IMG/VR virus record: IMGVR_UViG_3300044492_000304
Location: 1 to 39,487 of that record
Strand: one strand, 5' to 3'
Source: a virus
DNA length: 39,487 nt
In this document: piece after piece, positions 1-39,487 of the stretch
Layout of the letters: the number at the start of each line of letters is the position of its first letter
How positions within the stretch are numbered: the stretch's first letter is position 1
Program-made: the position numbers and the translations under genes
The notes under the pieces: model-generated
Told to the model about the DNA's origin: nothing
Database searches by the model: none
Seen by the model: only the letters and a program-made list of their open reading frames with translations

Positions 1-1
1 G

Positions 2-253
2 CGCCTGGACGCACTGATTCGCCGCCGCAGCCAGGAGGTCACCGAGATCGCCGCCGACCGCAACCGCGAGACGCTGGCCTACGTCAGCTACGCGCTGGGC
101 CTGCAGGACGCGCTCGAGCTAGCCCAGCTAGGCCCGCAGACGGCGCTTGACCTGATCGGCGCGCTCCATGCGCGCATCGCGCTCGACGACCCGGACGCGG
201 CCGTCGAGTTCAACACCGCCGCGCAGGCCTTCCTCCAGACGCCCGTCGCCTAA
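2..253 (+). CDS. Hypothetical protein, C-terminal part (5' end outside window)
   Basis: The frame starting at base 2 is open from the window edge to TAA at 251-253 and reads RLDALIRRRSQEVTEIAADR and onward for 83 residues. It has the strong C/G third-position bias of the neighbouring genes. The peptide is soluble, looks mainly helical, and has alternating charged and aliphatic residues; there is no membrane segment or cysteine. I do not recognise the family. It lies 13 bases before the small-terminase-like gene. Its stop codon overlaps a TAAACT box that may be the -10 element of that gene. Confidence 0.75.
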   Translation, partial: RLDALIRRRSQEVTEIAADRNRETLAYVSYALGLQDALELAQLGPQTALDLIGALHARIALDDPDAAVEFNTAAQAFLQTPVA

Positions 254-256
254 ACT
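251..256 (+). promoter_or_regulatory. Candidate -10 box TAAACT before the terS-like gene
   Basis: TAAACT ends 10 bases before the GTG at 267, which has no Shine-Dalgarno sequence. It fits the TANNNT -10 type and the near-leaderless layout seen elsewhere in the window. It overlaps the previous stop codon, which weakens the case, and no clear -35 box is visible. Confidence 0.3.
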
Positions 257-266
257 ACGGCGCCAG

Positions 267-1166
267 GTGCCGCGTAGTAAGAACCCGGACGGAACGCCCA
301 AGATCTATCCATCCGACCGCCGCCGCGCTGAGCAGGGCCAGATCGCCCCCGCCGATCTGGTCGCTCGCGTTGGCCCCCGCCCCCGGGTGAAGCGCGAACC
401 CCCGCCAAAACCGCCGCAAAAACCGGGGGTCCGCAATCGGCCAAGCCAGGCCAGGGGCCCCACTGGCGCCGGTCATCACTGGTCAAACGACCCCTTGAAA
501 ATGCAGCGATTGACGCTGGTTGAGCAGTACCGCCTGGCCGGGCTGAGTGCCTGGGAAACCGCGCAGGCGATGCACATCGATCAGCAAATGGTGCTTGACG
601 ACTGGGCGCGGCTGAACGAGTTGTGGCTGGCGCGGACGAGCGACACGCAGGAGCAGATGCGCAGCGAGGCCATCCGTCGCCTGGACGGCGTCATCCGCCA
701 GGGGCTCGAGCTACTGCGGATGGACGAGGCCTACACCCAGGCCGTCCTGTTCAACCTGCCGATCAAGCTGACCTGCGCCGGGCGCCAGGAGCACCGCGTC
801 GAAGACCTGCGCCTGGCCGACGCGCTGGGCCCGGCCAACACGGCGGCCACCTGGGGCGACTCGTTCTCCTGCCTGGCGCCGCACGAGATGCTCAAGCGGG
901 TCCACCTCGACGACAAGTCGAGCGCCAACTACAGGCGCATCGCGGGCCAGGTACTGCAGGCGATCAACACGGCGATCATGCAGCAGGCCAAGATCCAGGG
1001 TCTGGTCATCGAGAAGCGAGCGCTGACCAACGCCCAGGGCGAGGATCTGCCTGCCGCGCTGCGGACGCTGCTGCTCGAGGATGACCCGCCCGCCCAGACC
1101 GCGCTGCCGTCACCGCGCAATGGCCTGGACAACGGTCACGTCGCGCCCTACGGTGAGGCGGTATGA
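267..1166 (+). CDS. Probable terminase small subunit
   Basis: This is a 299-residue protein. Residues 1-75 are basic and Pro-rich and look disordered. A helical segment follows (MQRLTLVEQYRLAGLSAWET and on) with a helix-turn-helix-like pattern of the kind seen in phage small terminases: a sensor-like helix, a short turn (LAGLS), then AWETAQAMHI. The rest is helical, with a disordered acidic tail. I chose GTG 267 because the open frame upstream overlaps the preceding gene and has unusual Arg/Ser-rich composition. The role, recognising genome DNA and loading the large terminase, is inferred from the HTH and from its position a few genes before terL. No specific family was confirmed; another DNA-binding protein is possible. 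Confidence 0.55.
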   Translation: MPRSKNPDGTPKIYPSDRRRAEQGQIAPADLVARVGPRPRVKREPPPKPPQKPGVRNRPSQARGPTGAGHHWSNDPLKMQRLTLVEQYRLAGLSAWETAQAMHIDQQMVLDDWARLNELWLARTSDTQEQMRSEAIRRLDGVIRQGLELLRMDEAYTQAVLFNLPIKLTCAGRQEHRVEDLRLADALGPANTAATWGDSFSCLAPHEMLKRVHLDDKSSANYRRIAGQVLQAINTAIMQQAKIQGLVIEKRALTNAQGEDLPAALRTLLLEDDPPAQTALPSPRNGLDNGHVAPYGEAV

Positions 1167-1363
1167 CCGACCAAGCCCCCGCCTATCCTGCCGCGCAATG
1201 CCCGACCTGCCACCGCTGGCACAGCCAGGCGCTCGAGGAGGGCATGTCGACGACCCTCGTCTGCGGCTGCGGCAAGCTGCTGAAGCTCGAGCGCGGCGTC
1301 GGCGGCAGCAGCCTGGTGGTCACCGAGCAGGCCCAACTTCCGCGCCCGGTCGCGCCTGAGTGA
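1163..1363 (+). CDS. Small zinc-ribbon-like protein
   Basis: This 66-residue protein starts at ATG 1163, overlapping the preceding stop as ATGA, so it is probably translationally coupled. It has CPTC near residue 13 and CGC near residue 34, two cysteine pairs spaced as in small zinc ribbons. The linker holds WHSQ, which may add a ligand. The C-terminus is short and Pro-rich. Function is unknown. The next gene also has two Cys-pair motifs, so the two may have related roles, for example in binding DNA or protein near the packaging machine. Confidence 0.75.
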   Translation: MTDQAPAYPAAQCPTCHRWHSQALEEGMSTTLVCGCGKLLKLERGVGGSSLVVTEQAQLPRPVAPE

Positions 1364-1728
1364 TGGCCCAGCGCTGGGCAGTGACCTGCAAGCTGTGTCA
1401 CGGCCCAGCCTTCGTCGTCCTGGGCGCGCTGCCCCGGACGACCGACGTGGTCACCGCCGCGCAGTGTCAGCACCTCGACGGGCGGCCGCTGGTCGGCACC
1501 GACGCGCTCGAGTGCGACACCTGCGGCAAGGACTTCACGCTCCAGGGCGTCGAGCCGAGCGACCAGTGGACGCTGCTGCCCGAGACCTTCAGCCAGGCCC
1601 ACGCGCCGAGCGACACGCCGTTTGGCCGAGCCGCCGATCCACGTGACATCGTCCGCGTCCGCCTCGCCATCCAGGCGCTGCAGCGGCCCCGCGCCCGGCG
1701 CCGCCTGGCGCGGAGTCCCGCCCGGTGA
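1363..1728 (+). CDS. Small protein with two Cys-x-x-Cys motifs
   Basis: The ATG at 1363 overlaps the preceding TGA as TGATG; a GTG three bases earlier is also in frame. The 121-residue product has CKLC near the N-terminus and CDTC near residue 55, the layout of a zinc-binding fold. WTLLPETF follows, then an Arg-rich tail (RPRARRRLARSPAR) that could contact nucleic acid. No enzyme motif is visible. It sits in an overlapping run between the terS-like gene and terL. Function is unknown. Confidence 0.7.
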   Translation: MAQRWAVTCKLCHGPAFVVLGALPRTTDVVTAAQCQHLDGRPLVGTDALECDTCGKDFTLQGVEPSDQWTLLPETFSQAHAPSDTPFGRAADPRDIVRVRLAIQALQRPRARRRLARSPAR

Positions 1729-1868
1729 ATCCCGACGACGAGGAAGTGGTGTACCGCCTGACCTGGCTGAAGCTGCGCTACCTGGCGGTGGCGCTCGCCC
1801 TGGGCGCCGTCGGCTGGCTGGGCCTGATCCTCGTCATCGCCGCCGTCCGCCACTGGCTGGGCTGGTGA
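1725..1868 (+). CDS. Small single-pass membrane protein (47 aa)
   Basis: GTG 1725 overlaps the preceding stop as GTGA. The product begins with an acidic stretch (VNPDDEEVVYRL) and then has one strong hydrophobic helix, about residues 19-41 (YLAVALALGAVGWLGLILVI), ending RHWLGW. It is the first of three consecutive overlapping microproteins, each with one membrane segment. Codon use matches the neighbours. Function is unknown; small phage membrane proteins in packaging regions can be holins or accessory lysis factors, but nothing here proves that. Confidence 0.6.
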   Translation: MNPDDEEVVYRLTWLKLRYLAVALALGAVGWLGLILVIAAVRHWLGW

Positions 1869-1963
1869 GCTTGAGCCGTGACGCGCTGGTGCTGTGGATC
1901 CTGTTCCTGTTCTTTGCGGGGCTGGTCATCGGCACGACGATCTTCGTGCTGACGAGGCGGTGA
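1865..1963 (+). CDS. Membrane microprotein (32 aa)
   Basis: GTG 1865 overlaps the previous TGA as GTGA. The product is almost entirely one membrane helix (LVLWILFLFFAGLVIGTTIF), with a short N-terminus and the positive C-terminal end LTRR. The tight overlap with genes on both sides and the preserved codon bias argue that it is translated. It has no homologue I recognise. Confidence 0.5.
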   Translation: MSLSRDALVLWILFLFFAGLVIGTTIFVLTRR

Positions 1964-2034
1964 GCAGCGAGGTGCTCTGGCTGGTCATGATGCTCTTCTT
2001 CGTCGCCCTGCTGTGGCTGGTGCTGCGCCGCTGA
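1960..2034 (+). CDS. Membrane microprotein (24 aa)
   Basis: GTG 1960 overlaps the preceding stop as GTGA, and its own TGA at 2032-2034 overlaps the ATG of the large terminase as TGATG. The product is a single hydrophobic helix (EVLWLVMMLFFVALLWLVL) ending in two arginines. It could be a real membrane peptide or mainly a means of coupling terL translation to upstream genes. Very short, so confidence is moderate. Confidence 0.45.
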   Translation: MSSEVLWLVMMLFFVALLWLVLRR

Positions 2035-3440
2035 TGGTGCTGCTGACGCACGAGCAGCAGGCCCGCCTGGCGCAGGTCATCCGCCGCTGCAAGCAGGACC
2101 GCTGCGAGTTCAGCCGGGTCTTCTTCGGCAAGGATCTGCGCGAGAGCCCGTGGCAGGTCGACGCGGTCAACATGGGCGGCACCATCTCGACCAAGGTCGC
2201 CGGGCGGCGCTCGGGCAAGACGCTGACGACGACCGTCGAGGCGATGCACGCGCTCGCCACCCAGGCCCGCAAGACGTGGTACGTGACGGGCCCCAGCCTC
2301 GACCAGGCCAGCCTCTACTTCAACGAGATCGAGCAGGCCGCGCAACACCCGAACGGGATGATGGCGGCGCTGCTGGACGGGCCGATCAAGCGCTCGCCGT
2401 TCCCCAGCCTGAAGCTGGTGACGGGCTCCGAGCTACATGCCCGGTCGACCGCTCGAGACGGCGTCTACCTGCGCGGCAAGGGCGCCAACGGCGTCTGCGT
2501 CACCGAGGCCGCCTTCATCAAGGACAAGGTCTACAGCGAGGTCATCCGGGCGATGGTGCTCGACCGGGGCGGCGTCATCCGCCTCGAGAGCACGCCCAAC
2601 GGGCAGAACTACTTCCAGACGCTGCACAACCTGGCCAACGGCGAGCAGCGCGTCCTGCTCGACGGCTCGGGCCGCATCTACACCGACCCGACGCGCTACT
2701 ACCGCACCATCCACGCGACCGTCTTCGACAACCTGGCCGTGCCGCGTGCGGAGATCGAGCGGATCCGCCTCGAGGTGCCCGAGTACGTCTGGCTGGTCGA
2801 GTACCTGGCGCAGTTCGTGGCCGACGAGGAACTGGTCTTCGACTGGGGCCTGCTGGCCGACCTGTTCGATGAGGACTACCACCAGGCACTGGGCCCGGAA
2901 CTGGGCCACCGCTACGTCATCGGCGTCGACCTGGCCCAGGTCCGCGACTACACCGCGATCATCGTCCTCGACGTCACCCGCTGGCCGATCCGCCTGGTGC
3001 GCTGGCTGCACTACCGGGGCAAGCCCTACACGGGTCCAGGCAGCGTCGTCGAGGACGTCAACCTGCTGCGCCGCGACTTCAACAACGCCCGCGTGCTGAT
3101 CGACGCCACCACCGAGCGCGGCGTGGCCGAGAGCGTCGTCGGCGCCGAGGCCTTCACCTTCACCCAGAGCAGCCGCAACGCCATCCTGAGCAACCTGCAG
3201 GTGCTGCTCCAGAACCGCAAGTTCGAGCTACCCGCTGGCTTCACCCGCCTGCGCGACGAGCTACGGGCGCTGCGCCGGGTGCGCAAGGCAGGCAGCCAGA
3301 ATGCGCGCATCGACCACCCGGACGACGGCCACGACGACACCGTGATGAGTCTGGCGCTGGCCGCCTGGCCGCTGCGCGCCACGGTCTCGCCCGGCAGCCG
3401 TGACGCCATCGAGGCGGTCGTCTCGGGGAGCTTCGCCTAA
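2034..3440 (+). CDS. terL: Terminase large subunit (TerL)
   Basis: This 468-residue DNA-packaging motor has an N-terminal ATPase and a C-terminal nuclease. The P-loop is GRRSGKT at residues 57-63 (Lys62). A Walker B-like strand ending VCVTEAAF has its catalytic Glu near 158, and RLESTPNG fits the coupling motif. The RNase H-like nuclease has acidic residues in GVDLAQ (Asp299), LIDATT (Asp357) and GHDDT (Asp434/435). ATG 2034 overlaps the preceding microgene stop; an in-frame GTG at 2013 would lie inside that gene. The length is normal for TerL. The portal gene follows 25 bases downstream. Confidence 0.95.
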   Translation: MVLLTHEQQARLAQVIRRCKQDRCEFSRVFFGKDLRESPWQVDAVNMGGTISTKVAGRRSGKTLTTTVEAMHALATQARKTWYVTGPSLDQASLYFNEIEQAAQHPNGMMAALLDGPIKRSPFPSLKLVTGSELHARSTARDGVYLRGKGANGVCVTEAAFIKDKVYSEVIRAMVLDRGGVIRLESTPNGQNYFQTLHNLANGEQRVLLDGSGRIYTDPTRYYRTIHATVFDNLAVPRAEIERIRLEVPEYVWLVEYLAQFVADEELVFDWGLLADLFDEDYHQALGPELGHRYVIGVDLAQVRDYTAIIVLDVTRWPIRLVRWLHYRGKPYTGPGSVVEDVNLLRRDFNNARVLIDATTERGVAESVVGAEAFTFTQSSRNAILSNLQVLLQNRKFELPAGFTRLRDELRALRRVRKAGSQNARIDHPDDGHDDTVMSLALAAWPLRATVSPGSRDAIEAVVSGSFA

Positions 3441-3465
3441 ACTAGCCGCCGAGGAAGGCCGATCT

Positions 3466-5007
3466 ATGCCGAACCCGATCACGTCGCTGCTGTCTCGAGC
3501 GGCCAATCGTCTGGCCTATGGCGAGACCGACCCCTACGCGCCGCTACGGCACGACGGCGCGGCGATCACGGGCACGGGCTGGTGGCCGAACGCGGGCTCC
3601 AACTTCGACACCTCGCGGGTCGACTACGCTCGAGCGCGCAGGCTCTACCGCAACCAGATTCCGCAGTACAAGCTGGGCGCCCACTTCGCCCGGCCGATCA
3701 TCAACTTCACCGCTGGCTACATCGGCGTGCCGCACTTCAAGAGCAAGGCCGAGGTCGACGAGGCCGACGCGGCGCTCAACGAGTTCGATGAGAAGTTCGT
3801 CTCGACGTTCCTGACGGTCAACCGCAACTGTCTGCGCGACGGCGACGTGTTCCTGCGCCTGGACTACGTCAAGGATCGCTTCAGCGGCCGCCAGCGCTTC
3901 GACATCCGCCTCGAGCATCCCGAGTGGGTCACGCCGCTGCTGGATCCGATCACGGGCGAGTGGGACGCGCTGGTCATCAACCACCCGGTCTACCCGACCA
4001 ACCGGCCCGACAGCCAGGTCCAGCCGAGCTACCTGATCACCGAGACGCTGACCGCCGACACGATCACCGTCAAGGCCGACGAGCGCGCCCCCGCCGACAT
4101 CCGCCTGCGCTACCCGGGCGAGCCGCGCCCGAATCCGTGGGGCTTCATCCCGGTCGTTCACTTCAAGAACGAGCCCGAGGAGAACCAACTCTACGGCTGC
4201 AGCGACCTCGAGCCGCTCGAGCCGCTCCTGCGGGCCTATCACGACACGATGATGGTCGGCAATCAGGGCATCCGCCTGTTCGCCAAGCCCAAAGTCAAGT
4301 TCATCCTGAAGGACGTCAACCGCTTCCTGGCTGACAACTTCCCCGGCTGGAAGCCCGGCCAGCCCGTCGACTTCCAGGGCCATGAGATCTTCCTGCTGAC
4401 CGAGGGCGAGGACTCGAACTACATCACCGCCGAGCCGGGCACCGCTGGCGTGGGCACGCTGCTCGAGTACCTCTTCTACTGCATCGTCCAGAGCAGCCAG
4501 ATCCCCGAGTTCGTCCTGGGCACGGCGGTCGCCTCGAGCCGGGCGAGCGTCGACTCGCAGATGGGGCCGTTCGTCAAGACGGTCGAGCGGAAGCGGATGA
4601 TGTCGACCGACCCGTACGTCGAGACGCACGAGATGTTCCTGGCGATGGCCAGCAAGGCGCCGGGCTTCGACATGCCCGCGCTGCTGACCTACGAGGTCGA
4701 GCCGTCCTGGCCCGAGATCGCCGCCAAGGACGAGGCGGCGGTGGCCGCGACGGTCCTGACGCTGATGCAGGCGATGCAGGTCGGCACGTCGGCCGGGCTG
4801 ATCAGTCTCGAGGGCGCCAACGAGTTCCTCCAGGGCTTTGTCCCGACGATCCTGCCGTGGCTGTCCGAGGGCACCGAGGACGAGCGCCGCCGCGTGCTAT
4901 CCAGTATGGCCTGGCTCGAGCGGGTGCAATCGGGCGGCCTGCCATTCGACGGCGCCGACGTTACCGACGAGACTGACCTCGAGCAGCCGCCAGGCGCCGT
5001 CGCCTGA
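3466..5007 (+). CDS. Portal protein
   Basis: This 513-residue protein would form the dodecameric ring at the capsid vertex through which DNA passes. It follows terL directly. ATG 3466 is preceded by GAGGAAGG at 3451-3458, a good ribosome site. The sequence has the portal pattern: a variable N-terminus, a mixed alpha/beta clip and wing region, then a conserved helical stem (LEPLLRAYHDTMMVGNQGIR) and SSQIPEFVLGTAVASSRAS in the crown-proximal part. The C-terminus is acidic and disordered (DVTDETDLEQPPG). Family assignment rests on pattern and position. Confidence 0.9.
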   Translation: MPNPITSLLSRAANRLAYGETDPYAPLRHDGAAITGTGWWPNAGSNFDTSRVDYARARRLYRNQIPQYKLGAHFARPIINFTAGYIGVPHFKSKAEVDEADAALNEFDEKFVSTFLTVNRNCLRDGDVFLRLDYVKDRFSGRQRFDIRLEHPEWVTPLLDPITGEWDALVINHPVYPTNRPDSQVQPSYLITETLTADTITVKADERAPADIRLRYPGEPRPNPWGFIPVVHFKNEPEENQLYGCSDLEPLEPLLRAYHDTMMVGNQGIRLFAKPKVKFILKDVNRFLADNFPGWKPGQPVDFQGHEIFLLTEGEDSNYITAEPGTAGVGTLLEYLFYCIVQSSQIPEFVLGTAVASSRASVDSQMGPFVKTVERKRMMSTDPYVETHEMFLAMASKAPGFDMPALLTYEVEPSWPEIAAKDEAAVAATVLTLMQAMQVGTSAGLISLEGANEFLQGFVPTILPWLSEGTEDERRRVLSSMAWLERVQSGGLPFDGADVTDETDLEQPPGAVA

Positions 5008-5037
5008 TCTGCCGTGGGGCAGGGAAAGTGGGTCTAT

Positions 5038-5202
5038 ATGAGTCAGCGAGCGCCGCTGTACGTCACGCCGCTGGGCGGCACTATCGGCACCATCATCGCC
5101 GCGCTGCTGCTGGTGGCCGCCATCGTGTTATGGCTGACCAACCAGATGGATCCCAAGCTGTGCGCCATGTTCGCCGCTGCGGCGCTGGCCCGGCTGCTGT
5201 GA
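5038..5202 (+). CDS. Small membrane protein downstream of portal
   Basis: This 54-residue product has one strong membrane helix (GTIIAALLLVAAIVLWL) and a second weaker hydrophobic stretch (LCAMFAAAALARLL), so it may cross once or twice. ATG 5038 is supported by a purine-rich AGGGAAAG about 10 bases upstream. It ends 25 bases before the stop of a convergent minus-strand gene. It could be a holin-type or inner-membrane protein; there is no decisive motif. Confidence 0.6.
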   Translation: MSQRAPLYVTPLGGTIGTIIAALLLVAAIVLWLTNQMDPKLCAMFAAAALARLL

Positions 5203-5227
5203 GGGCGAGGCCAGCGCCCGCCAGGCG

Positions 5228-5431
5228 CTAGCGCGTCGGTGGTTGCTGGCCGCCGTCCTGAGGCTGACGCGGTTGTTCGTTCTGATGGCCTTCGCGCTCG
5301 CGCTGTTCGCGCTGCTCGCGGGCCTGACGCTGCTCAGCGGACTCGTTGGGATCCTGCTGTGGCTGCGGCGGCGGCGGTGACGGCGGGGTCGGCTGCGGCT
5401 GCGGGTTCGGCTGCGGGTTCGACGTGGTCAT
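5228..5431 (-). CDS. Reverse-strand Pro/Gln-rich disordered protein
   Basis: Read on the minus strand, ATG at 5431 is preceded by GGAGG with 7-base spacing, a strong ribosome site. The 67-residue product begins with NPQPNPQPQPTPPSPPPP-type low complexity and continues into a charged Glu/Arg/Gln segment (RQAREQREQREREG). It looks fully disordered or coiled and has no membrane segment. The opposite strand has an open, hydrophobic-looking frame with no good start; I prefer the minus gene because of its start signal. It is isolated from the other minus genes and interrupts the portal-to-MuF order. Function is unknown. Confidence 0.55.
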   Translation of the reverse strand: MTTSNPQPNPQPQPTPPSPPPPQPQQDPNESAEQRQAREQREQREREGHQNEQPRQPQDGGQQPPTR

Positions 5432-5624
5432 GCAAGTGCCTCCACACTGAGGATTTGGTAGGTGGCGTCCCGGGCCGCCGAGTGTCGCGTTCCACCCGAC
5501 GACCCGCAGGGACCACGCTGCCCGAGACCTAGCGAGCTACGTGAGTGCCAGCACGTCACGAGTCCAGCAGCAGAGTCCCCGTGGCTAGCTGGGCAGCGCT
5601 CCTGGGAGCATACACTCCCGAGCG
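5432..5624. other. 193-base intergenic region between divergent genes
   Basis: No coding frame is supported here. It separates the minus-strand gene starting at 5431 from the giant MuF gene starting at 5625, so it should carry both promoters. On the + strand a TACACT box lies just before the MuF start. No clear terminator or long repeat is visible. Confidence 0.6.
5611..5616 (+). promoter_or_regulatory. Candidate -10 box TACACT before the giant MuF gene
   Basis: TACACT ends 8 bases before GTG 5625, and there is no Shine-Dalgarno sequence between them. With the usual 6-8 bases from -10 to +1, transcription would begin at or next to the start codon, giving a leaderless message. It does not overlap any stop codon. 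No convincing -35 box is seen. Confidence 0.45.
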
Positions 5625-8600
5625 GTGCCGCCCCAGCCGACCAATAGCGAGATCTACGCCAAGAGCCTGGTCGACGCTCGCGAGGCGTGGGCCAAGCAGT
5701 CCGGGCTGACCCAGGCGCAGGTCAAGAGCGCCTACGGCCAGGCGGCCGCCTCGCTGGGCTCGCGGGTCGCCGCGCTGCCACCGTCCGCGCCCTCGAGCGC
5801 CTGGAACCTGGGCCAGCTACAGCAGGTCATCAGCGACTACGGCAACACGCTCGACCAGCGCGTCCTCGACGCCATGTACGCGGGCATCCAGGCGAGCTTC
5901 CACGACAGCGCCGACAGCGTCCTGAAGTCGAAGGCCAGCGCGGCGTTCGGCAGCGTCTTCGGCCCCGAGGCCGTCGACGCCCACGTCCGCGACGTCAACC
6001 AGCGCGCCGCTGCGGCCTACATGACGCGCACGGGCAAAGACGGCATCAAGCTCAGCGACCGCGTCTGGAAGACCAACGCCCAGTGGCGCCAGGCGACGCA
6101 GGAGGTGGTCCAGAACGCGGTCATCGCCGGGCAGCCGCCCGTGCAGGTGGCGCGCCAGATCGAGCAGTACCTCAAGCCTGGCGTCAACGTGCCGTACAAG
6201 GCCGAGACGGCCAAGCGGCTGCACGTGCCTAAAGACACCTCGATGCCTGCCATGCGGGTGGCCCGGACCGAGATGCAAAACAGTTTCCACGAGGGCACCA
6301 TCTCGAGCCACGGCAGCATGCCGAGCTACCTGGGCATCGAGTGGCACATCGCCACGGGCCTGGGGCATGAGGCCGACATCTGCGACACCTACGCCGCGCA
6401 GGGCTTCTTCCCGAAAGGCACCGAGCCCGCCAAGCCGCACCCGCATTGCTTCTGCACCGCGCTGCCCATCCACCGCTCGAGCGACGACGTGCTCAACGAT
6501 CTTGACGAGTGGCTGGCGCAGCCCGCGAGCCACCCGGAACTCGAGGCCTACTACCAGCAGATCAAGCCGATCCTCGACGTCGAGATCGCGTCGGTGGCGG
6601 GCGCCGCAGGCGGGTCGCTGCTGGGCGGGCACGCCAAAGGCGACAAGGTGCTGATCGACGTCAAGGGCACGCAGGTCATCGCCACGGTGGTGGGCGAGCA
6701 CGTCACCAAGGGCGTCCTGACGCTGCAGGTCGACCCCGGCCAGGGCATGGCCTCGATCAAGGTCTGGCGGGCGCCGAGCAAGGTCGTCGCCTACACCGGG
6801 CCGCCGACGCCGCCCGTGCCGCTGGCCGCCGTACCACCCAACCCGCTGGTCTCGCCGTTCGGTGGCCTGGCCGTCGGCCACGTCGTCTACGCCACGGCGG
6901 GCCAGCACCTGGGCAAGGTCGGCTGGGTCCAGGGCACCAAGGCCAGCAACGGCACGCTCGACGTGCTGTGGGAGGACGGCTCGAGCAACTGGGTCGTCCA
7001 CCAGAACCTGCAGATGGCGCCCACGCCAACGGTCACCCCCGCTGTCGGCCTGCAGGTCAAGCTGAACATGCCCGAGCAGGCGCTGCTGCACAACCAGATT
7101 GCGACGATCACCAAGGTCGAGTCGGGCGACCTGCTGACACTCAACGTCACCGTCAACAACCAGCCGTTCGAGTTCAACCTCGAGCCGACCAGCCTGTTCA
7201 AGCTGGCCGAGGTGCCGCTGCCGCCGCAGATCCCGGGCAGCCCGGCGCCCGTGGTCGCGCCACCGCCCGCGCCACCGATCATCGGCTACGTCGATAGCCC
7301 CGGCCACCCGCAGCACGGCGCGCCAGTCACGCAGATTCTGCCCAACGAGACCGTCCAGTTCGCGGACGGCAGTTTCGGCTACGGCCTCGACGCCACCTTC
7401 GACATCTCGCCCGGCCCGCCGCCAGGCACGCCGCACGCGCCACCACCACCACCCGCGCCTGCACCTGTGACGCCGCCGCCCGTGCCCGCCGGGTTCCAGA
7501 TAGGCGATCAGGTTCAGGTCAACGACGCGCTCTCCGAGCACCACGGCAAGACGGGCGTGATCGACAACGAGACGGGCGTGATCCTGTTCGTCAAGCTGGC
7601 GGAAGGCACCATCATCGCCATCCCCAAGCTCTACGCGGCGACCAATCTGCTGCCCGCCAGCACCGTGCCGCCGCCGCCTGCTCAGACCGTGCCGCAGGCC
7701 GTCAATCAGGTGCCCCAGCTAGGCAACATCAACCACCTCTACACGGGCCACTACGTCACCGTCTACGACCCCGGCGGCCCGCATGACGGCAAGAGCTACC
7801 AACTCGTCGAGGACGTCGACCTGATCGGCCCGCAGGGCACGGTCGTCCTGTGGGAGGACGCCGCCCACACCAAGGAGATCTACCTCAACAAGGACAAGCT
7901 CTACGACCCGACGCTGCCGCTGGTCGACCTCGTGCCGCTGGCCCGGCCGCTGGCCAAGCTCGAGGATCTGGTGACGGGCGACCAGGCCGTCTACATGCCG
8001 ACGGGCGACACCGTCTGGCTGGGCGACACGCCGCACACGGCCATCTCGGGCCAGGTCATGGTCTATCCCTCGAAGGCCGCCTATGACGCGGGCACGGGCG
8101 GCACGCTGGCCGAGAATACCGACCTCGACCCGGTGCCGGGCACGCTGGTCCATGCCGAGAAGCCGCTGCACCAGCTAGGCGTCGGCGCCAAGGTCGTCGT
8201 CAACGACCCCGGCTCGAACTGGCACGGCAAAGAGGTCACGCTCAACTACCCGACGTTCGGCCTGTACGGCGGCAGCACCGTGGCGGTCACCGACGCCAGC
8301 GGCGCCATGACCACGCTCAAGCTGAACGAGCTAACGACGGTCTGGCAGATGACGGCGACCAGCGCGCCGGGCCAGATCATGCCTGCGCCCGGCCCCAAGC
8401 CGCTCAACGCGCACACGACGGGCGATCTGGTCATGGTCAAGCCGGGCATCGGCATCGACCACGGCGGCCAGGTCGTTGAACTGATCACGCCGCTGGTCGG
8501 CGCGCTCGCGCACGAATACATCACGGTCAAGCTGGGCGATGGCTCGTCGGCCGTGGTCAACGCGGACGACCTGGCGGTGGTGCCGCCGCTGCCCACGACG

Positions 8601-11600
8601 CCCGTGCTGGGGCAAGAGTTCGTCAGCCAGTCGGTCGAGCACCTCAAGGCGGGCGACAAGGTCATCTACAAGACGACGGGCGCGGTCATCACGCTCAGCG
8701 CGGACGCCGACCCGAGCAGCGAGTCGCTCTACTTCCTCAACGCGCAGGGCACCCAGGACGTCGTCTACTTCGACGAGGTCAACGTCCACCCCGACTCGTG
8801 GTACGGGCTCAAGGTCGCCAAGGCCAAACACAAGCTCGAGGACTTCGAGACGGGCGATCTGGTCTACATCAACTCGCCCGGCGATCCGTACCACGGCCAG
8901 GCCCTGCCGCTGCTGCACGACCTGGCGGGCTACCTGCCCGACGACTTCGTCGACCTCGAGCTACCCGGCGGGCAGTCGCTGAGCTACTACCTGAAGAACC
9001 TGTCGGCTCGCGTCTCGCCGCCACCTGCGCCGCCCGCCACGGCCGCCGCCCAGGCGCCTGCACCCAAGACGGGCGACACGGTCATCGTCCACCAGCCCAA
9101 CGGCACGTTTCACGGCCTCGAGGTGGTCCTGCTGCAGGACTTGGCCGGGCTGCCACCGACGCACGACGTGCAGGTCAAGGTGCTGACCACCGACGCCAAC
9201 CTGGGCGTCCTGGCGGGCGACACGCTCTACTTCGACGCGGGCCAACTGAAGCCCGCACCGCCGACCGCGCCTGGCGTGCCGCAGCCGGTGCCAGCCCCGG
9301 CGGGGACCGTGGACGTGACCCAGAAGGGCACCAAGGTCACCACCGAGTACAAGGGCCACCCGGTCACGGGCACCGTCCAGTCCTACAACGCAGGCAAAAA
9401 GGTAGTGGTGATCAAACCAGATCAGCCTGTGCCTGGTTTGACGGCCAAGACCTTCACCAAGGCGCCCGCCAAGGTCCAGGCGGTGGTGCCGCTGACGCCC
9501 ACCGCGCTCCTGCCACCGCCACCGCCACCTGCGCCACCACCACCTGTCCAGACGCAGCCGCTGCCGCCGCCGACGCACACCATCGACCACCTGAGCCCGG
9601 GCGACAAGGTCATCATCAACCTGCCTGGCAGCGCCAGCCACGGCCTGGAGGGCACGCTCAAGAGCGGCCAGCAGGGCAGCCAGCATCCGTTCTTCGTCGT
9701 CGACGTCAGCGGCGGCGTGGGCGAGAAGATCTTCCTGAAGAGCGAACTGCTGTCGGTTACCCCGCCGCCGCCGCCGTCACCCGCGACGCCGCAGCAGGTC
9801 GCGCTCGAGCAGATGGTCCAGGGCCACGTGGTCATCGTGAACGCCCCGGGCGCCAGCAACCACGGCTACGAGGCCAAGCTGCTCGATCCAGTGATGGCCA
9901 CCGACGACACCACGGGCGTGCTGCTCGAGATGGTGTCCGGGCCTAACGCCGGGCTGACCTACGTCTACTTCAAGACGCAGCTACTCGCGCCCGGCACGCC
10001 CATCGCGGCCGTCACGCCGCCACCCGCGCCGCCTGCGCCAGCAGGCCCGGCAATGACCGTCACGACCAAGGGCGCCATCGTCACCACGGATTACCAGGGC
10101 ATCCCGGTGACGGCCGTCGTGCTCAGCTACAACGCGGGCAAAAAGGTCGTCAACCTCAAGCCTGTCACGCCCGTGCCGGGCGTCAAAAACAAGTTCACCA
10201 AGGCGCCGGGCAAGGTCACGCTGGTGCCGCAGCCAGGCGTCACCGCCGCGCCTGCGCCACTGACGCCAACGCCCACGCCGCCTGCGCCAGTGGCCGTCCC
10301 AGCGCCGCCTGCGGTGCCCGTGCTGCCACCCGGCCAGGCGGCCACCCAGGGCCAGCCTGCCAAGTCGCCCACGAGCATGCAGGTCACGCACCAGCCCGTC
10401 GGCGGCGGTCACCAGAAGACCATCTACAAGGCGCCCGACGGCACGACGTGGATGTTCAAGCCCGACGTCAACGCGGCTCGCGCCGAGCAGGCTGGCTACA
10501 ACGTCCAGACGCTGCTGGGGCTGCCGACGCCCGAGCTACACGTCATCAGCCACAACGGCCAGGTCGGCTCCTTTCAGCAGTTCCACCAGGGCATCAAGGG
10601 TGAGGTGACGCTGTCGGGCATCAAGAACCTGACCACCGCCCAGCGCGCCCAGATCCAGCAGCATCAGGTCGTTGACTGGCTCATCAGCCAGCACGACTCG
10701 AACGAGGGCGCCATGCTGATCGGCGCCAACGACGAGATCCTGGCCATCGACAAAGGCCAGGCCTTCAAGTTCCTGCTCACCCCCGGCGAGAAGCTGCACT
10801 GGACCTACAAGCCGAACCCCAACCAACTGGTCTATCAGCCGCTCTTCGAGGGCTACATCGGCAACAAGTTCCAACTCGAGCGGAGCGCCATCGAGCCGAT
10901 CCTGCAGAAGATCGAGGCGCTCAGCGACGACGACTTCAAGGCGGCCATCAAGCCCTACGTCGATCACGCCGTGGCCCAGGGCTTCGCGCCCAACGAGGCC
11001 GCGATCTACACCAAGCTGCTGGCCCGCAAGGCCTCGCTCCGGGCCGACTTCGACAAGCTGTACGACCAGGCCGACGCCGCCGCTGGCCGCTCGAGCGGAC
11101 CCTCGCTGCGCCAGGCGACGACCGCGCCGCCTGCGCCACCCGCGCCCGCGCCACCAGCCGCCACCGCCACCTCGACAGGCGCGTCGGCCAATCAGGTCAC
11201 GCCGATCACGCCGCAACTGGCGGCCGAGGTCAAGCGCGCTGGCACGCACGGCAAGTCGATCATGGTCGCGGGCAGCGACATCGAGAGCGGCACCGTCCAC
11301 CTCTACCAGATGCCCGTCACGGGCGATGGCACCAAGCTAGTCATCTCGACCAAGGTCCGTGCCGATGGCGAGACCAAGCTAAAGCAGCACCTCGAGGGCC
11401 TGCCCGCCAACGCGGCCACCGGGCCTGGCGCGTCAGCCTCGTCGTCCTCGAGCTACAGCCCGGCGCCCGCCGCCGACCCGCACTGGGTCAAGATCCTCAC
11501 CGCCCTGAAGCACGTCGGCTCGCATACGTCCGCGACGGGCGATCAGCAGGTGACCAAGGTGGCCGACCTGATCAGCCTGGCCAACGACATCAAGAACAAC

Positions 11601-13055
11601 TCGCTGGGCTGGACCGGGCAGAAGAGCGCCTACTACGCCGACATGCTCCAGAAGATCACGGGGCACAGCGTGGCCGAGGTGGCCGTCATGACGCAGGCCG
11701 ACCTGGCGGCCAAGATGCTGACGCTGTGGGCGGGCAACGCGGCGATGCACAGCCAGGTGTTCAGCGAGTACACGCCACCGCCACCACCACCACCGACGCC
11801 CACGGCAGCGGCCGCGCCCGTCGCGCCACCACCACCGACAGGCAAGTTCCAGGCGCGGCAGGCAGCGCCGAGCCAGCTAGCCCGGCGCCTGGTCGATGGC
11901 GAACTGGTGACCGATGGCGTCAGCCGCACGGTCGGCGGCAGCCTGGGCATCGCCGGGCACCACCAGTGGATCGTCGACGACCTGGGCGGCGGCATGAAGC
12001 TCGAGTACATGCCGCACTACGGCCCCGCGTTCTCGCCAGCGCAAGGCAGCGGCCCGTCGCAACCGCACACGTCGGTCAACCCCTACGCTCGCCAGGGCAA
12101 GCTCGAGATCACGCTCGACAACTGGCAGGGCACGCACACCGAGATCGAGGCCGCGCTGCACAAGCTGGGCGAACTGGGCCTCGAGGCGGCGCCCGCGACG
12201 CCCGAGGATGTCGAACTGCTGTACCTCGTCCATCAGGTTCACGCCATGAAGCTCGAGGCCACGGCCAAGTACACCACGCTGCGGGCGGGCATCAACGACT
12301 CGACACCGCTCAGCGAGCAGATCGCCAAGCACCAGAAGTACCTCAGTCAGGAGCTTGGCCAGGACGTTACCAAGATGCCGTCGTACAACCCCGTGCCGCA
12401 GTTCGGCACGGGCTACCGCACGGTCGGCGCCAACGGTCACGAGGTCATCCCCGAGGTCGGCAAGCCGTTCTTCGAGCGCTTCGACATCACTCGCCAGGAT
12501 CTCGAGACCAATCTTCCGCAGCGCGTCCTGACACACGACTCGCAGATGGGCACAGCGCGCTTCCTCGAGACGCTGCTCGCGGGCAACGGCACGATGACCA
12601 ACACCGAGGAGCGCGTCCGCCAGGCGCTGTACGATCCGAGCGCGGCGATGTCGAGCAGCACCGACATGTTCAGCGGCGGCGCCAGCTACTTCTTCACCCG
12701 CCTGGCGCGGGTCAACCACGGCGAAGGCAGTCGAGGCGCGTTCTGGTTCAATACGGAACTGCTGCTGCGGACCGACGCGATTGCCTACAACACCGACCTG
12801 TACGGCCAGTCTGACCCGGCGATGAAGAAGAAGCGCCACGCCACGCTGGACGACTGGGCCACCAAGCAGCACGTGCGCAGCAACAACGAGGTCATCATCA
12901 AGAACGGCTTCGGGATGCTCGACTATCTCGAGCGCATCAGCGCCTCGTCGGCCACCGAGCGCAACAAGTTCATCAAGATGTTCAAGGATCGCGGCATCAC
13001 CCACATTCGCGGCAAGCCCGTCGAGGACATCGTCAAGCTGGGCTACAACCCGTGA
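5625..13055 (+). CDS. Giant MuF minor head protein with kinase-like and possible ADP-ribosyltransferase domains
   Basis: This 2476-residue protein starts at GTG 5625. Residues about 205-280 match the MuF (SPP1 gp7-like) minor head domain: MRVARTEMQNSF, then DICDTY, then HPHCFC. Residues about 330-1535 hold many beta modules joined by Pro-rich linkers. Residues about 1585-1810 resemble HipA/PI4-kinase folds: Lys1612 in TWMFKP, HDSN (Asp1691, Asn1693) as catalytic loop, and ILAIDKGQAF with Asp1709. The usual Asn five residues after the catalytic Asp is absent, so activity is uncertain. The last ~130 residues (GGASYFFTR, LLLRTD with Arg2382, NNEVIIKN with Glu2422) may be an ADP-ribosyltransferase; this is tentative. 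MuF position next to portal suggests packaging inside the head and ejection with DNA. Confidence 0.85.
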   Translation: MPPQPTNSEIYAKSLVDAREAWAKQSGLTQAQVKSAYGQAAASLGSRVAALPPSAPSSAWNLGQLQQVISDYGNTLDQRVLDAMYAGIQASFHDSADSVLKSKASAAFGSVFGPEAVDAHVRDVNQRAAAAYMTRTGKDGIKLSDRVWKTNAQWRQATQEVVQNAVIAGQPPVQVARQIEQYLKPGVNVPYKAETAKRLHVPKDTSMPAMRVARTEMQNSFHEGTISSHGSMPSYLGIEWHIATGLGHEADICDTYAAQGFFPKGTEPAKPHPHCFCTALPIHRSSDDVLNDLDEWLAQPASHPELEAYYQQIKPILDVEIASVAGAAGGSLLGGHAKGDKVLIDVKGTQVIATVVGEHVTKGVLTLQVDPGQGMASIKVWRAPSKVVAYTGPPTPPVPLAAVPPNPLVSPFGGLAVGHVVYATAGQHLGKVGWVQGTKASNGTLDVLWEDGSSNWVVHQNLQMAPTPTVTPAVGLQVKLNMPEQALLHNQIATITKVESGDLLTLNVTVNNQPFEFNLEPTSLFKLAEVPLPPQIPGSPAPVVAPPPAPPIIGYVDSPGHPQHGAPVTQILPNETVQFADGSFGYGLDATFDISPGPPPGTPHAPPPPPAPAPVTPPPVPAGFQIGDQVQVNDALSEHHGKTGVIDNETGVILFVKLAEGTIIAIPKLYAATNLLPASTVPPPPAQTVPQAVNQVPQLGNINHLYTGHYVTVYDPGGPHDGKSYQLVEDVDLIGPQGTVVLWEDAAHTKEIYLNKDKLYDPTLPLVDLVPLARPLAKLEDLVTGDQAVYMPTGDTVWLGDTPHTAISGQVMVYPSKAAYDAGTGGTLAENTDLDPVPGTLVHAEKPLHQLGVGAKVVVNDPGSNWHGKEVTLNYPTFGLYGGSTVAVTDASGAMTTLKLNELTTVWQMTATSAPGQIMPAPGPKPLNAHTTGDLVMVKPGIGIDHGGQVVELITPLVGALAHEYITVKLGDGSSAVVNADDLAVVPPLPTTPVLGQEFVSQSVEHLKAGDKVIYKTTGAVITLSADADPSSESLYFLNAQGTQDVVYFDEVNVHPDSWYGLKVAKAKHKLEDFETGDLVYINSPGDPYHGQALPLLHDLAGYLPDDFVDLELPGGQSLSYYLKNLSARVSPPPAPPATAAAQAPAPKTGDTVIVHQPNGTFHGLEVVLLQDLAGLPPTHDVQVKVLTTDANLGVLAGDTLYFDAGQLKPAPPTAPGVPQPVPAPAGTVDVTQKGTKVTTEYKGHPVTGTVQSYNAGKKVVVIKPDQPVPGLTAKTFTKAPAKVQAVVPLTPTALLPPPPPPAPPPPVQTQPLPPPTHTIDHLSPGDKVIINLPGSASHGLEGTLKSGQQGSQHPFFVVDVSGGVGEKIFLKSELLSVTPPPPPSPATPQQVALEQMVQGHVVIVNAPGASNHGYEAKLLDPVMATDDTTGVLLEMVSGPNAGLTYVYFKTQLLAPGTPIAAVTPPPAPPAPAGPAMTVTTKGAIVTTDYQGIPVTAVVLSYNAGKKVVNLKPVTPVPGVKNKFTKAPGKVTLVPQPGVTAAPAPLTPTPTPPAPVAVPAPPAVPVLPPGQAATQGQPAKSPTSMQVTHQPVGGGHQKTIYKAPDGTTWMFKPDVNAARAEQAGYNVQTLLGLPTPELHVISHNGQVGSFQQFHQGIKGEVTLSGIKNLTTAQRAQIQQHQVVDWLISQHDSNEGAMLIGANDEILAIDKGQAFKFLLTPGEKLHWTYKPNPNQLVYQPLFEGYIGNKFQLERSAIEPILQKIEALSDDDFKAAIKPYVDHAVAQGFAPNEAAIYTKLLARKASLRADFDKLYDQADAAAGRSSGPSLRQATTAPPAPPAPAPPAATATSTGASANQVTPITPQLAAEVKRAGTHGKSIMVAGSDIESGTVHLYQMPVTGDGTKLVISTKVRADGETKLKQHLEGLPANAATGPGASASSSSSYSPAPAADPHWVKILTALKHVGSHTSATGDQQVTKVADLISLANDIKNNSLGWTGQKSAYYADMLQKITGHSVAEVAVMTQADLAAKMLTLWAGNAAMHSQVFSEYTPPPPPPPTPTAAAAPVAPPPPTGKFQARQAAPSQLARRLVDGELVTDGVSRTVGGSLGIAGHHQWIVDDLGGGMKLEYMPHYGPAFSPAQGSGPSQPHTSVNPYARQGKLEITLDNWQGTHTEIEAALHKLGELGLEAAPATPEDVELLYLVHQVHAMKLEATAKYTTLRAGINDSTPLSEQIAKHQKYLSQELGQDVTKMPSYNPVPQFGTGYRTVGANGHEVIPEVGKPFFERFDITRQDLETNLPQRVLTHDSQMGTARFLETLLAGNGTMTNTEERVRQALYDPSAAMSSSTDMFSGGASYFFTRLARVNHGEGSRGAFWFNTELLLRTDAIAYNTDLYGQSDPAMKKKRHATLDDWATKQHVRSNNEVIIKNGFGMLDYLERISASSATERNKFIKMFKDRGITHIRGKPVEDIVKLGYNP
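7281..9880 (+). repeat. Array of diverged beta modules with PG..HG motif in the MuF protein
   Basis: At least nine modules carry a hydrophobic strand followed by a turn of the form PGxxxHG or close to it, for example VDSPGHPQHG, VNDPGSNWHG, INSPGDPYHG, HQPNGTFHG, NLPGSASHG and NAPGASNHG. The pattern GDxVxVxxPG resembles small SH3/KOW-like barrels. The units are diverged at the DNA level and separated by Pro/Ala linkers. Confidence 0.7.
9309..10230 (+). repeat. Duplicated ~57-residue module in the MuF protein
   Basis: Bases about 9309-9485 and 10051-10230 encode near-copies. Both have VTTxY-type starts, then SYNAGKKVV, then PVPG, then FTKAPxKV. They are the most similar pair in the array, so this looks like the latest duplication. 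The copies flank two PG..HG modules, suggesting a multi-module block was copied. Confidence 0.75.
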
Positions 13056-13450
13056 GCGGCGTACCCAGCCCCGCGCAACTGATCGCGCAGGCCAAGCGCC
13101 TCATCCGCACGGGCGCCATCGGCACGGTCACGCTGACCAACGGCCTCGCGCTGCCGCCGACGCCGCTGGCGATCATGTCGCTGGTGCCCCGAATGTGCTG
13201 GTTCACCTTCATCTTCGACGACCATGCGCACGGCATCTACGTCACCCGGATCTATGCGGGCGACGACGCCGAGGTGTTCGTCGCGGGCGATCAGGACGAG
13301 ACGCTCGAGATCCACCCGGTCTGGAACGCCCAGCAGACCAACGACCTCGAGTACTGGCTGGCCAGCACCAAGGTGCATCAGGTCTACCTGGCCGCTGGGA
13401 ACCCGCCGCCACCCGACATCGTGCGCTACGAGGGCTCCACAGCACGCTAA
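13052..13450 (+). CDS. Hypothetical protein coupled to the giant MuF gene
   Basis: GTG 13052 overlaps the MuF stop as GTGA, so it is probably translated by coupling. The 132-residue product is soluble, with a beta-rich middle (MCWFTFIFDDHAHGIYVTRI, then DAEVFVAGD) and a helical region near LEYWLASTKVHQ. I do not recognise a family. Because it immediately follows a protein with putative effector domains, an inhibitor, chaperone or partner role is conceivable, but that rests on position only. Confidence 0.7.
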   Translation: MSGVPSPAQLIAQAKRLIRTGAIGTVTLTNGLALPPTPLAIMSLVPRMCWFTFIFDDHAHGIYVTRIYAGDDAEVFVAGDQDETLEIHPVWNAQQTNDLEYWLASTKVHQVYLAAGNPPPPDIVRYEGSTAR

Positions 13451-13453
13451 GCT
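13448..13453 (+). promoter_or_regulatory. Candidate -10 box TAAGCT before 13462
   Basis: TAAGCT ends 8 bases before GTG 13462, which lacks a Shine-Dalgarno sequence. It overlaps the previous TAA stop, so part of the match is forced by coding. Confidence 0.3.
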
Positions 13454-13461
13454 GAGCCCTG

Positions 13462-13788
13462 GTGCCAATCTTCCAGGCGATGATCGAGAGCTTCGTCAAC
13501 GAGCAGGGCGAGTACTCGCCCGGCGTGTCCTGGCTGTACGACCCGCGCTCGAGCGACATCCGCATCGACTGGCTGCCCGGCTTCGACGCTCGCGGCTACG
13601 CCGACGTCGACCGCCTGGCGGGTGCCCGCGCCGATGGCTGGCACGACGCGGACATCTGGGCCTACTACGCCACGCCGCAGAGCTACAACGGCGTCATCAC
13701 CATGCGCAGCCTGCCCGAGCCGCTCATCGCGCCAGACATGCAGACCGCCGCGATGGCCGTCTTGCGGCGCATGGCAGGCCAGGCCTAG
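13462..13788 (+). CDS. Hypothetical protein (108 aa)
   Basis: GTG 13462 starts 11 bases after the preceding stop. The product is soluble and aromatic-rich (GVSWLYDPRSSDIRIDWLPG, then ADGWHDADIWAYYATPQSYN), with a helical C-terminus (MQTAAMAVLRRMAGQA). It has no cysteine, membrane segment or catalytic motif I can name. It is followed by about 210 noncoding bases and a terminator-like hairpin, so it probably ends the MuF transcription unit. Unknown function. Confidence 0.7.
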   Translation: MPIFQAMIESFVNEQGEYSPGVSWLYDPRSSDIRIDWLPGFDARGYADVDRLAGARADGWHDADIWAYYATPQSYNGVITMRSLPEPLIAPDMQTAAMAVLRRMAGQA

Positions 13789-13927
13789 ACTCGAGCCGCC
13801 ATCATTCGAGCGGGCTGGCTGGCGCTAGAGACCCGTCGCGCAACTGGGCGGATTCCCGGGGCCGCCCGGCCAGTCGCACCAGGGCCAGAGGCGCCTACCC
13901 GGCCGACAGTTTTGTGATGGCATTGCG

Positions 13928-13968
13928 ACGCCCGGCTGGCCTTAACCACCACGCCGGGCGTTTGCTTG
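13928..13968 (+). terminator. Probable intrinsic terminator
   Basis: ACGCCCGGC at 13928-13936 pairs perfectly with GCCGGGCGT at 13953-13961, with a 16-base loop. The stem runs into a T-rich stretch (TTGCTTGT). It lies between the gene ending at 13788 and the lysozyme-like gene at 13999. The 3' T tract is imperfect. Confidence 0.55.
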
Positions 13969-13986
13969 TCACCGAGTCGGGTGCTT

Positions 13987-13992
13987 TACGGT
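13987..13992 (+). promoter_or_regulatory. Candidate -10 box TACGGT before the lysozyme-like gene
   Basis: TACGGT ends 6 bases before ATG 13999, with no Shine-Dalgarno sequence. A TTGTCA at 13966-13971 lies 15 bases upstream and could serve as a -35 box. The same TTACGGTG string occurs before the gene at 14970. Confidence 0.5.
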
Positions 13993-13998
13993 GGTCCG

Positions 13999-14532
13999 AT
14001 GCTCAAACGAGTCGCGGCCGTTCTTCTGCTGACGGCCACATTCGCCACAGCAGCGCAGGCCGAGGAGTTGACCCAGGGTGAAGCCTGGGAACTCGACCTG
14101 CCAGGCATCGAGATCGCAGCAGACGTCGAGGAACTGGCCAACGAGGTTGGGCTCGAGCCGATCCTCCTGCAAGGCGCGGTGAACAGCGTGAAGACGCCAC
14201 CACGCACCTACCTCCAGCACGAGGGCCTGCTCGAGCCGCCTGCTCCAACCCCGGCGAGATCACCTGCAGGCGCCGTGCCAGTCGCGCCCGCGAGCGTCAT
14301 GAACCGCGTCGCCTGCATCGAGGCCAAGGAGTCGGGCGGCGCCAACGTCGCCAACGCTCGCGGCTCAGGGGCAGGCGGGGTGATGCAGTACATGGATTCG
14401 ACCTTTGCCGCGCATGCTCGCGAGATGGGCCATCCCGAGTGGTCGAAGTGGAACCCAGTGCAGGCCAGGGCAGTCGCGGCGCACGACCTGCAGATGGGCC
14501 GCCGAGCGCAATGGGACGTCGGCGGATGCTGA
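13999..14532 (+). CDS. Secreted lysozyme/transglycosylase-like protein
   Basis: This 177-residue protein begins with a classic signal peptide (MLKRVAAVLLLTATFATAAQ, then AEE). After a Pro-rich linker the C-terminal ~75 residues resemble the lysozyme-like fold of small transglycosylases: CIEAKESGGAN with Glu111 as likely acid, then GGVMQYMDSTF, then a helical AVAAHDLQMG. Two cysteines (near 105 and at the last residue) could form a disulfide. The role would be peptidoglycan cleavage outside the membrane, either as a secreted endolysin or as a particle component. It opens the mixed-strand cassette and converges on the minus gene ending at 14536. ATG 13999 is chosen because it starts the signal peptide. 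Confidence 0.75.
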   Translation: MLKRVAAVLLLTATFATAAQAEELTQGEAWELDLPGIEIAADVEELANEVGLEPILLQGAVNSVKTPPRTYLQHEGLLEPPAPTPARSPAGAVPVAPASVMNRVACIEAKESGGANVANARGSGAGGVMQYMDSTFAAHAREMGHPEWSKWNPVQARAVAAHDLQMGRRAQWDVGGC

Positions 14533-14535
14533 CAC

Positions 14536-14913
14536 TCAGTTGGCTGGCGTGCCGCCCTGAGACTTGACGTTGTTCCGCGCCGCCGCCTCGTCATTAGCCA
14601 CCACGGTCATGTCGCCACCGCCCTCGAGGCGGATGACGAAGGTGCGCACCGCTGGCGTCGGCTCGGGCGTCGGCGGTGGCGCGGCGACCGTCGGCGTGGG
14701 CGGCGTGACCGTCGGCGGCACGGCGGTCTGGGCTGCCACGGCGCGCTGCGAGACCAGCACCGGGACGGGCGGATTGGTCGGTCGCGGTGGCGGATTCAGC
14801 CAGGCCTGTTCGGCTGGCGCGATGTGCTCTGCGCCCGGGATCACGCCGGGCGCCAGGAGGCCGATGAGGAACCCCAGCAGGCCAGCCAGCAGCGCGATGA
14901 CGAGCCGTTCCAT
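14536..14913 (-). CDS. Membrane-anchored Pro/Thr-rich protein (minus strand)
   Basis: The minus-strand ATG is at 14913. The 125-residue product has an N-terminal membrane helix (LVIALLAGLLGFLIGLLAPG), a Pro/Thr/Val stalk (PPTVTPPTPTVAAPPPTPEP) and a compact C-terminal segment (TFVIRLEGGGDMTVVAN, then DEAAARNNV) that may be a small beta-alpha domain. It lacks a lipobox, so it is probably an anchored surface protein. It converges on the lysozyme-like gene with only 3 bases between stops. A role in lysis or superinfection exclusion is possible but unproven. Confidence 0.75.
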   Translation of the reverse strand: MERLVIALLAGLLGFLIGLLAPGVIPGAEHIAPAEQAWLNPPPRPTNPPVPVLVSQRAVAAQTAVPPTVTPPTPTVAAPPPTPEPTPAVRTFVIRLEGGGDMTVVANDEAAARNNVKSQGGTPAN

Positions 14914-14925
14914 TGTGGACGCGGG

Positions 14926-14931
14926 AGTCTA
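14926..14931 (-). promoter_or_regulatory. Candidate minus-strand -10 box TAGACT
   Basis: Read on the minus strand, TAGACT ends 12 bases before the ATG at 14913, leaving a leader of only a few bases. No Shine-Dalgarno sequence is visible. It faces the + strand TACGGT box at 14957, so bases 14914-14969 look like a compact divergent promoter region. Confidence 0.4.
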
Positions 14932-14956
14932 AATGCGCCGCCGCCTTGACTTCGGT

Positions 14957-14962
14957 TACGGT
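14957..14962 (+). promoter_or_regulatory. Candidate -10 box TACGGT before 14970
   Basis: TACGGT ends 7 bases before ATG 14970, again without a Shine-Dalgarno sequence. It shares TTACGGTG with the box at 13987. Confidence 0.45.
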
Positions 14963-14969
14963 GACAGAT

Positions 14970-15044
14970 ATGCCGAGAATCCTGAAGTGCAAGCGGTGCG
15001 GTGAGCAGTACGTCGAGGGTCACCATGTATGTGACCCTGGCTAG
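14970..15044 (+). CDS. Zinc-knuckle-like microprotein (24 aa)
   Basis: ATG 14970 to TAG 15044 reads MPRILKCKRCGEQYVEGHHV then CDPG. CKRC plus a following HH and Cys gives four or five potential zinc ligands in 24 residues, resembling the start of a zinc ribbon. It is the first + strand gene after the divergent promoter, and the ATG of the next gene lies inside it. It could be a real microprotein or a leader peptide controlling the next gene. It is very short, but the cysteine pattern is hard to explain by chance. Confidence 0.5.
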   Translation: MPRILKCKRCGEQYVEGHHVCDPG

Positions 15045-15189
15045 GCTCGCCAGGATCGGCTACGTCGCGCTGGTGCTGCTGGGCTTCGTCCTCCTGGCGC
15101 TGCTGCTGGTCAGCATGGTCAGCGGCGACCTGGCCCGGCCGCCCGCCAACTACGCCGCCACGCCGATCTCGCGGCCCGCCAGACCGTAG
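15025..15189 (+). CDS. Small membrane protein (54 aa), holin candidate
   Basis: ATG 15025 is preceded by GAGGG with 5-base spacing; a GTG at 15001 in the same frame would add eight residues. A single membrane helix (YVALVLLGFVLLALLLVSMV) is flanked by positive residues at the N-terminus (LARLARIG) and a Pro-rich tail. One-helix proteins beside a lysozyme-like gene can be holins. It overlaps the preceding microgene by 20 bases in another frame. Confidence 0.6.
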   Translation: MYVTLARLARIGYVALVLLGFVLLALLLVSMVSGDLARPPANYAATPISRPARP

Positions 15190-15371
15190 TGCGGCTGAAG
15201 ATCACCAGCGACGGCACCTCGAGCGGCACGCGCATTGAAAACGAGCAGGGCGAGGATCTGACGCCGCACGTCCGCTCGCTGCGCTGGACGCTCGAGGCAG
15301 GCCGCAACCCGCTCGTCGAGATCACCCTGGTCCGCCTCGAGGCGGACGTCGATATCGATCTAGCCGTCTGA
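15189..15371 (+). CDS. Small conserved-looking phage protein (60 aa)
   Basis: GTG 15189 shares one base with the preceding TAG. The product reads MRLKITSDGTSSGTRIENEQ, then GEDLTPHVRSLRWTLEAGRN and ends in an acidic strand. The layout, strands around an Asp/Glu-rich turn then RSLRWTLEAG then ITLVRLEADV, suggests a small all-beta protein. I recall similar short proteins in many phage genomes but cannot name a family. Its last 12 bases overlap the end of the minus-strand gene at 15360. Confidence 0.65.
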   Translation: MRLKITSDGTSSGTRIENEQGEDLTPHVRSLRWTLEAGRNPLVEITLVRLEADVDIDLAV

Positions 15372-15569
15372 GATCCGCGCCTGGCCCTCGCGGGTGAGCG
15401 CCAGGTTGCGGAACAGGTCGCGCTCCGCGATCAGGTCGCGGCGCTCCGTCTCGAGCGCCTCGATGTGCTTGCTCTTGGCGCCGACGAGCGATTTGAGCAG
15501 GAACGTGATGGTGCCGATCAGCGCGCCGATGATGGTGCCGATGGTGACGACGTCCGCGCCGACCTCCAT
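15360..15569 (-). CDS. Membrane protein with coiled-coil tail (minus strand)
   Basis: The minus-strand ATG at 15569 shares one base with the stop of the upstream minus gene (TGATG), so the two are coupled. The 69-residue product has a membrane helix (VVTIGTIIGALIGTITFLL) then a charged helix with heptad-like spacing (KHIEALETERRDLIAERDLF). This topology resembles XhlA-type or spanin-like lysis accessories. The gene tail overlaps the convergent + gene by 12 bases. Longer upstream extension in the same frame is Asp/Ala-rich and overlaps the stalk gene, so I rejected it. Confidence 0.7.
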   Translation of the reverse strand: MEVGADVVTIGTIIGALIGTITFLLKSLVGAKSKHIEALETERRDLIAERDLFRNLALTREGQARISDG

Positions 15570-16678
15570 CAGGGCAACCCCACGCCTGGCGTCGGCAGTG
15601 GCCTGAGCGTCGGCAGTGGCCTGAGCGTCGGGCGCGGCGGCCGCGTCGGCTGCCCGATTGGTGTCGGCGTGACCGTCGGCGTCCGACACTCCGGGCGGTT
15701 ATTGCCGTTGGCGCAGGGATCGGTCGTCGGTGTCGCCTGTGGCGCGGTCGGCGCGGTCGGCCTGGGCGTGCTCGACGGCGCCTGTGTTGGCGTGGGCGTC
15801 GCTGGGACGCGGCTGGGCGTACCTGTGGCGCTGGCCGACGCAGTGGCCGTGCTGGGCGGCGCCGTTGGCGCAGGCGTGGCTGGCGGCAGCGTGGGGGTGC
15901 CCGGAGCGGTTACGCTCGCAGGCGTGGTTGGTGTTGGCGATTGCGCACCGTCGTCGCCGCCACCGCCACCGCTGGCCGGGTGCCTGGGCGCAGCTACGCT
16001 GGGTGTCCCGGTCGGTGTTGGCGTGACCGTTGGCTCTGGCGAGCGGCGCACTGGTGAAGTGGGACTCACCGTCGCGCTGGGCGACAGGCCAGCGGGCGCG
16101 GTCGGCAAGGCGGTCATCGTCGGCCCCGAGGTGGCCGTTGGCGCAGGACTGGGCGCATCGAGGACTTCCTCCTCCGGGACGTCTTCGGACTCAGGCTCGA
16201 GGTCAGGCGCGGCCACGGCGGGCGGCGGCGCAGGCCGCGCCTGGATCGGCGCGGGCCGGGGCTTCACGGCGGGCGGCGGCAGGCCCGGGCGAGCCTGAGA
16301 CGCCTGGCTGGCGGCGACCGCGAGGCCCGGGTCGGCGGCGGACTCGAGGGTCGGCGCGGGCGCTGGTGGCGGCTCGAGCGTCGCGGTCGCCGCCAGCGGG
16401 CTGGCCGTCGCTGGCGCACTGGTGGTGGGTGGTGGTGCCGTACTAGTCGGCAGGGCGACGGCGGTGGGCGCATTGGCCGTCGCCGCCAGGTCGGCCAGGC
16501 TGGTGTTCAGCAGTTCGGTCGATGGGTGGATCGGCGCAACGGTCACCTCGAGGCCTGGCGTCGCCAGCGCGCCCGGCGAGCGCGCCTGCATGATGTCAGG
16601 CCCGAGCGACGTGGCGACAAGTGCCCCGGACAGTCCGCCAGCCAGGATGTAGACGGCGCACTGCGCATAGAAGTTCAT
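15569..16678 (-). CDS. Membrane-anchored Thr/Pro-rich stalk protein (minus strand)
   Basis: The minus-strand ATG is at 16678. The 369-residue product begins with a membrane or signal-anchor helix (CAVYILAGGLSGALVATSLG). Nearly all the rest is Pro, Thr, Ala and Ser, with PTPTPT-type stretches, one acidic patch (EPESEDVPEEEV) and a short Cys pair near the end (DPCANGNNRPECR). It looks like a long extended extracellular stalk without a globular tip. Such Thr-Pro stalks are frequent in Chloroflexota secreted proteins. Minus-strand start, overlap with the next gene and strong bias support it as real. Confidence 0.75.
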   Translation of the reverse strand: MNFYAQCAVYILAGGLSGALVATSLGPDIMQARSPGALATPGLEVTVAPIHPSTELLNTSLADLAATANAPTAVALPTSTAPPPTTSAPATASPLAATATLEPPPAPAPTLESAADPGLAVAASQASQARPGLPPPAVKPRPAPIQARPAPPPAVAAPDLEPESEDVPEEEVLDAPSPAPTATSGPTMTALPTAPAGLSPSATVSPTSPVRRSPEPTVTPTPTGTPSVAAPRHPASGGGGGDDGAQSPTPTTPASVTAPGTPTLPPATPAPTAPPSTATASASATGTPSRVPATPTPTQAPSSTPRPTAPTAPQATPTTDPCANGNNRPECRTPTVTPTPIGQPTRPPRPTLRPLPTLRPLPTPGVGLP

Positions 16679-16709
16679 TTGCCCCGCACCGCATCATCGC
16701 ATGGCCTGC

Positions 16710-16715
16710 TACGCT
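16710..16715. promoter_or_regulatory. Candidate bidirectional -10 box TACGCT(A)
   Basis: TACGCTA reads TANNNT on both strands (TACGCT on +, TAGCGT on -). On the minus strand it lies 32 bases before the stalk gene ATG at 16678; on the + strand it faces 16909. Shared symmetric -10 elements are known in bacteria, so one site could serve both directions. Confidence 0.35.
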
Positions 16716-16877
16716 AGCGGCGGTCCTGGCGTCCAACCCCGGGTTGTCGTTCTGGCGAGCAAACCGGGCGACCGCGTCGCGTCCATGCAAGGCCCTGGCG
16801 CGAGGCTCGCTCGAGGGCAGGCTGACGGCGCTGGCGCGGCGCCAGGATCGGCTTCCCCGGGGTCTTGTCAACCGTGC

Positions 16878-16883
16878 TACGCT
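16878..16883 (+). promoter_or_regulatory. Candidate extended -10 box before 16909
   Basis: TGCTACGCT gives an extended -10. The leader to ATG 16909 would be about 20 bases and contains AGGAGG. No -35 box is clear. A GTG at 16893 could start an eight-residue peptide overlapping the gene start; I do not annotate it. Confidence 0.45.
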
Positions 16884-16908
16884 AACGGCCCCGTGACAGG
16901 AGGTCCGT

Positions 16909-17220
16909 ATGGCTCGTGATCAGCGAGGCCGATTCGCTCGCGGCAAAGGCGGCGGTGGCAAGGCGGCCAAGACCGGCTCGAGCGGCGCCACGCTGAGCCA
17001 GGTCAAAGCCATCTACGGCAACGCGAAGCAGTCTGGCGCGACGTCCAAGGATGCGTTTACGCACCTGACCTCCATGGGTAAGCAGCCGATGGGCGGGCTG
17101 GCCGGGGTCATGGCCCGAGGCTACGCCAAGGGCGCGACCAAGCAGGGCATCGCCGCCGTGAAGCACATCCGCGCCACGCAGCGCGGCAGTGGCGTGGTCA
17201 AGCCGCTCAAGACGGGCTGA
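16909..17220 (+). CDS. Basic Gly-rich small protein (103 aa)
   Basis: ATG 16909 has AGGAGG about 5 bases upstream. The N-terminus is Arg/Gly/Lys-rich (RDQRGRFARGKGGGGKAAK), the middle helical (LSQVKAIYGNAKQSGATSKD), and the rest Gly/Lys-rich. It is strongly basic and likely binds nucleic acid or an acidic partner. It starts the head operon upstream of the protease-scaffold gene, so an internal head or DNA-binding role is plausible. No family recognised. Confidence 0.75.
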   Translation: MARDQRGRFARGKGGGGKAAKTGSSGATLSQVKAIYGNAKQSGATSKDAFTHLTSMGKQPMGGLAGVMARGYAKGATKQGIAAVKHIRATQRGSGVVKPLKTG

Positions 17221-17462
17221 TGACCAACACTGTCATCGTGAACAGGCGGGGCATCCAGATGCGTCAGTCGAACGGTCGCTACGCACCCAAGATCGTGCCG
17301 CCCGCCGTCGCCGCGTCGGTCGGCCCCGCGACGCCGCGCAAGACGCCGGGGACCAGCGGCGTCGTGCCTGTCGAGAAGCTCGAGCCGCGCCGCAACGGGC
17401 CGGGTGTGTTCCAGGCGCCGCAGGCGGGTCCGACAGGCCCCGGCTACCGCGTCTTCAAGTAG
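17220..17462 (+). CDS. Basic Pro-rich small protein (80 aa)
   Basis: ATG 17220 overlaps the preceding TGA (TGATG). The product is basic and Pro/Gly-rich (VNRRGIQMRQSNGRYAPKIV) and mostly disordered, with no cysteines or membrane segment. It is the second of three small genes before the capsid protease. Function is unknown. Confidence 0.7.
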   Translation: MTNTVIVNRRGIQMRQSNGRYAPKIVPPAVAASVGPATPRKTPGTSGVVPVEKLEPRRNGPGVFQAPQAGPTGPGYRVFK

Positions 17463-17472
17463 GGAGGACCGC

Positions 17473-17682
17473 ATGGCAACAGGACGCACCAATAGCAGTG
17501 GCTTCGTCGTCAAGACCGGGTCGGCCAAGAACCCGTATCTGCGCCCGACGAGCGGCTACATCGCCCTCAACCCGGGCGGCGGCAACCTGAGCACGCAGGT
17601 GCCTGTCTACACCGCGCCGAGCATCAACTACAACGAGCCCATCCGCGCCACAACGAGCGGCACCATCGTCCCGGTCCGCTGA
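17473..17682 (+). CDS. Small hypothetical protein (69 aa)
   Basis: ATG 17473 has GGGAGG with about 6-base spacing, preferred over an earlier in-frame ATG at 17404 that lies inside the previous gene. The product is Gly/Ser/Thr/Asn-rich with alternating hydrophobic residues (GFVVKTGSAKNPYLRPTSGY, then STQVPVYTAPSINYN), suggesting an extended beta structure. It might be a minor head component, by location only. Confidence 0.7.
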   Translation: MATGRTNSSGFVVKTGSAKNPYLRPTSGYIALNPGGGNLSTQVPVYTAPSINYNEPIRATTSGTIVPVR

Positions 17683-17687
17683 ACGCG

Positions 17688-19331
17688 GTGGCCTTCAGGA
17701 TCAATCGCACGCGGGTCTCGACCCGGCCCTGGAGCGAGGCCGAGGAACTCGCCATCCGCGAGCGCCTGGCCAACGCGCCTGACGAGGCCGCGAGTCACGA
17801 GGTGTACGCCACGCGGCTCGCGTCCGGGTCGCACTGGGGCGCGCACCACGAGGTCTCGAGCGACGGCGAGATCATCCTCAACCGCCAGGCGCTGCAGGAC
17901 ACGGTCGCCACGCTGGGCGACCTGGGCGAGGCTGAGCGGACGGTCGCCATCCGCCACCTGAGCCAGCACTTCGTCGAGCACGACCTGCCGCTGCCCGAGG
18001 GCTTCGTCGCTCGAGCGGGCGAGATGCACGTCCTGGCAGGCATCGTGGGCGAGATGGCGCCGCGAGACATCCCGCTGTCGACCGCCTTCACCGAGGCCGA
18101 ACGGCAGCACCTGCTCAAGGGCGACGACGACCCGATGGAGGTGGTCATCGAGATTGCCCCGGGCAAGTCGTCACGCGGCTGGAACTACACGCCGCAGGCG
18201 CTCCAGAAGATGGTCACCCATGTCCAGGCGCACACGCTGGCAGGCATCAAGGGCCACCAGCGCGACGAGGACGTCGCCAGTCAGTTTGTGGACCCGGCCA
18301 CGCACTGGATCGGCGCCGTCTGGCAGAACGACAAGGCCTACTTCCGGGGCGTCATCGACAAGACCGCGCCCGATCTGAAGCGATGGATCCGGGCCAAGCG
18401 CATCACGCAGCCCAGCATCTTCACGCGACCCGTGATCACTCGGGTTGGCGGCGAGACGCAAGTGGTCGACCTCGAGCCGCTGGGCATCGACTGGGCGCCG
18501 CTCGACCGAGCCGGGATGAACACCGCTCGCGTCGTCGCCTGGGGCGAAATGGATGCCATCGGCGGCGAGCCGTTCGAGAGCCGGGCGCCGATGGACGGCG
18601 ACCACATCCCAACTCAAGTGAGGAGTCCGGGTCATATGACAACCGTGCGAGAAGCGCTCGACGCGCTGCGTGAAAATGGCGCGACCGCCAGTCAGGTCAT
18701 GCAGGCGATGAACTGGCGCGCCGTTGACGTGCTGCCGGGATTGCTGGCCAGCGACCGCCGAGGCGTGGCCGAGGGCCTCGACCAGGCGACGTTGGCGCAC
18801 GTCGCGGCGGGTGAGATGGCCCGAGCGCATCGGCCGCAGGAACTGCTGCAGGGCCTGGGGCTCGACCTGGCGGCCGTGGCGCCGCTGGTCGACGAGGCGC
18901 AGTGGAAGCGGCTGCAGGCCAGCGACCTGGCCGTGGGCGAGATGCGCGGCGCGCTGGGCTTGCCCGAGACCGCCGACGCCGCCGCCGTCCGCACCCGCGT
19001 CAGCGACCTGCTGACAGCGGTCCAGACGACCTCGCAGCAGGCGCTGCGAACCAGCGTCGAGAGTATCGTCGCTCGCGGCGAGATGGCCGTGCCCACGGCG
19101 GTGCGCCCGCTGGTCACCTCGACCGCGCTGCTCGAGCTACAGCCCGGCGCGGACGAGGCGGCGATCAAGGTCGCCATCGGCAAGGCCAAGACGGCCCCGG
19201 AGATCAAGCCGATCCTCGAGGCCGGGCTGCTCAGCGCGCCCATTCGGCCGACCTCGAGCGGCGTCGCAGGTGAGATGCATAGCGGCGGCCAAGAGGCTGT
19301 CGGACTGCCGCTGCGGCGGCGGTCGATCTGA
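17688..19331 (+). CDS. Capsid maturation protease fused to scaffold
   Basis: This 547-residue protein starts at GTG 17688, 5 bases after the previous stop. Residues about 128-290 look like a prohead serine protease of the herpesvirus/T4 gp21-like type: MEVVIEIAPGKSSRGW, then His190 in IKGHQRDED, then Ser243 in QPSIFTRP, then LEPLGIDWAPLDRAGMNTAR. The His-Ser spacing of 53 fits the family. Residues about 310-547 are helical and charged, as in scaffolds. The tripeptide Gly-Glu-Met occurs seven times, with Glu at 112, 122, 287, 376, 418, 465 and 529. Two of these flank the protease domain and four divide the scaffold. They are probably self-cleavage sites (inference). Confidence 0.85.
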   Translation: MAFRINRTRVSTRPWSEAEELAIRERLANAPDEAASHEVYATRLASGSHWGAHHEVSSDGEIILNRQALQDTVATLGDLGEAERTVAIRHLSQHFVEHDLPLPEGFVARAGEMHVLAGIVGEMAPRDIPLSTAFTEAERQHLLKGDDDPMEVVIEIAPGKSSRGWNYTPQALQKMVTHVQAHTLAGIKGHQRDEDVASQFVDPATHWIGAVWQNDKAYFRGVIDKTAPDLKRWIRAKRITQPSIFTRPVITRVGGETQVVDLEPLGIDWAPLDRAGMNTARVVAWGEMDAIGGEPFESRAPMDGDHIPTQVRSPGHMTTVREALDALRENGATASQVMQAMNWRAVDVLPGLLASDRRGVAEGLDQATLAHVAAGEMARAHRPQELLQGLGLDLAAVAPLVDEAQWKRLQASDLAVGEMRGALGLPETADAAAVRTRVSDLLTAVQTTSQQALRTSVESIVARGEMAVPTAVRPLVTSTALLELQPGADEAAIKVAIGKAKTAPEIKPILEAGLLSAPIRPTSSGVAGEMHSGGQEAVGLPLRRRSI

Positions 19332-19360
19332 GCTAGCCAGGAGAGGAGGACCAGCTACCA

Positions 19361-19735
19361 ATGGCAAATTCCAATGGCCACAAGATGGCCGATGGCCTGA
19401 GCGTTGACGTCACCGTACCCAACGGCACGGTCGTGGCGCAGGGCGAGTTCGTGTATCTCGACGGCTTCTTCGGCCTGGCTGAGTTCGATGACAAGCCCAC
19501 GTCGGCAGGCGCGGCGATCATCTCGATCAACATCGAGCAGGCCAACTACGACACCGATCAGATCACGACCGCCGAGGCCTATGCGGTGGGCGACGTCGTC
19601 AACTTCAACACGGCGACCAAGCTGTTCACCAAGGCGGCGGTCTCGGGCTCCATCCTGCCTGTCGGCCGGGTGACCATCGCCAAGAATGCCGACAACGTGA
19701 TCGGCTTCCTGCTGCTCCCCCAGCGGCTGGCCTGA
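19361..19735 (+). CDS. Capsid decoration protein (DUF2190-like)
   Basis: ATG 19361 has GGAGAGGAGG ending 11-12 bases upstream. The 124-residue product is all-beta looking and fits the DUF2190 head-decoration type: VVAQGEFVYLDGFFGLAEFD, then AYAVGDVVNFNTATKLFTKA, then a final strand NVIGFLLLPQRLA. Such proteins bind the outside of mature HK97-fold capsids. It lies between the protease-scaffold gene and the major capsid gene, the standard place. The family name is from memory of the pattern. Confidence 0.8.
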   Translation: MANSNGHKMADGLSVDVTVPNGTVVAQGEFVYLDGFFGLAEFDDKPTSAGAAIISINIEQANYDTDQITTAEAYAVGDVVNFNTATKLFTKAAVSGSILPVGRVTIAKNADNVIGFLLLPQRLA

Positions 19736-19749
19736 AGGAGGACTGAGGG

Positions 19750-20841
19750 ATGCCGATCACCATCGTCGACGCGCCCACGCTGCGCGCTGCGCGCCGTCAG
19801 GGCAACCACAGCTACACCGCCCAGGCGACGATCTGGGACCGCCCGCTCGAGGTGCCGATCAACATCGCCAGCGGCGAGATGGACACCTACGACCTCAACC
19901 GCCCGGTGCGCGAGTACCTGGCGACGCTCAGCGCCCGCCCCACGGCAGGCGAGATCATCGCCACGCCACCCAACCTGGCGCAGTTCGTCACCAAGACCGT
20001 CGTCGACCTGAACCTGGGTCGCGAGCAGGTGCCGCTGCTGTACCCGGCGGTGTACACGCGGACCATCACCGACGCCAACCTGACCGAGAACGTCGATGTC
20101 GGCGCGATCATGGCGCGGGCGTCGGTCGTCTTCCTCCAGCACATGGAGGGCGGCGAGGTCCGCTTCGGCACCCGCACGCTCACGCCCCGGCAGACCGTGC
20201 CGCTGGTTACCTACGCGGCGGGCTTCGAGTACACCGAGGATCTGGTCGAGTACGACAAGACCTGGGAGATCAGCCAACTCAACGAGGCACTGGGCCGGGC
20301 CTACAACGCGCTGCTCAACCACATCCACCTGTACCCGATCATCAGCTACACCTACGCCGCCAAGAACCAGACCCCGGCGGACGCCACGGGCAGCACCTTC
20401 CGCGAGAAGATGCGCGCCACGCTCAAGGCGGGCCTGATCCACTCGGGCAGCGACGTGGCGACCGACACGGGCCTGGGCCGCTCGCCCAACGTGCTCCTGG
20501 CGCACTCGAGCCGCAGGTGGGACATCGAAGAGGCGCTCCAGCGGTTCGTCGTCTCGGGCACCGAGTACCCGGCGCTGGCAGGCATCGATACGCTCGTCTT
20601 CTACGACGGCTACTCGATCACCGTGGGCTCGCGGAAGTACGTCTACCCCGGCGTGCCGACCAACAAGGCCTACCTCGTCGACACCAGCACCTACCTGATC
20701 GAACTCGTCAAGCACGACCTGCGGACCGACGCGGGCGTGGGCGACCTGAGCCGCCTGATCCAGCAGCAGATCGTTTCTCGCGCACGTCGGGGCGTCTTTG
20801 TGTCGCCACCCAACTGCGTCGAGGAAGTGACGCTGCCGTAA
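19750..20841 (+). CDS. Major capsid protein (HK97 fold)
   Basis: This 363-residue protein starts at ATG 19750, with AAGGAGG about 7 bases upstream. Its position after protease and decoration genes and its length fit the major capsid protein. Recognisable elements are a helix with PNLAQFVTKTVVDLN, an E-loop-like region, a long central helix around NALLNHIHLYPI, and a C-terminal domain with RFVVSGTEYPALAG. Residues 42-44 are Gly-Glu-Met, the tripeptide repeated in the protease-scaffold. Cleavage after Glu43 would remove a short N-terminal segment, a common maturation step. The mature N-terminus would then be MDTYDLNRP. Confidence 0.9.
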   Translation: MPITIVDAPTLRAARRQGNHSYTAQATIWDRPLEVPINIASGEMDTYDLNRPVREYLATLSARPTAGEIIATPPNLAQFVTKTVVDLNLGREQVPLLYPAVYTRTITDANLTENVDVGAIMARASVVFLQHMEGGEVRFGTRTLTPRQTVPLVTYAAGFEYTEDLVEYDKTWEISQLNEALGRAYNALLNHIHLYPIISYTYAAKNQTPADATGSTFREKMRATLKAGLIHSGSDVATDTGLGRSPNVLLAHSSRRWDIEEALQRFVVSGTEYPALAGIDTLVFYDGYSITVGSRKYVYPGVPTNKAYLVDTSTYLIELVKHDLRTDAGVGDLSRLIQQQIVSRARRGVFVSPPNCVEEVTLP

Positions 20842-20863
20842 GCCCAGCGCAAAGGAGGCATCG

Positions 20864-21487
20864 ATGACCAATCCCACCGAGCCAGGCCCGGCGCCGTCCG
20901 CGACGCCCGCCCCGGCGACCACGGCAGCGGCCGCGCCGCGCCGCACGAGGCCCACCGTGACTGCCCAGACCGACGACAACCAATCGCTCGAGGAGTCGCC
21001 TGTCGAGACGCCCGTCGAGATCGCGCACACGCCGACGCTGCCCGTTGGCCAGGTCAGCAACTACGCCGAGGGCGTGACCAACATCCCGCCGGGCACGCCG
21101 ATCACCGTGGCGGCCGACCCGACCAAGCCGCTCGAGGCGACGCTCCAAGATGCCCAGGCGACGGCCACGGGCGTCACCGTCAGCCAGGCGCCCGGGACCA
21201 TCGAGGTCGCGGCGCCCGCGCCGCTGCCACGGCCCGGCGACGAGCAACTCACACGCGGCACGGCGGCCCACGCCGAGCTTCAGGAGGAACTCACGGGCCA
21301 GGCGCCCGAGATGCCTGACGACTCGACCTCCGAGGCGGCCGCGCAGGCTCAGCGCGAGGCCGAGACGCTGCGGCTCGAGCAGCAGCGCGACGCGGCCGAG
21401 GCGGCCCAGCGCAACCAGCAGAAGCTGTACGAGGCCAACGCTCGCCAGCAGGAGGCCGTCCGCCAGCAGCAGGAGCCAGCCCGCTGA
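20864..21487 (+). CDS. Disordered and coiled-coil protein after the capsid gene
   Basis: ATG 20864 follows AAAGGAGG with 5-base spacing. The 207-residue product starts Pro/Ala/Thr-rich (PSATPAPATTAAAAPRRTRP), has a mid-region with GVTNIPPGTPITVAADPTKP, and ends in a long Gln/Glu/Arg/Ala helix (REAETLRLEQQRDAAEAAQR). It has no known fold. It may be a head-associated or assembly accessory, based on its place between the capsid gene and the connectors. Confidence 0.75.
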   Translation: MTNPTEPGPAPSATPAPATTAAAAPRRTRPTVTAQTDDNQSLEESPVETPVEIAHTPTLPVGQVSNYAEGVTNIPPGTPITVAADPTKPLEATLQDAQATATGVTVSQAPGTIEVAAPAPLPRPGDEQLTRGTAAHAELQEELTGQAPEMPDDSTSEAAAQAQREAETLRLEQQRDAAEAAQRNQQKLYEANARQQEAVRQQQEPAR

Positions 21488-21488
21488 C

Positions 21489-22067
21489 GTGACGCCGACT
21501 GACGACCTGCGGTTGACTCTGCGGATGAATCTGGACGAGGTGATCGGCGCGGGTGAGACCGCCGCCGACACCATGTTCAGCGACGCCGAGATCGACAACC
21601 TGCTGCTGCAGAGCCAGACCATCGAGGAGGCCTCGTGGCGCGGCTGGGTCGTCAAGTGCATGCGGCTGAGCCTCGAGGCGCTGAACGGCGGCGGTGGTGG
21701 CGCGCTGGTCAGCGCCCAGATGGGCAGCGAGCAGTTCAAGTGGTCCGAGGACGCGGCCAGCAGCCCGACCGAGATCTGCGGCACGCTGGTCGAGTACTGG
21801 TGGAACCAGATCCCGGCAGGCATGGCGCCGAGCGGCGGCGCGGGCGCGGGCGGGGCGCGCATCCTGAGCATCCGCGCCGTGCCGATGCCGGGCATAAACA
21901 CGGCCTACACCACGGCCAGCGACCCGAACAGCTACGGTGACCCGTGGCTGGGCTCGAGCAGCCAGCCCTGGTGGCCGGGTGACCCCAGCCGCCTGCTCTA
22001 CTACCTCAAGTCGGGCTGGCGCTGGCCGAGCGCCGAGAGCTACGTTCAGACGGTGCCCGAGCCGTGA
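21489..22067 (+). CDS. Head-tail connector / adaptor protein
   Basis: I chose GTG 21489, one base after the previous stop, because upstream sequence in this frame overlaps the previous gene and is Arg/Pro-rich. The 192-residue product opens with LRLTLRMNLDEV and then FSDAEIDNLLLQSQTIEEAS and WRGWVVKCMRLSLEAL, the helical pattern of HK97 gp6/SPP1 gp15-like adaptors that dock under the portal. A Gly-rich, Trp-rich tail (WLGSSSQPWWPGDPSRL) extends beyond the usual domain. Confidence 0.75.
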   Translation: MTPTDDLRLTLRMNLDEVIGAGETAADTMFSDAEIDNLLLQSQTIEEASWRGWVVKCMRLSLEALNGGGGGALVSAQMGSEQFKWSEDAASSPTEICGTLVEYWWNQIPAGMAPSGGAGAGGARILSIRAVPMPGINTAYTTASDPNSYGDPWLGSSSQPWWPGDPSRLLYYLKSGWRWPSAESYVQTVPEP

Positions 22068-22480
22068 CCATTGCGCAACAGGTGCGCACCGCTCGCGAGC
22101 AGACCATCGACCAGTACGGCACCGAGGTGGTCGTCGAGGCCGCCACGCGCCAGGTCCGCCAGCCCGGCGAGGGCTACCTGCGCAAGGTCCGCTCGAGCTT
22201 CGGCCCGTATCAGGTCTACGTCTACTGGGCGGGCGGCGCCAACGCCGACCGAGGCAACCAGGGCGGCGAGCTAGTGCGCCAGGATCGCGACACCACCTGG
22301 GGCGCCAGCCTGAAGCTCGATGACGGCGCCGAGCTATGGCCCGCCGGGCTGGCGGACGCCCAGTCCGAGTACGAGATGATTCACCCCGTCTATGGCCGCT
22401 TGCGGATTGATCGGGTGCAGCAGATGTCGGTCCAGGGCACCAACATCGGCTGGCAGTGCGGGCTGCAGCGAGTCAGCTAA
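22064..22480 (+). CDS. Head closure (stopper) protein
   Basis: GTG 22064 overlaps the preceding stop as GTGA. The 138-residue product is a helix followed by beta strands (QVRTAREQTIDQYGTEVVVE, then SSFGPYQVYVYWAGG, then HPVYGRLRIDRVQQMSVQGT), consistent with SPP1 gp16-like closure proteins that plug the connector after packaging. Assigned mainly by order: adaptor, closure, tail completion, tail terminator. Confidence 0.65.
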   Translation: MTIAQQVRTAREQTIDQYGTEVVVEAATRQVRQPGEGYLRKVRSSFGPYQVYVYWAGGANADRGNQGGELVRQDRDTTWGASLKLDDGAELWPAGLADAQSEYEMIHPVYGRLRIDRVQQMSVQGTNIGWQCGLQRVS

Positions 22481-22836
22481 TGCCCTACGTCAATCACCAG
22501 AACGTCGGCGGCTCGATCTACAACAAGGTCCGCCGCCACATCGCCGCGACGGTCATGGCCATCCAGCCGCTGGCGGGCGAGGCCGAGAGCCACATGAAGA
22601 CGCACGCGCCGTGGCAGAACGTGACGCGCAACGCCCGCAACAGCCTGACGGGCACCGTCGCGGTGGCCAACTCGCCGCAGCGGACCCGCATCTCGCTGAC
22701 CCTCAGCCACGGCATGGACTACGGCATCTGGCTCGAGTTGAAGAATGCGGGCAAGTACGCCATCGTCCGCCCGACCGCCATCACCTACCGCCAGAAGGTG
22801 CGCCGCGCCTACCAGCGCGTCTGGAAGAACTGGTGA
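22480..22836 (+). CDS. Tail completion protein (HK97 gp10-like)
   Basis: ATG 22480 overlaps the preceding TAA (TAATG). The 118-residue product fits the HK97 gp10-like family: a helix with GEAESHMKTHAPWQNVTRNA, then ARNSLTGTVAV, then ISLTLSHGMDYGIWLEL, then GKYAIVRPTA. These proteins sit at the head-tail joint or organise the tail tube top. A longer reading from an ATG at 22456 would overlap the previous gene by 25 bases; I prefer the coupled start. Confidence 0.8.
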   Translation: MPYVNHQNVGGSIYNKVRRHIAATVMAIQPLAGEAESHMKTHAPWQNVTRNARNSLTGTVAVANSPQRTRISLTLSHGMDYGIWLELKNAGKYAIVRPTAITYRQKVRRAYQRVWKNW

Positions 22837-23825
22837 CGCTGCGCGAACAGGTGCGCCTCAAGCTGATCGGCCAGGGGACCGATCCGTGGCGGGACGACGT
22901 CATCGAGCTTGAAGGCGCCCGGACCTCGAGCGACCTGGCCAGCCCCATCGCCACTGGCCAGGCCGCGAGCCTGCCGTTCGTCATCGTCCGCCTGGGGCCG
23001 CAGACGCCCGGCGCTACCTGGGGCAACCTGGGCGACTCCATCGACGTCTGGCCGTACGCCGACGACGAGACCTGGCAGACGCTCGACCAGCTATGCGGCC
23101 TGGTCCTGCTGCGGCTCGACAACCAGATCCTGCGCGACGATGACGGCACGGCCTACCAACTCGGCTACGCGGGCGTCAGCACCCAGGACACGCCCGTGGC
23201 CGAGTGGGACGCCTACACGCGGCCGCTCCGCTTCGACAGCGTCAAGATCTCGTGGCTGGCGCCGACCCACCCGCTGGCCGACGCGCTGCAGGCCTGGACC
23301 GCCGCCCACTTCCCGAGCGCGCAGACCGACCCGGACACCTGGCTGCCGACCGACACCCAGCCCGGCATCTACTGGCGGGTGACCGACGTCCCTCGCGTGC
23401 AGAGCAACGACGACCACCTCAACATCTGGCTCGACCTGATGCGCTCGACGGTCGTCGGCCACATCATCACCCCGGACCAGCGCACGCTGGTGCAGTACCT
23501 CGACCGCCTGGCGGCCATCCTGCCTCGCGCCAGCATCCATTACGCCGACACGTACCTGTCGCGGATCTCTGTGAGCCGCGCCGACCCGGAGGCCGATCCG
23601 CACAGCGAGGGCCAGATCAGCCTGGACGTCGCCTACGGCGCGGTCAACGGCAACTACTGGGCGAGCGTACCTGGCGACCCGAACCACCCCTGGGTGCCTA
23701 TCGATCCCGAGCACCCGTGGATCGAGCATCCCGTGCCACCTGACCCCGCCATCTCGATTCCGCTCGAGCACGTCGAGGTCCGAGACGGCACGCTGGTTGG
23801 CGAATCGCCTGAACCAACACCCTGA
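22833..23825 (+). CDS. Tail terminator-like protein, apparently two-domain
   Basis: GTG 22833 overlaps the preceding stop as GTGA. At 330 residues it is about twice the usual tail terminator length. Residues 1-140 look like a terminator domain (LREQVRLKLIGQGTDPWRDD, then PFVIVRLGPQTPG, then DETWQTLDQLCGLVLLRL). Residues about 150-290 show a similar plan (ALQAWTAAHFPSAQTDPDTW, then WRVTDVPRVQ, then QRTLVQYLDRLAAILPRA, then EGQISLDVAYG). The C-terminal 45 residues are Pro-rich. This suggests duplication or fusion of two terminator-type domains. Confidence 0.65.
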   Translation: MTLREQVRLKLIGQGTDPWRDDVIELEGARTSSDLASPIATGQAASLPFVIVRLGPQTPGATWGNLGDSIDVWPYADDETWQTLDQLCGLVLLRLDNQILRDDDGTAYQLGYAGVSTQDTPVAEWDAYTRPLRFDSVKISWLAPTHPLADALQAWTAAHFPSAQTDPDTWLPTDTQPGIYWRVTDVPRVQSNDDHLNIWLDLMRSTVVGHIITPDQRTLVQYLDRLAAILPRASIHYADTYLSRISVSRADPEADPHSEGQISLDVAYGAVNGNYWASVPGDPNHPWVPIDPEHPWIEHPVPPDPAISIPLEHVEVRDGTLVGESPEPTP

Positions 23826-23837
23826 CGGGAGGAATGC

Positions 23838-24146
23838 ATGACCCAGAACCAGCCAGGCTCGCCCGAACAGCAAGCCACACCCGAGGAGACGATGATGCCC
23901 ACCGAGCCGCTCTACGGCCCGGAGGATGTGGCTCGAGCGCTCCAGTCGTCAGGCGAGCGCGCCCTGGCCAATGCCTACTTCATCACCGAGGGCAAGACGG
24001 GTGTGACCAAGGCTGAGGCCGACCAGATCATCGCCCAGATCCAGAGTGGCCAGAGCGTCCAGCCCGGCCAACTCATGGTCGACCCGCTCCAGCAGTCGAC
24101 CGAGGAGCCGCAGCCAGCCCAGGATGCTGAGGGAGGCACCGCCTGA
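23838..24146 (+). CDS. Small protein before the tail sheath (102 aa)
   Basis: ATG 23838 follows GGGAGGA. The product is acidic, with a disordered N-terminus (TQNQPGSPEQQATPEETMMP), a helical core (GPEDVARALQSSGERALANA, then KAEADQIIAQIQSG) and a disordered tail. Its stop overlaps the sheath start (TGATG). Function is unknown; it could be a sheath-associated chaperone. Confidence 0.7.
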   Translation: MTQNQPGSPEQQATPEETMMPTEPLYGPEDVARALQSSGERALANAYFITEGKTGVTKAEADQIIAQIQSGQSVQPGQLMVDPLQQSTEEPQPAQDAEGGTA

Positions 24147-25597
24147 TGCCGGGCCAGATCGTCCGACCCAACGAGGTCATGATCCGCGCAGGCGTCGGCC
24201 TGCGGATTACGACCAGCACGCCGCTGCCGAGCTTCATTCGCGGCCGCTTCGGCTACGTCGGCAAGGCCAACTGGGGCCCAGTCAACACGCCCGTCGAGAT
24301 GCTGTCGCGCAGCCAGATCGAGGACACCTACGGCCCGTCAGGCGAGGCGGGCAACACGATGGACGGCGCCGAGGAGATCTTCAACGGCGGCGCGGTGACG
24401 GGCGTCATCGTCCGCATGGGCACTGGCGGCACGCAGGGCACCGATTCGCTGACCGACGCGACCAGCGCACCCGTCGGCAACGTCAAGGTGCTCTATCCGG
24501 GCACTCGCGCCTTCGACTACAGCATCCGCACCAGCCTGAGTGACGCGAACGTGCGCGAACTGGTCGTCTACGAGGGCAGCGTGCAGCGCGAGGTGTGGCA
24601 GTTCCCGAAAAAGGCAGGCACGGCGACCGAGATCGACGGCGCCGTCGCGGCGGTCAACGGCCACAGCCAGTTCGTCACGGTCACCAAGACGGCGACGGGC
24701 GACGGCACGATCAAGGATGTCGCCCAGAAGGCCATCCCGCCGGGCACGGCGCCGACGCTCGACACGGCCGCCTACAGTTCGGCGCTGACCGAACTGGGCA
24801 AGGAGAACTTCTTCGTCACCTGCGTCGACGCCGAGGACGACCCGACCCATATCGTCGTTCGCGCCTGGATCGACGACCAGAACATGCACGGCCGTCGCCG
24901 CGTCGCGGTGCTGGGCATCCCGGTCGACCAGGCGTGGGCCTCGCGCAAGGCGCGGGCGACCGCCGCCAACAACCCGGCCGTGGTCATCGTCGGCAATGGC
25001 TTCGAGCGCCACGGGCCTGACGGGCTCGAGACGATCATCTGCGACGGCTACCTGGCCGCTGCCCGCCTGGCGGGCGCCTACACGGCCTGCAAGCCCAACC
25101 AGCAACTCACCCACCGCGTCATCCCGGACGCCACGGGCCTGGTCGGCGCGCTGACCGACGACCAGCTAACCGAGGCCAAGCTGTCGGGCCTGAGCACCTT
25201 CAGCATGAGCTTCCGAGGCCGCGTCTGGGTCTCTGAGGGCGTCAACACGCTGACCAACCCGGCCACGCCGCCGATCTGGGCCGAGGGCATGTCGAGCGCC
25301 TGGCAGAAGATGCGCCGGGTGATGACCCGCTTCTACCTCGTCGACGACATCACCGCCCAGTGGGACGACATGATCGGCCAGGTCAACAACACCGAGACTG
25401 GTCGGGGCGTGCTGAAGACGGCGGCGCAGGCCATCGTCAACGGCTACATCGCCAGCGGCGCGCTGATCAGCGGCACCGTCGCCGTCGACGTCACCCGCCA
25501 GCCCAACGCCGAGGCTGACGAGGCCTTCTTCGTCTTCAACAACCTCGTCGACGCGGACGGCGCCGAGCGCCTGATCCTGAACGCGATGTTCCCATGA
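24146..25597 (+). CDS. Contractile tail sheath protein
   Basis: This 483-residue protein fits phage sheath proteins: FIRGRFGYVGKANWGPVNTP near the N-terminus, a GGAVTGVIVRMGTGG segment, a middle domain with NPAVVIVGNGFER, and the conserved C-terminal region (KMRRVMTRFYLVDDITAQWD, then VNGYIASGALISG, then FFVFNNLVDADGAERLILNA). The sheath surrounds the tube and contracts at infection. It defines the particle as a myovirus type. ATG 24146 overlaps the previous stop. Confidence 0.92.
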   Translation: MPGQIVRPNEVMIRAGVGLRITTSTPLPSFIRGRFGYVGKANWGPVNTPVEMLSRSQIEDTYGPSGEAGNTMDGAEEIFNGGAVTGVIVRMGTGGTQGTDSLTDATSAPVGNVKVLYPGTRAFDYSIRTSLSDANVRELVVYEGSVQREVWQFPKKAGTATEIDGAVAAVNGHSQFVTVTKTATGDGTIKDVAQKAIPPGTAPTLDTAAYSSALTELGKENFFVTCVDAEDDPTHIVVRAWIDDQNMHGRRRVAVLGIPVDQAWASRKARATAANNPAVVIVGNGFERHGPDGLETIICDGYLAAARLAGAYTACKPNQQLTHRVIPDATGLVGALTDDQLTEAKLSGLSTFSMSFRGRVWVSEGVNTLTNPATPPIWAEGMSSAWQKMRRVMTRFYLVDDITAQWDDMIGQVNNTETGRGVLKTAAQAIVNGYIASGALISGTVAVDVTRQPNAEADEAFFVFNNLVDADGAERLILNAMFP

Positions 25598-25620
25598 GCC
25601 AGGAGGCCTGAGCAGCAGCC

Positions 25621-26070
25621 GTGACTATGAACACCAGGCCCGTCGATCCGACGCTTCTGATCGCGGGCTTCCGAGGCGCCTTCTACTGGGACGGCCAGCC
25701 GTTCGGCGCCTGCTCCACGTGGGAGATTCAGGAGAACTACAGCAACAGCGACACGCAGCCAGTCGGGGTGATCGCGCCCATCCCGGTCCTGCAGAGCGTG
25801 ACGTTCACCCTGACCTTCACCGAGATCACCATCGACGATGCCCTGCCGATGGAGCGGCTGCGGATGCTCAAGAGCGTCGCGCAGCCGAACTTCCGTTTTG
25901 TGGGCGAGGTCTTCCGTCCTGACGGGTCCGTCGGTCGCTACATCTGCGACAAGTGTGTCCCGGACGGCGGCTTCCGCCTGGCCAACGCGACGCCGGGCGA
26001 CACCATGACCCGGGACCACAGCTATCGCGTGCTCGAGATCCCGGACATCGACTCGGCGCTGGGCAGCTAA
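25621..26070 (+). CDS. Tail tube protein
   Basis: This 149-residue protein follows the sheath gene by 23 bases, the standard order for contractile tails. It has tube-like beta strands (FRGAFYWDGQPFGACSTWEI, then VLQSVTFTLTFTEITIDD, then MERLRMLKSVAQPNFRFVGE, then GDTMTRDHSYRVLEIPDI). AGGAGG lies at 25601-25606, nearer to GTG 25621 than to the in-frame ATG 25627; both spacings are long, so the exact start is uncertain by two residues. Confidence 0.85.
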   Translation: MTMNTRPVDPTLLIAGFRGAFYWDGQPFGACSTWEIQENYSNSDTQPVGVIAPIPVLQSVTFTLTFTEITIDDALPMERLRMLKSVAQPNFRFVGEVFRPDGSVGRYICDKCVPDGGFRLANATPGDTMTRDHSYRVLEIPDIDSALGS

Positions 26071-26077
26071 GCCCAGA

Positions 26078-26083
26078 TAGGCT
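26078..26083 (+). promoter_or_regulatory. Candidate -10 box TAGGCT before the tail chaperone gene
   Basis: TAGGCT ends 6 bases before ATG 26090, which lacks a Shine-Dalgarno sequence. It lies clear of the previous stop codon (26068-26070). The layout matches the boxes at 5611, 13987 and 14957. Confidence 0.45.
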
Positions 26084-26089
26084 CCCTCC

Positions 26090-26761
26090 ATGTCACAGCA
26101 GCAGCCCTTCGTTCACATCCCCGAATCCGACCTGCCGATCAATGGCGTCACCCACCTCGCGGACGAGGAGATCGAGGTCAGGCCTGCCGTCCTGCACCAG
26201 GCCGAGGACGGCAGCGCGCCGCCACGCACCGAGGAGCAGGAACGGGCCTACTACCAGGCCGCCGAGGCGGACATCCTGGCAGGCCTGTTCGGCGCCATCG
26301 AGGAGGCGCAGATCGCGGTCGCCGTGGCGACCTTCCCGCGCTTCCAGTTCCCGCTCAGCCGCCCGGACGGCAGCTATGTCACCGACGCGCAGGGCCAGCC
26401 CGTCACCGAGCCGATGCGGGTGCGCTTCCGCAAGCAGAGCGACGCCGACATCGAGGCCGCCACGCGGCGCGCAACGGCCTGGGTGGCCAACCCGGATGTG
26501 CCGGGCGGGCCTCGCGTCGAGCGCGTCAACCAGGCCCGGATGCGCGCCTGGGTGATCTACAACGCGACGGTGGCCGAGGATCGCGCCAAGTACTGGGACC
26601 GCAAAGAGGTCATCCAGAAGCTGCGCGCAGGCAACGGCGTCGACGTCGTCGAGGCACTCCTCGACGCGGGCGAGAAGCTGCAGGCGGTCAACGTCATCTA
26701 CGGCCACTCGGGCCTGATGAACCGCGCCGAGTCCGAGTTCGAGCAGGTCGCAAAACCATAA
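26090..26761 (+). CDS. Tail assembly chaperone, short form
   Basis: This 223-residue protein lies between tube and tape-measure genes, where tail assembly chaperones occur (lambda gpG, PBSX XkdN). It has an acidic N-terminus, a helical body (RFRKQSDADIEAATRRATAW, then NQARMRAWVIYNATVAEDRA) and ends EQVAKP at TAA 26761. Four A residues at 26752-26755 just before the stop permit a -1 slip into an open frame that continues to 26991. The short product is expected to be the majority form. Confidence 0.8.
   Translation: MSQQQPFVHIPESDLPINGVTHLADEEIEVRPAVLHQAEDGSAPPRTEEQERAYYQAAEADILAGLFGAIEEAQIAVAVATFPRFQFPLSRPDGSYVTDAQGQPVTEPMRVRFRKQSDADIEAATRRATAWVANPDVPGGPRVERVNQARMRAWVIYNATVAEDRAKYWDRKEVIQKLRAGNGVDVVEALLDAGEKLQAVNVIYGHSGLMNRAESEFEQVAKP
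26752..26755 (+). other. Candidate -1 ribosomal frameshift site
   Basis: The zero frame reads GCA AAA CCA TAA. The A run lets a Lys tRNA on AAA 26753-26755 re-pair with AAA 26752-26754. It is not a full XXXYYYZ heptamer, so one-tRNA slippage would be needed. The -1 frame is open for 78 further codons and has no ATG or GTG close to the overlap. Confidence 0.6.
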
Positions 26762-26991
26762 GGTTCGGCGGGCGCCGCCTGACGCTCTACCACCGCCTCT
26801 GGCAGAAGCACCACCTGACGCCATGCCAGTTCGAGGGCCGAGCCTCAGCCGCCGAGCCGATCTGCCGGGGGTGCCGCGTGTTTATCGCCGCGTCTGAGAC
26901 CGAGTTGAGCCGCCAGGAGAACGAGCACCTCGAGGGCCTGCGCAAGCAGGGGAACCAGCCCAGCCCACCCAGCCGCTCGAGGCGCCACTAG
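26755..26991 (+). CDS. Tail assembly chaperone, frameshift extension
   Basis: Read in the -1 frame from the slip, this segment continues TIRFGGRRLTLYHRLWQKHH and then has LTPCQFEGRAS, EPICRGCRVF and a charged helix (ETELSRQENEHLEGLRKQ) to TAG 26991. Codon bias is good, and the Cys-x(12)-Cys-x-x-Cys spacing suggests a small metal site. No ATG or GTG lies near its start, which favours expression as a fusion of about 300 residues, like lambda gpGT. The long form would bridge the chaperone to the tape measure. Confidence 0.65.
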   Translation, partial: TIRFGGRRLTLYHRLWQKHHLTPCQFEGRASAAEPICRGCRVFIAASETELSRQENEHLEGLRKQGNQPSPPSRSRRH

Positions 26992-27066
26992 GTGGCCGCG
27001 CTACAGATGCGTCCAGGCCAGCCGATGGTCGATCCTGAAGATCGCCTGGTTCGTTACCCCGTCTGA
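26992..27066 (+). CDS. Microprotein upstream of the tape measure (24 aa)
   Basis: GTG 26992 directly follows TAG 26991, and the frame ends at TGA 27066, sharing a base with the tape-measure ATG (TGATG). It reads VAALQMRPGQPMVDPEDRLV and then RYPV. It may be a true small protein or just a coupling device for tape-measure translation. Two in-frame ATGs inside offer shorter starts. Confidence 0.4.
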   Translation: MAALQMRPGQPMVDPEDRLVRYPV

Positions 27067-30002
27067 TGGCCTCACAAATTTATCACGAGGTGATTCAGGT
27101 CGAGGTCCGCGACCAGTCGCAGGCCGCGCTCAACAACGTCCAAAAGAACGTCGAGAAGACCGAGAAGGATCTGAATCGGATCTCGAAGAGCCCCTACAGC
27201 ATCGTCGTCAAGATGACCGACATGCTGACGCGGCCGTTCGGGCAGGTGCTGAATGCGGCGCGAGCGCTGGCCGGGCGGGCGCTGGCGGTGCCCGTGACGA
27301 TGGTCAACCGCATCACGGCGCCGTTCCGCAACCTGATGAGCGGCCTGCGCGAGCAGGGCAACCAGATGGTCCTGGGCATCGGCCAGGGTCTCGGCCAGGC
27401 GCTGCTCAACGTCGCCGGGCAGGGCATCGCCACGGTCAAGGGCTCGATCATCGGCATGAACGCGACGCTCGAGACGAGCACGCTGCAGTTCGAGACGCTG
27501 ATGGGCGACGCCGACGCGGCGCGCAAGCACGTCCAAGACTTGTTTCAGTTCGCCAAGGAGACGCCTTTCGAGACGCAGCCGATCATCAACGCCAGCCGCA
27601 TGATGCGGACCTTCGGCGGCGGCGCGCTCGACACGATGGCCAACATGACCCTCTTCGGTGACGCGGCCGCCGCCACGGGCTCGAACATCGAGGAGGTCGG
27701 CTTCTGGATGGGCCGCGCCTATGCCGCGATCCAGGCGGGCCAGCCGTTCGGTGAAGCACGAATGCGGCTGCAGGAACTGGCCATCATCTCGCCGCAGGCG
27801 GCCCAGAAGATCGAGGCCCTCGAGAAGGCTGGCGCCAAGGGCGACGTCGTCTGGCAGGCCTTCAGCGGCGACCTGGCCCGGTTCACGGGCGCCATGGCCA
27901 AGCAGGCCAAGACGTGGACGGGCCTGACCAGTTCGCTGAGCGATGCCATCGCGATCACCAGCGCCAAGATGTTCGAGCCGCTCTTCGAGGTCGCCAAGAC
28001 GGTCGCGGGCGACCTGCTCGACACGCTCTCGAGCGCTGACTTCGAGGCCTGGGCCGATGACGCGGGCAAAGGCATCGCCAAGTTCGTCGAGAACGCGGGC
28101 AAAGGCTTCGGCCAAATGGTCCACGGCATCCGCGCCATTCAGACCGCCTTCAGCGGCCAGCCCGGGGCCATCGGTGTCGTCTACGACCTGATCCGCGAGA
28201 CGTTTGGCGACTCGGTGGGCGACATCGTCCAGCCCTTCCTGCAGAAGCTGATGGACTTCATTCCGACGCTCAACCACGTCGGCACGCTGATCGGCCAGGC
28301 CTTCGGCTCGCTGGCCAAGGGCGACGTGCGCGGCATGCTGATGGACCTCACCCTGGCCTTCACCACGCTGACCGGGATCAGCCTGGCGGGCCTGGTGACG
28401 TGGGTGACGAAATTCGGTGACGCCATCGGCGCCTGGCTGCCGACGGTCACCGCTACATTGCCCCGGCTGCAGACGCTGGCGGGCGACGTGCTGGTCAACC
28501 TGGGGCGGGCCTTCCAGAACATCGTCGGGATCATCACTGACGTCGCCGGGATGACGAGCGGCGGCGGCGTCGGCGGCGGCGTGATCGACTGGTTCGGCCT
28601 GCTGAGCACCATCATCCTGAGCGCCACAAAGGCCTTCGCGGACCTGACGGGCTGGATCCGCGAGAACAAGACGGTCGTCGTGGCGCTGGTCGGCGCGGGC
28701 GTCACGCTGGTCGCCATCCTGAAGGCCATCCAGGGCGCCATCGGCGTGATCAGCTTCTTCAAGCAGGCCTACGATGCGCTGCAGATTCTGCGCACGGGCA
28801 TCCTGGCGGTGCGCGGCGCGATGCTGCTGATGAACGCGGCCCTGCTGGCCAACCCGTTCGCGCTGATCGTCGTCGCCATCGCCGCCTTCATCGCCATCCT
28901 CGTCTACGCCTACAACACCAACGAGGACTTCCGAAACTTCGTCAACGCGGCGTGGGAGGCGATCAAGAACGCCATCTCGGGCGCCTGGGACGCCATCCAG
29001 CCGATCCTCGAGAACTTCGGCCAGGCGGTCATGGCGCTGTGGACCGACACCATCAAGCCCGCCATCGATGGCATCGTCCAACTCTGGCAAGACCTGCACA
29101 CCGACACGCTGGGCACGCTCAACAAGCTCAAGGCAGGCCTGCTCGAGATCGGCACGGGCATGATGAATAACCTGATCGCGGGCATCCAGAGCGTCGACGT
29201 GCTGGGCTGGATTCGGACCAACGTCACCGACAAGATCCCGGCCGAGGTCAAGAACGTCCTGGGCATCCACAGCCCGTCGGGCGTCTTCGCGGACATCGGT
29301 AACAGCCTGATGCAGGGCCTGATCAACGGCCTGACGGCGCGCTTGCCAGATGTCCAGGCCTTCCTGGCCGGGCTGGGCGGCATGTTCGGCGGCGCCGACG
29401 TCGGCGGGTGGATCTCGGCGGCCATCGCCGCGACGGGCGTGCCTGCCTCGTGGGCGGTGCCGCTCAGCCAGATCATCCAGGGCGAGTCGGGCGGCAACCC
29501 GCTGGCGGCCAACCTGACCGACGTCAACGCCAAGGCGGGCAACGCCAGCGTCGGCCTGATGCAGCTAACGGGCACCAACCGGGCGCAGTACACCCCGGCA
29601 GGCATGGATCCGATGGATCCGATTGCCCAGATCATCGCGGGCATCCGCTACATCCAGGCGCGCTACGGCGATATCAGCGCCGTGCCGGGCGTGCGCAGCC
29701 TGGCGAGCGGCGGCGCCTACCAACCGTATGACAGCGGCGGCATCCTGCCGCCAGGCCTGACGCTGGCGGCCAACAACACGGGCGGCAACGAGTTTGTGCT
29801 GACGCCGGGGCAGATGCGCGGCCTGGGCTCGAGCGTCGTCTTCGCGCCCGTGTTCGAGATCGATGCGCGAGGCGCCGCGCCAGGCGTGGGCGAGGAGGTC
29901 TCGGCGGCCGTCGAGGCCGAATCGAGCCGCCTGTTCAGCCTGCTGGGCAGCCAGCTTCGGGTCGCCTTCGGCAACCTGGCGCTCGAGGGCGGCGCGACGT
30001 GA
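27066..30002 (+). CDS. Tape measure protein with C-terminal transglycosylase domain
   Basis: At 978 residues this is the longest gene of the tail core. The N-terminal part is helical with coiled-coil character (SQAALNNVQKNVEKTEKDLN), followed by a conserved tape-measure region (LETSTLQFETLMGDADAARK, FQFAKETPFETQPI). Hydrophobic segments in the middle (VVALVGAGVTLVAILKAI, then LLANPFALIVVAIAAFIAIL) could insert into the host membrane. Residues about 790-870 form an SLT-type transglycosylase domain: IIQGESGGNPLAANL with Glu807, then NASVGLMQLTG. It sets tail length and locally opens peptidoglycan. Confidence 0.92.
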   Translation: MASQIYHEVIQVEVRDQSQAALNNVQKNVEKTEKDLNRISKSPYSIVVKMTDMLTRPFGQVLNAARALAGRALAVPVTMVNRITAPFRNLMSGLREQGNQMVLGIGQGLGQALLNVAGQGIATVKGSIIGMNATLETSTLQFETLMGDADAARKHVQDLFQFAKETPFETQPIINASRMMRTFGGGALDTMANMTLFGDAAAATGSNIEEVGFWMGRAYAAIQAGQPFGEARMRLQELAIISPQAAQKIEALEKAGAKGDVVWQAFSGDLARFTGAMAKQAKTWTGLTSSLSDAIAITSAKMFEPLFEVAKTVAGDLLDTLSSADFEAWADDAGKGIAKFVENAGKGFGQMVHGIRAIQTAFSGQPGAIGVVYDLIRETFGDSVGDIVQPFLQKLMDFIPTLNHVGTLIGQAFGSLAKGDVRGMLMDLTLAFTTLTGISLAGLVTWVTKFGDAIGAWLPTVTATLPRLQTLAGDVLVNLGRAFQNIVGIITDVAGMTSGGGVGGGVIDWFGLLSTIILSATKAFADLTGWIRENKTVVVALVGAGVTLVAILKAIQGAIGVISFFKQAYDALQILRTGILAVRGAMLLMNAALLANPFALIVVAIAAFIAILVYAYNTNEDFRNFVNAAWEAIKNAISGAWDAIQPILENFGQAVMALWTDTIKPAIDGIVQLWQDLHTDTLGTLNKLKAGLLEIGTGMMNNLIAGIQSVDVLGWIRTNVTDKIPAEVKNVLGIHSPSGVFADIGNSLMQGLINGLTARLPDVQAFLAGLGGMFGGADVGGWISAAIAATGVPASWAVPLSQIIQGESGGNPLAANLTDVNAKAGNASVGLMQLTGTNRAQYTPAGMDPMDPIAQIIAGIRYIQARYGDISAVPGVRSLASGGAYQPYDSGGILPPGLTLAANNTGGNEFVLTPGQMRGLGSSVVFAPVFEIDARGAAPGVGEEVSAAVEAESSRLFSLLGSQLRVAFGNLALEGGAT

Positions 30003-30775
30003 TCGAGTTCATCCTGCGCGGGCCAGACGACCCGGGCGGCGTCAACGCGCTGGTCCTGCCGTCGAACCCGACCGAGTTCACCGTGGCCAACACGCCGGGC
30101 TTCACCACCGTCGATATCGACGGCTACGGCGAGGTCAAGCTGCCCAACGGCCGCAGCGCCACGACCTACGCCTGGGACGGCGTCTTCTACGGCCCGGCGC
30201 GGGTCGCGCTGAGCCCGCTCATTCGCAACTGGCGGCCGCCCATCGACATCGTCGCGCAGATCGATAGCTGGGTCGACCAGCAGGTCCGCCAGAAGCGCAC
30301 GCTGAGCCTGGTTATCAGCGATACCAACGTCAACAAGGACGTCTGGATCAATAGCTGGTCGTACAAGCCCACGGGCGGCTTTGGCGATATCAGCTACTCG
30401 CTCCAGCTAGTCGAGGCGCGGACCATCCAGATCGGCATCGACGGCGACGCGGCAGGCGACGGCAGCGGCGGCGTGGCCAGCGAGGGGCCGACGCCTGACG
30501 AGGGCGGCGAGAACGCGCCGACGCCCGCCACGTGGATCGTCCAGCAGGGCGACTACCTGCTCAAGATCGCCAAGCAGGTCTACGGCGACTCGAGCCGCTG
30601 GCGCGAGATCTATGACGCCAACAAAGAACTGATCGGCAGCAACCCCGACCTGATCCAGCCAGGCATGGAACTGCAGATCCCGGGCGGCCAGCGCGCCGAC
30701 GTCGAGCCGTCGACCGACGAGCTAGGCCCGCCCAACGATGTCTTCGTCGAGGCCGAACAGGACGCGGAGGCCTGA
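29999..30775 (+). CDS. LysM-containing tail protein
   Basis: GTG 29999 overlaps the tape-measure stop as GTGA. Residues 1-145 form a beta-rich domain (VLPSNPTEFTVANTPGFTTV, then ATTYAWDGVFYGPAR, then SWSYKPTGGFGDISYSLQLV), as in XkdP-like or gp53-like baseplate proteins. After an acidic linker, residues about 178-228 are a LysM fold (WIVQQGDYLLKIAKQVYGDS, then LIQPGMELQIPG). LysM binds peptidoglycan or helps attach the hub. It sits between the tape measure and the hub gene. Confidence 0.85.
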   Translation: MIEFILRGPDDPGGVNALVLPSNPTEFTVANTPGFTTVDIDGYGEVKLPNGRSATTYAWDGVFYGPARVALSPLIRNWRPPIDIVAQIDSWVDQQVRQKRTLSLVISDTNVNKDVWINSWSYKPTGGFGDISYSLQLVEARTIQIGIDGDAAGDGSGGVASEGPTPDEGGENAPTPATWIVQQGDYLLKIAKQVYGDSSRWREIYDANKELIGSNPDLIQPGMELQIPGGQRADVEPSTDELGPPNDVFVEAEQDAEA

Positions 30776-32443
30776 GTGTCGGTCATCCCCGAGGAGATCC
30801 TGGCGCTGCTCGACCGGGCGGTCCAGCCCGATCCCGAGCCCAGCGTCACGCTCGCCCGGCCCACGCTCGACGACCTGGCGACAACGCGCTACACGCTCGC
30901 GCTGAGCAGCCCCATCGATGCCAAGCTGCGCCACATCCCGTATGTCAGCCTGAGCTTCGAACAGCAGGAGGGCGAGGTCGCCACGCGCCTGACGGCCTCG
31001 ATCCCGGACGTCGACAGCGACCTGGGCCCGCTCTGGGAACTGTGCCGCATGGGCACGCCGCTGTTCCTGCTGAGCGGCCAGAGCAGGCTGGTCGAGATGT
31101 TTCGCGGCCAGATCGTCGAGGTGGGCGACCGCACCACCAATGGCGGCGCCTTCGGCCTCATGGCCTACGACGGGCTGCACAACGCGCTGCGGTCCAAATA
31201 CGACCTCATCATCGGCACCGACACGACCATCAGCGAGATCGTCAGGCAGTACTGCGCCAAGGCGCAGGTCGAGACGGGCTACATCGAGGAGCCGGGCGTC
31301 AAGCTGGGGCCGCAGATCTTTCGCCAGGACACGATGATCGATGGCCTGACCAAGGCGCTCAAGCAGGTCGCCAGCAAGGGCGGCGGCATCCTCAAGCTGC
31401 GCGCCGTGCAGGGCAAGCTCGAGTTAGTTCGCCCGGCCAACAACCCGGCCATCTACCACTTCCGCACGGGCGGCACGGCGGTGTCGACCACGATCAAAGG
31501 CAGCATCGCGGACATGATCAACAGTGTCGTCGTCATGGGCCACGGCGCCGACGACGAGCAACTGCCCGTGCTGAAGACCATCTCGAGCGACGCGGGCTTC
31601 AACGGCGCGCAGGAGATGGTCTATATGGCCGAGGCCGACTCCGACGAGGCCGTTCGCCTCGAGGCCGAGTCGATCCTGGCCGAGAAGGGCTTCCCCGTCT
31701 GGACCTACTCGCACACGGGCTTCGCGGTGCCGGGCATCTACAAGTGGGAGCGCGTCCACATCACCGACGGCATCGTCGACAACCACTTCATCATCTCGGG
31801 CCTGAGCATGGATCTGGTCGCCCGGACGATGCAGATGAGCCTGCTGACGACCGAGGACATCGCTCGAGCGACGCGCCAGATCGAGATCGAGGTGGCCCTC
31901 GAGAAGCTCAAGGCGACCGAGACCGCCACGGACAAGGACACGACCAAGAGCACGGCCACGGGCGTGGCGCTGATCAAGCAGGCGGCCAAGAGCGTCATGG
32001 GCCTGGCCTACGTCCTGGGCGGCGCGGGCGGCCGCAGCGACTTCAGCGCCGACATGCACCACGTCGGCACCGACTGCTCGGGCTTCGTCTCGTGGATCAC
32101 CAAGCGCCTGGGCGGCAGCACGGGCACGACCACCGACGCCATCGCCAGCGCCAGCACGCTGATCCAGACCAACGGCACCGACCAGGCCAAGCCCGGCGAC
32201 TACATCCTGTACTGGGACGGCGGCGCCTCGCAGGCAGGCATGGCCTATCCGCACGTGGCGATGTGGCTGGGTGGCGGCCAGGTCATCGAATCAGGCGGCA
32301 GCACCAAGCCCTCGAGCATCGGCATCGGCACGCTGCTGACGGGCTATCCACGCTATGAGGTGCGACGCAACGAGGCGGTCTTCCAGAAGGTCAACGCGAC
32401 ACCCGCCAAGGCGACCTCGACCACCAAGAAGTCGCGAGTCTGA
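30776..32443 (+). CDS. Baseplate hub protein fused to NlpC/P60 peptidase
   Basis: GTG 30776 follows the preceding TGA directly. Residues 1-370 resemble XkdQ/gpD-like hub proteins ([20 protein letters not shown], then [11 protein letters not shown], then [13 protein letters not shown], then [20 protein letters not shown]). After a charged linker, residues about 400-540 form an NlpC/P60 domain with Cys434 in [12 protein letters not shown], His493 in [18 protein letters not shown], and [10 protein letters not shown]-like [13 protein letters not shown] between them. The enzyme would cut peptidoglycan stem peptides during penetration. A hub with a built-in endopeptidase is known in other phages but is a useful marker. 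Confidence 0.88.
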
Positions 32444-33636
32444 TGCCCAGCCGACTCGACGGCGCCTCGAGTGTCGCGGTCGCCGTCCGCGACTTCATGG
32501 TCCAGGCGCGCAGCGGCGCGGTCCCGGGCTACGAGCGCGGGCTGGTCAACAGCGACGGCTCGCTGCAGCCCGATAGCTGGTCCGGGCCACCGTTCGCGCC
32601 ACCTGGCGAGGGCGGCGGCCAGATGCTCGAGTACCTCCTGGGCACGCCGCTCGACGAGGGCTACACCGAGACCGCGCTCGTCGGCGTGACCATCGACGGC
32701 ACGCTCGTCGAGCACAGCCACCACCACAACGGCCTGCTGCCCGGCGACCGGGTGATGCTGATCTGGCTCAACCACGGCACGCCAGCGGCGCAGCCCGTGG
32801 TCATCCAGAACCTGAGCGGCCAGCCCGGCACGGGCAGCCAGCCCAACCCGGGCGCGCCAGGTCCGCCAGGGCCTGCGGGCCCGGCGGGCCCGGCGGGCCC
32901 GGCGGGCACGCCCGGGACACCTGGCGCCGCTGGCGGGCAGGGTCCGACAGGCGCGACCGGGCCGCCAGGCAGCAACGGGCCTGCCGGGGCGACCGGGCCT
33001 GCGGGTCCACGCGGCAATCCCGGCCCGACGGGCGCCGATGGACCACCTGGCCTGACCGGGCCTATCGGCCAGACTGGCGCGACCGGGCCTATCGGCCCGG
33101 TTGGCCCGCAGGGCACGCCTGGCCCGGCGGCCACCTGGCGCGGGCCGTGGACGGCAACGACCGACTACGTCGTCTGGGACGCGGTCAGCTACTTCGGCTC
33201 GAGCTACATCGCCGCCGAGGATCCCGTCGTCGGCACCTCGCCGCTGGTCTACCCGTGGGTACTGATGGCGGCGCGAGGCAGCCAGGGCCCGGCGGGCACG
33301 CCCGGGACGGGCGGCGGCGTCCACGAGGAGTTCCTGCCCGCCAACGGCGCCACCTTCGTCGACCTGGCCAACGCCGCGACGGTCGTCCTCGTCGTCGCTC
33401 GAGCAGGCGTCGTCCAGAGCGCGGTGGCGGGCGACTACAGCCTGAGCGGCCAGCGGCTGAGCTTCGCGGACGCCTTCAACGGCAGCCAACGCCTCGTCGT
33501 CGCCTACGAGGCCACAGGCACGGGTGGGGGTGGTGGAGGCCCGGCCCCCGAGTATGGCGTGGATTCCGACCTGCGCGCTTACATACAGCGCGTCATGGCG
33601 GTCATCGACCCCGGCGGCGCGCCGCCACCACCCTGA
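32443..33636 (+). CDS. Baseplate spike-like protein with collagen-like region
   Basis: ATG 32443 overlaps the hub stop (TGATG). Residues 1-130 have the OB-fold character of spike or gpV/XkdS-region proteins ([20 protein letters not shown], then [12 protein letters not shown]). Residues 137-229 are collagen-like Gly-X-Y. A Trp-rich segment follows ([20 protein letters not shown]), typical of carbohydrate-binding modules in tail proteins, then a short second Gly-X-Y run and a beta domain. The ending is Gly- and Pro-rich. It may be the central spike or a trimeric fibre anchored to it. Confidence 0.75.
32851..33129 (+). repeat. Collagen-like Gly-X-Y tract
   Basis: 31 consecutive Gly-X-Y triplets (residues 137-229) including [19 protein letters not shown] and [13 protein letters not shown]. 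At the DNA level, bases about 32878-32906 contain short perfect 9-base repeats of GGCCCGGCG type, which could slip and vary in length. Confidence 0.9.
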
Positions 33637-33653
33637 AGGAGATCACTGCGACT

Positions 33654-34055
33654 ATGGCTGGCTCCAAGACCGACGCGTTCGAGACGCGCCTGCTCAACCA
33701 CATTTTCAAGGGCGGCGCGACGCCTGCCTTCACCGCGTTGTCGACGGTCTACGTCGCGCTGATGACCACCGTGCCCTCCGACTCGAGCGCGGGCGTCGAG
33801 GTCACGGGCTCGAGCTATGCCCGGGCGAGCGTCGCGGCGGCAAGCTGGACGACGCCGACCAATCAGGTCCAGAACAGCGTCGAGGTCGTCTTCCCGGCCG
33901 TCACCGGGTCGGCCTACACCGTCGTCGGCTGGGCCATCTTCGATGCCACGACGAGCGGCAACATGCTCTACTGGGGCGACACGACCTCGACCACGATGAA
34001 CGTGGGCGACGTGCCGCGCTTCGCGCCGAACGCGATCACGATCACCGAGGACTGA
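33654..34055 (+). CDS. Conserved phage structural protein (Gp80-like)
   Basis: This 133-residue protein starts at ATG 33654, with AAGGAG 12 or so bases upstream. The sequence follows a widespread phage pattern: FETRLLNHIFKGGATPAF, TVYVALMTTVPSDSSAGVEV, GSSYARASVAAASW, then VGWAIFDATTSGNMLYWGD and GDVPRFAPNAITITED. It is all-beta and usually found among tail fibre genes. I associate it with the Gp80-like family, from memory. Its role is probably structural, in baseplate or fibre attachment. Confidence 0.7.
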   Translation: MAGSKTDAFETRLLNHIFKGGATPAFTALSTVYVALMTTVPSDSSAGVEVTGSSYARASVAAASWTTPTNQVQNSVEVVFPAVTGSAYTVVGWAIFDATTSGNMLYWGDTTSTTMNVGDVPRFAPNAITITED

Positions 34056-34075
34056 GCCGGGCCAACTAACCGCCC

Positions 34076-37000
34076 GTGCCGATCTCGGCGCGTACTCCGA
34101 CCAGTGGCACGGCCGCGCTCAGCGCGGCCTTCACGCTGACCCTGCCGACGGGTGTCGCGGCAGGCGACTTCCTCGTGCTCGTCGTCACCAACGCCTGGAC
34201 GACGAGCGGCCCGGCGGCGCCGACGGGCTGGACGCGCAACTACGCCGCCTCAGCGGGCACGGCCCAGTTCTGCGGCGTCTACACGGCGCGGTATTCGGCG
34301 GGCCTGACGCTCAACTTCACCAACGTCGGCGCTATCGCCGCCTGGGTCTGCGGCGCCTACTTCCAGGCAGGCTTCAGCATCGCCCTCGACACGGCGGTGG
34401 TGGCGGCCACCAGCACCGCCAACAACGCGACGATGTCGACGGGCGCGCCGTCGACGGCCCAGGCGGGCGACTACGAGGTGCTGGCCTACGGCTGGGGCTC
34501 GAACGCGACGATCACCGCCGCCGCGAACATGACCATCGACCGCCAGCAGGTCAACAGCACGACCTGCGCGGCCGCCCTGGGCCACAACAACACCAACCCG
34601 CTAGGCCACCCGGTGACGGCGACAGCCTTCGCGCCGACGCTGAGTGCGACCAACCGCGCCAAGACGGGCGTCGGCATCCTGCTCAGGGCCTACACCACCG
34701 ACCTGACCGTGGCGGCCGCAGGCAAGGCCGCCACGGCCGTCAGCGGCGCGGGCGGCGGACCCATCGCGCTGGTCGCCTCGCTGGCCGAGTCACCGGGCAC
34801 GTCGCACGGCTTCACCACCAGCGCGCTCAACACGACGGGCGCGAACCTGTTCGTGATCGGCGTCGGCGGCATCAACGGGCCCTGGACGCTGACCGACTCG
34901 CAGGGCAATTCCTACGCCCCGGCCGAGTACGTCGACGGCTCGGGCTTCGGCAACCCTCGCGGCAACGCGATCTACTACGCCACGGGCACGGGCGGCCCGG
35001 GCCACACGTTCACCATCGCCGGGACCAGCAACTTCACCGCGCTCTGCGTCGCGGCCTACAGCGGCGCCGCCGCGAGTCCGCTCGGGTCGCCCAGTTCGCA
35101 CGTCGCCAACGGCAGCGCGTCGACCTCGGTGCCTGGCTCGATCACGCCCGCCGTGCCCAACGCGCTGGTCATCACGACGCAGGGCGGCCAGGACGGTCAG
35201 GCGACCGCCTCGACGATCAGCGCGGGCTTCTCCACGCCACTGGCCGTGCCCAACGGCGGTGGCCGCCAGATGTCATACCTGGCCTATCAGGTCCAGGGCG
35301 CGGCGGCGGCCGCGAACCCGACATGGACCTTGCCATCTTCGGTCGCCAACTGGTCGACCATCGCCTACTTCAGGCCTGCGCCCAGCAGCGGCGGCCTGGG
35401 CGCGTATCGCCCGCTTAGCGGCACGGCGCTAGGCGCAGCCACGGCCAGCGGGTCGATTGTCGCGGCCGGGCCACCGCCGCCTGGCTACGCGCTGGTGGCG
35501 TCGGTCTCGGGGCAGGACAACGACACCTTCAGCACGGTGGCGATTGATACGACTGGGGCGACGCTGCTGGTCGTCTGCTGGTGCCAGGCGAATGCCAAGC
35601 CGACGCTGTCCGACAACTACGGCAACACCTACGTCCTGGCCAGGGAAAACGACGGCGGTGATCGCAACGCGGCCATCTCGTATGTGGCGCTGCCGACGGT
35701 GGGCCCCGGTCACATTCTCACGCTGACCGGGACGGATATTTTCGCCTCGGCCCAGTTCTACGCCTTCCGTGGCGCGGCGTCGGCGCCGCTTGACCAGACC
35801 GGCCAAGCCTTTGACTACACCGATCCCATGAGTGGCCCAACGCTGACCCCCACCGAGGATGGCGAACTGCTGGTCGTCATCGACCAGTTCGACAACTCGG
35901 CCACAATCGGCACCTGGGGGCCTAGCGGCTGGGCGGCGGCGCTGGGCTTCGCAGGCACTGGCGGCAGCATCCTGGGCTCCTGCTCGAGCTACCTGATCCA
36001 GACCACCGCCGCCGCTGCGACGCCGATCCACACCCTGGGCGCGCCGCAGGGCCGCTTCGTCGCCATGGCGACCTTCAAAGCGGCCACTGGCGCACCCGTC
36101 GGGGGCTACCGCAACCTAACCGCCAGTGCCACGGGCGCGGCGACCTCGAGCGCCACGGCCACTGCCCGTCGCGCCCTGAGCGCCGCTAGCACGGGCGCGG
36201 CGAGCCCCACCGCCACACCGACGCGCTACCGCCGCCTCGCCGCCAGCGTCACCAGCAACGGCCTGGCGACCACGACGGCCACGGCCACGCGCAGGCGGCC
36301 ACTGAGCACCAGCATCCAGGGCGTCGGCAGCGCGAACGCGACCGTCACGCGCCGTCGGGCGATGGCGGCCGTCACCTCGAGCGGCACCTCGAGCACGGCA
36401 GCCACGGTCAGGCGCATCCGCCCGCTGGCGGCCACCGCGCAGGGTGCCTCGAGCACCACCGCCACGCTCTACACGACCAACCCGACCATCCCGGCGGTCA
36501 GCAGCCTGGGCCAGGCGACGGCGGCTGCCACACCGACGCGCAGGCGCAGCGCGGGCAGCGGCTCGAGCGCAGGCGTCGCGACCGTCGGCGGCCAGGTCGG
36601 CAAGGTCTCGCCGCAGCTACAGAACGGCACCAGCGCAGGCCAGGCGACGACGGTCGCGACCGCCTCGCGCAAGCGCACCGCCGGGCTGGTGACGAGCGCA
36701 GGCACGGCCACCACCACCGCTCTGCCTGGCCGCATCCGCTCGCTGGCGGCGTTCAGCGCGGGCACCGCCACCACCGCCGCTCTGCCTGGCCGGGTGCGCA
36801 CACTGGCGTCGATCTCGAGCGCGGGCACCGCCATCGCCACGGCCCGGCTCAACGGCCCGCTGCGCGGCGCAAGCATCGGCACGGCGACCGTCAACGGCTT
36901 CGTCTTCAAGGTCTCGCCGCAGATCCCGAGCGTCACCAGCGCGGGCAAGGCGACGGCCACCGGGCTGCTGGGCGCGGTCCGCCGCCTGGCGCCGAGCAGC

Positions 37001-37852
37001 GCCACGGGCACGGCCAGCGTCAGCGTCAGCCTCTCGCGCCGCAGGCCGCTCCTGGGCTCGAGCGCGGGTCGGGCCAGCACCACCGCCAGCGCGACGCGGA
37101 TCCGCCCGTTAGCCGCCACCGCGCCGGGCCGCGCCACGACCATCGCCACCGCCACGCGCCGCAGGCCGCTCCTCGCCACGGCGACAGGCCAGGCCACCAC
37201 CACGGCGGGCCTGGCAGGCGGCGCGCTGGGCATCACAGCGGCGGGCCGGGCGACCACCACCGCCACGCTGAGTGTCAAGCGCCGCTTGCTGGCCACGGCA
37301 GCGGCCGCCGCCGCGACGACCGCCACACCCACCCGCAAACGCGCCCTGGGCGTACGGACGGCCACTGGCCAGGCGACGACGGCCGGGACGCCGACCAAGA
37401 TCCGCGCCACGCTGACGGCCGCGAGCGCAGGCCAGGCGACGACGCTCGCGCCAGTGCTCAGTCGGCGCCGCTCGCTGCAGACGGCGACGGCGGCAGGTCG
37501 GGCCAGCACGACCGCCGAGATCATCGCGGGTATTTCCCGGGCGCTGTTCGCCAGCGCCTCGAGCCAGACGACGGTCACGGGCAAGCCCACGCGCATCCGC
37601 TGGCTGCAACTGACGACCATCGTCATCGGCACCTCGAGCACCACCGCCACGGTCAAGGCCCGCCGAGCGCTACGCGGCACCAGCGCGGGCCGGGCCAGCG
37701 CCGTCGGGCTGCTCGAGGTGCGCATCGGCCAGGTCGTCGTCCTGTGGGATACAGTCGGCGCGCAGTTCGTCTTTCCCCCGAGGCCTGGCCTGGCAGAAGT
37801 AACCTGGGGCGTTGTTGACGATCAATTTGTGCTGGGTGAGGTGAGCCGATGA
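34076..37852 (+). CDS. Large repeat-rich tail adhesin (1258 aa)
   Basis: GTG 34076 begins the frame; no clear ribosome site is visible. Residues 1-680 hold three related beta domains, each with a strand ending in a VVxxxN or VIGVGG-type core and an AYSGA or AFRGA motif (GDFLVLVVTNAW, then TGANLFVIGVGGINGPWTLT, then TGATLLVVCWCQANAKPTLS). Residues about 680-1215 are imperfect ~25-30 residue repeats. The C-terminus is a short beta segment (QVVVLWDTVGAQFVFPPRPG). This looks like a trimeric fibre with a long shaft, exposed on the virion for host binding. Confidence 0.8.
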   Translation: MPISARTPTSGTAALSAAFTLTLPTGVAAGDFLVLVVTNAWTTSGPAAPTGWTRNYAASAGTAQFCGVYTARYSAGLTLNFTNVGAIAAWVCGAYFQAGFSIALDTAVVAATSTANNATMSTGAPSTAQAGDYEVLAYGWGSNATITAAANMTIDRQQVNSTTCAAALGHNNTNPLGHPVTATAFAPTLSATNRAKTGVGILLRAYTTDLTVAAAGKAATAVSGAGGGPIALVASLAESPGTSHGFTTSALNTTGANLFVIGVGGINGPWTLTDSQGNSYAPAEYVDGSGFGNPRGNAIYYATGTGGPGHTFTIAGTSNFTALCVAAYSGAAASPLGSPSSHVANGSASTSVPGSITPAVPNALVITTQGGQDGQATASTISAGFSTPLAVPNGGGRQMSYLAYQVQGAAAAANPTWTLPSSVANWSTIAYFRPAPSSGGLGAYRPLSGTALGAATASGSIVAAGPPPPGYALVASVSGQDNDTFSTVAIDTTGATLLVVCWCQANAKPTLSDNYGNTYVLARENDGGDRNAAISYVALPTVGPGHILTLTGTDIFASAQFYAFRGAASAPLDQTGQAFDYTDPMSGPTLTPTEDGELLVVIDQFDNSATIGTWGPSGWAAALGFAGTGGSILGSCSSYLIQTTAAAATPIHTLGAPQGRFVAMATFKAATGAPVGGYRNLTASATGAATSSATATARRALSAASTGAASPTATPTRYRRLAASVTSNGLATTTATATRRRPLSTSIQGVGSANATVTRRRAMAAVTSSGTSSTAATVRRIRPLAATAQGASSTTATLYTTNPTIPAVSSLGQATAAATPTRRRSAGSGSSAGVATVGGQVGKVSPQLQNGTSAGQATTVATASRKRTAGLVTSAGTATTTALPGRIRSLAAFSAGTATTAALPGRVRTLASISSAGTAIATARLNGPLRGASIGTATVNGFVFKVSPQIPSVTSAGKATATGLLGAVRRLAPSSATGTASVSVSLSRRRPLLGSSAGRASTTASATRIRPLAATAPGRATTIATATRRRPLLATATGQATTTAGLAGGALGITAAGRATTTATLSVKRRLLATAAAAAATTATPTRKRALGVRTATGQATTAGTPTKIRATLTAASAGQATTLAPVLSRRRSLQTATAAGRASTTAEIIAGISRALFASASSQTTVTGKPTRIRWLQLTTIVIGTSSTTATVKARRALRGTSAGRASAVGLLEVRIGQVVVLWDTVGAQFVFPPRPGLAEVTWGVVDDQFVLGEVSR
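36107..37725 (+). repeat. Shaft repeats in the adhesin (TRRRPLxATxxGxATTTA type)
   Basis: About 20 imperfect units share a basic cluster, a PL or SL, then A/S-x-GxAT and a run of Thr/Ala, for example TRRRPLLATATGQATTTA and RRPLLGSSAGRASTTASA. Arg lies at a nearly fixed spacing, which suggests stacked beta turns with regularly placed positive charge. Each unit has diverged at the DNA level. Confidence 0.8.
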
Positions 37853-38298
37853 CAACGCTGGTCCCCAACGAGATGATCGCCAACCCGGCGGTCAGCATCA
37901 TCTCGGCGCCAAGCGTGGTCGGGCCGCTCACCGCCGCCACCATGCTGATCATCAACAACGCGGTCCAGCAGCCGCAGATCGCGACGCCCACGCCGCCGCC
38001 GCCAGGCTCGATGCGCCTGTATCCAAAGGGCGACGGGCACTACTACACGCTCGCCGCCGACGGCACCGAGACCGAGCTAGGCACGGGCGGCGCGGGCCCC
38101 AGCGCCGCCACCTTCGTGTTCAACCAGCTTATGCCGTCCGCATCCTGGGTCATCGACCACAACCTGGGGCGCTGGCCATCGGTCACGGTGATCGATTCGG
38201 GTAACAGCGTGATCATCGCCAACGTCGCGTACGTCACCAGCGACCGGGTCGTCGTGAGCTTCGGCTCGCCAACCTCAGGAAAGGCCTACCTCAACTAA
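37849..38298 (+). CDS. Short tail fibre protein
   Basis: ATG 37849 overlaps the adhesin stop as ATGA. The 149-residue product has a hydrophobic N-terminus (AATMLIINNAV), a module PPPPGSMRLYPKGDGHYYTL, and a C-terminal tip fold common in phage receptor-binding proteins (FVFNQLMPSASWVIDHNLGR, then WPSVTVIDSGNSVI, then VVVSFGSPTSGKAYLN). The YPKGDG module recurs in the next gene. Confidence 0.75.
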   Translation: MTTLVPNEMIANPAVSIISAPSVVGPLTAATMLIINNAVQQPQIATPTPPPPGSMRLYPKGDGHYYTLAADGTETELGTGGAGPSAATFVFNQLMPSASWVIDHNLGRWPSVTVIDSGNSVIIANVAYVTSDRVVVSFGSPTSGKAYLN

Positions 38299-39487
38299 TG
38301 CCAACTCTGGGCGCACCCCTCGACTTCGCCACCTATGAGGCGCGCAGCCTGCGGGCGCACCAGTTAGGCGCCGCGCCGTCCTCGCCAGTCACGGGCCAGC
38401 TTTACTACAACACCGCCGACAACACGCTGTACTGGCGCGACAACATCGGCTGGGTATCGGGGCGTGGGCTGACGCTGCCGCTCGCCCAGCACTTGCTGTT
38501 CAACCCGGACAACACCTTCGACATCGGCGCGTCTGGCGCGAGCCGCCCCAGGTCGGTGTACGCCCGGGGCCCGATCTACTCCTCCGAGGGCACGACCAGC
38601 GCGGTCGCCATCGGCGTCAACCCGGGCGCGGGCACGAGCGCCTGGATCGTCGGCGGCAACTTCGGCTTCCTGCTCTTCGGGTCTGGCGCGACCTCCTACT
38701 GGTCGATGAACACCAGCGCGTTCCAGCCGTCTGTTGACAACACGATGGACATCGGCGGGTCGGGGCAGCGCGTTCGCAGTCTGTACCTGAGTAACTTCGC
38801 CCAGATCGCCGGGATCACGACGCCAGCCAATCCGCCCGCAGGCTCGTTCAAGTTCTACCCCAAGTCGGACGGCAACTTCTACAGGCTCGACAGCGCAGGC
38901 AACGAGTCGGTCTTCAGCGTCGGCGGTGCGACGCCGCCAGCGACAACCACGACCCAGGGCATCATCCAGCTAGCAGGCGACCTGGCTGGCACCGCCAGCG
39001 CCCCGCAGATCGCCGCCGGGGTCATCACCGACGCCGAGGTGGCGGTGGCCAACAAGGACGGCGCGGCGGGCACGCCGAGCTTGCGGACGATTGGTCCGGG
39101 CAGTCTGCAGGCGATGGCAGGCAGCACCCGCCTGGACACCATCCCGGCCCCGTCTGGCACCGTCAGCATGAACAGCCAGCGGCTCATCGCGCTGGCTTCG
39201 CCGTCCAGCGGCACCGATGCGGCCAACAAAGCGTATGTCGACGCGGCGACGCAGGGCCTGGATGTCAGGACGTCGTGTCGCGTGGCGAGTACTGGCGACG
39301 TCAATATCGTGGCCGCCCCGGCGACCATCGACGGCGTGACCATGAGCGTCAACGACCGCGTCCTGCTGAAGGACCAGGCCGACCCCCGGAATAACGGCAT
39401 CTGGGTGTACGCCGGGGCCGGGAGCGGCCTGGCTCGAGCGGCCGACGCGGACACGTCGGCCGAGGTCAACCCGGGCATCTTCACCTT
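38298..39487 (+). CDS. Tail fibre protein, 3' end outside window
   Basis: ATG 38298 overlaps the preceding TAA (TAATG), and the frame stays open to the window end, giving at least 396 residues. It starts with an attachment-like segment (PVTGQLYYNTADNTLYWRDN). Two DIG-x-SG motifs follow (FDIGASGASRPRSVYA and MDIGGSGQRVRSLYL), typical of beta-helical fibres. Then come PPAGSFKFYPKSDGNFYRLD and the conserved fibre stretch NSQRLIALASPSSGTDAANK, AYVDAATQGLDVR, VNDRVLLKDQADPRNNGIWV. It is probably a long side tail fibre. Confidence 0.85.
   Translation, partial: MPTLGAPLDFATYEARSLRAHQLGAAPSSPVTGQLYYNTADNTLYWRDNIGWVSGRGLTLPLAQHLLFNPDNTFDIGASGASRPRSVYARGPIYSSEGTTSAVAIGVNPGAGTSAWIVGGNFGFLLFGSGATSYWSMNTSAFQPSVDNTMDIGGSGQRVRSLYLSNFAQIAGITTPANPPAGSFKFYPKSDGNFYRLDSAGNESVFSVGGATPPATTTTQGIIQLAGDLAGTASAPQIAAGVITDAEVAVANKDGAAGTPSLRTIGPGSLQAMAGSTRLDTIPAPSGTVSMNSQRLIALASPSSGTDAANKAYVDAATQGLDVRTSCRVASTGDVNIVAAPATIDGVTMSVNDRVLLKDQADPRNNGIWVYAGAGSGLARAADADTSAEVNPGIFT

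Follow-up and report, generated by a model that had tools for sequence, protein, structure and literature searches.

Two one-helix membrane microproteins encoded beside the large terminase gene of a GC-rich virus, with a possible role in lysis timing

The 39,487-base IMG/VR virus record IMGVR_UViG_3300044492_000304, analysed over its whole length and referred to here as the window, has a GC content of 69% and carries late genes that include those for a terminase, a portal and a contractile-tail sheath. Three very short open reading frames, A, B and C, lead into the gene for the large terminase subunit, terL (Table 1). They lie in three different frames, and each encodes essentially one hydrophobic helix, as judged by hydropathy rather than by a dedicated topology predictor. 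The overlap word GTGA occurs at 1725-1728, 1865-1868 and 1960-1963, and TGATG at 2032-2036 joins C to terL. The lengths, frames, overlaps and one-helix nature of the three peptides had been described in an earlier reading of the sequence (the original prediction), and all match our readout. The start position of B is uncertain, as a TTG at 1871 (giving 30 aa) and a GTG at 1889 are in-frame alternatives and our home-made gene caller chose the latter; the Asp of B that is conserved among relatives is retained from either the GTG at 1865 or the TTG at 1871.

Table 1. Genes of the micro-ORF string, its surroundings and the candidate wall hydrolase in the window
Feature	Position	Strand	Description
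Candidate small terminase subunit	267-1166	+	HTH plus helices; no convincing profile match
Short Cys-containing protein gene	1163-1363		Precedes 1360-1728; no convincing family match
Upstream gene	1360-1728	+	122 aa, Cys-containing, zinc-ribbon-like by eye; 4-nt overlap with A
A	1725-1868	+	GTG start, 47 aa, one-helix membrane microprotein
B	1865-1963	+	GTG start, 32 aa, one-helix membrane microprotein
C	1960-2034	+	GTG start, 24 aa, hydrophobic ORF; 1-nt overlap with terL
terL, large terminase subunit	2034-3440	+	ATG at 2034; PHROG 2, E 1e-31; Pfam Terminase_6N
Peptidoglycan transglycosylase	13999-14532		SLT domain, Sec-like N-terminal signal; nearest separate hydrolase candidate found

A search with TerL recovered five IMG/VR loci, L002 to L006, whose TerL proteins are 80-89% identical. 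Three of these correspond to large contigs (L002 to G001, 70 kb; L003 to G002, 81 kb; L006 to G005, 57 kb), and L004 and L005 complete the set. The five relatives are few and mutually related, so counts of six out of six are not independent observations. A and B are present, in that order, at all six loci (the window and the five relatives). A is 46-63 aa long in the relatives, where its N-terminus is acidic and an Arg preceding the helix and a Trp inside it never vary. Its profile matches at the expected place in every one of the six records with E values of 1e-19 to 4e-26, these being the same six records from which the profile was built. B is 30-33 aa long and has an invariant Asp together with an invariant Gly that forms a [G/A]xxxG packing motif in the helix (GxxxG at five loci, AxxxG in L004). 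For both families, all 15 pairwise scores exceeded those of composition-matched shuffles (p<=0.03), and hydropathy maxima over 17 residues at the six loci were 2.5-2.9 for B and 1.6-2.6 for A.

C is present in the window only. B runs straight into terL in L003, L004, L005 and L006, while the corresponding interval of L002 holds an HTH gene at 730-963 (PF13560, E 1e-8) together with a further pair of 26-aa membrane micro-ORFs, the last of which resembles C to a non-significant degree (p=0.06). We propose that C joined the slot recently and may be dispensable. The HTH gene of L002/G001 (region 718-963) is likely a self-regulating insertion. Two TACCAWTGGTA palindromes occur in this contig, one at 718, just before the start of the HTH gene, and one at 909, inside it; the palindrome was absent from the window, G002, G005, L004 and L005. 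The junctions themselves also vary. A and B overlap by 4 nt in the window, L002 and L003, and are separated by 2 nt in L005 and L006 and by 99 nt in L004; the overlap between the final micro-ORF and the terL start is 1 nt in the window, L003 and L005, 4 nt in L002 and 14 nt in L004, and in L006 the micro-ORF ends 1 nt before that start. The exact overlaps are therefore not the conserved feature, which lies instead in the frames and their hydrophobicity. Broken overlaps or stop codons in relatives had been named beforehand as signs against these genes; the A-B overlap is indeed broken in L004, L005 and L006, and no frame carries a stop.

Overlaps of 4 nt or 1 nt alone are ordinary in this group: in the window, 16 of 36 same-strand neighbours have them, as do 46/113, 32/96 and 32/96 in three related contigs. 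We counted membrane-like ORFs (20-70 aa, 19-residue hydropathy of at least 2.0, both strands) against a control of 30 dinucleotide shuffles. The window contains 13, whereas the shuffles averaged 0.4 and never exceeded 2. Two pairs (one triple) of such ORFs are coupled by a 4-nt or 1-nt overlap, against none in the 30 shuffles; the related contigs G002, G005 and G001 have 0, 1 and 2 coupled pairs, respectively, against none in 30 shuffles of each. It could be argued that A, B and C are not genes at all, merely chance hydrophobic ORFs in GC-rich DNA, given that the ORFs are very short, that pN/pS for A and B is near 1 and that C has no convincing relative. We consider this extremely improbable for the string as a whole in view of the shuffled controls and of the five relatives, in all of which the A and B frames have stayed open and hydrophobic. 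The original prediction had called three hydrophobic frames in exact overlap unlikely to be accidental. For A and B this stands, despite a difference of 36-55% between their DNA in the relatives and in the window, and in our judgement they are genuine genes for which chance can be excluded; for C it is not established, and a non-gene reading of C alone is possible.

Pooled over 15 pairs and using simple counts, pN/pS was 1.01 for A and 0.96 for B, compared with 0.34 for terL, and values near 1 tell against strong constraint on the residues of A and B. In B the fewest differences fall at the second codon position, the main determinant of hydrophobicity (0.33, versus 0.50 and 0.48 at the other positions), and A shows a smaller reduction there (0.44, versus 0.53 and 0.50). 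Neither of the alternative frames of this DNA is hydrophobic, and the +1 frame of B has stops at all six loci. We simulated neutral change by mutating the window sequence, rather than an ancestor, to the observed distance of each relative in 20,000 runs. For B, depending on the relative, 0.2-0.7% of runs gave an open frame with at least the observed hydropathy; for A the fraction was 0.4-5.6%. These fractions were left unmultiplied because the relatives are not independent. A and B are fast-evolving, and these comparisons point to proteins under selection to remain a membrane helix while keeping a few positions fixed.

An SD-like motif precedes A at five of the six loci and is absent from B and from terL at all six; for comparison, it was found at 114 of 214 called genes of at least 100 aa in the four large contigs. 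In every case terL starts between 14 nt before and 1 nt after the point at which the micro-ORF ahead of it ends. A start beside an upstream stop without its own Shine-Dalgarno, which we took as indicating stop-start coupling, was found for terL at six of six loci and for B at five of six (the exception being L004 with its long gap). The string is probably translated in this way. The distribution of SD motifs and the positions of the starts suggest that ribosomes would load at A, pass to B (and C where it occurs) and reach terL by stop-start re-initiation.

The 122-aa gene that overlaps A in the window also precedes A in all five relatives, although L005 shows only its 3' part, and nothing in Pfam or PHROGs matched its product below E 0.04. 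Further upstream, the gene that had been labelled 'terS-like' is best regarded as a candidate, since the label is unproved: the AlphaFold model of its product has a mean pLDDT of 55 (79-92 over a helical stretch at 71-120), and Foldseek ranks 2-8, all to the small terminase of Thermus phage G20c, were non-significant (E 0.3-0.7).

More distant comparisons were made through the portal and the putative major capsid protein, which are 33-39% identical to their counterparts in Bacillus phages such as BSP7, Weizmannia phage Youna2, Clostridioides phage phiCD27 and the Mu-like Bacillus phage BalMu-1. In the first three phages terL and the gene that precedes it share 26 nt (BSP7), 29 nt (Youna2) and 8 nt (phiCD27), with nothing between them, and in BalMu-1 terL is preceded by a short opposite-strand gene and a gap. 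Searches of viral contigs with the portal, the upstream gene and further TerL queries yielded one distant terL with readable upstream DNA, L036, and two weak partial matches, L037 and L038. In L036 (TerL 46-47% identical, GC 46%) a 177-aa ORF, to which the candidate small terminase shows no sequence similarity, runs into terL without micro-ORFs. Alignments of TerL and portal to genome contigs found no relative, and tblastn of window A and L006 B against 50,697 phage records gave no match even at E 10. Judging from these sequences, the upstream gene mostly runs straight into terL in the more distant relatives. A and B look like a gain in this lineage, which typical IMG sample types lead us to assume is of soil origin, with loss elsewhere as the alternative; the best reading is that they occupy a lineage-specific slot directly before terL.

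The claim that membrane peptides do not form a known standard set within packaging operons proved too strong, as T7, Mu and actinophages all offer precedents, whether as terminase-side small membrane lysis genes (T7, Mu) or as holin-like cassettes (actinophages), with which the A-B string may be compared by analogy. T7 has two overlapping membrane spanin genes, 18.5 and 18.7 (Rz/Rz1-like), between terS (18) and terL (19). A and B are likewise overlapping small membrane-protein genes directly before terL and resemble the spanin genes in position and overlap, with the proviso that the small terminase gene here is only a candidate. The T7 proteins, as given in the accessible part of PMC3276506, are 143 and 83 aa long, the second being an Rz1-like outer-membrane lipoprotein, whereas A and B are each one bare helix. 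A two-component spanin was considered and rejected for A (46-63 aa) and B (30-33 aa) on account of their small size and the absence of a family match; their alignments contain no conserved Cys, and they have neither a periplasmic domain nor a lipobox. In Mu, the one-helix releasin gp25 (DUF2730) is encoded two genes upstream of the small terminase gene. The resemblance to A and B lies in the single helix and the proximity to the terminase, and the portal and capsid of the window can be aligned to those of BalMu-1; however, gp25 has 99 aa with a 73-aa cytoplasmic domain, and A and B lack a domain of this kind and matched nothing in Pfam. Membership of the releasin family was likewise rejected for proteins so short and without a DUF2730 match.

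Actinophages carry chains of overlapping holin-like membrane genes, some of them far from the endolysin gene (accessible portion of PMC9671378), and such genes may be chained by ATGA overlaps (accessible portions of PMC13056207 and PMC9671378). A, B and C resemble cassettes such as CaiB gp16-19 and LysF1a/LysF1b in forming a series of membrane genes chained by short overlaps, and differ from them in that the actinophage proteins are larger and that the accessible portions of these reports describe no pre-terL location. The GxxxG packing motif in the helix of B recalls the phage 21 pinholin/antiholin, as does the pairing with a signal-bearing wall enzyme, the phage 21 system being associated with a SAR endolysin. 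In the accessible accounts of that phage, however, the pinholin has two helices and a dual start within one gene, where here there are two genes with one helix each.

Our preferred reading, which we offer tentatively and hold to be possible rather than probable, is that A and B are one-helix membrane microproteins whose job in the terminase-adjacent slot is the control or timing of lysis. On this view they would be a lineage-specific form of the small membrane genes with which phages often set the moment of host lysis. It is drawn from the type of protein (small, one-helix, one of the two with a packing motif), the place beside the terminase and the context of a signal-bearing transglycosylase. 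Going by their hydrophobicity, both peptides would insert into the host cytoplasmic membrane, and the description of a holin as a small protein with at least one transmembrane helix applies to them on the same hydropathy basis. B, as a bare helix with [G/A]xxxG, would be a pinholin-like trigger that oligomerises and makes the membrane potential collapse; A, with its acidic flank, may temper B in the manner of an antiholin. By extension from the phage 21 system, an exported wall enzyme would need a trigger rather than a large hole, which would suit a pinholin-type B. Signal-bearing transglycosylase-type genes are also found in G001 (13533-14060), G005 (about 44630-45239) and G002 (about 23513-24120, minus strand); those of G001 and G005 are Rpf-like by Pfam (PF06737), and that of G002 was recognised by sequence similarity. 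The N-terminal signal, judged by eye, is alike in all four, and the catalytic domain is SLT in the window and Rpf-like in G001 and G005.

Several observations count against a lysis role. The transglycosylase lies 12 kb away from A and B, which are thus not beside the endolysin, and other small membrane proteins (15025-15189 and 15360-15569) do adjoin it in the window and may be the holin instead. Comparison of A, B and C with Pfam and PHROGs named no family and gave no holin match. The near-neutral pN/pS suggests little constraint on the residues of A and B, and a one-helix pinholin of 30 aa would be unusually small. The more specific proposal of a two-gene pinholin/antiholin cassette, one helix each, carried on the same ribosomes as terL and tying the packaging motor to the lysis clock, we regard as a long shot. 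If A and B are lysis triggers, shared translation would tie synthesis of the packaging motor to the timing of lysis, and triggers of about 30 and 47 residues would, to our knowledge, be among the smallest. Even otherwise, A and B illustrate well how gene callers can miss one-helix microproteins or misplace their starts, and how such proteins are recognised less by sequence identity than by the conservation of frame and hydropathy.

The same slot can be explained in other ways. The micro-ORFs could serve chiefly as a translational relay that delivers ribosomes to terL and sets its dosage, with the peptides as by-products loosely kept hydrophobic. This would agree with the missing SD motifs at B and terL, with a terL start that always adjoins the preceding micro-ORF and with pN/pS near 1; yet a pure relay has no need of hydrophobic peptides, whose hydrophobicity is held above the neutral simulation, B retains its Asp and [G/A]xxxG, and SD-less coupling is nothing special in the window, where only 3 of 10 coupled genes of at least 100 aa have an SD. 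We think a relay quite unlikely as the main function. Somewhat unlikely, in our view, is a part in superinfection exclusion or some other function at the membrane surface that has nothing to do with lysis, the pre-terL slot being one that takes up small membrane genes. Genes of this kind would target the host envelope or rival phages, which would account for their rapid change and turnover, and this reading could accommodate the pN/pS values, the restriction of C to the window, the different content of the L002 slot with its HTH gene and extra pair of membrane micro-ORFs, and the small membrane genes (up to 70 aa) scattered elsewhere (6 in the window, 10 in G002, 9 in G005 and 7 in G001). The retention of A followed by B at all six loci is, however, steadier than would be expected of exchangeable accessory genes. 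Finally, A and B might tether TerL or the prohead to the membrane while DNA is being packaged, as their adjacency to terL and coupled translation would allow; but relatives with alignable terminase or portal genes have no gene at that place, we know of no tailed phage that needs a one-helix TerL anchor, and we judge this very unlikely.

Other genes of the window recur in the related contigs. A small membrane protein is encoded directly after the portal in all four large contigs (window 5014-5202; G001 4115-4282; G002 35449-35598, minus strand; G005 35628-35777); it ends in MDPKLCAMF..ALARLL or a similar sequence. Its conservation far exceeds that of A and B, and it gave no convincing family match. 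The head region of the window contains an ORF of 2,476 aa (5625-13055), and the related contigs have equivalents of 2,311-2,621 aa. Long proteins rich in Thr and Pro, each with a single membrane helix at the N-terminus (window 15569-16678, minus strand; G001 14431-15456; G002 21384-22409, minus strand; G005 46433-47791), adjoin a small helix-plus-charged-tail protein, and in the window both are encoded on the strand opposite to the late genes. Flp-type pilin-like or class III signal ORFs were seen at G005 35908-36069, G002 33822-33968 and G001 60258-60404, two of them near the portal gene; matches to PF04964 (E 4e-6 and 5e-6) were below the curated cut-off, and that of G001 was weaker. G002 also encodes a low-affinity iron permease family protein (PF04120, E 9e-41) beside the portal region, at 35073-35447 on the minus strand.

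Follow-up and report, generated by a model that had tools for sequence, protein, structure and literature searches.

We asked why one tripeptide, Gly-Glu-Met (GEM), recurs in two neighbouring head genes of a viral contig, and whether it could mark cleavage sites used in head maturation. The window, a 39,487-base IMG/VR virus contig analysed over its whole length, carries terminase, portal, MuF-type head, protease-scaffold, cement, capsid and contractile-tail genes. A preliminary description had placed GEM seven times in a fused protease-scaffold and once at residues 42-44 of the major capsid protein, with the second and third copies flanking a predicted protease domain. Our count reproduced these positions exactly (Table 1), and the flanking arrangement was confirmed, the edge sites also being kept across relatives. 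About 0.1 copies had been expected in the protease-scaffold, and its composition gives 0.088. A six-frame scan of the window gave eight GEM within real genes, none of them outside the protease-scaffold and capsid genes, and two further copies, both in antisense frames. We consider it highly probable that the fused, gp21-like protease-scaffold cuts between Glu and Met at [V/I/A/L]-x-G-E-M, and in doing so frees itself, dices the scaffold and shortens the capsid protein in two steps, at E43 and then E68, and in most relatives also the portal. The pattern of the motif itself makes GEM very likely a cleavage code. The observations that underlie this reading are the recurrence of the motif, its conservation and where it is placed, its coordinated change from GEM to SEM, the fold similarity of the protease, and the alignment of its Ser and His residues.

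Both proteins matched profiles of the phiCD27-like phrog_3219/phrog_3116 head family. In profile searches, phrog_3219, whose function is listed as unknown, aligned with residues 111-291 of the 547-aa protein (E 1.6e-70), which is the interval from the first GEM pair to the third site, and phrog_3116 covered the full length of the capsid protein (E 1.2e-101). The order of portal, head morphogenesis, protease-scaffold, decoration and capsid genes is as in this family, with additional genes in the window separating the MuF-type gene from the protease-scaffold. Annotated relatives include Clostridioides phage phiCD27, Bacillus phages BalMu-1 and BSP7/BSTP, and Weizmannia phage Youna2. The phiCD27 capsid protein (orf7) is identical to phiCD508 gp49, whose capsid structure has been solved.

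Table 1. Head-gene features of the window, with predicted cleavage sites (positions count from the first base of the window).
Feature	Position	Strand	Remarks
Portal protein	3400..5007	+	phrog_64, E 8e-28
Fused prohead protease-scaffold	17688..19331	+	547 aa, GTG start, phrog_3219; ORF call, profile match, AlphaFold2 model
GEM residues 111-113, predicted cut after E112	18018..18026	+	N-terminal domain/protease junction; linker 110-120 with pLDDT<50
GEM residues 121-123, predicted cut after E122	18048..18056	+	N-terminal edge of protease domain
Protease domain, residues 123-287	18054..18548	+	GEM on each side; Foldseek and HHalign
H190, putative catalytic His	18255..18257	+	invariant in 42 sequences; aligned with T4 gp21 H85
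S243, putative catalytic Ser	18414..18416	+	invariant in 42 sequences; aligned with T4 gp21 S140
D268, candidate third catalytic residue	18489..18491	+	invariant; 2 columns off T4 D168, beside a gap
GEM residues 286-288, predicted cut after E287	18543..18551	+	C-terminal edge of protease domain
GEM residues 375-377, predicted cut after E376	18810..18818	+	scaffold; stretch 355-381 with pLDDT<50
GEM residues 417-419, predicted cut after E418	18936..18944	+	scaffold, within predicted helix
GEM residues 464-466, predicted cut after E465	19077..19085	+	loop joining scaffold helices
GEM residues 528-530, predicted cut after E529	19269..19277	+	would free basic C-terminal tail
18-residue C-terminal tail, possibly capsid-binding	19275..19328	+	ends GLPLRRRSI; basic tail common in family
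Cement/decoration protein	19361..19735	+	GEM-free; Pfam Phage_cement_2, E 1.5e-7
Major capsid protein	19750..20841	+	363 aa, phrog_3116; homologue of phiCD508 gp49 (PDB 9GAY)
Capsid site 1, GEM residues 42-44, predicted cut after E43	19873..19881	+	conserved site
Capsid site 2, GEI residues 67-69, predicted cut after E68	19948..19956	+	predicted final maturation site, then IIATPP

An AlphaFold2 model of the protease-scaffold, built on 42 homologues, showed two confidently predicted domains, the N-terminal one and the protease, together with a helical scaffold. The protease sequence matched nothing in the PDB, and T4 gp21 was found by fold search only: Foldseek returned it as the best match to the protease domain (5JBL; E 6.5e-4, prob 1.00), followed by herpesvirus assemblins. 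When gp21 was compared as a single sequence the similarity was weak, and HHalign of the window's protease family against the gp21 family gave E 1.8e-4 once gp21 relatives had been added. The T4 gp21 residues that align with the putative catalytic His and Ser, H85 and S140, are also invariant within the gp21 family. None of the Pfam protease models matched any of the 42 family members at E<=1, none of the NCBIfam protease models matched the protease-scaffold, and the Peptidase_S78 model (HK97-type prohead protease) did not match the window protease. Since there was no Pfam S77-type sequence match, we do not place the domain as an S77 member; as modelled, residues 123-287 appear to be a distant homologue of the T4 gp21/herpesvirus assemblin serine proteases. 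Enzymes of the gp21 type cleave after Glu, in the motifs L/I-X-E, S/A-X-E or A-X-E (PMC9026906, PMC10052503, PMC5694885). The L/I-X-E motif of T4 is not matched here, where the motif is [VIAL]-x-G/S-E-M, and the invariant Glu in this common motif suggests that the window protease would likewise cut after Glu. Most of the GEM sites of the protease-scaffold fall in low-confidence linkers of the AlphaFold2 model. GEM 417-419 lies in a predicted helix, which counts against the cleavage reading, as do the offset of D268 from T4 D168, the lack of a Pfam protease match and a window portal in which no site was found.

To follow the motif beyond the window, we assembled 87 dereplicated protease-scaffold/capsid pairs from IMG/VR, GTDB genomes and phage records. 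Their scaffolds contain 392 GEM against 8.9 expected, a 44-fold enrichment, and 60 SEM against 5.4 expected, and Glu-Met is never preceded by Asp, Ile, Trp, His, Tyr or Cys. Position P4 favours V/I/A/L and P3 V/A/T/I. Sites avoid the protease domains (7 in 13,566 residues, versus 435 in 23,892 outside them) and gather at their borders, with a site two residues ahead of the domain in 53/85 relatives and one 4-6 residues past it in 74/85. The last scaffold site lies 45 residues or less from the C-terminus in 61/85, and in 64/85 the net charge of the C-terminal 15 residues is +2 or higher. In the capsid proteins, 157 GEM/SEM fall within the 7,743 residues of the N-terminal arms and none within the 23,354 residues of the cores. 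The remaining ORFs of these loci together have 42 sites in 207,091 residues, never two per ORF, so that their site density is 0.2 per 1000 aa, versus 11.9 in the protease-scaffolds and 5.05 in the capsid proteins.

Where GEM has been replaced, scaffold and capsid protein both show a like replacement (SEM, partly GEL), and so do those portals that have a site. A sister clade (L213-L252) has lost GEM; most of its members carry 3-5 copies of SEM in the scaffold, and SEM also occupies the capsid arm (for example VISEM and PVSEM in L213/L214) and, as a SEM-type code, the portal N-terminus where a site exists. One sub-lineage within this SEM clade has GEM in the scaffold and GEM, AEM or NEM in the capsid arm. 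On a tree of capsid cores, the scaffold and capsid codes each change twice, together; two independent switches do not allow a test of significance, and both go in the expected direction. No pair among the 87 keeps protease and capsid while the motif is gone, the pattern that the preliminary description had named as contrary to its reading. We think it likely that one code, [VIAL]-x-(G/S)-E-M cut before Met, serves a widespread group of phages with fused protease-scaffolds in freeing the protease, dissolving the scaffold and trimming capsid and portal, and that one lineage shifted its P2 preference from Gly to Ser, with a return toward Gly in a sub-lineage, jointly with the substrates. If true, genomes would here record the natural co-evolution of a viral protease with all of its sites.

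Two sites stand in the capsid arm. At the first, about three quarters of the 87 aligned capsid proteins carry GEM/SEM or a near variant of it. The second, AGEI in the window, was overlooked by the preliminary description and is the better conserved: xE[M/L/I] occurs there in 87/87, P2 is Gly in 69 proteins, Ser in 9 and one of Arg, Lys and Gln in the remaining 9, and the distance to the conserved G90 is 21 or 23 residues in all 87. Its P2 residue tracks the clade, being Gly in 65/71 G-code pairs and Ser in 7/14 S-code pairs. Mean column entropy of the capsid alignment is 2.48 bits at residues 1-41 and 0.53 at 67-68, and two relatives (L132, L139) that are without the first site keep the second. 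Of the 345 residues of the phiCD508 capsid protein, the deposited chains contain no more than 287. Cleavage at the site-2 equivalent (E55) would leave 290 residues and at the site-1 equivalent 302, so that the chain lengths, compared by residue count alone, are consistent with a site-2 cut.

From this pattern of conservation, the mature capsid protein probably begins at I69 (IIATPP, 32.6 kDa), not at M44 (MDTYD, 35.4 kDa). Because E68 is universal and nearer the core, the cut at E43 more probably serves as an intermediate step or to fragment the propeptide. The idea of a shared code cut after Glu has stood in that the code is kept and co-varies in homologous pairs, whereas the capsid end-point at E43, with its MDTYD terminus, gives way to the universal AGE/IIATPP site closer to the core. 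A cleavage code that is real but ends at E43, with residues 67-69 conserved for structural reasons, would draw on the prevalence of site 1 and on the better fit of the window's GEM than of its GEI to the scaffold consensus. The universality of site 2, a P2 that mostly follows the clade code, the retention of site 2 in L132 and L139 and the short phiCD508 chains all speak against such an end-point, which we regard as unlikely. In the predicted capsid model, residues 1-40 form a small confident helix and hairpin, which would suit an assembly domain that is removed later.

The portal may be a third substrate in relatives, a point that the preliminary description had missed. Most relatives' portals begin with 10-25 variable residues followed by (A/I/V)-x-GE(M/I)-S-K-L-R. 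Among complete G-code portals, 37/45 have GE[M/I] within the first 50 residues; SE[M/I] is found there in 3/7 S-code portals, and there is no crossing between codes. Portal N-termini hold 41 sites in 2,650 residues versus 20 in 24,314 in the remainder of the portals. Neither GE[M/I] nor SE[M/I] was found in the first 50 residues of this window's portal. SPN3US also cleaves its portal (PMC10052503).

We infer the cutting itself, its position after Glu, its order and the departure of the fragments from the head. In the prohead, the protease would cut both flanks of its own domain (residues 123-287) and become an 18 kDa free enzyme. The scaffold would be diced into pieces of ~9.4, 4.5, 4.9 and 6.4 kDa, small enough to exit, and a cut after E529 would detach the basic 18-residue C-terminal tail, which by analogy may bind the capsid. 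The capsid arm would be trimmed at E43 and finally at E68, yielding a mature protein of ~32.6 kDa, and in most relatives roughly the first 10-25 portal residues would also be removed.

Were GEM a docking motif between scaffold copies and the capsid arm, bound and not cleaved, a co-varying motif common to scaffold, capsid and portal would be expected as well. Docking does not account for sites that border the protease domain on each side and lie in disordered linkers, for the match of P1 Glu to gp21-type specificity, or for the absence of the motif from folded domains, and we judge it very unlikely. Still less probable is that GGN-GAR-ATG acts as a translational signal for internal starts. Each GEM does hold an in-frame ATG behind a purine-rich stretch, and T4 gene 21 has a second, internal start (PMC9026906). 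However, Gly and Glu are encoded at the sites as they are elsewhere in these genes, without any bias toward GGA or GGG, and the constraint therefore acts on the protein; this largely refutes internal starts. The preferences at P4 and P3 are likewise at the protein level, and internal starts leave the GEI/GEL/SEM variants and fixed capsid position unaccounted for. Chance or internal sequence duplication, which accounts only for the existence of repeats, has practically no probability, being refuted by shuffles of the protease-scaffold (four or more GEM in 0/20,000) and by flanks that carry little information past P5 and P3' (~0.1-0.3 bits), so that no longer unit was duplicated.

The cleavage reading places the window beside several known systems. 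In T4 (gp21/gp22/gp23, S77), the assemblin-type fold and the aligned His and Ser are alike, as are cleavage after Glu in a short motif, dicing of the scaffold and removal of the capsid N-terminus (PMC9026906), which we would expect here. The T4 motif is L/I-X-E, with its preference at P3, whereas the sites here have Gly/Ser at P2, Met at P1' and a hydrophobic P4, and T4 protease and scaffold are separate genes, unlike the one fused protein of the window. The distant gp21 homologues phiKZ gp175 and SPN3US gp245 also cut after Glu, and their substrates are the capsid, the portal and the protease's own C-terminus (PMC10052503, PMC5694885). The SPN3US protease prefers Val at P4, as do the sites here. 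These two systems differ in their motifs (S/A-X-E and A-X-E), in the many ejected internal proteins that are cut, and in a protease that is not fused to a scaffold of the window's kind.

In herpesviruses, UL26-type protease and scaffold are made as one precursor, with a release site past the protease and another near a short C-terminal tail, and the assemblins cut Ala-Ser bonds. Besides the fold matches of the protease, the layout of C-terminal site and basic tail is much alike in the window; the herpesvirus capsid protein, in contrast, is untrimmed, and the system described here has as many as 9 sites, with a further domain N-terminal to the protease.

The phiCD508/phiCD27 head (gp47 protease, gp48, gp49) has the protein families and gene order of the window, with five GEM in the protease-scaffold and three in the capsid protein, and differs in the absence of the window's 110-residue N-terminal domain. 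The phiCD508 structure paper names gp47 as capsid protease, reports no cleavage or motif, and calls gp46 the capsid scaffold (PMC11948020). By gene order, the gp46 counterpart is phiCD27 orf4 (L023:3459-4466), which matches MuF-type families (phrog_1657). It may be the C-terminal part of gp47, not gp46, that serves as scaffold in phiCD508. We found neither a published GEM motif nor phiCD27 N-terminal data in the literature searched, which lay outside the original phiCD27 paper. That paper, reportedly Mayer et al. 2008, could already contain the mature capsid N-terminus.

Head maturation in the window is very likely of the gp21 type, with a motif of its own and with protease and scaffold fused into one protein; the phage family concerned is large and mostly unannotated. 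This offers a function for two PHROG families listed as unknown (phrog_3219 and phrog_3116), whose members are currently named hypothetical protein, transcriptional regulator or repressor cI in databases. Since the virion structure of the C. difficile phage phiCD508 has been solved, the predicted cleavage can be checked in existing mass-spectrometry or density data. Dozens of enzyme-substrate sets with naturally shifted specificity would also be useful for learning how a protease and its sites change jointly.

Several further features of these loci were observed. Two protease-scaffold homologues, H6 (MW354669.1 706-1314) and H9 (MH707430.1 10531-11139), are labelled repressor protein cI and putative transcriptional regulator, names that look wrong. 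In two others (L017:3675-5468 and L018:3728-5467), the protease domain and scaffold are separated by a long insertion rich in Gly, Ser and Asn. The MuF-type protein of the window (2,476 aa; 5625-13055) has, in its N-terminal part, a head-morphogenesis domain resembling MuF/SPP1 gp7 (phrog_1657, residues 9-314), followed by ~2,150 residues without any family match; its phiCD27 counterpart has only 335 aa. It is GEM-free and therefore probably not processed, and we rejected processing of this, the decoration and other window proteins, as GEM occurs in none of them. Past the MuF-type gene and ahead of the head genes, the minus strand carries a Pro/Thr-rich 369-aa ORF (15569-16678), for which a family match was sought and none found, adjoined by smaller minus-strand ORFs. 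Further along, a tape-measure-like protein with an SLT transglycosylase domain (27066-30002) is followed downstream by a protein with collagen-like repeats (32443-33636).
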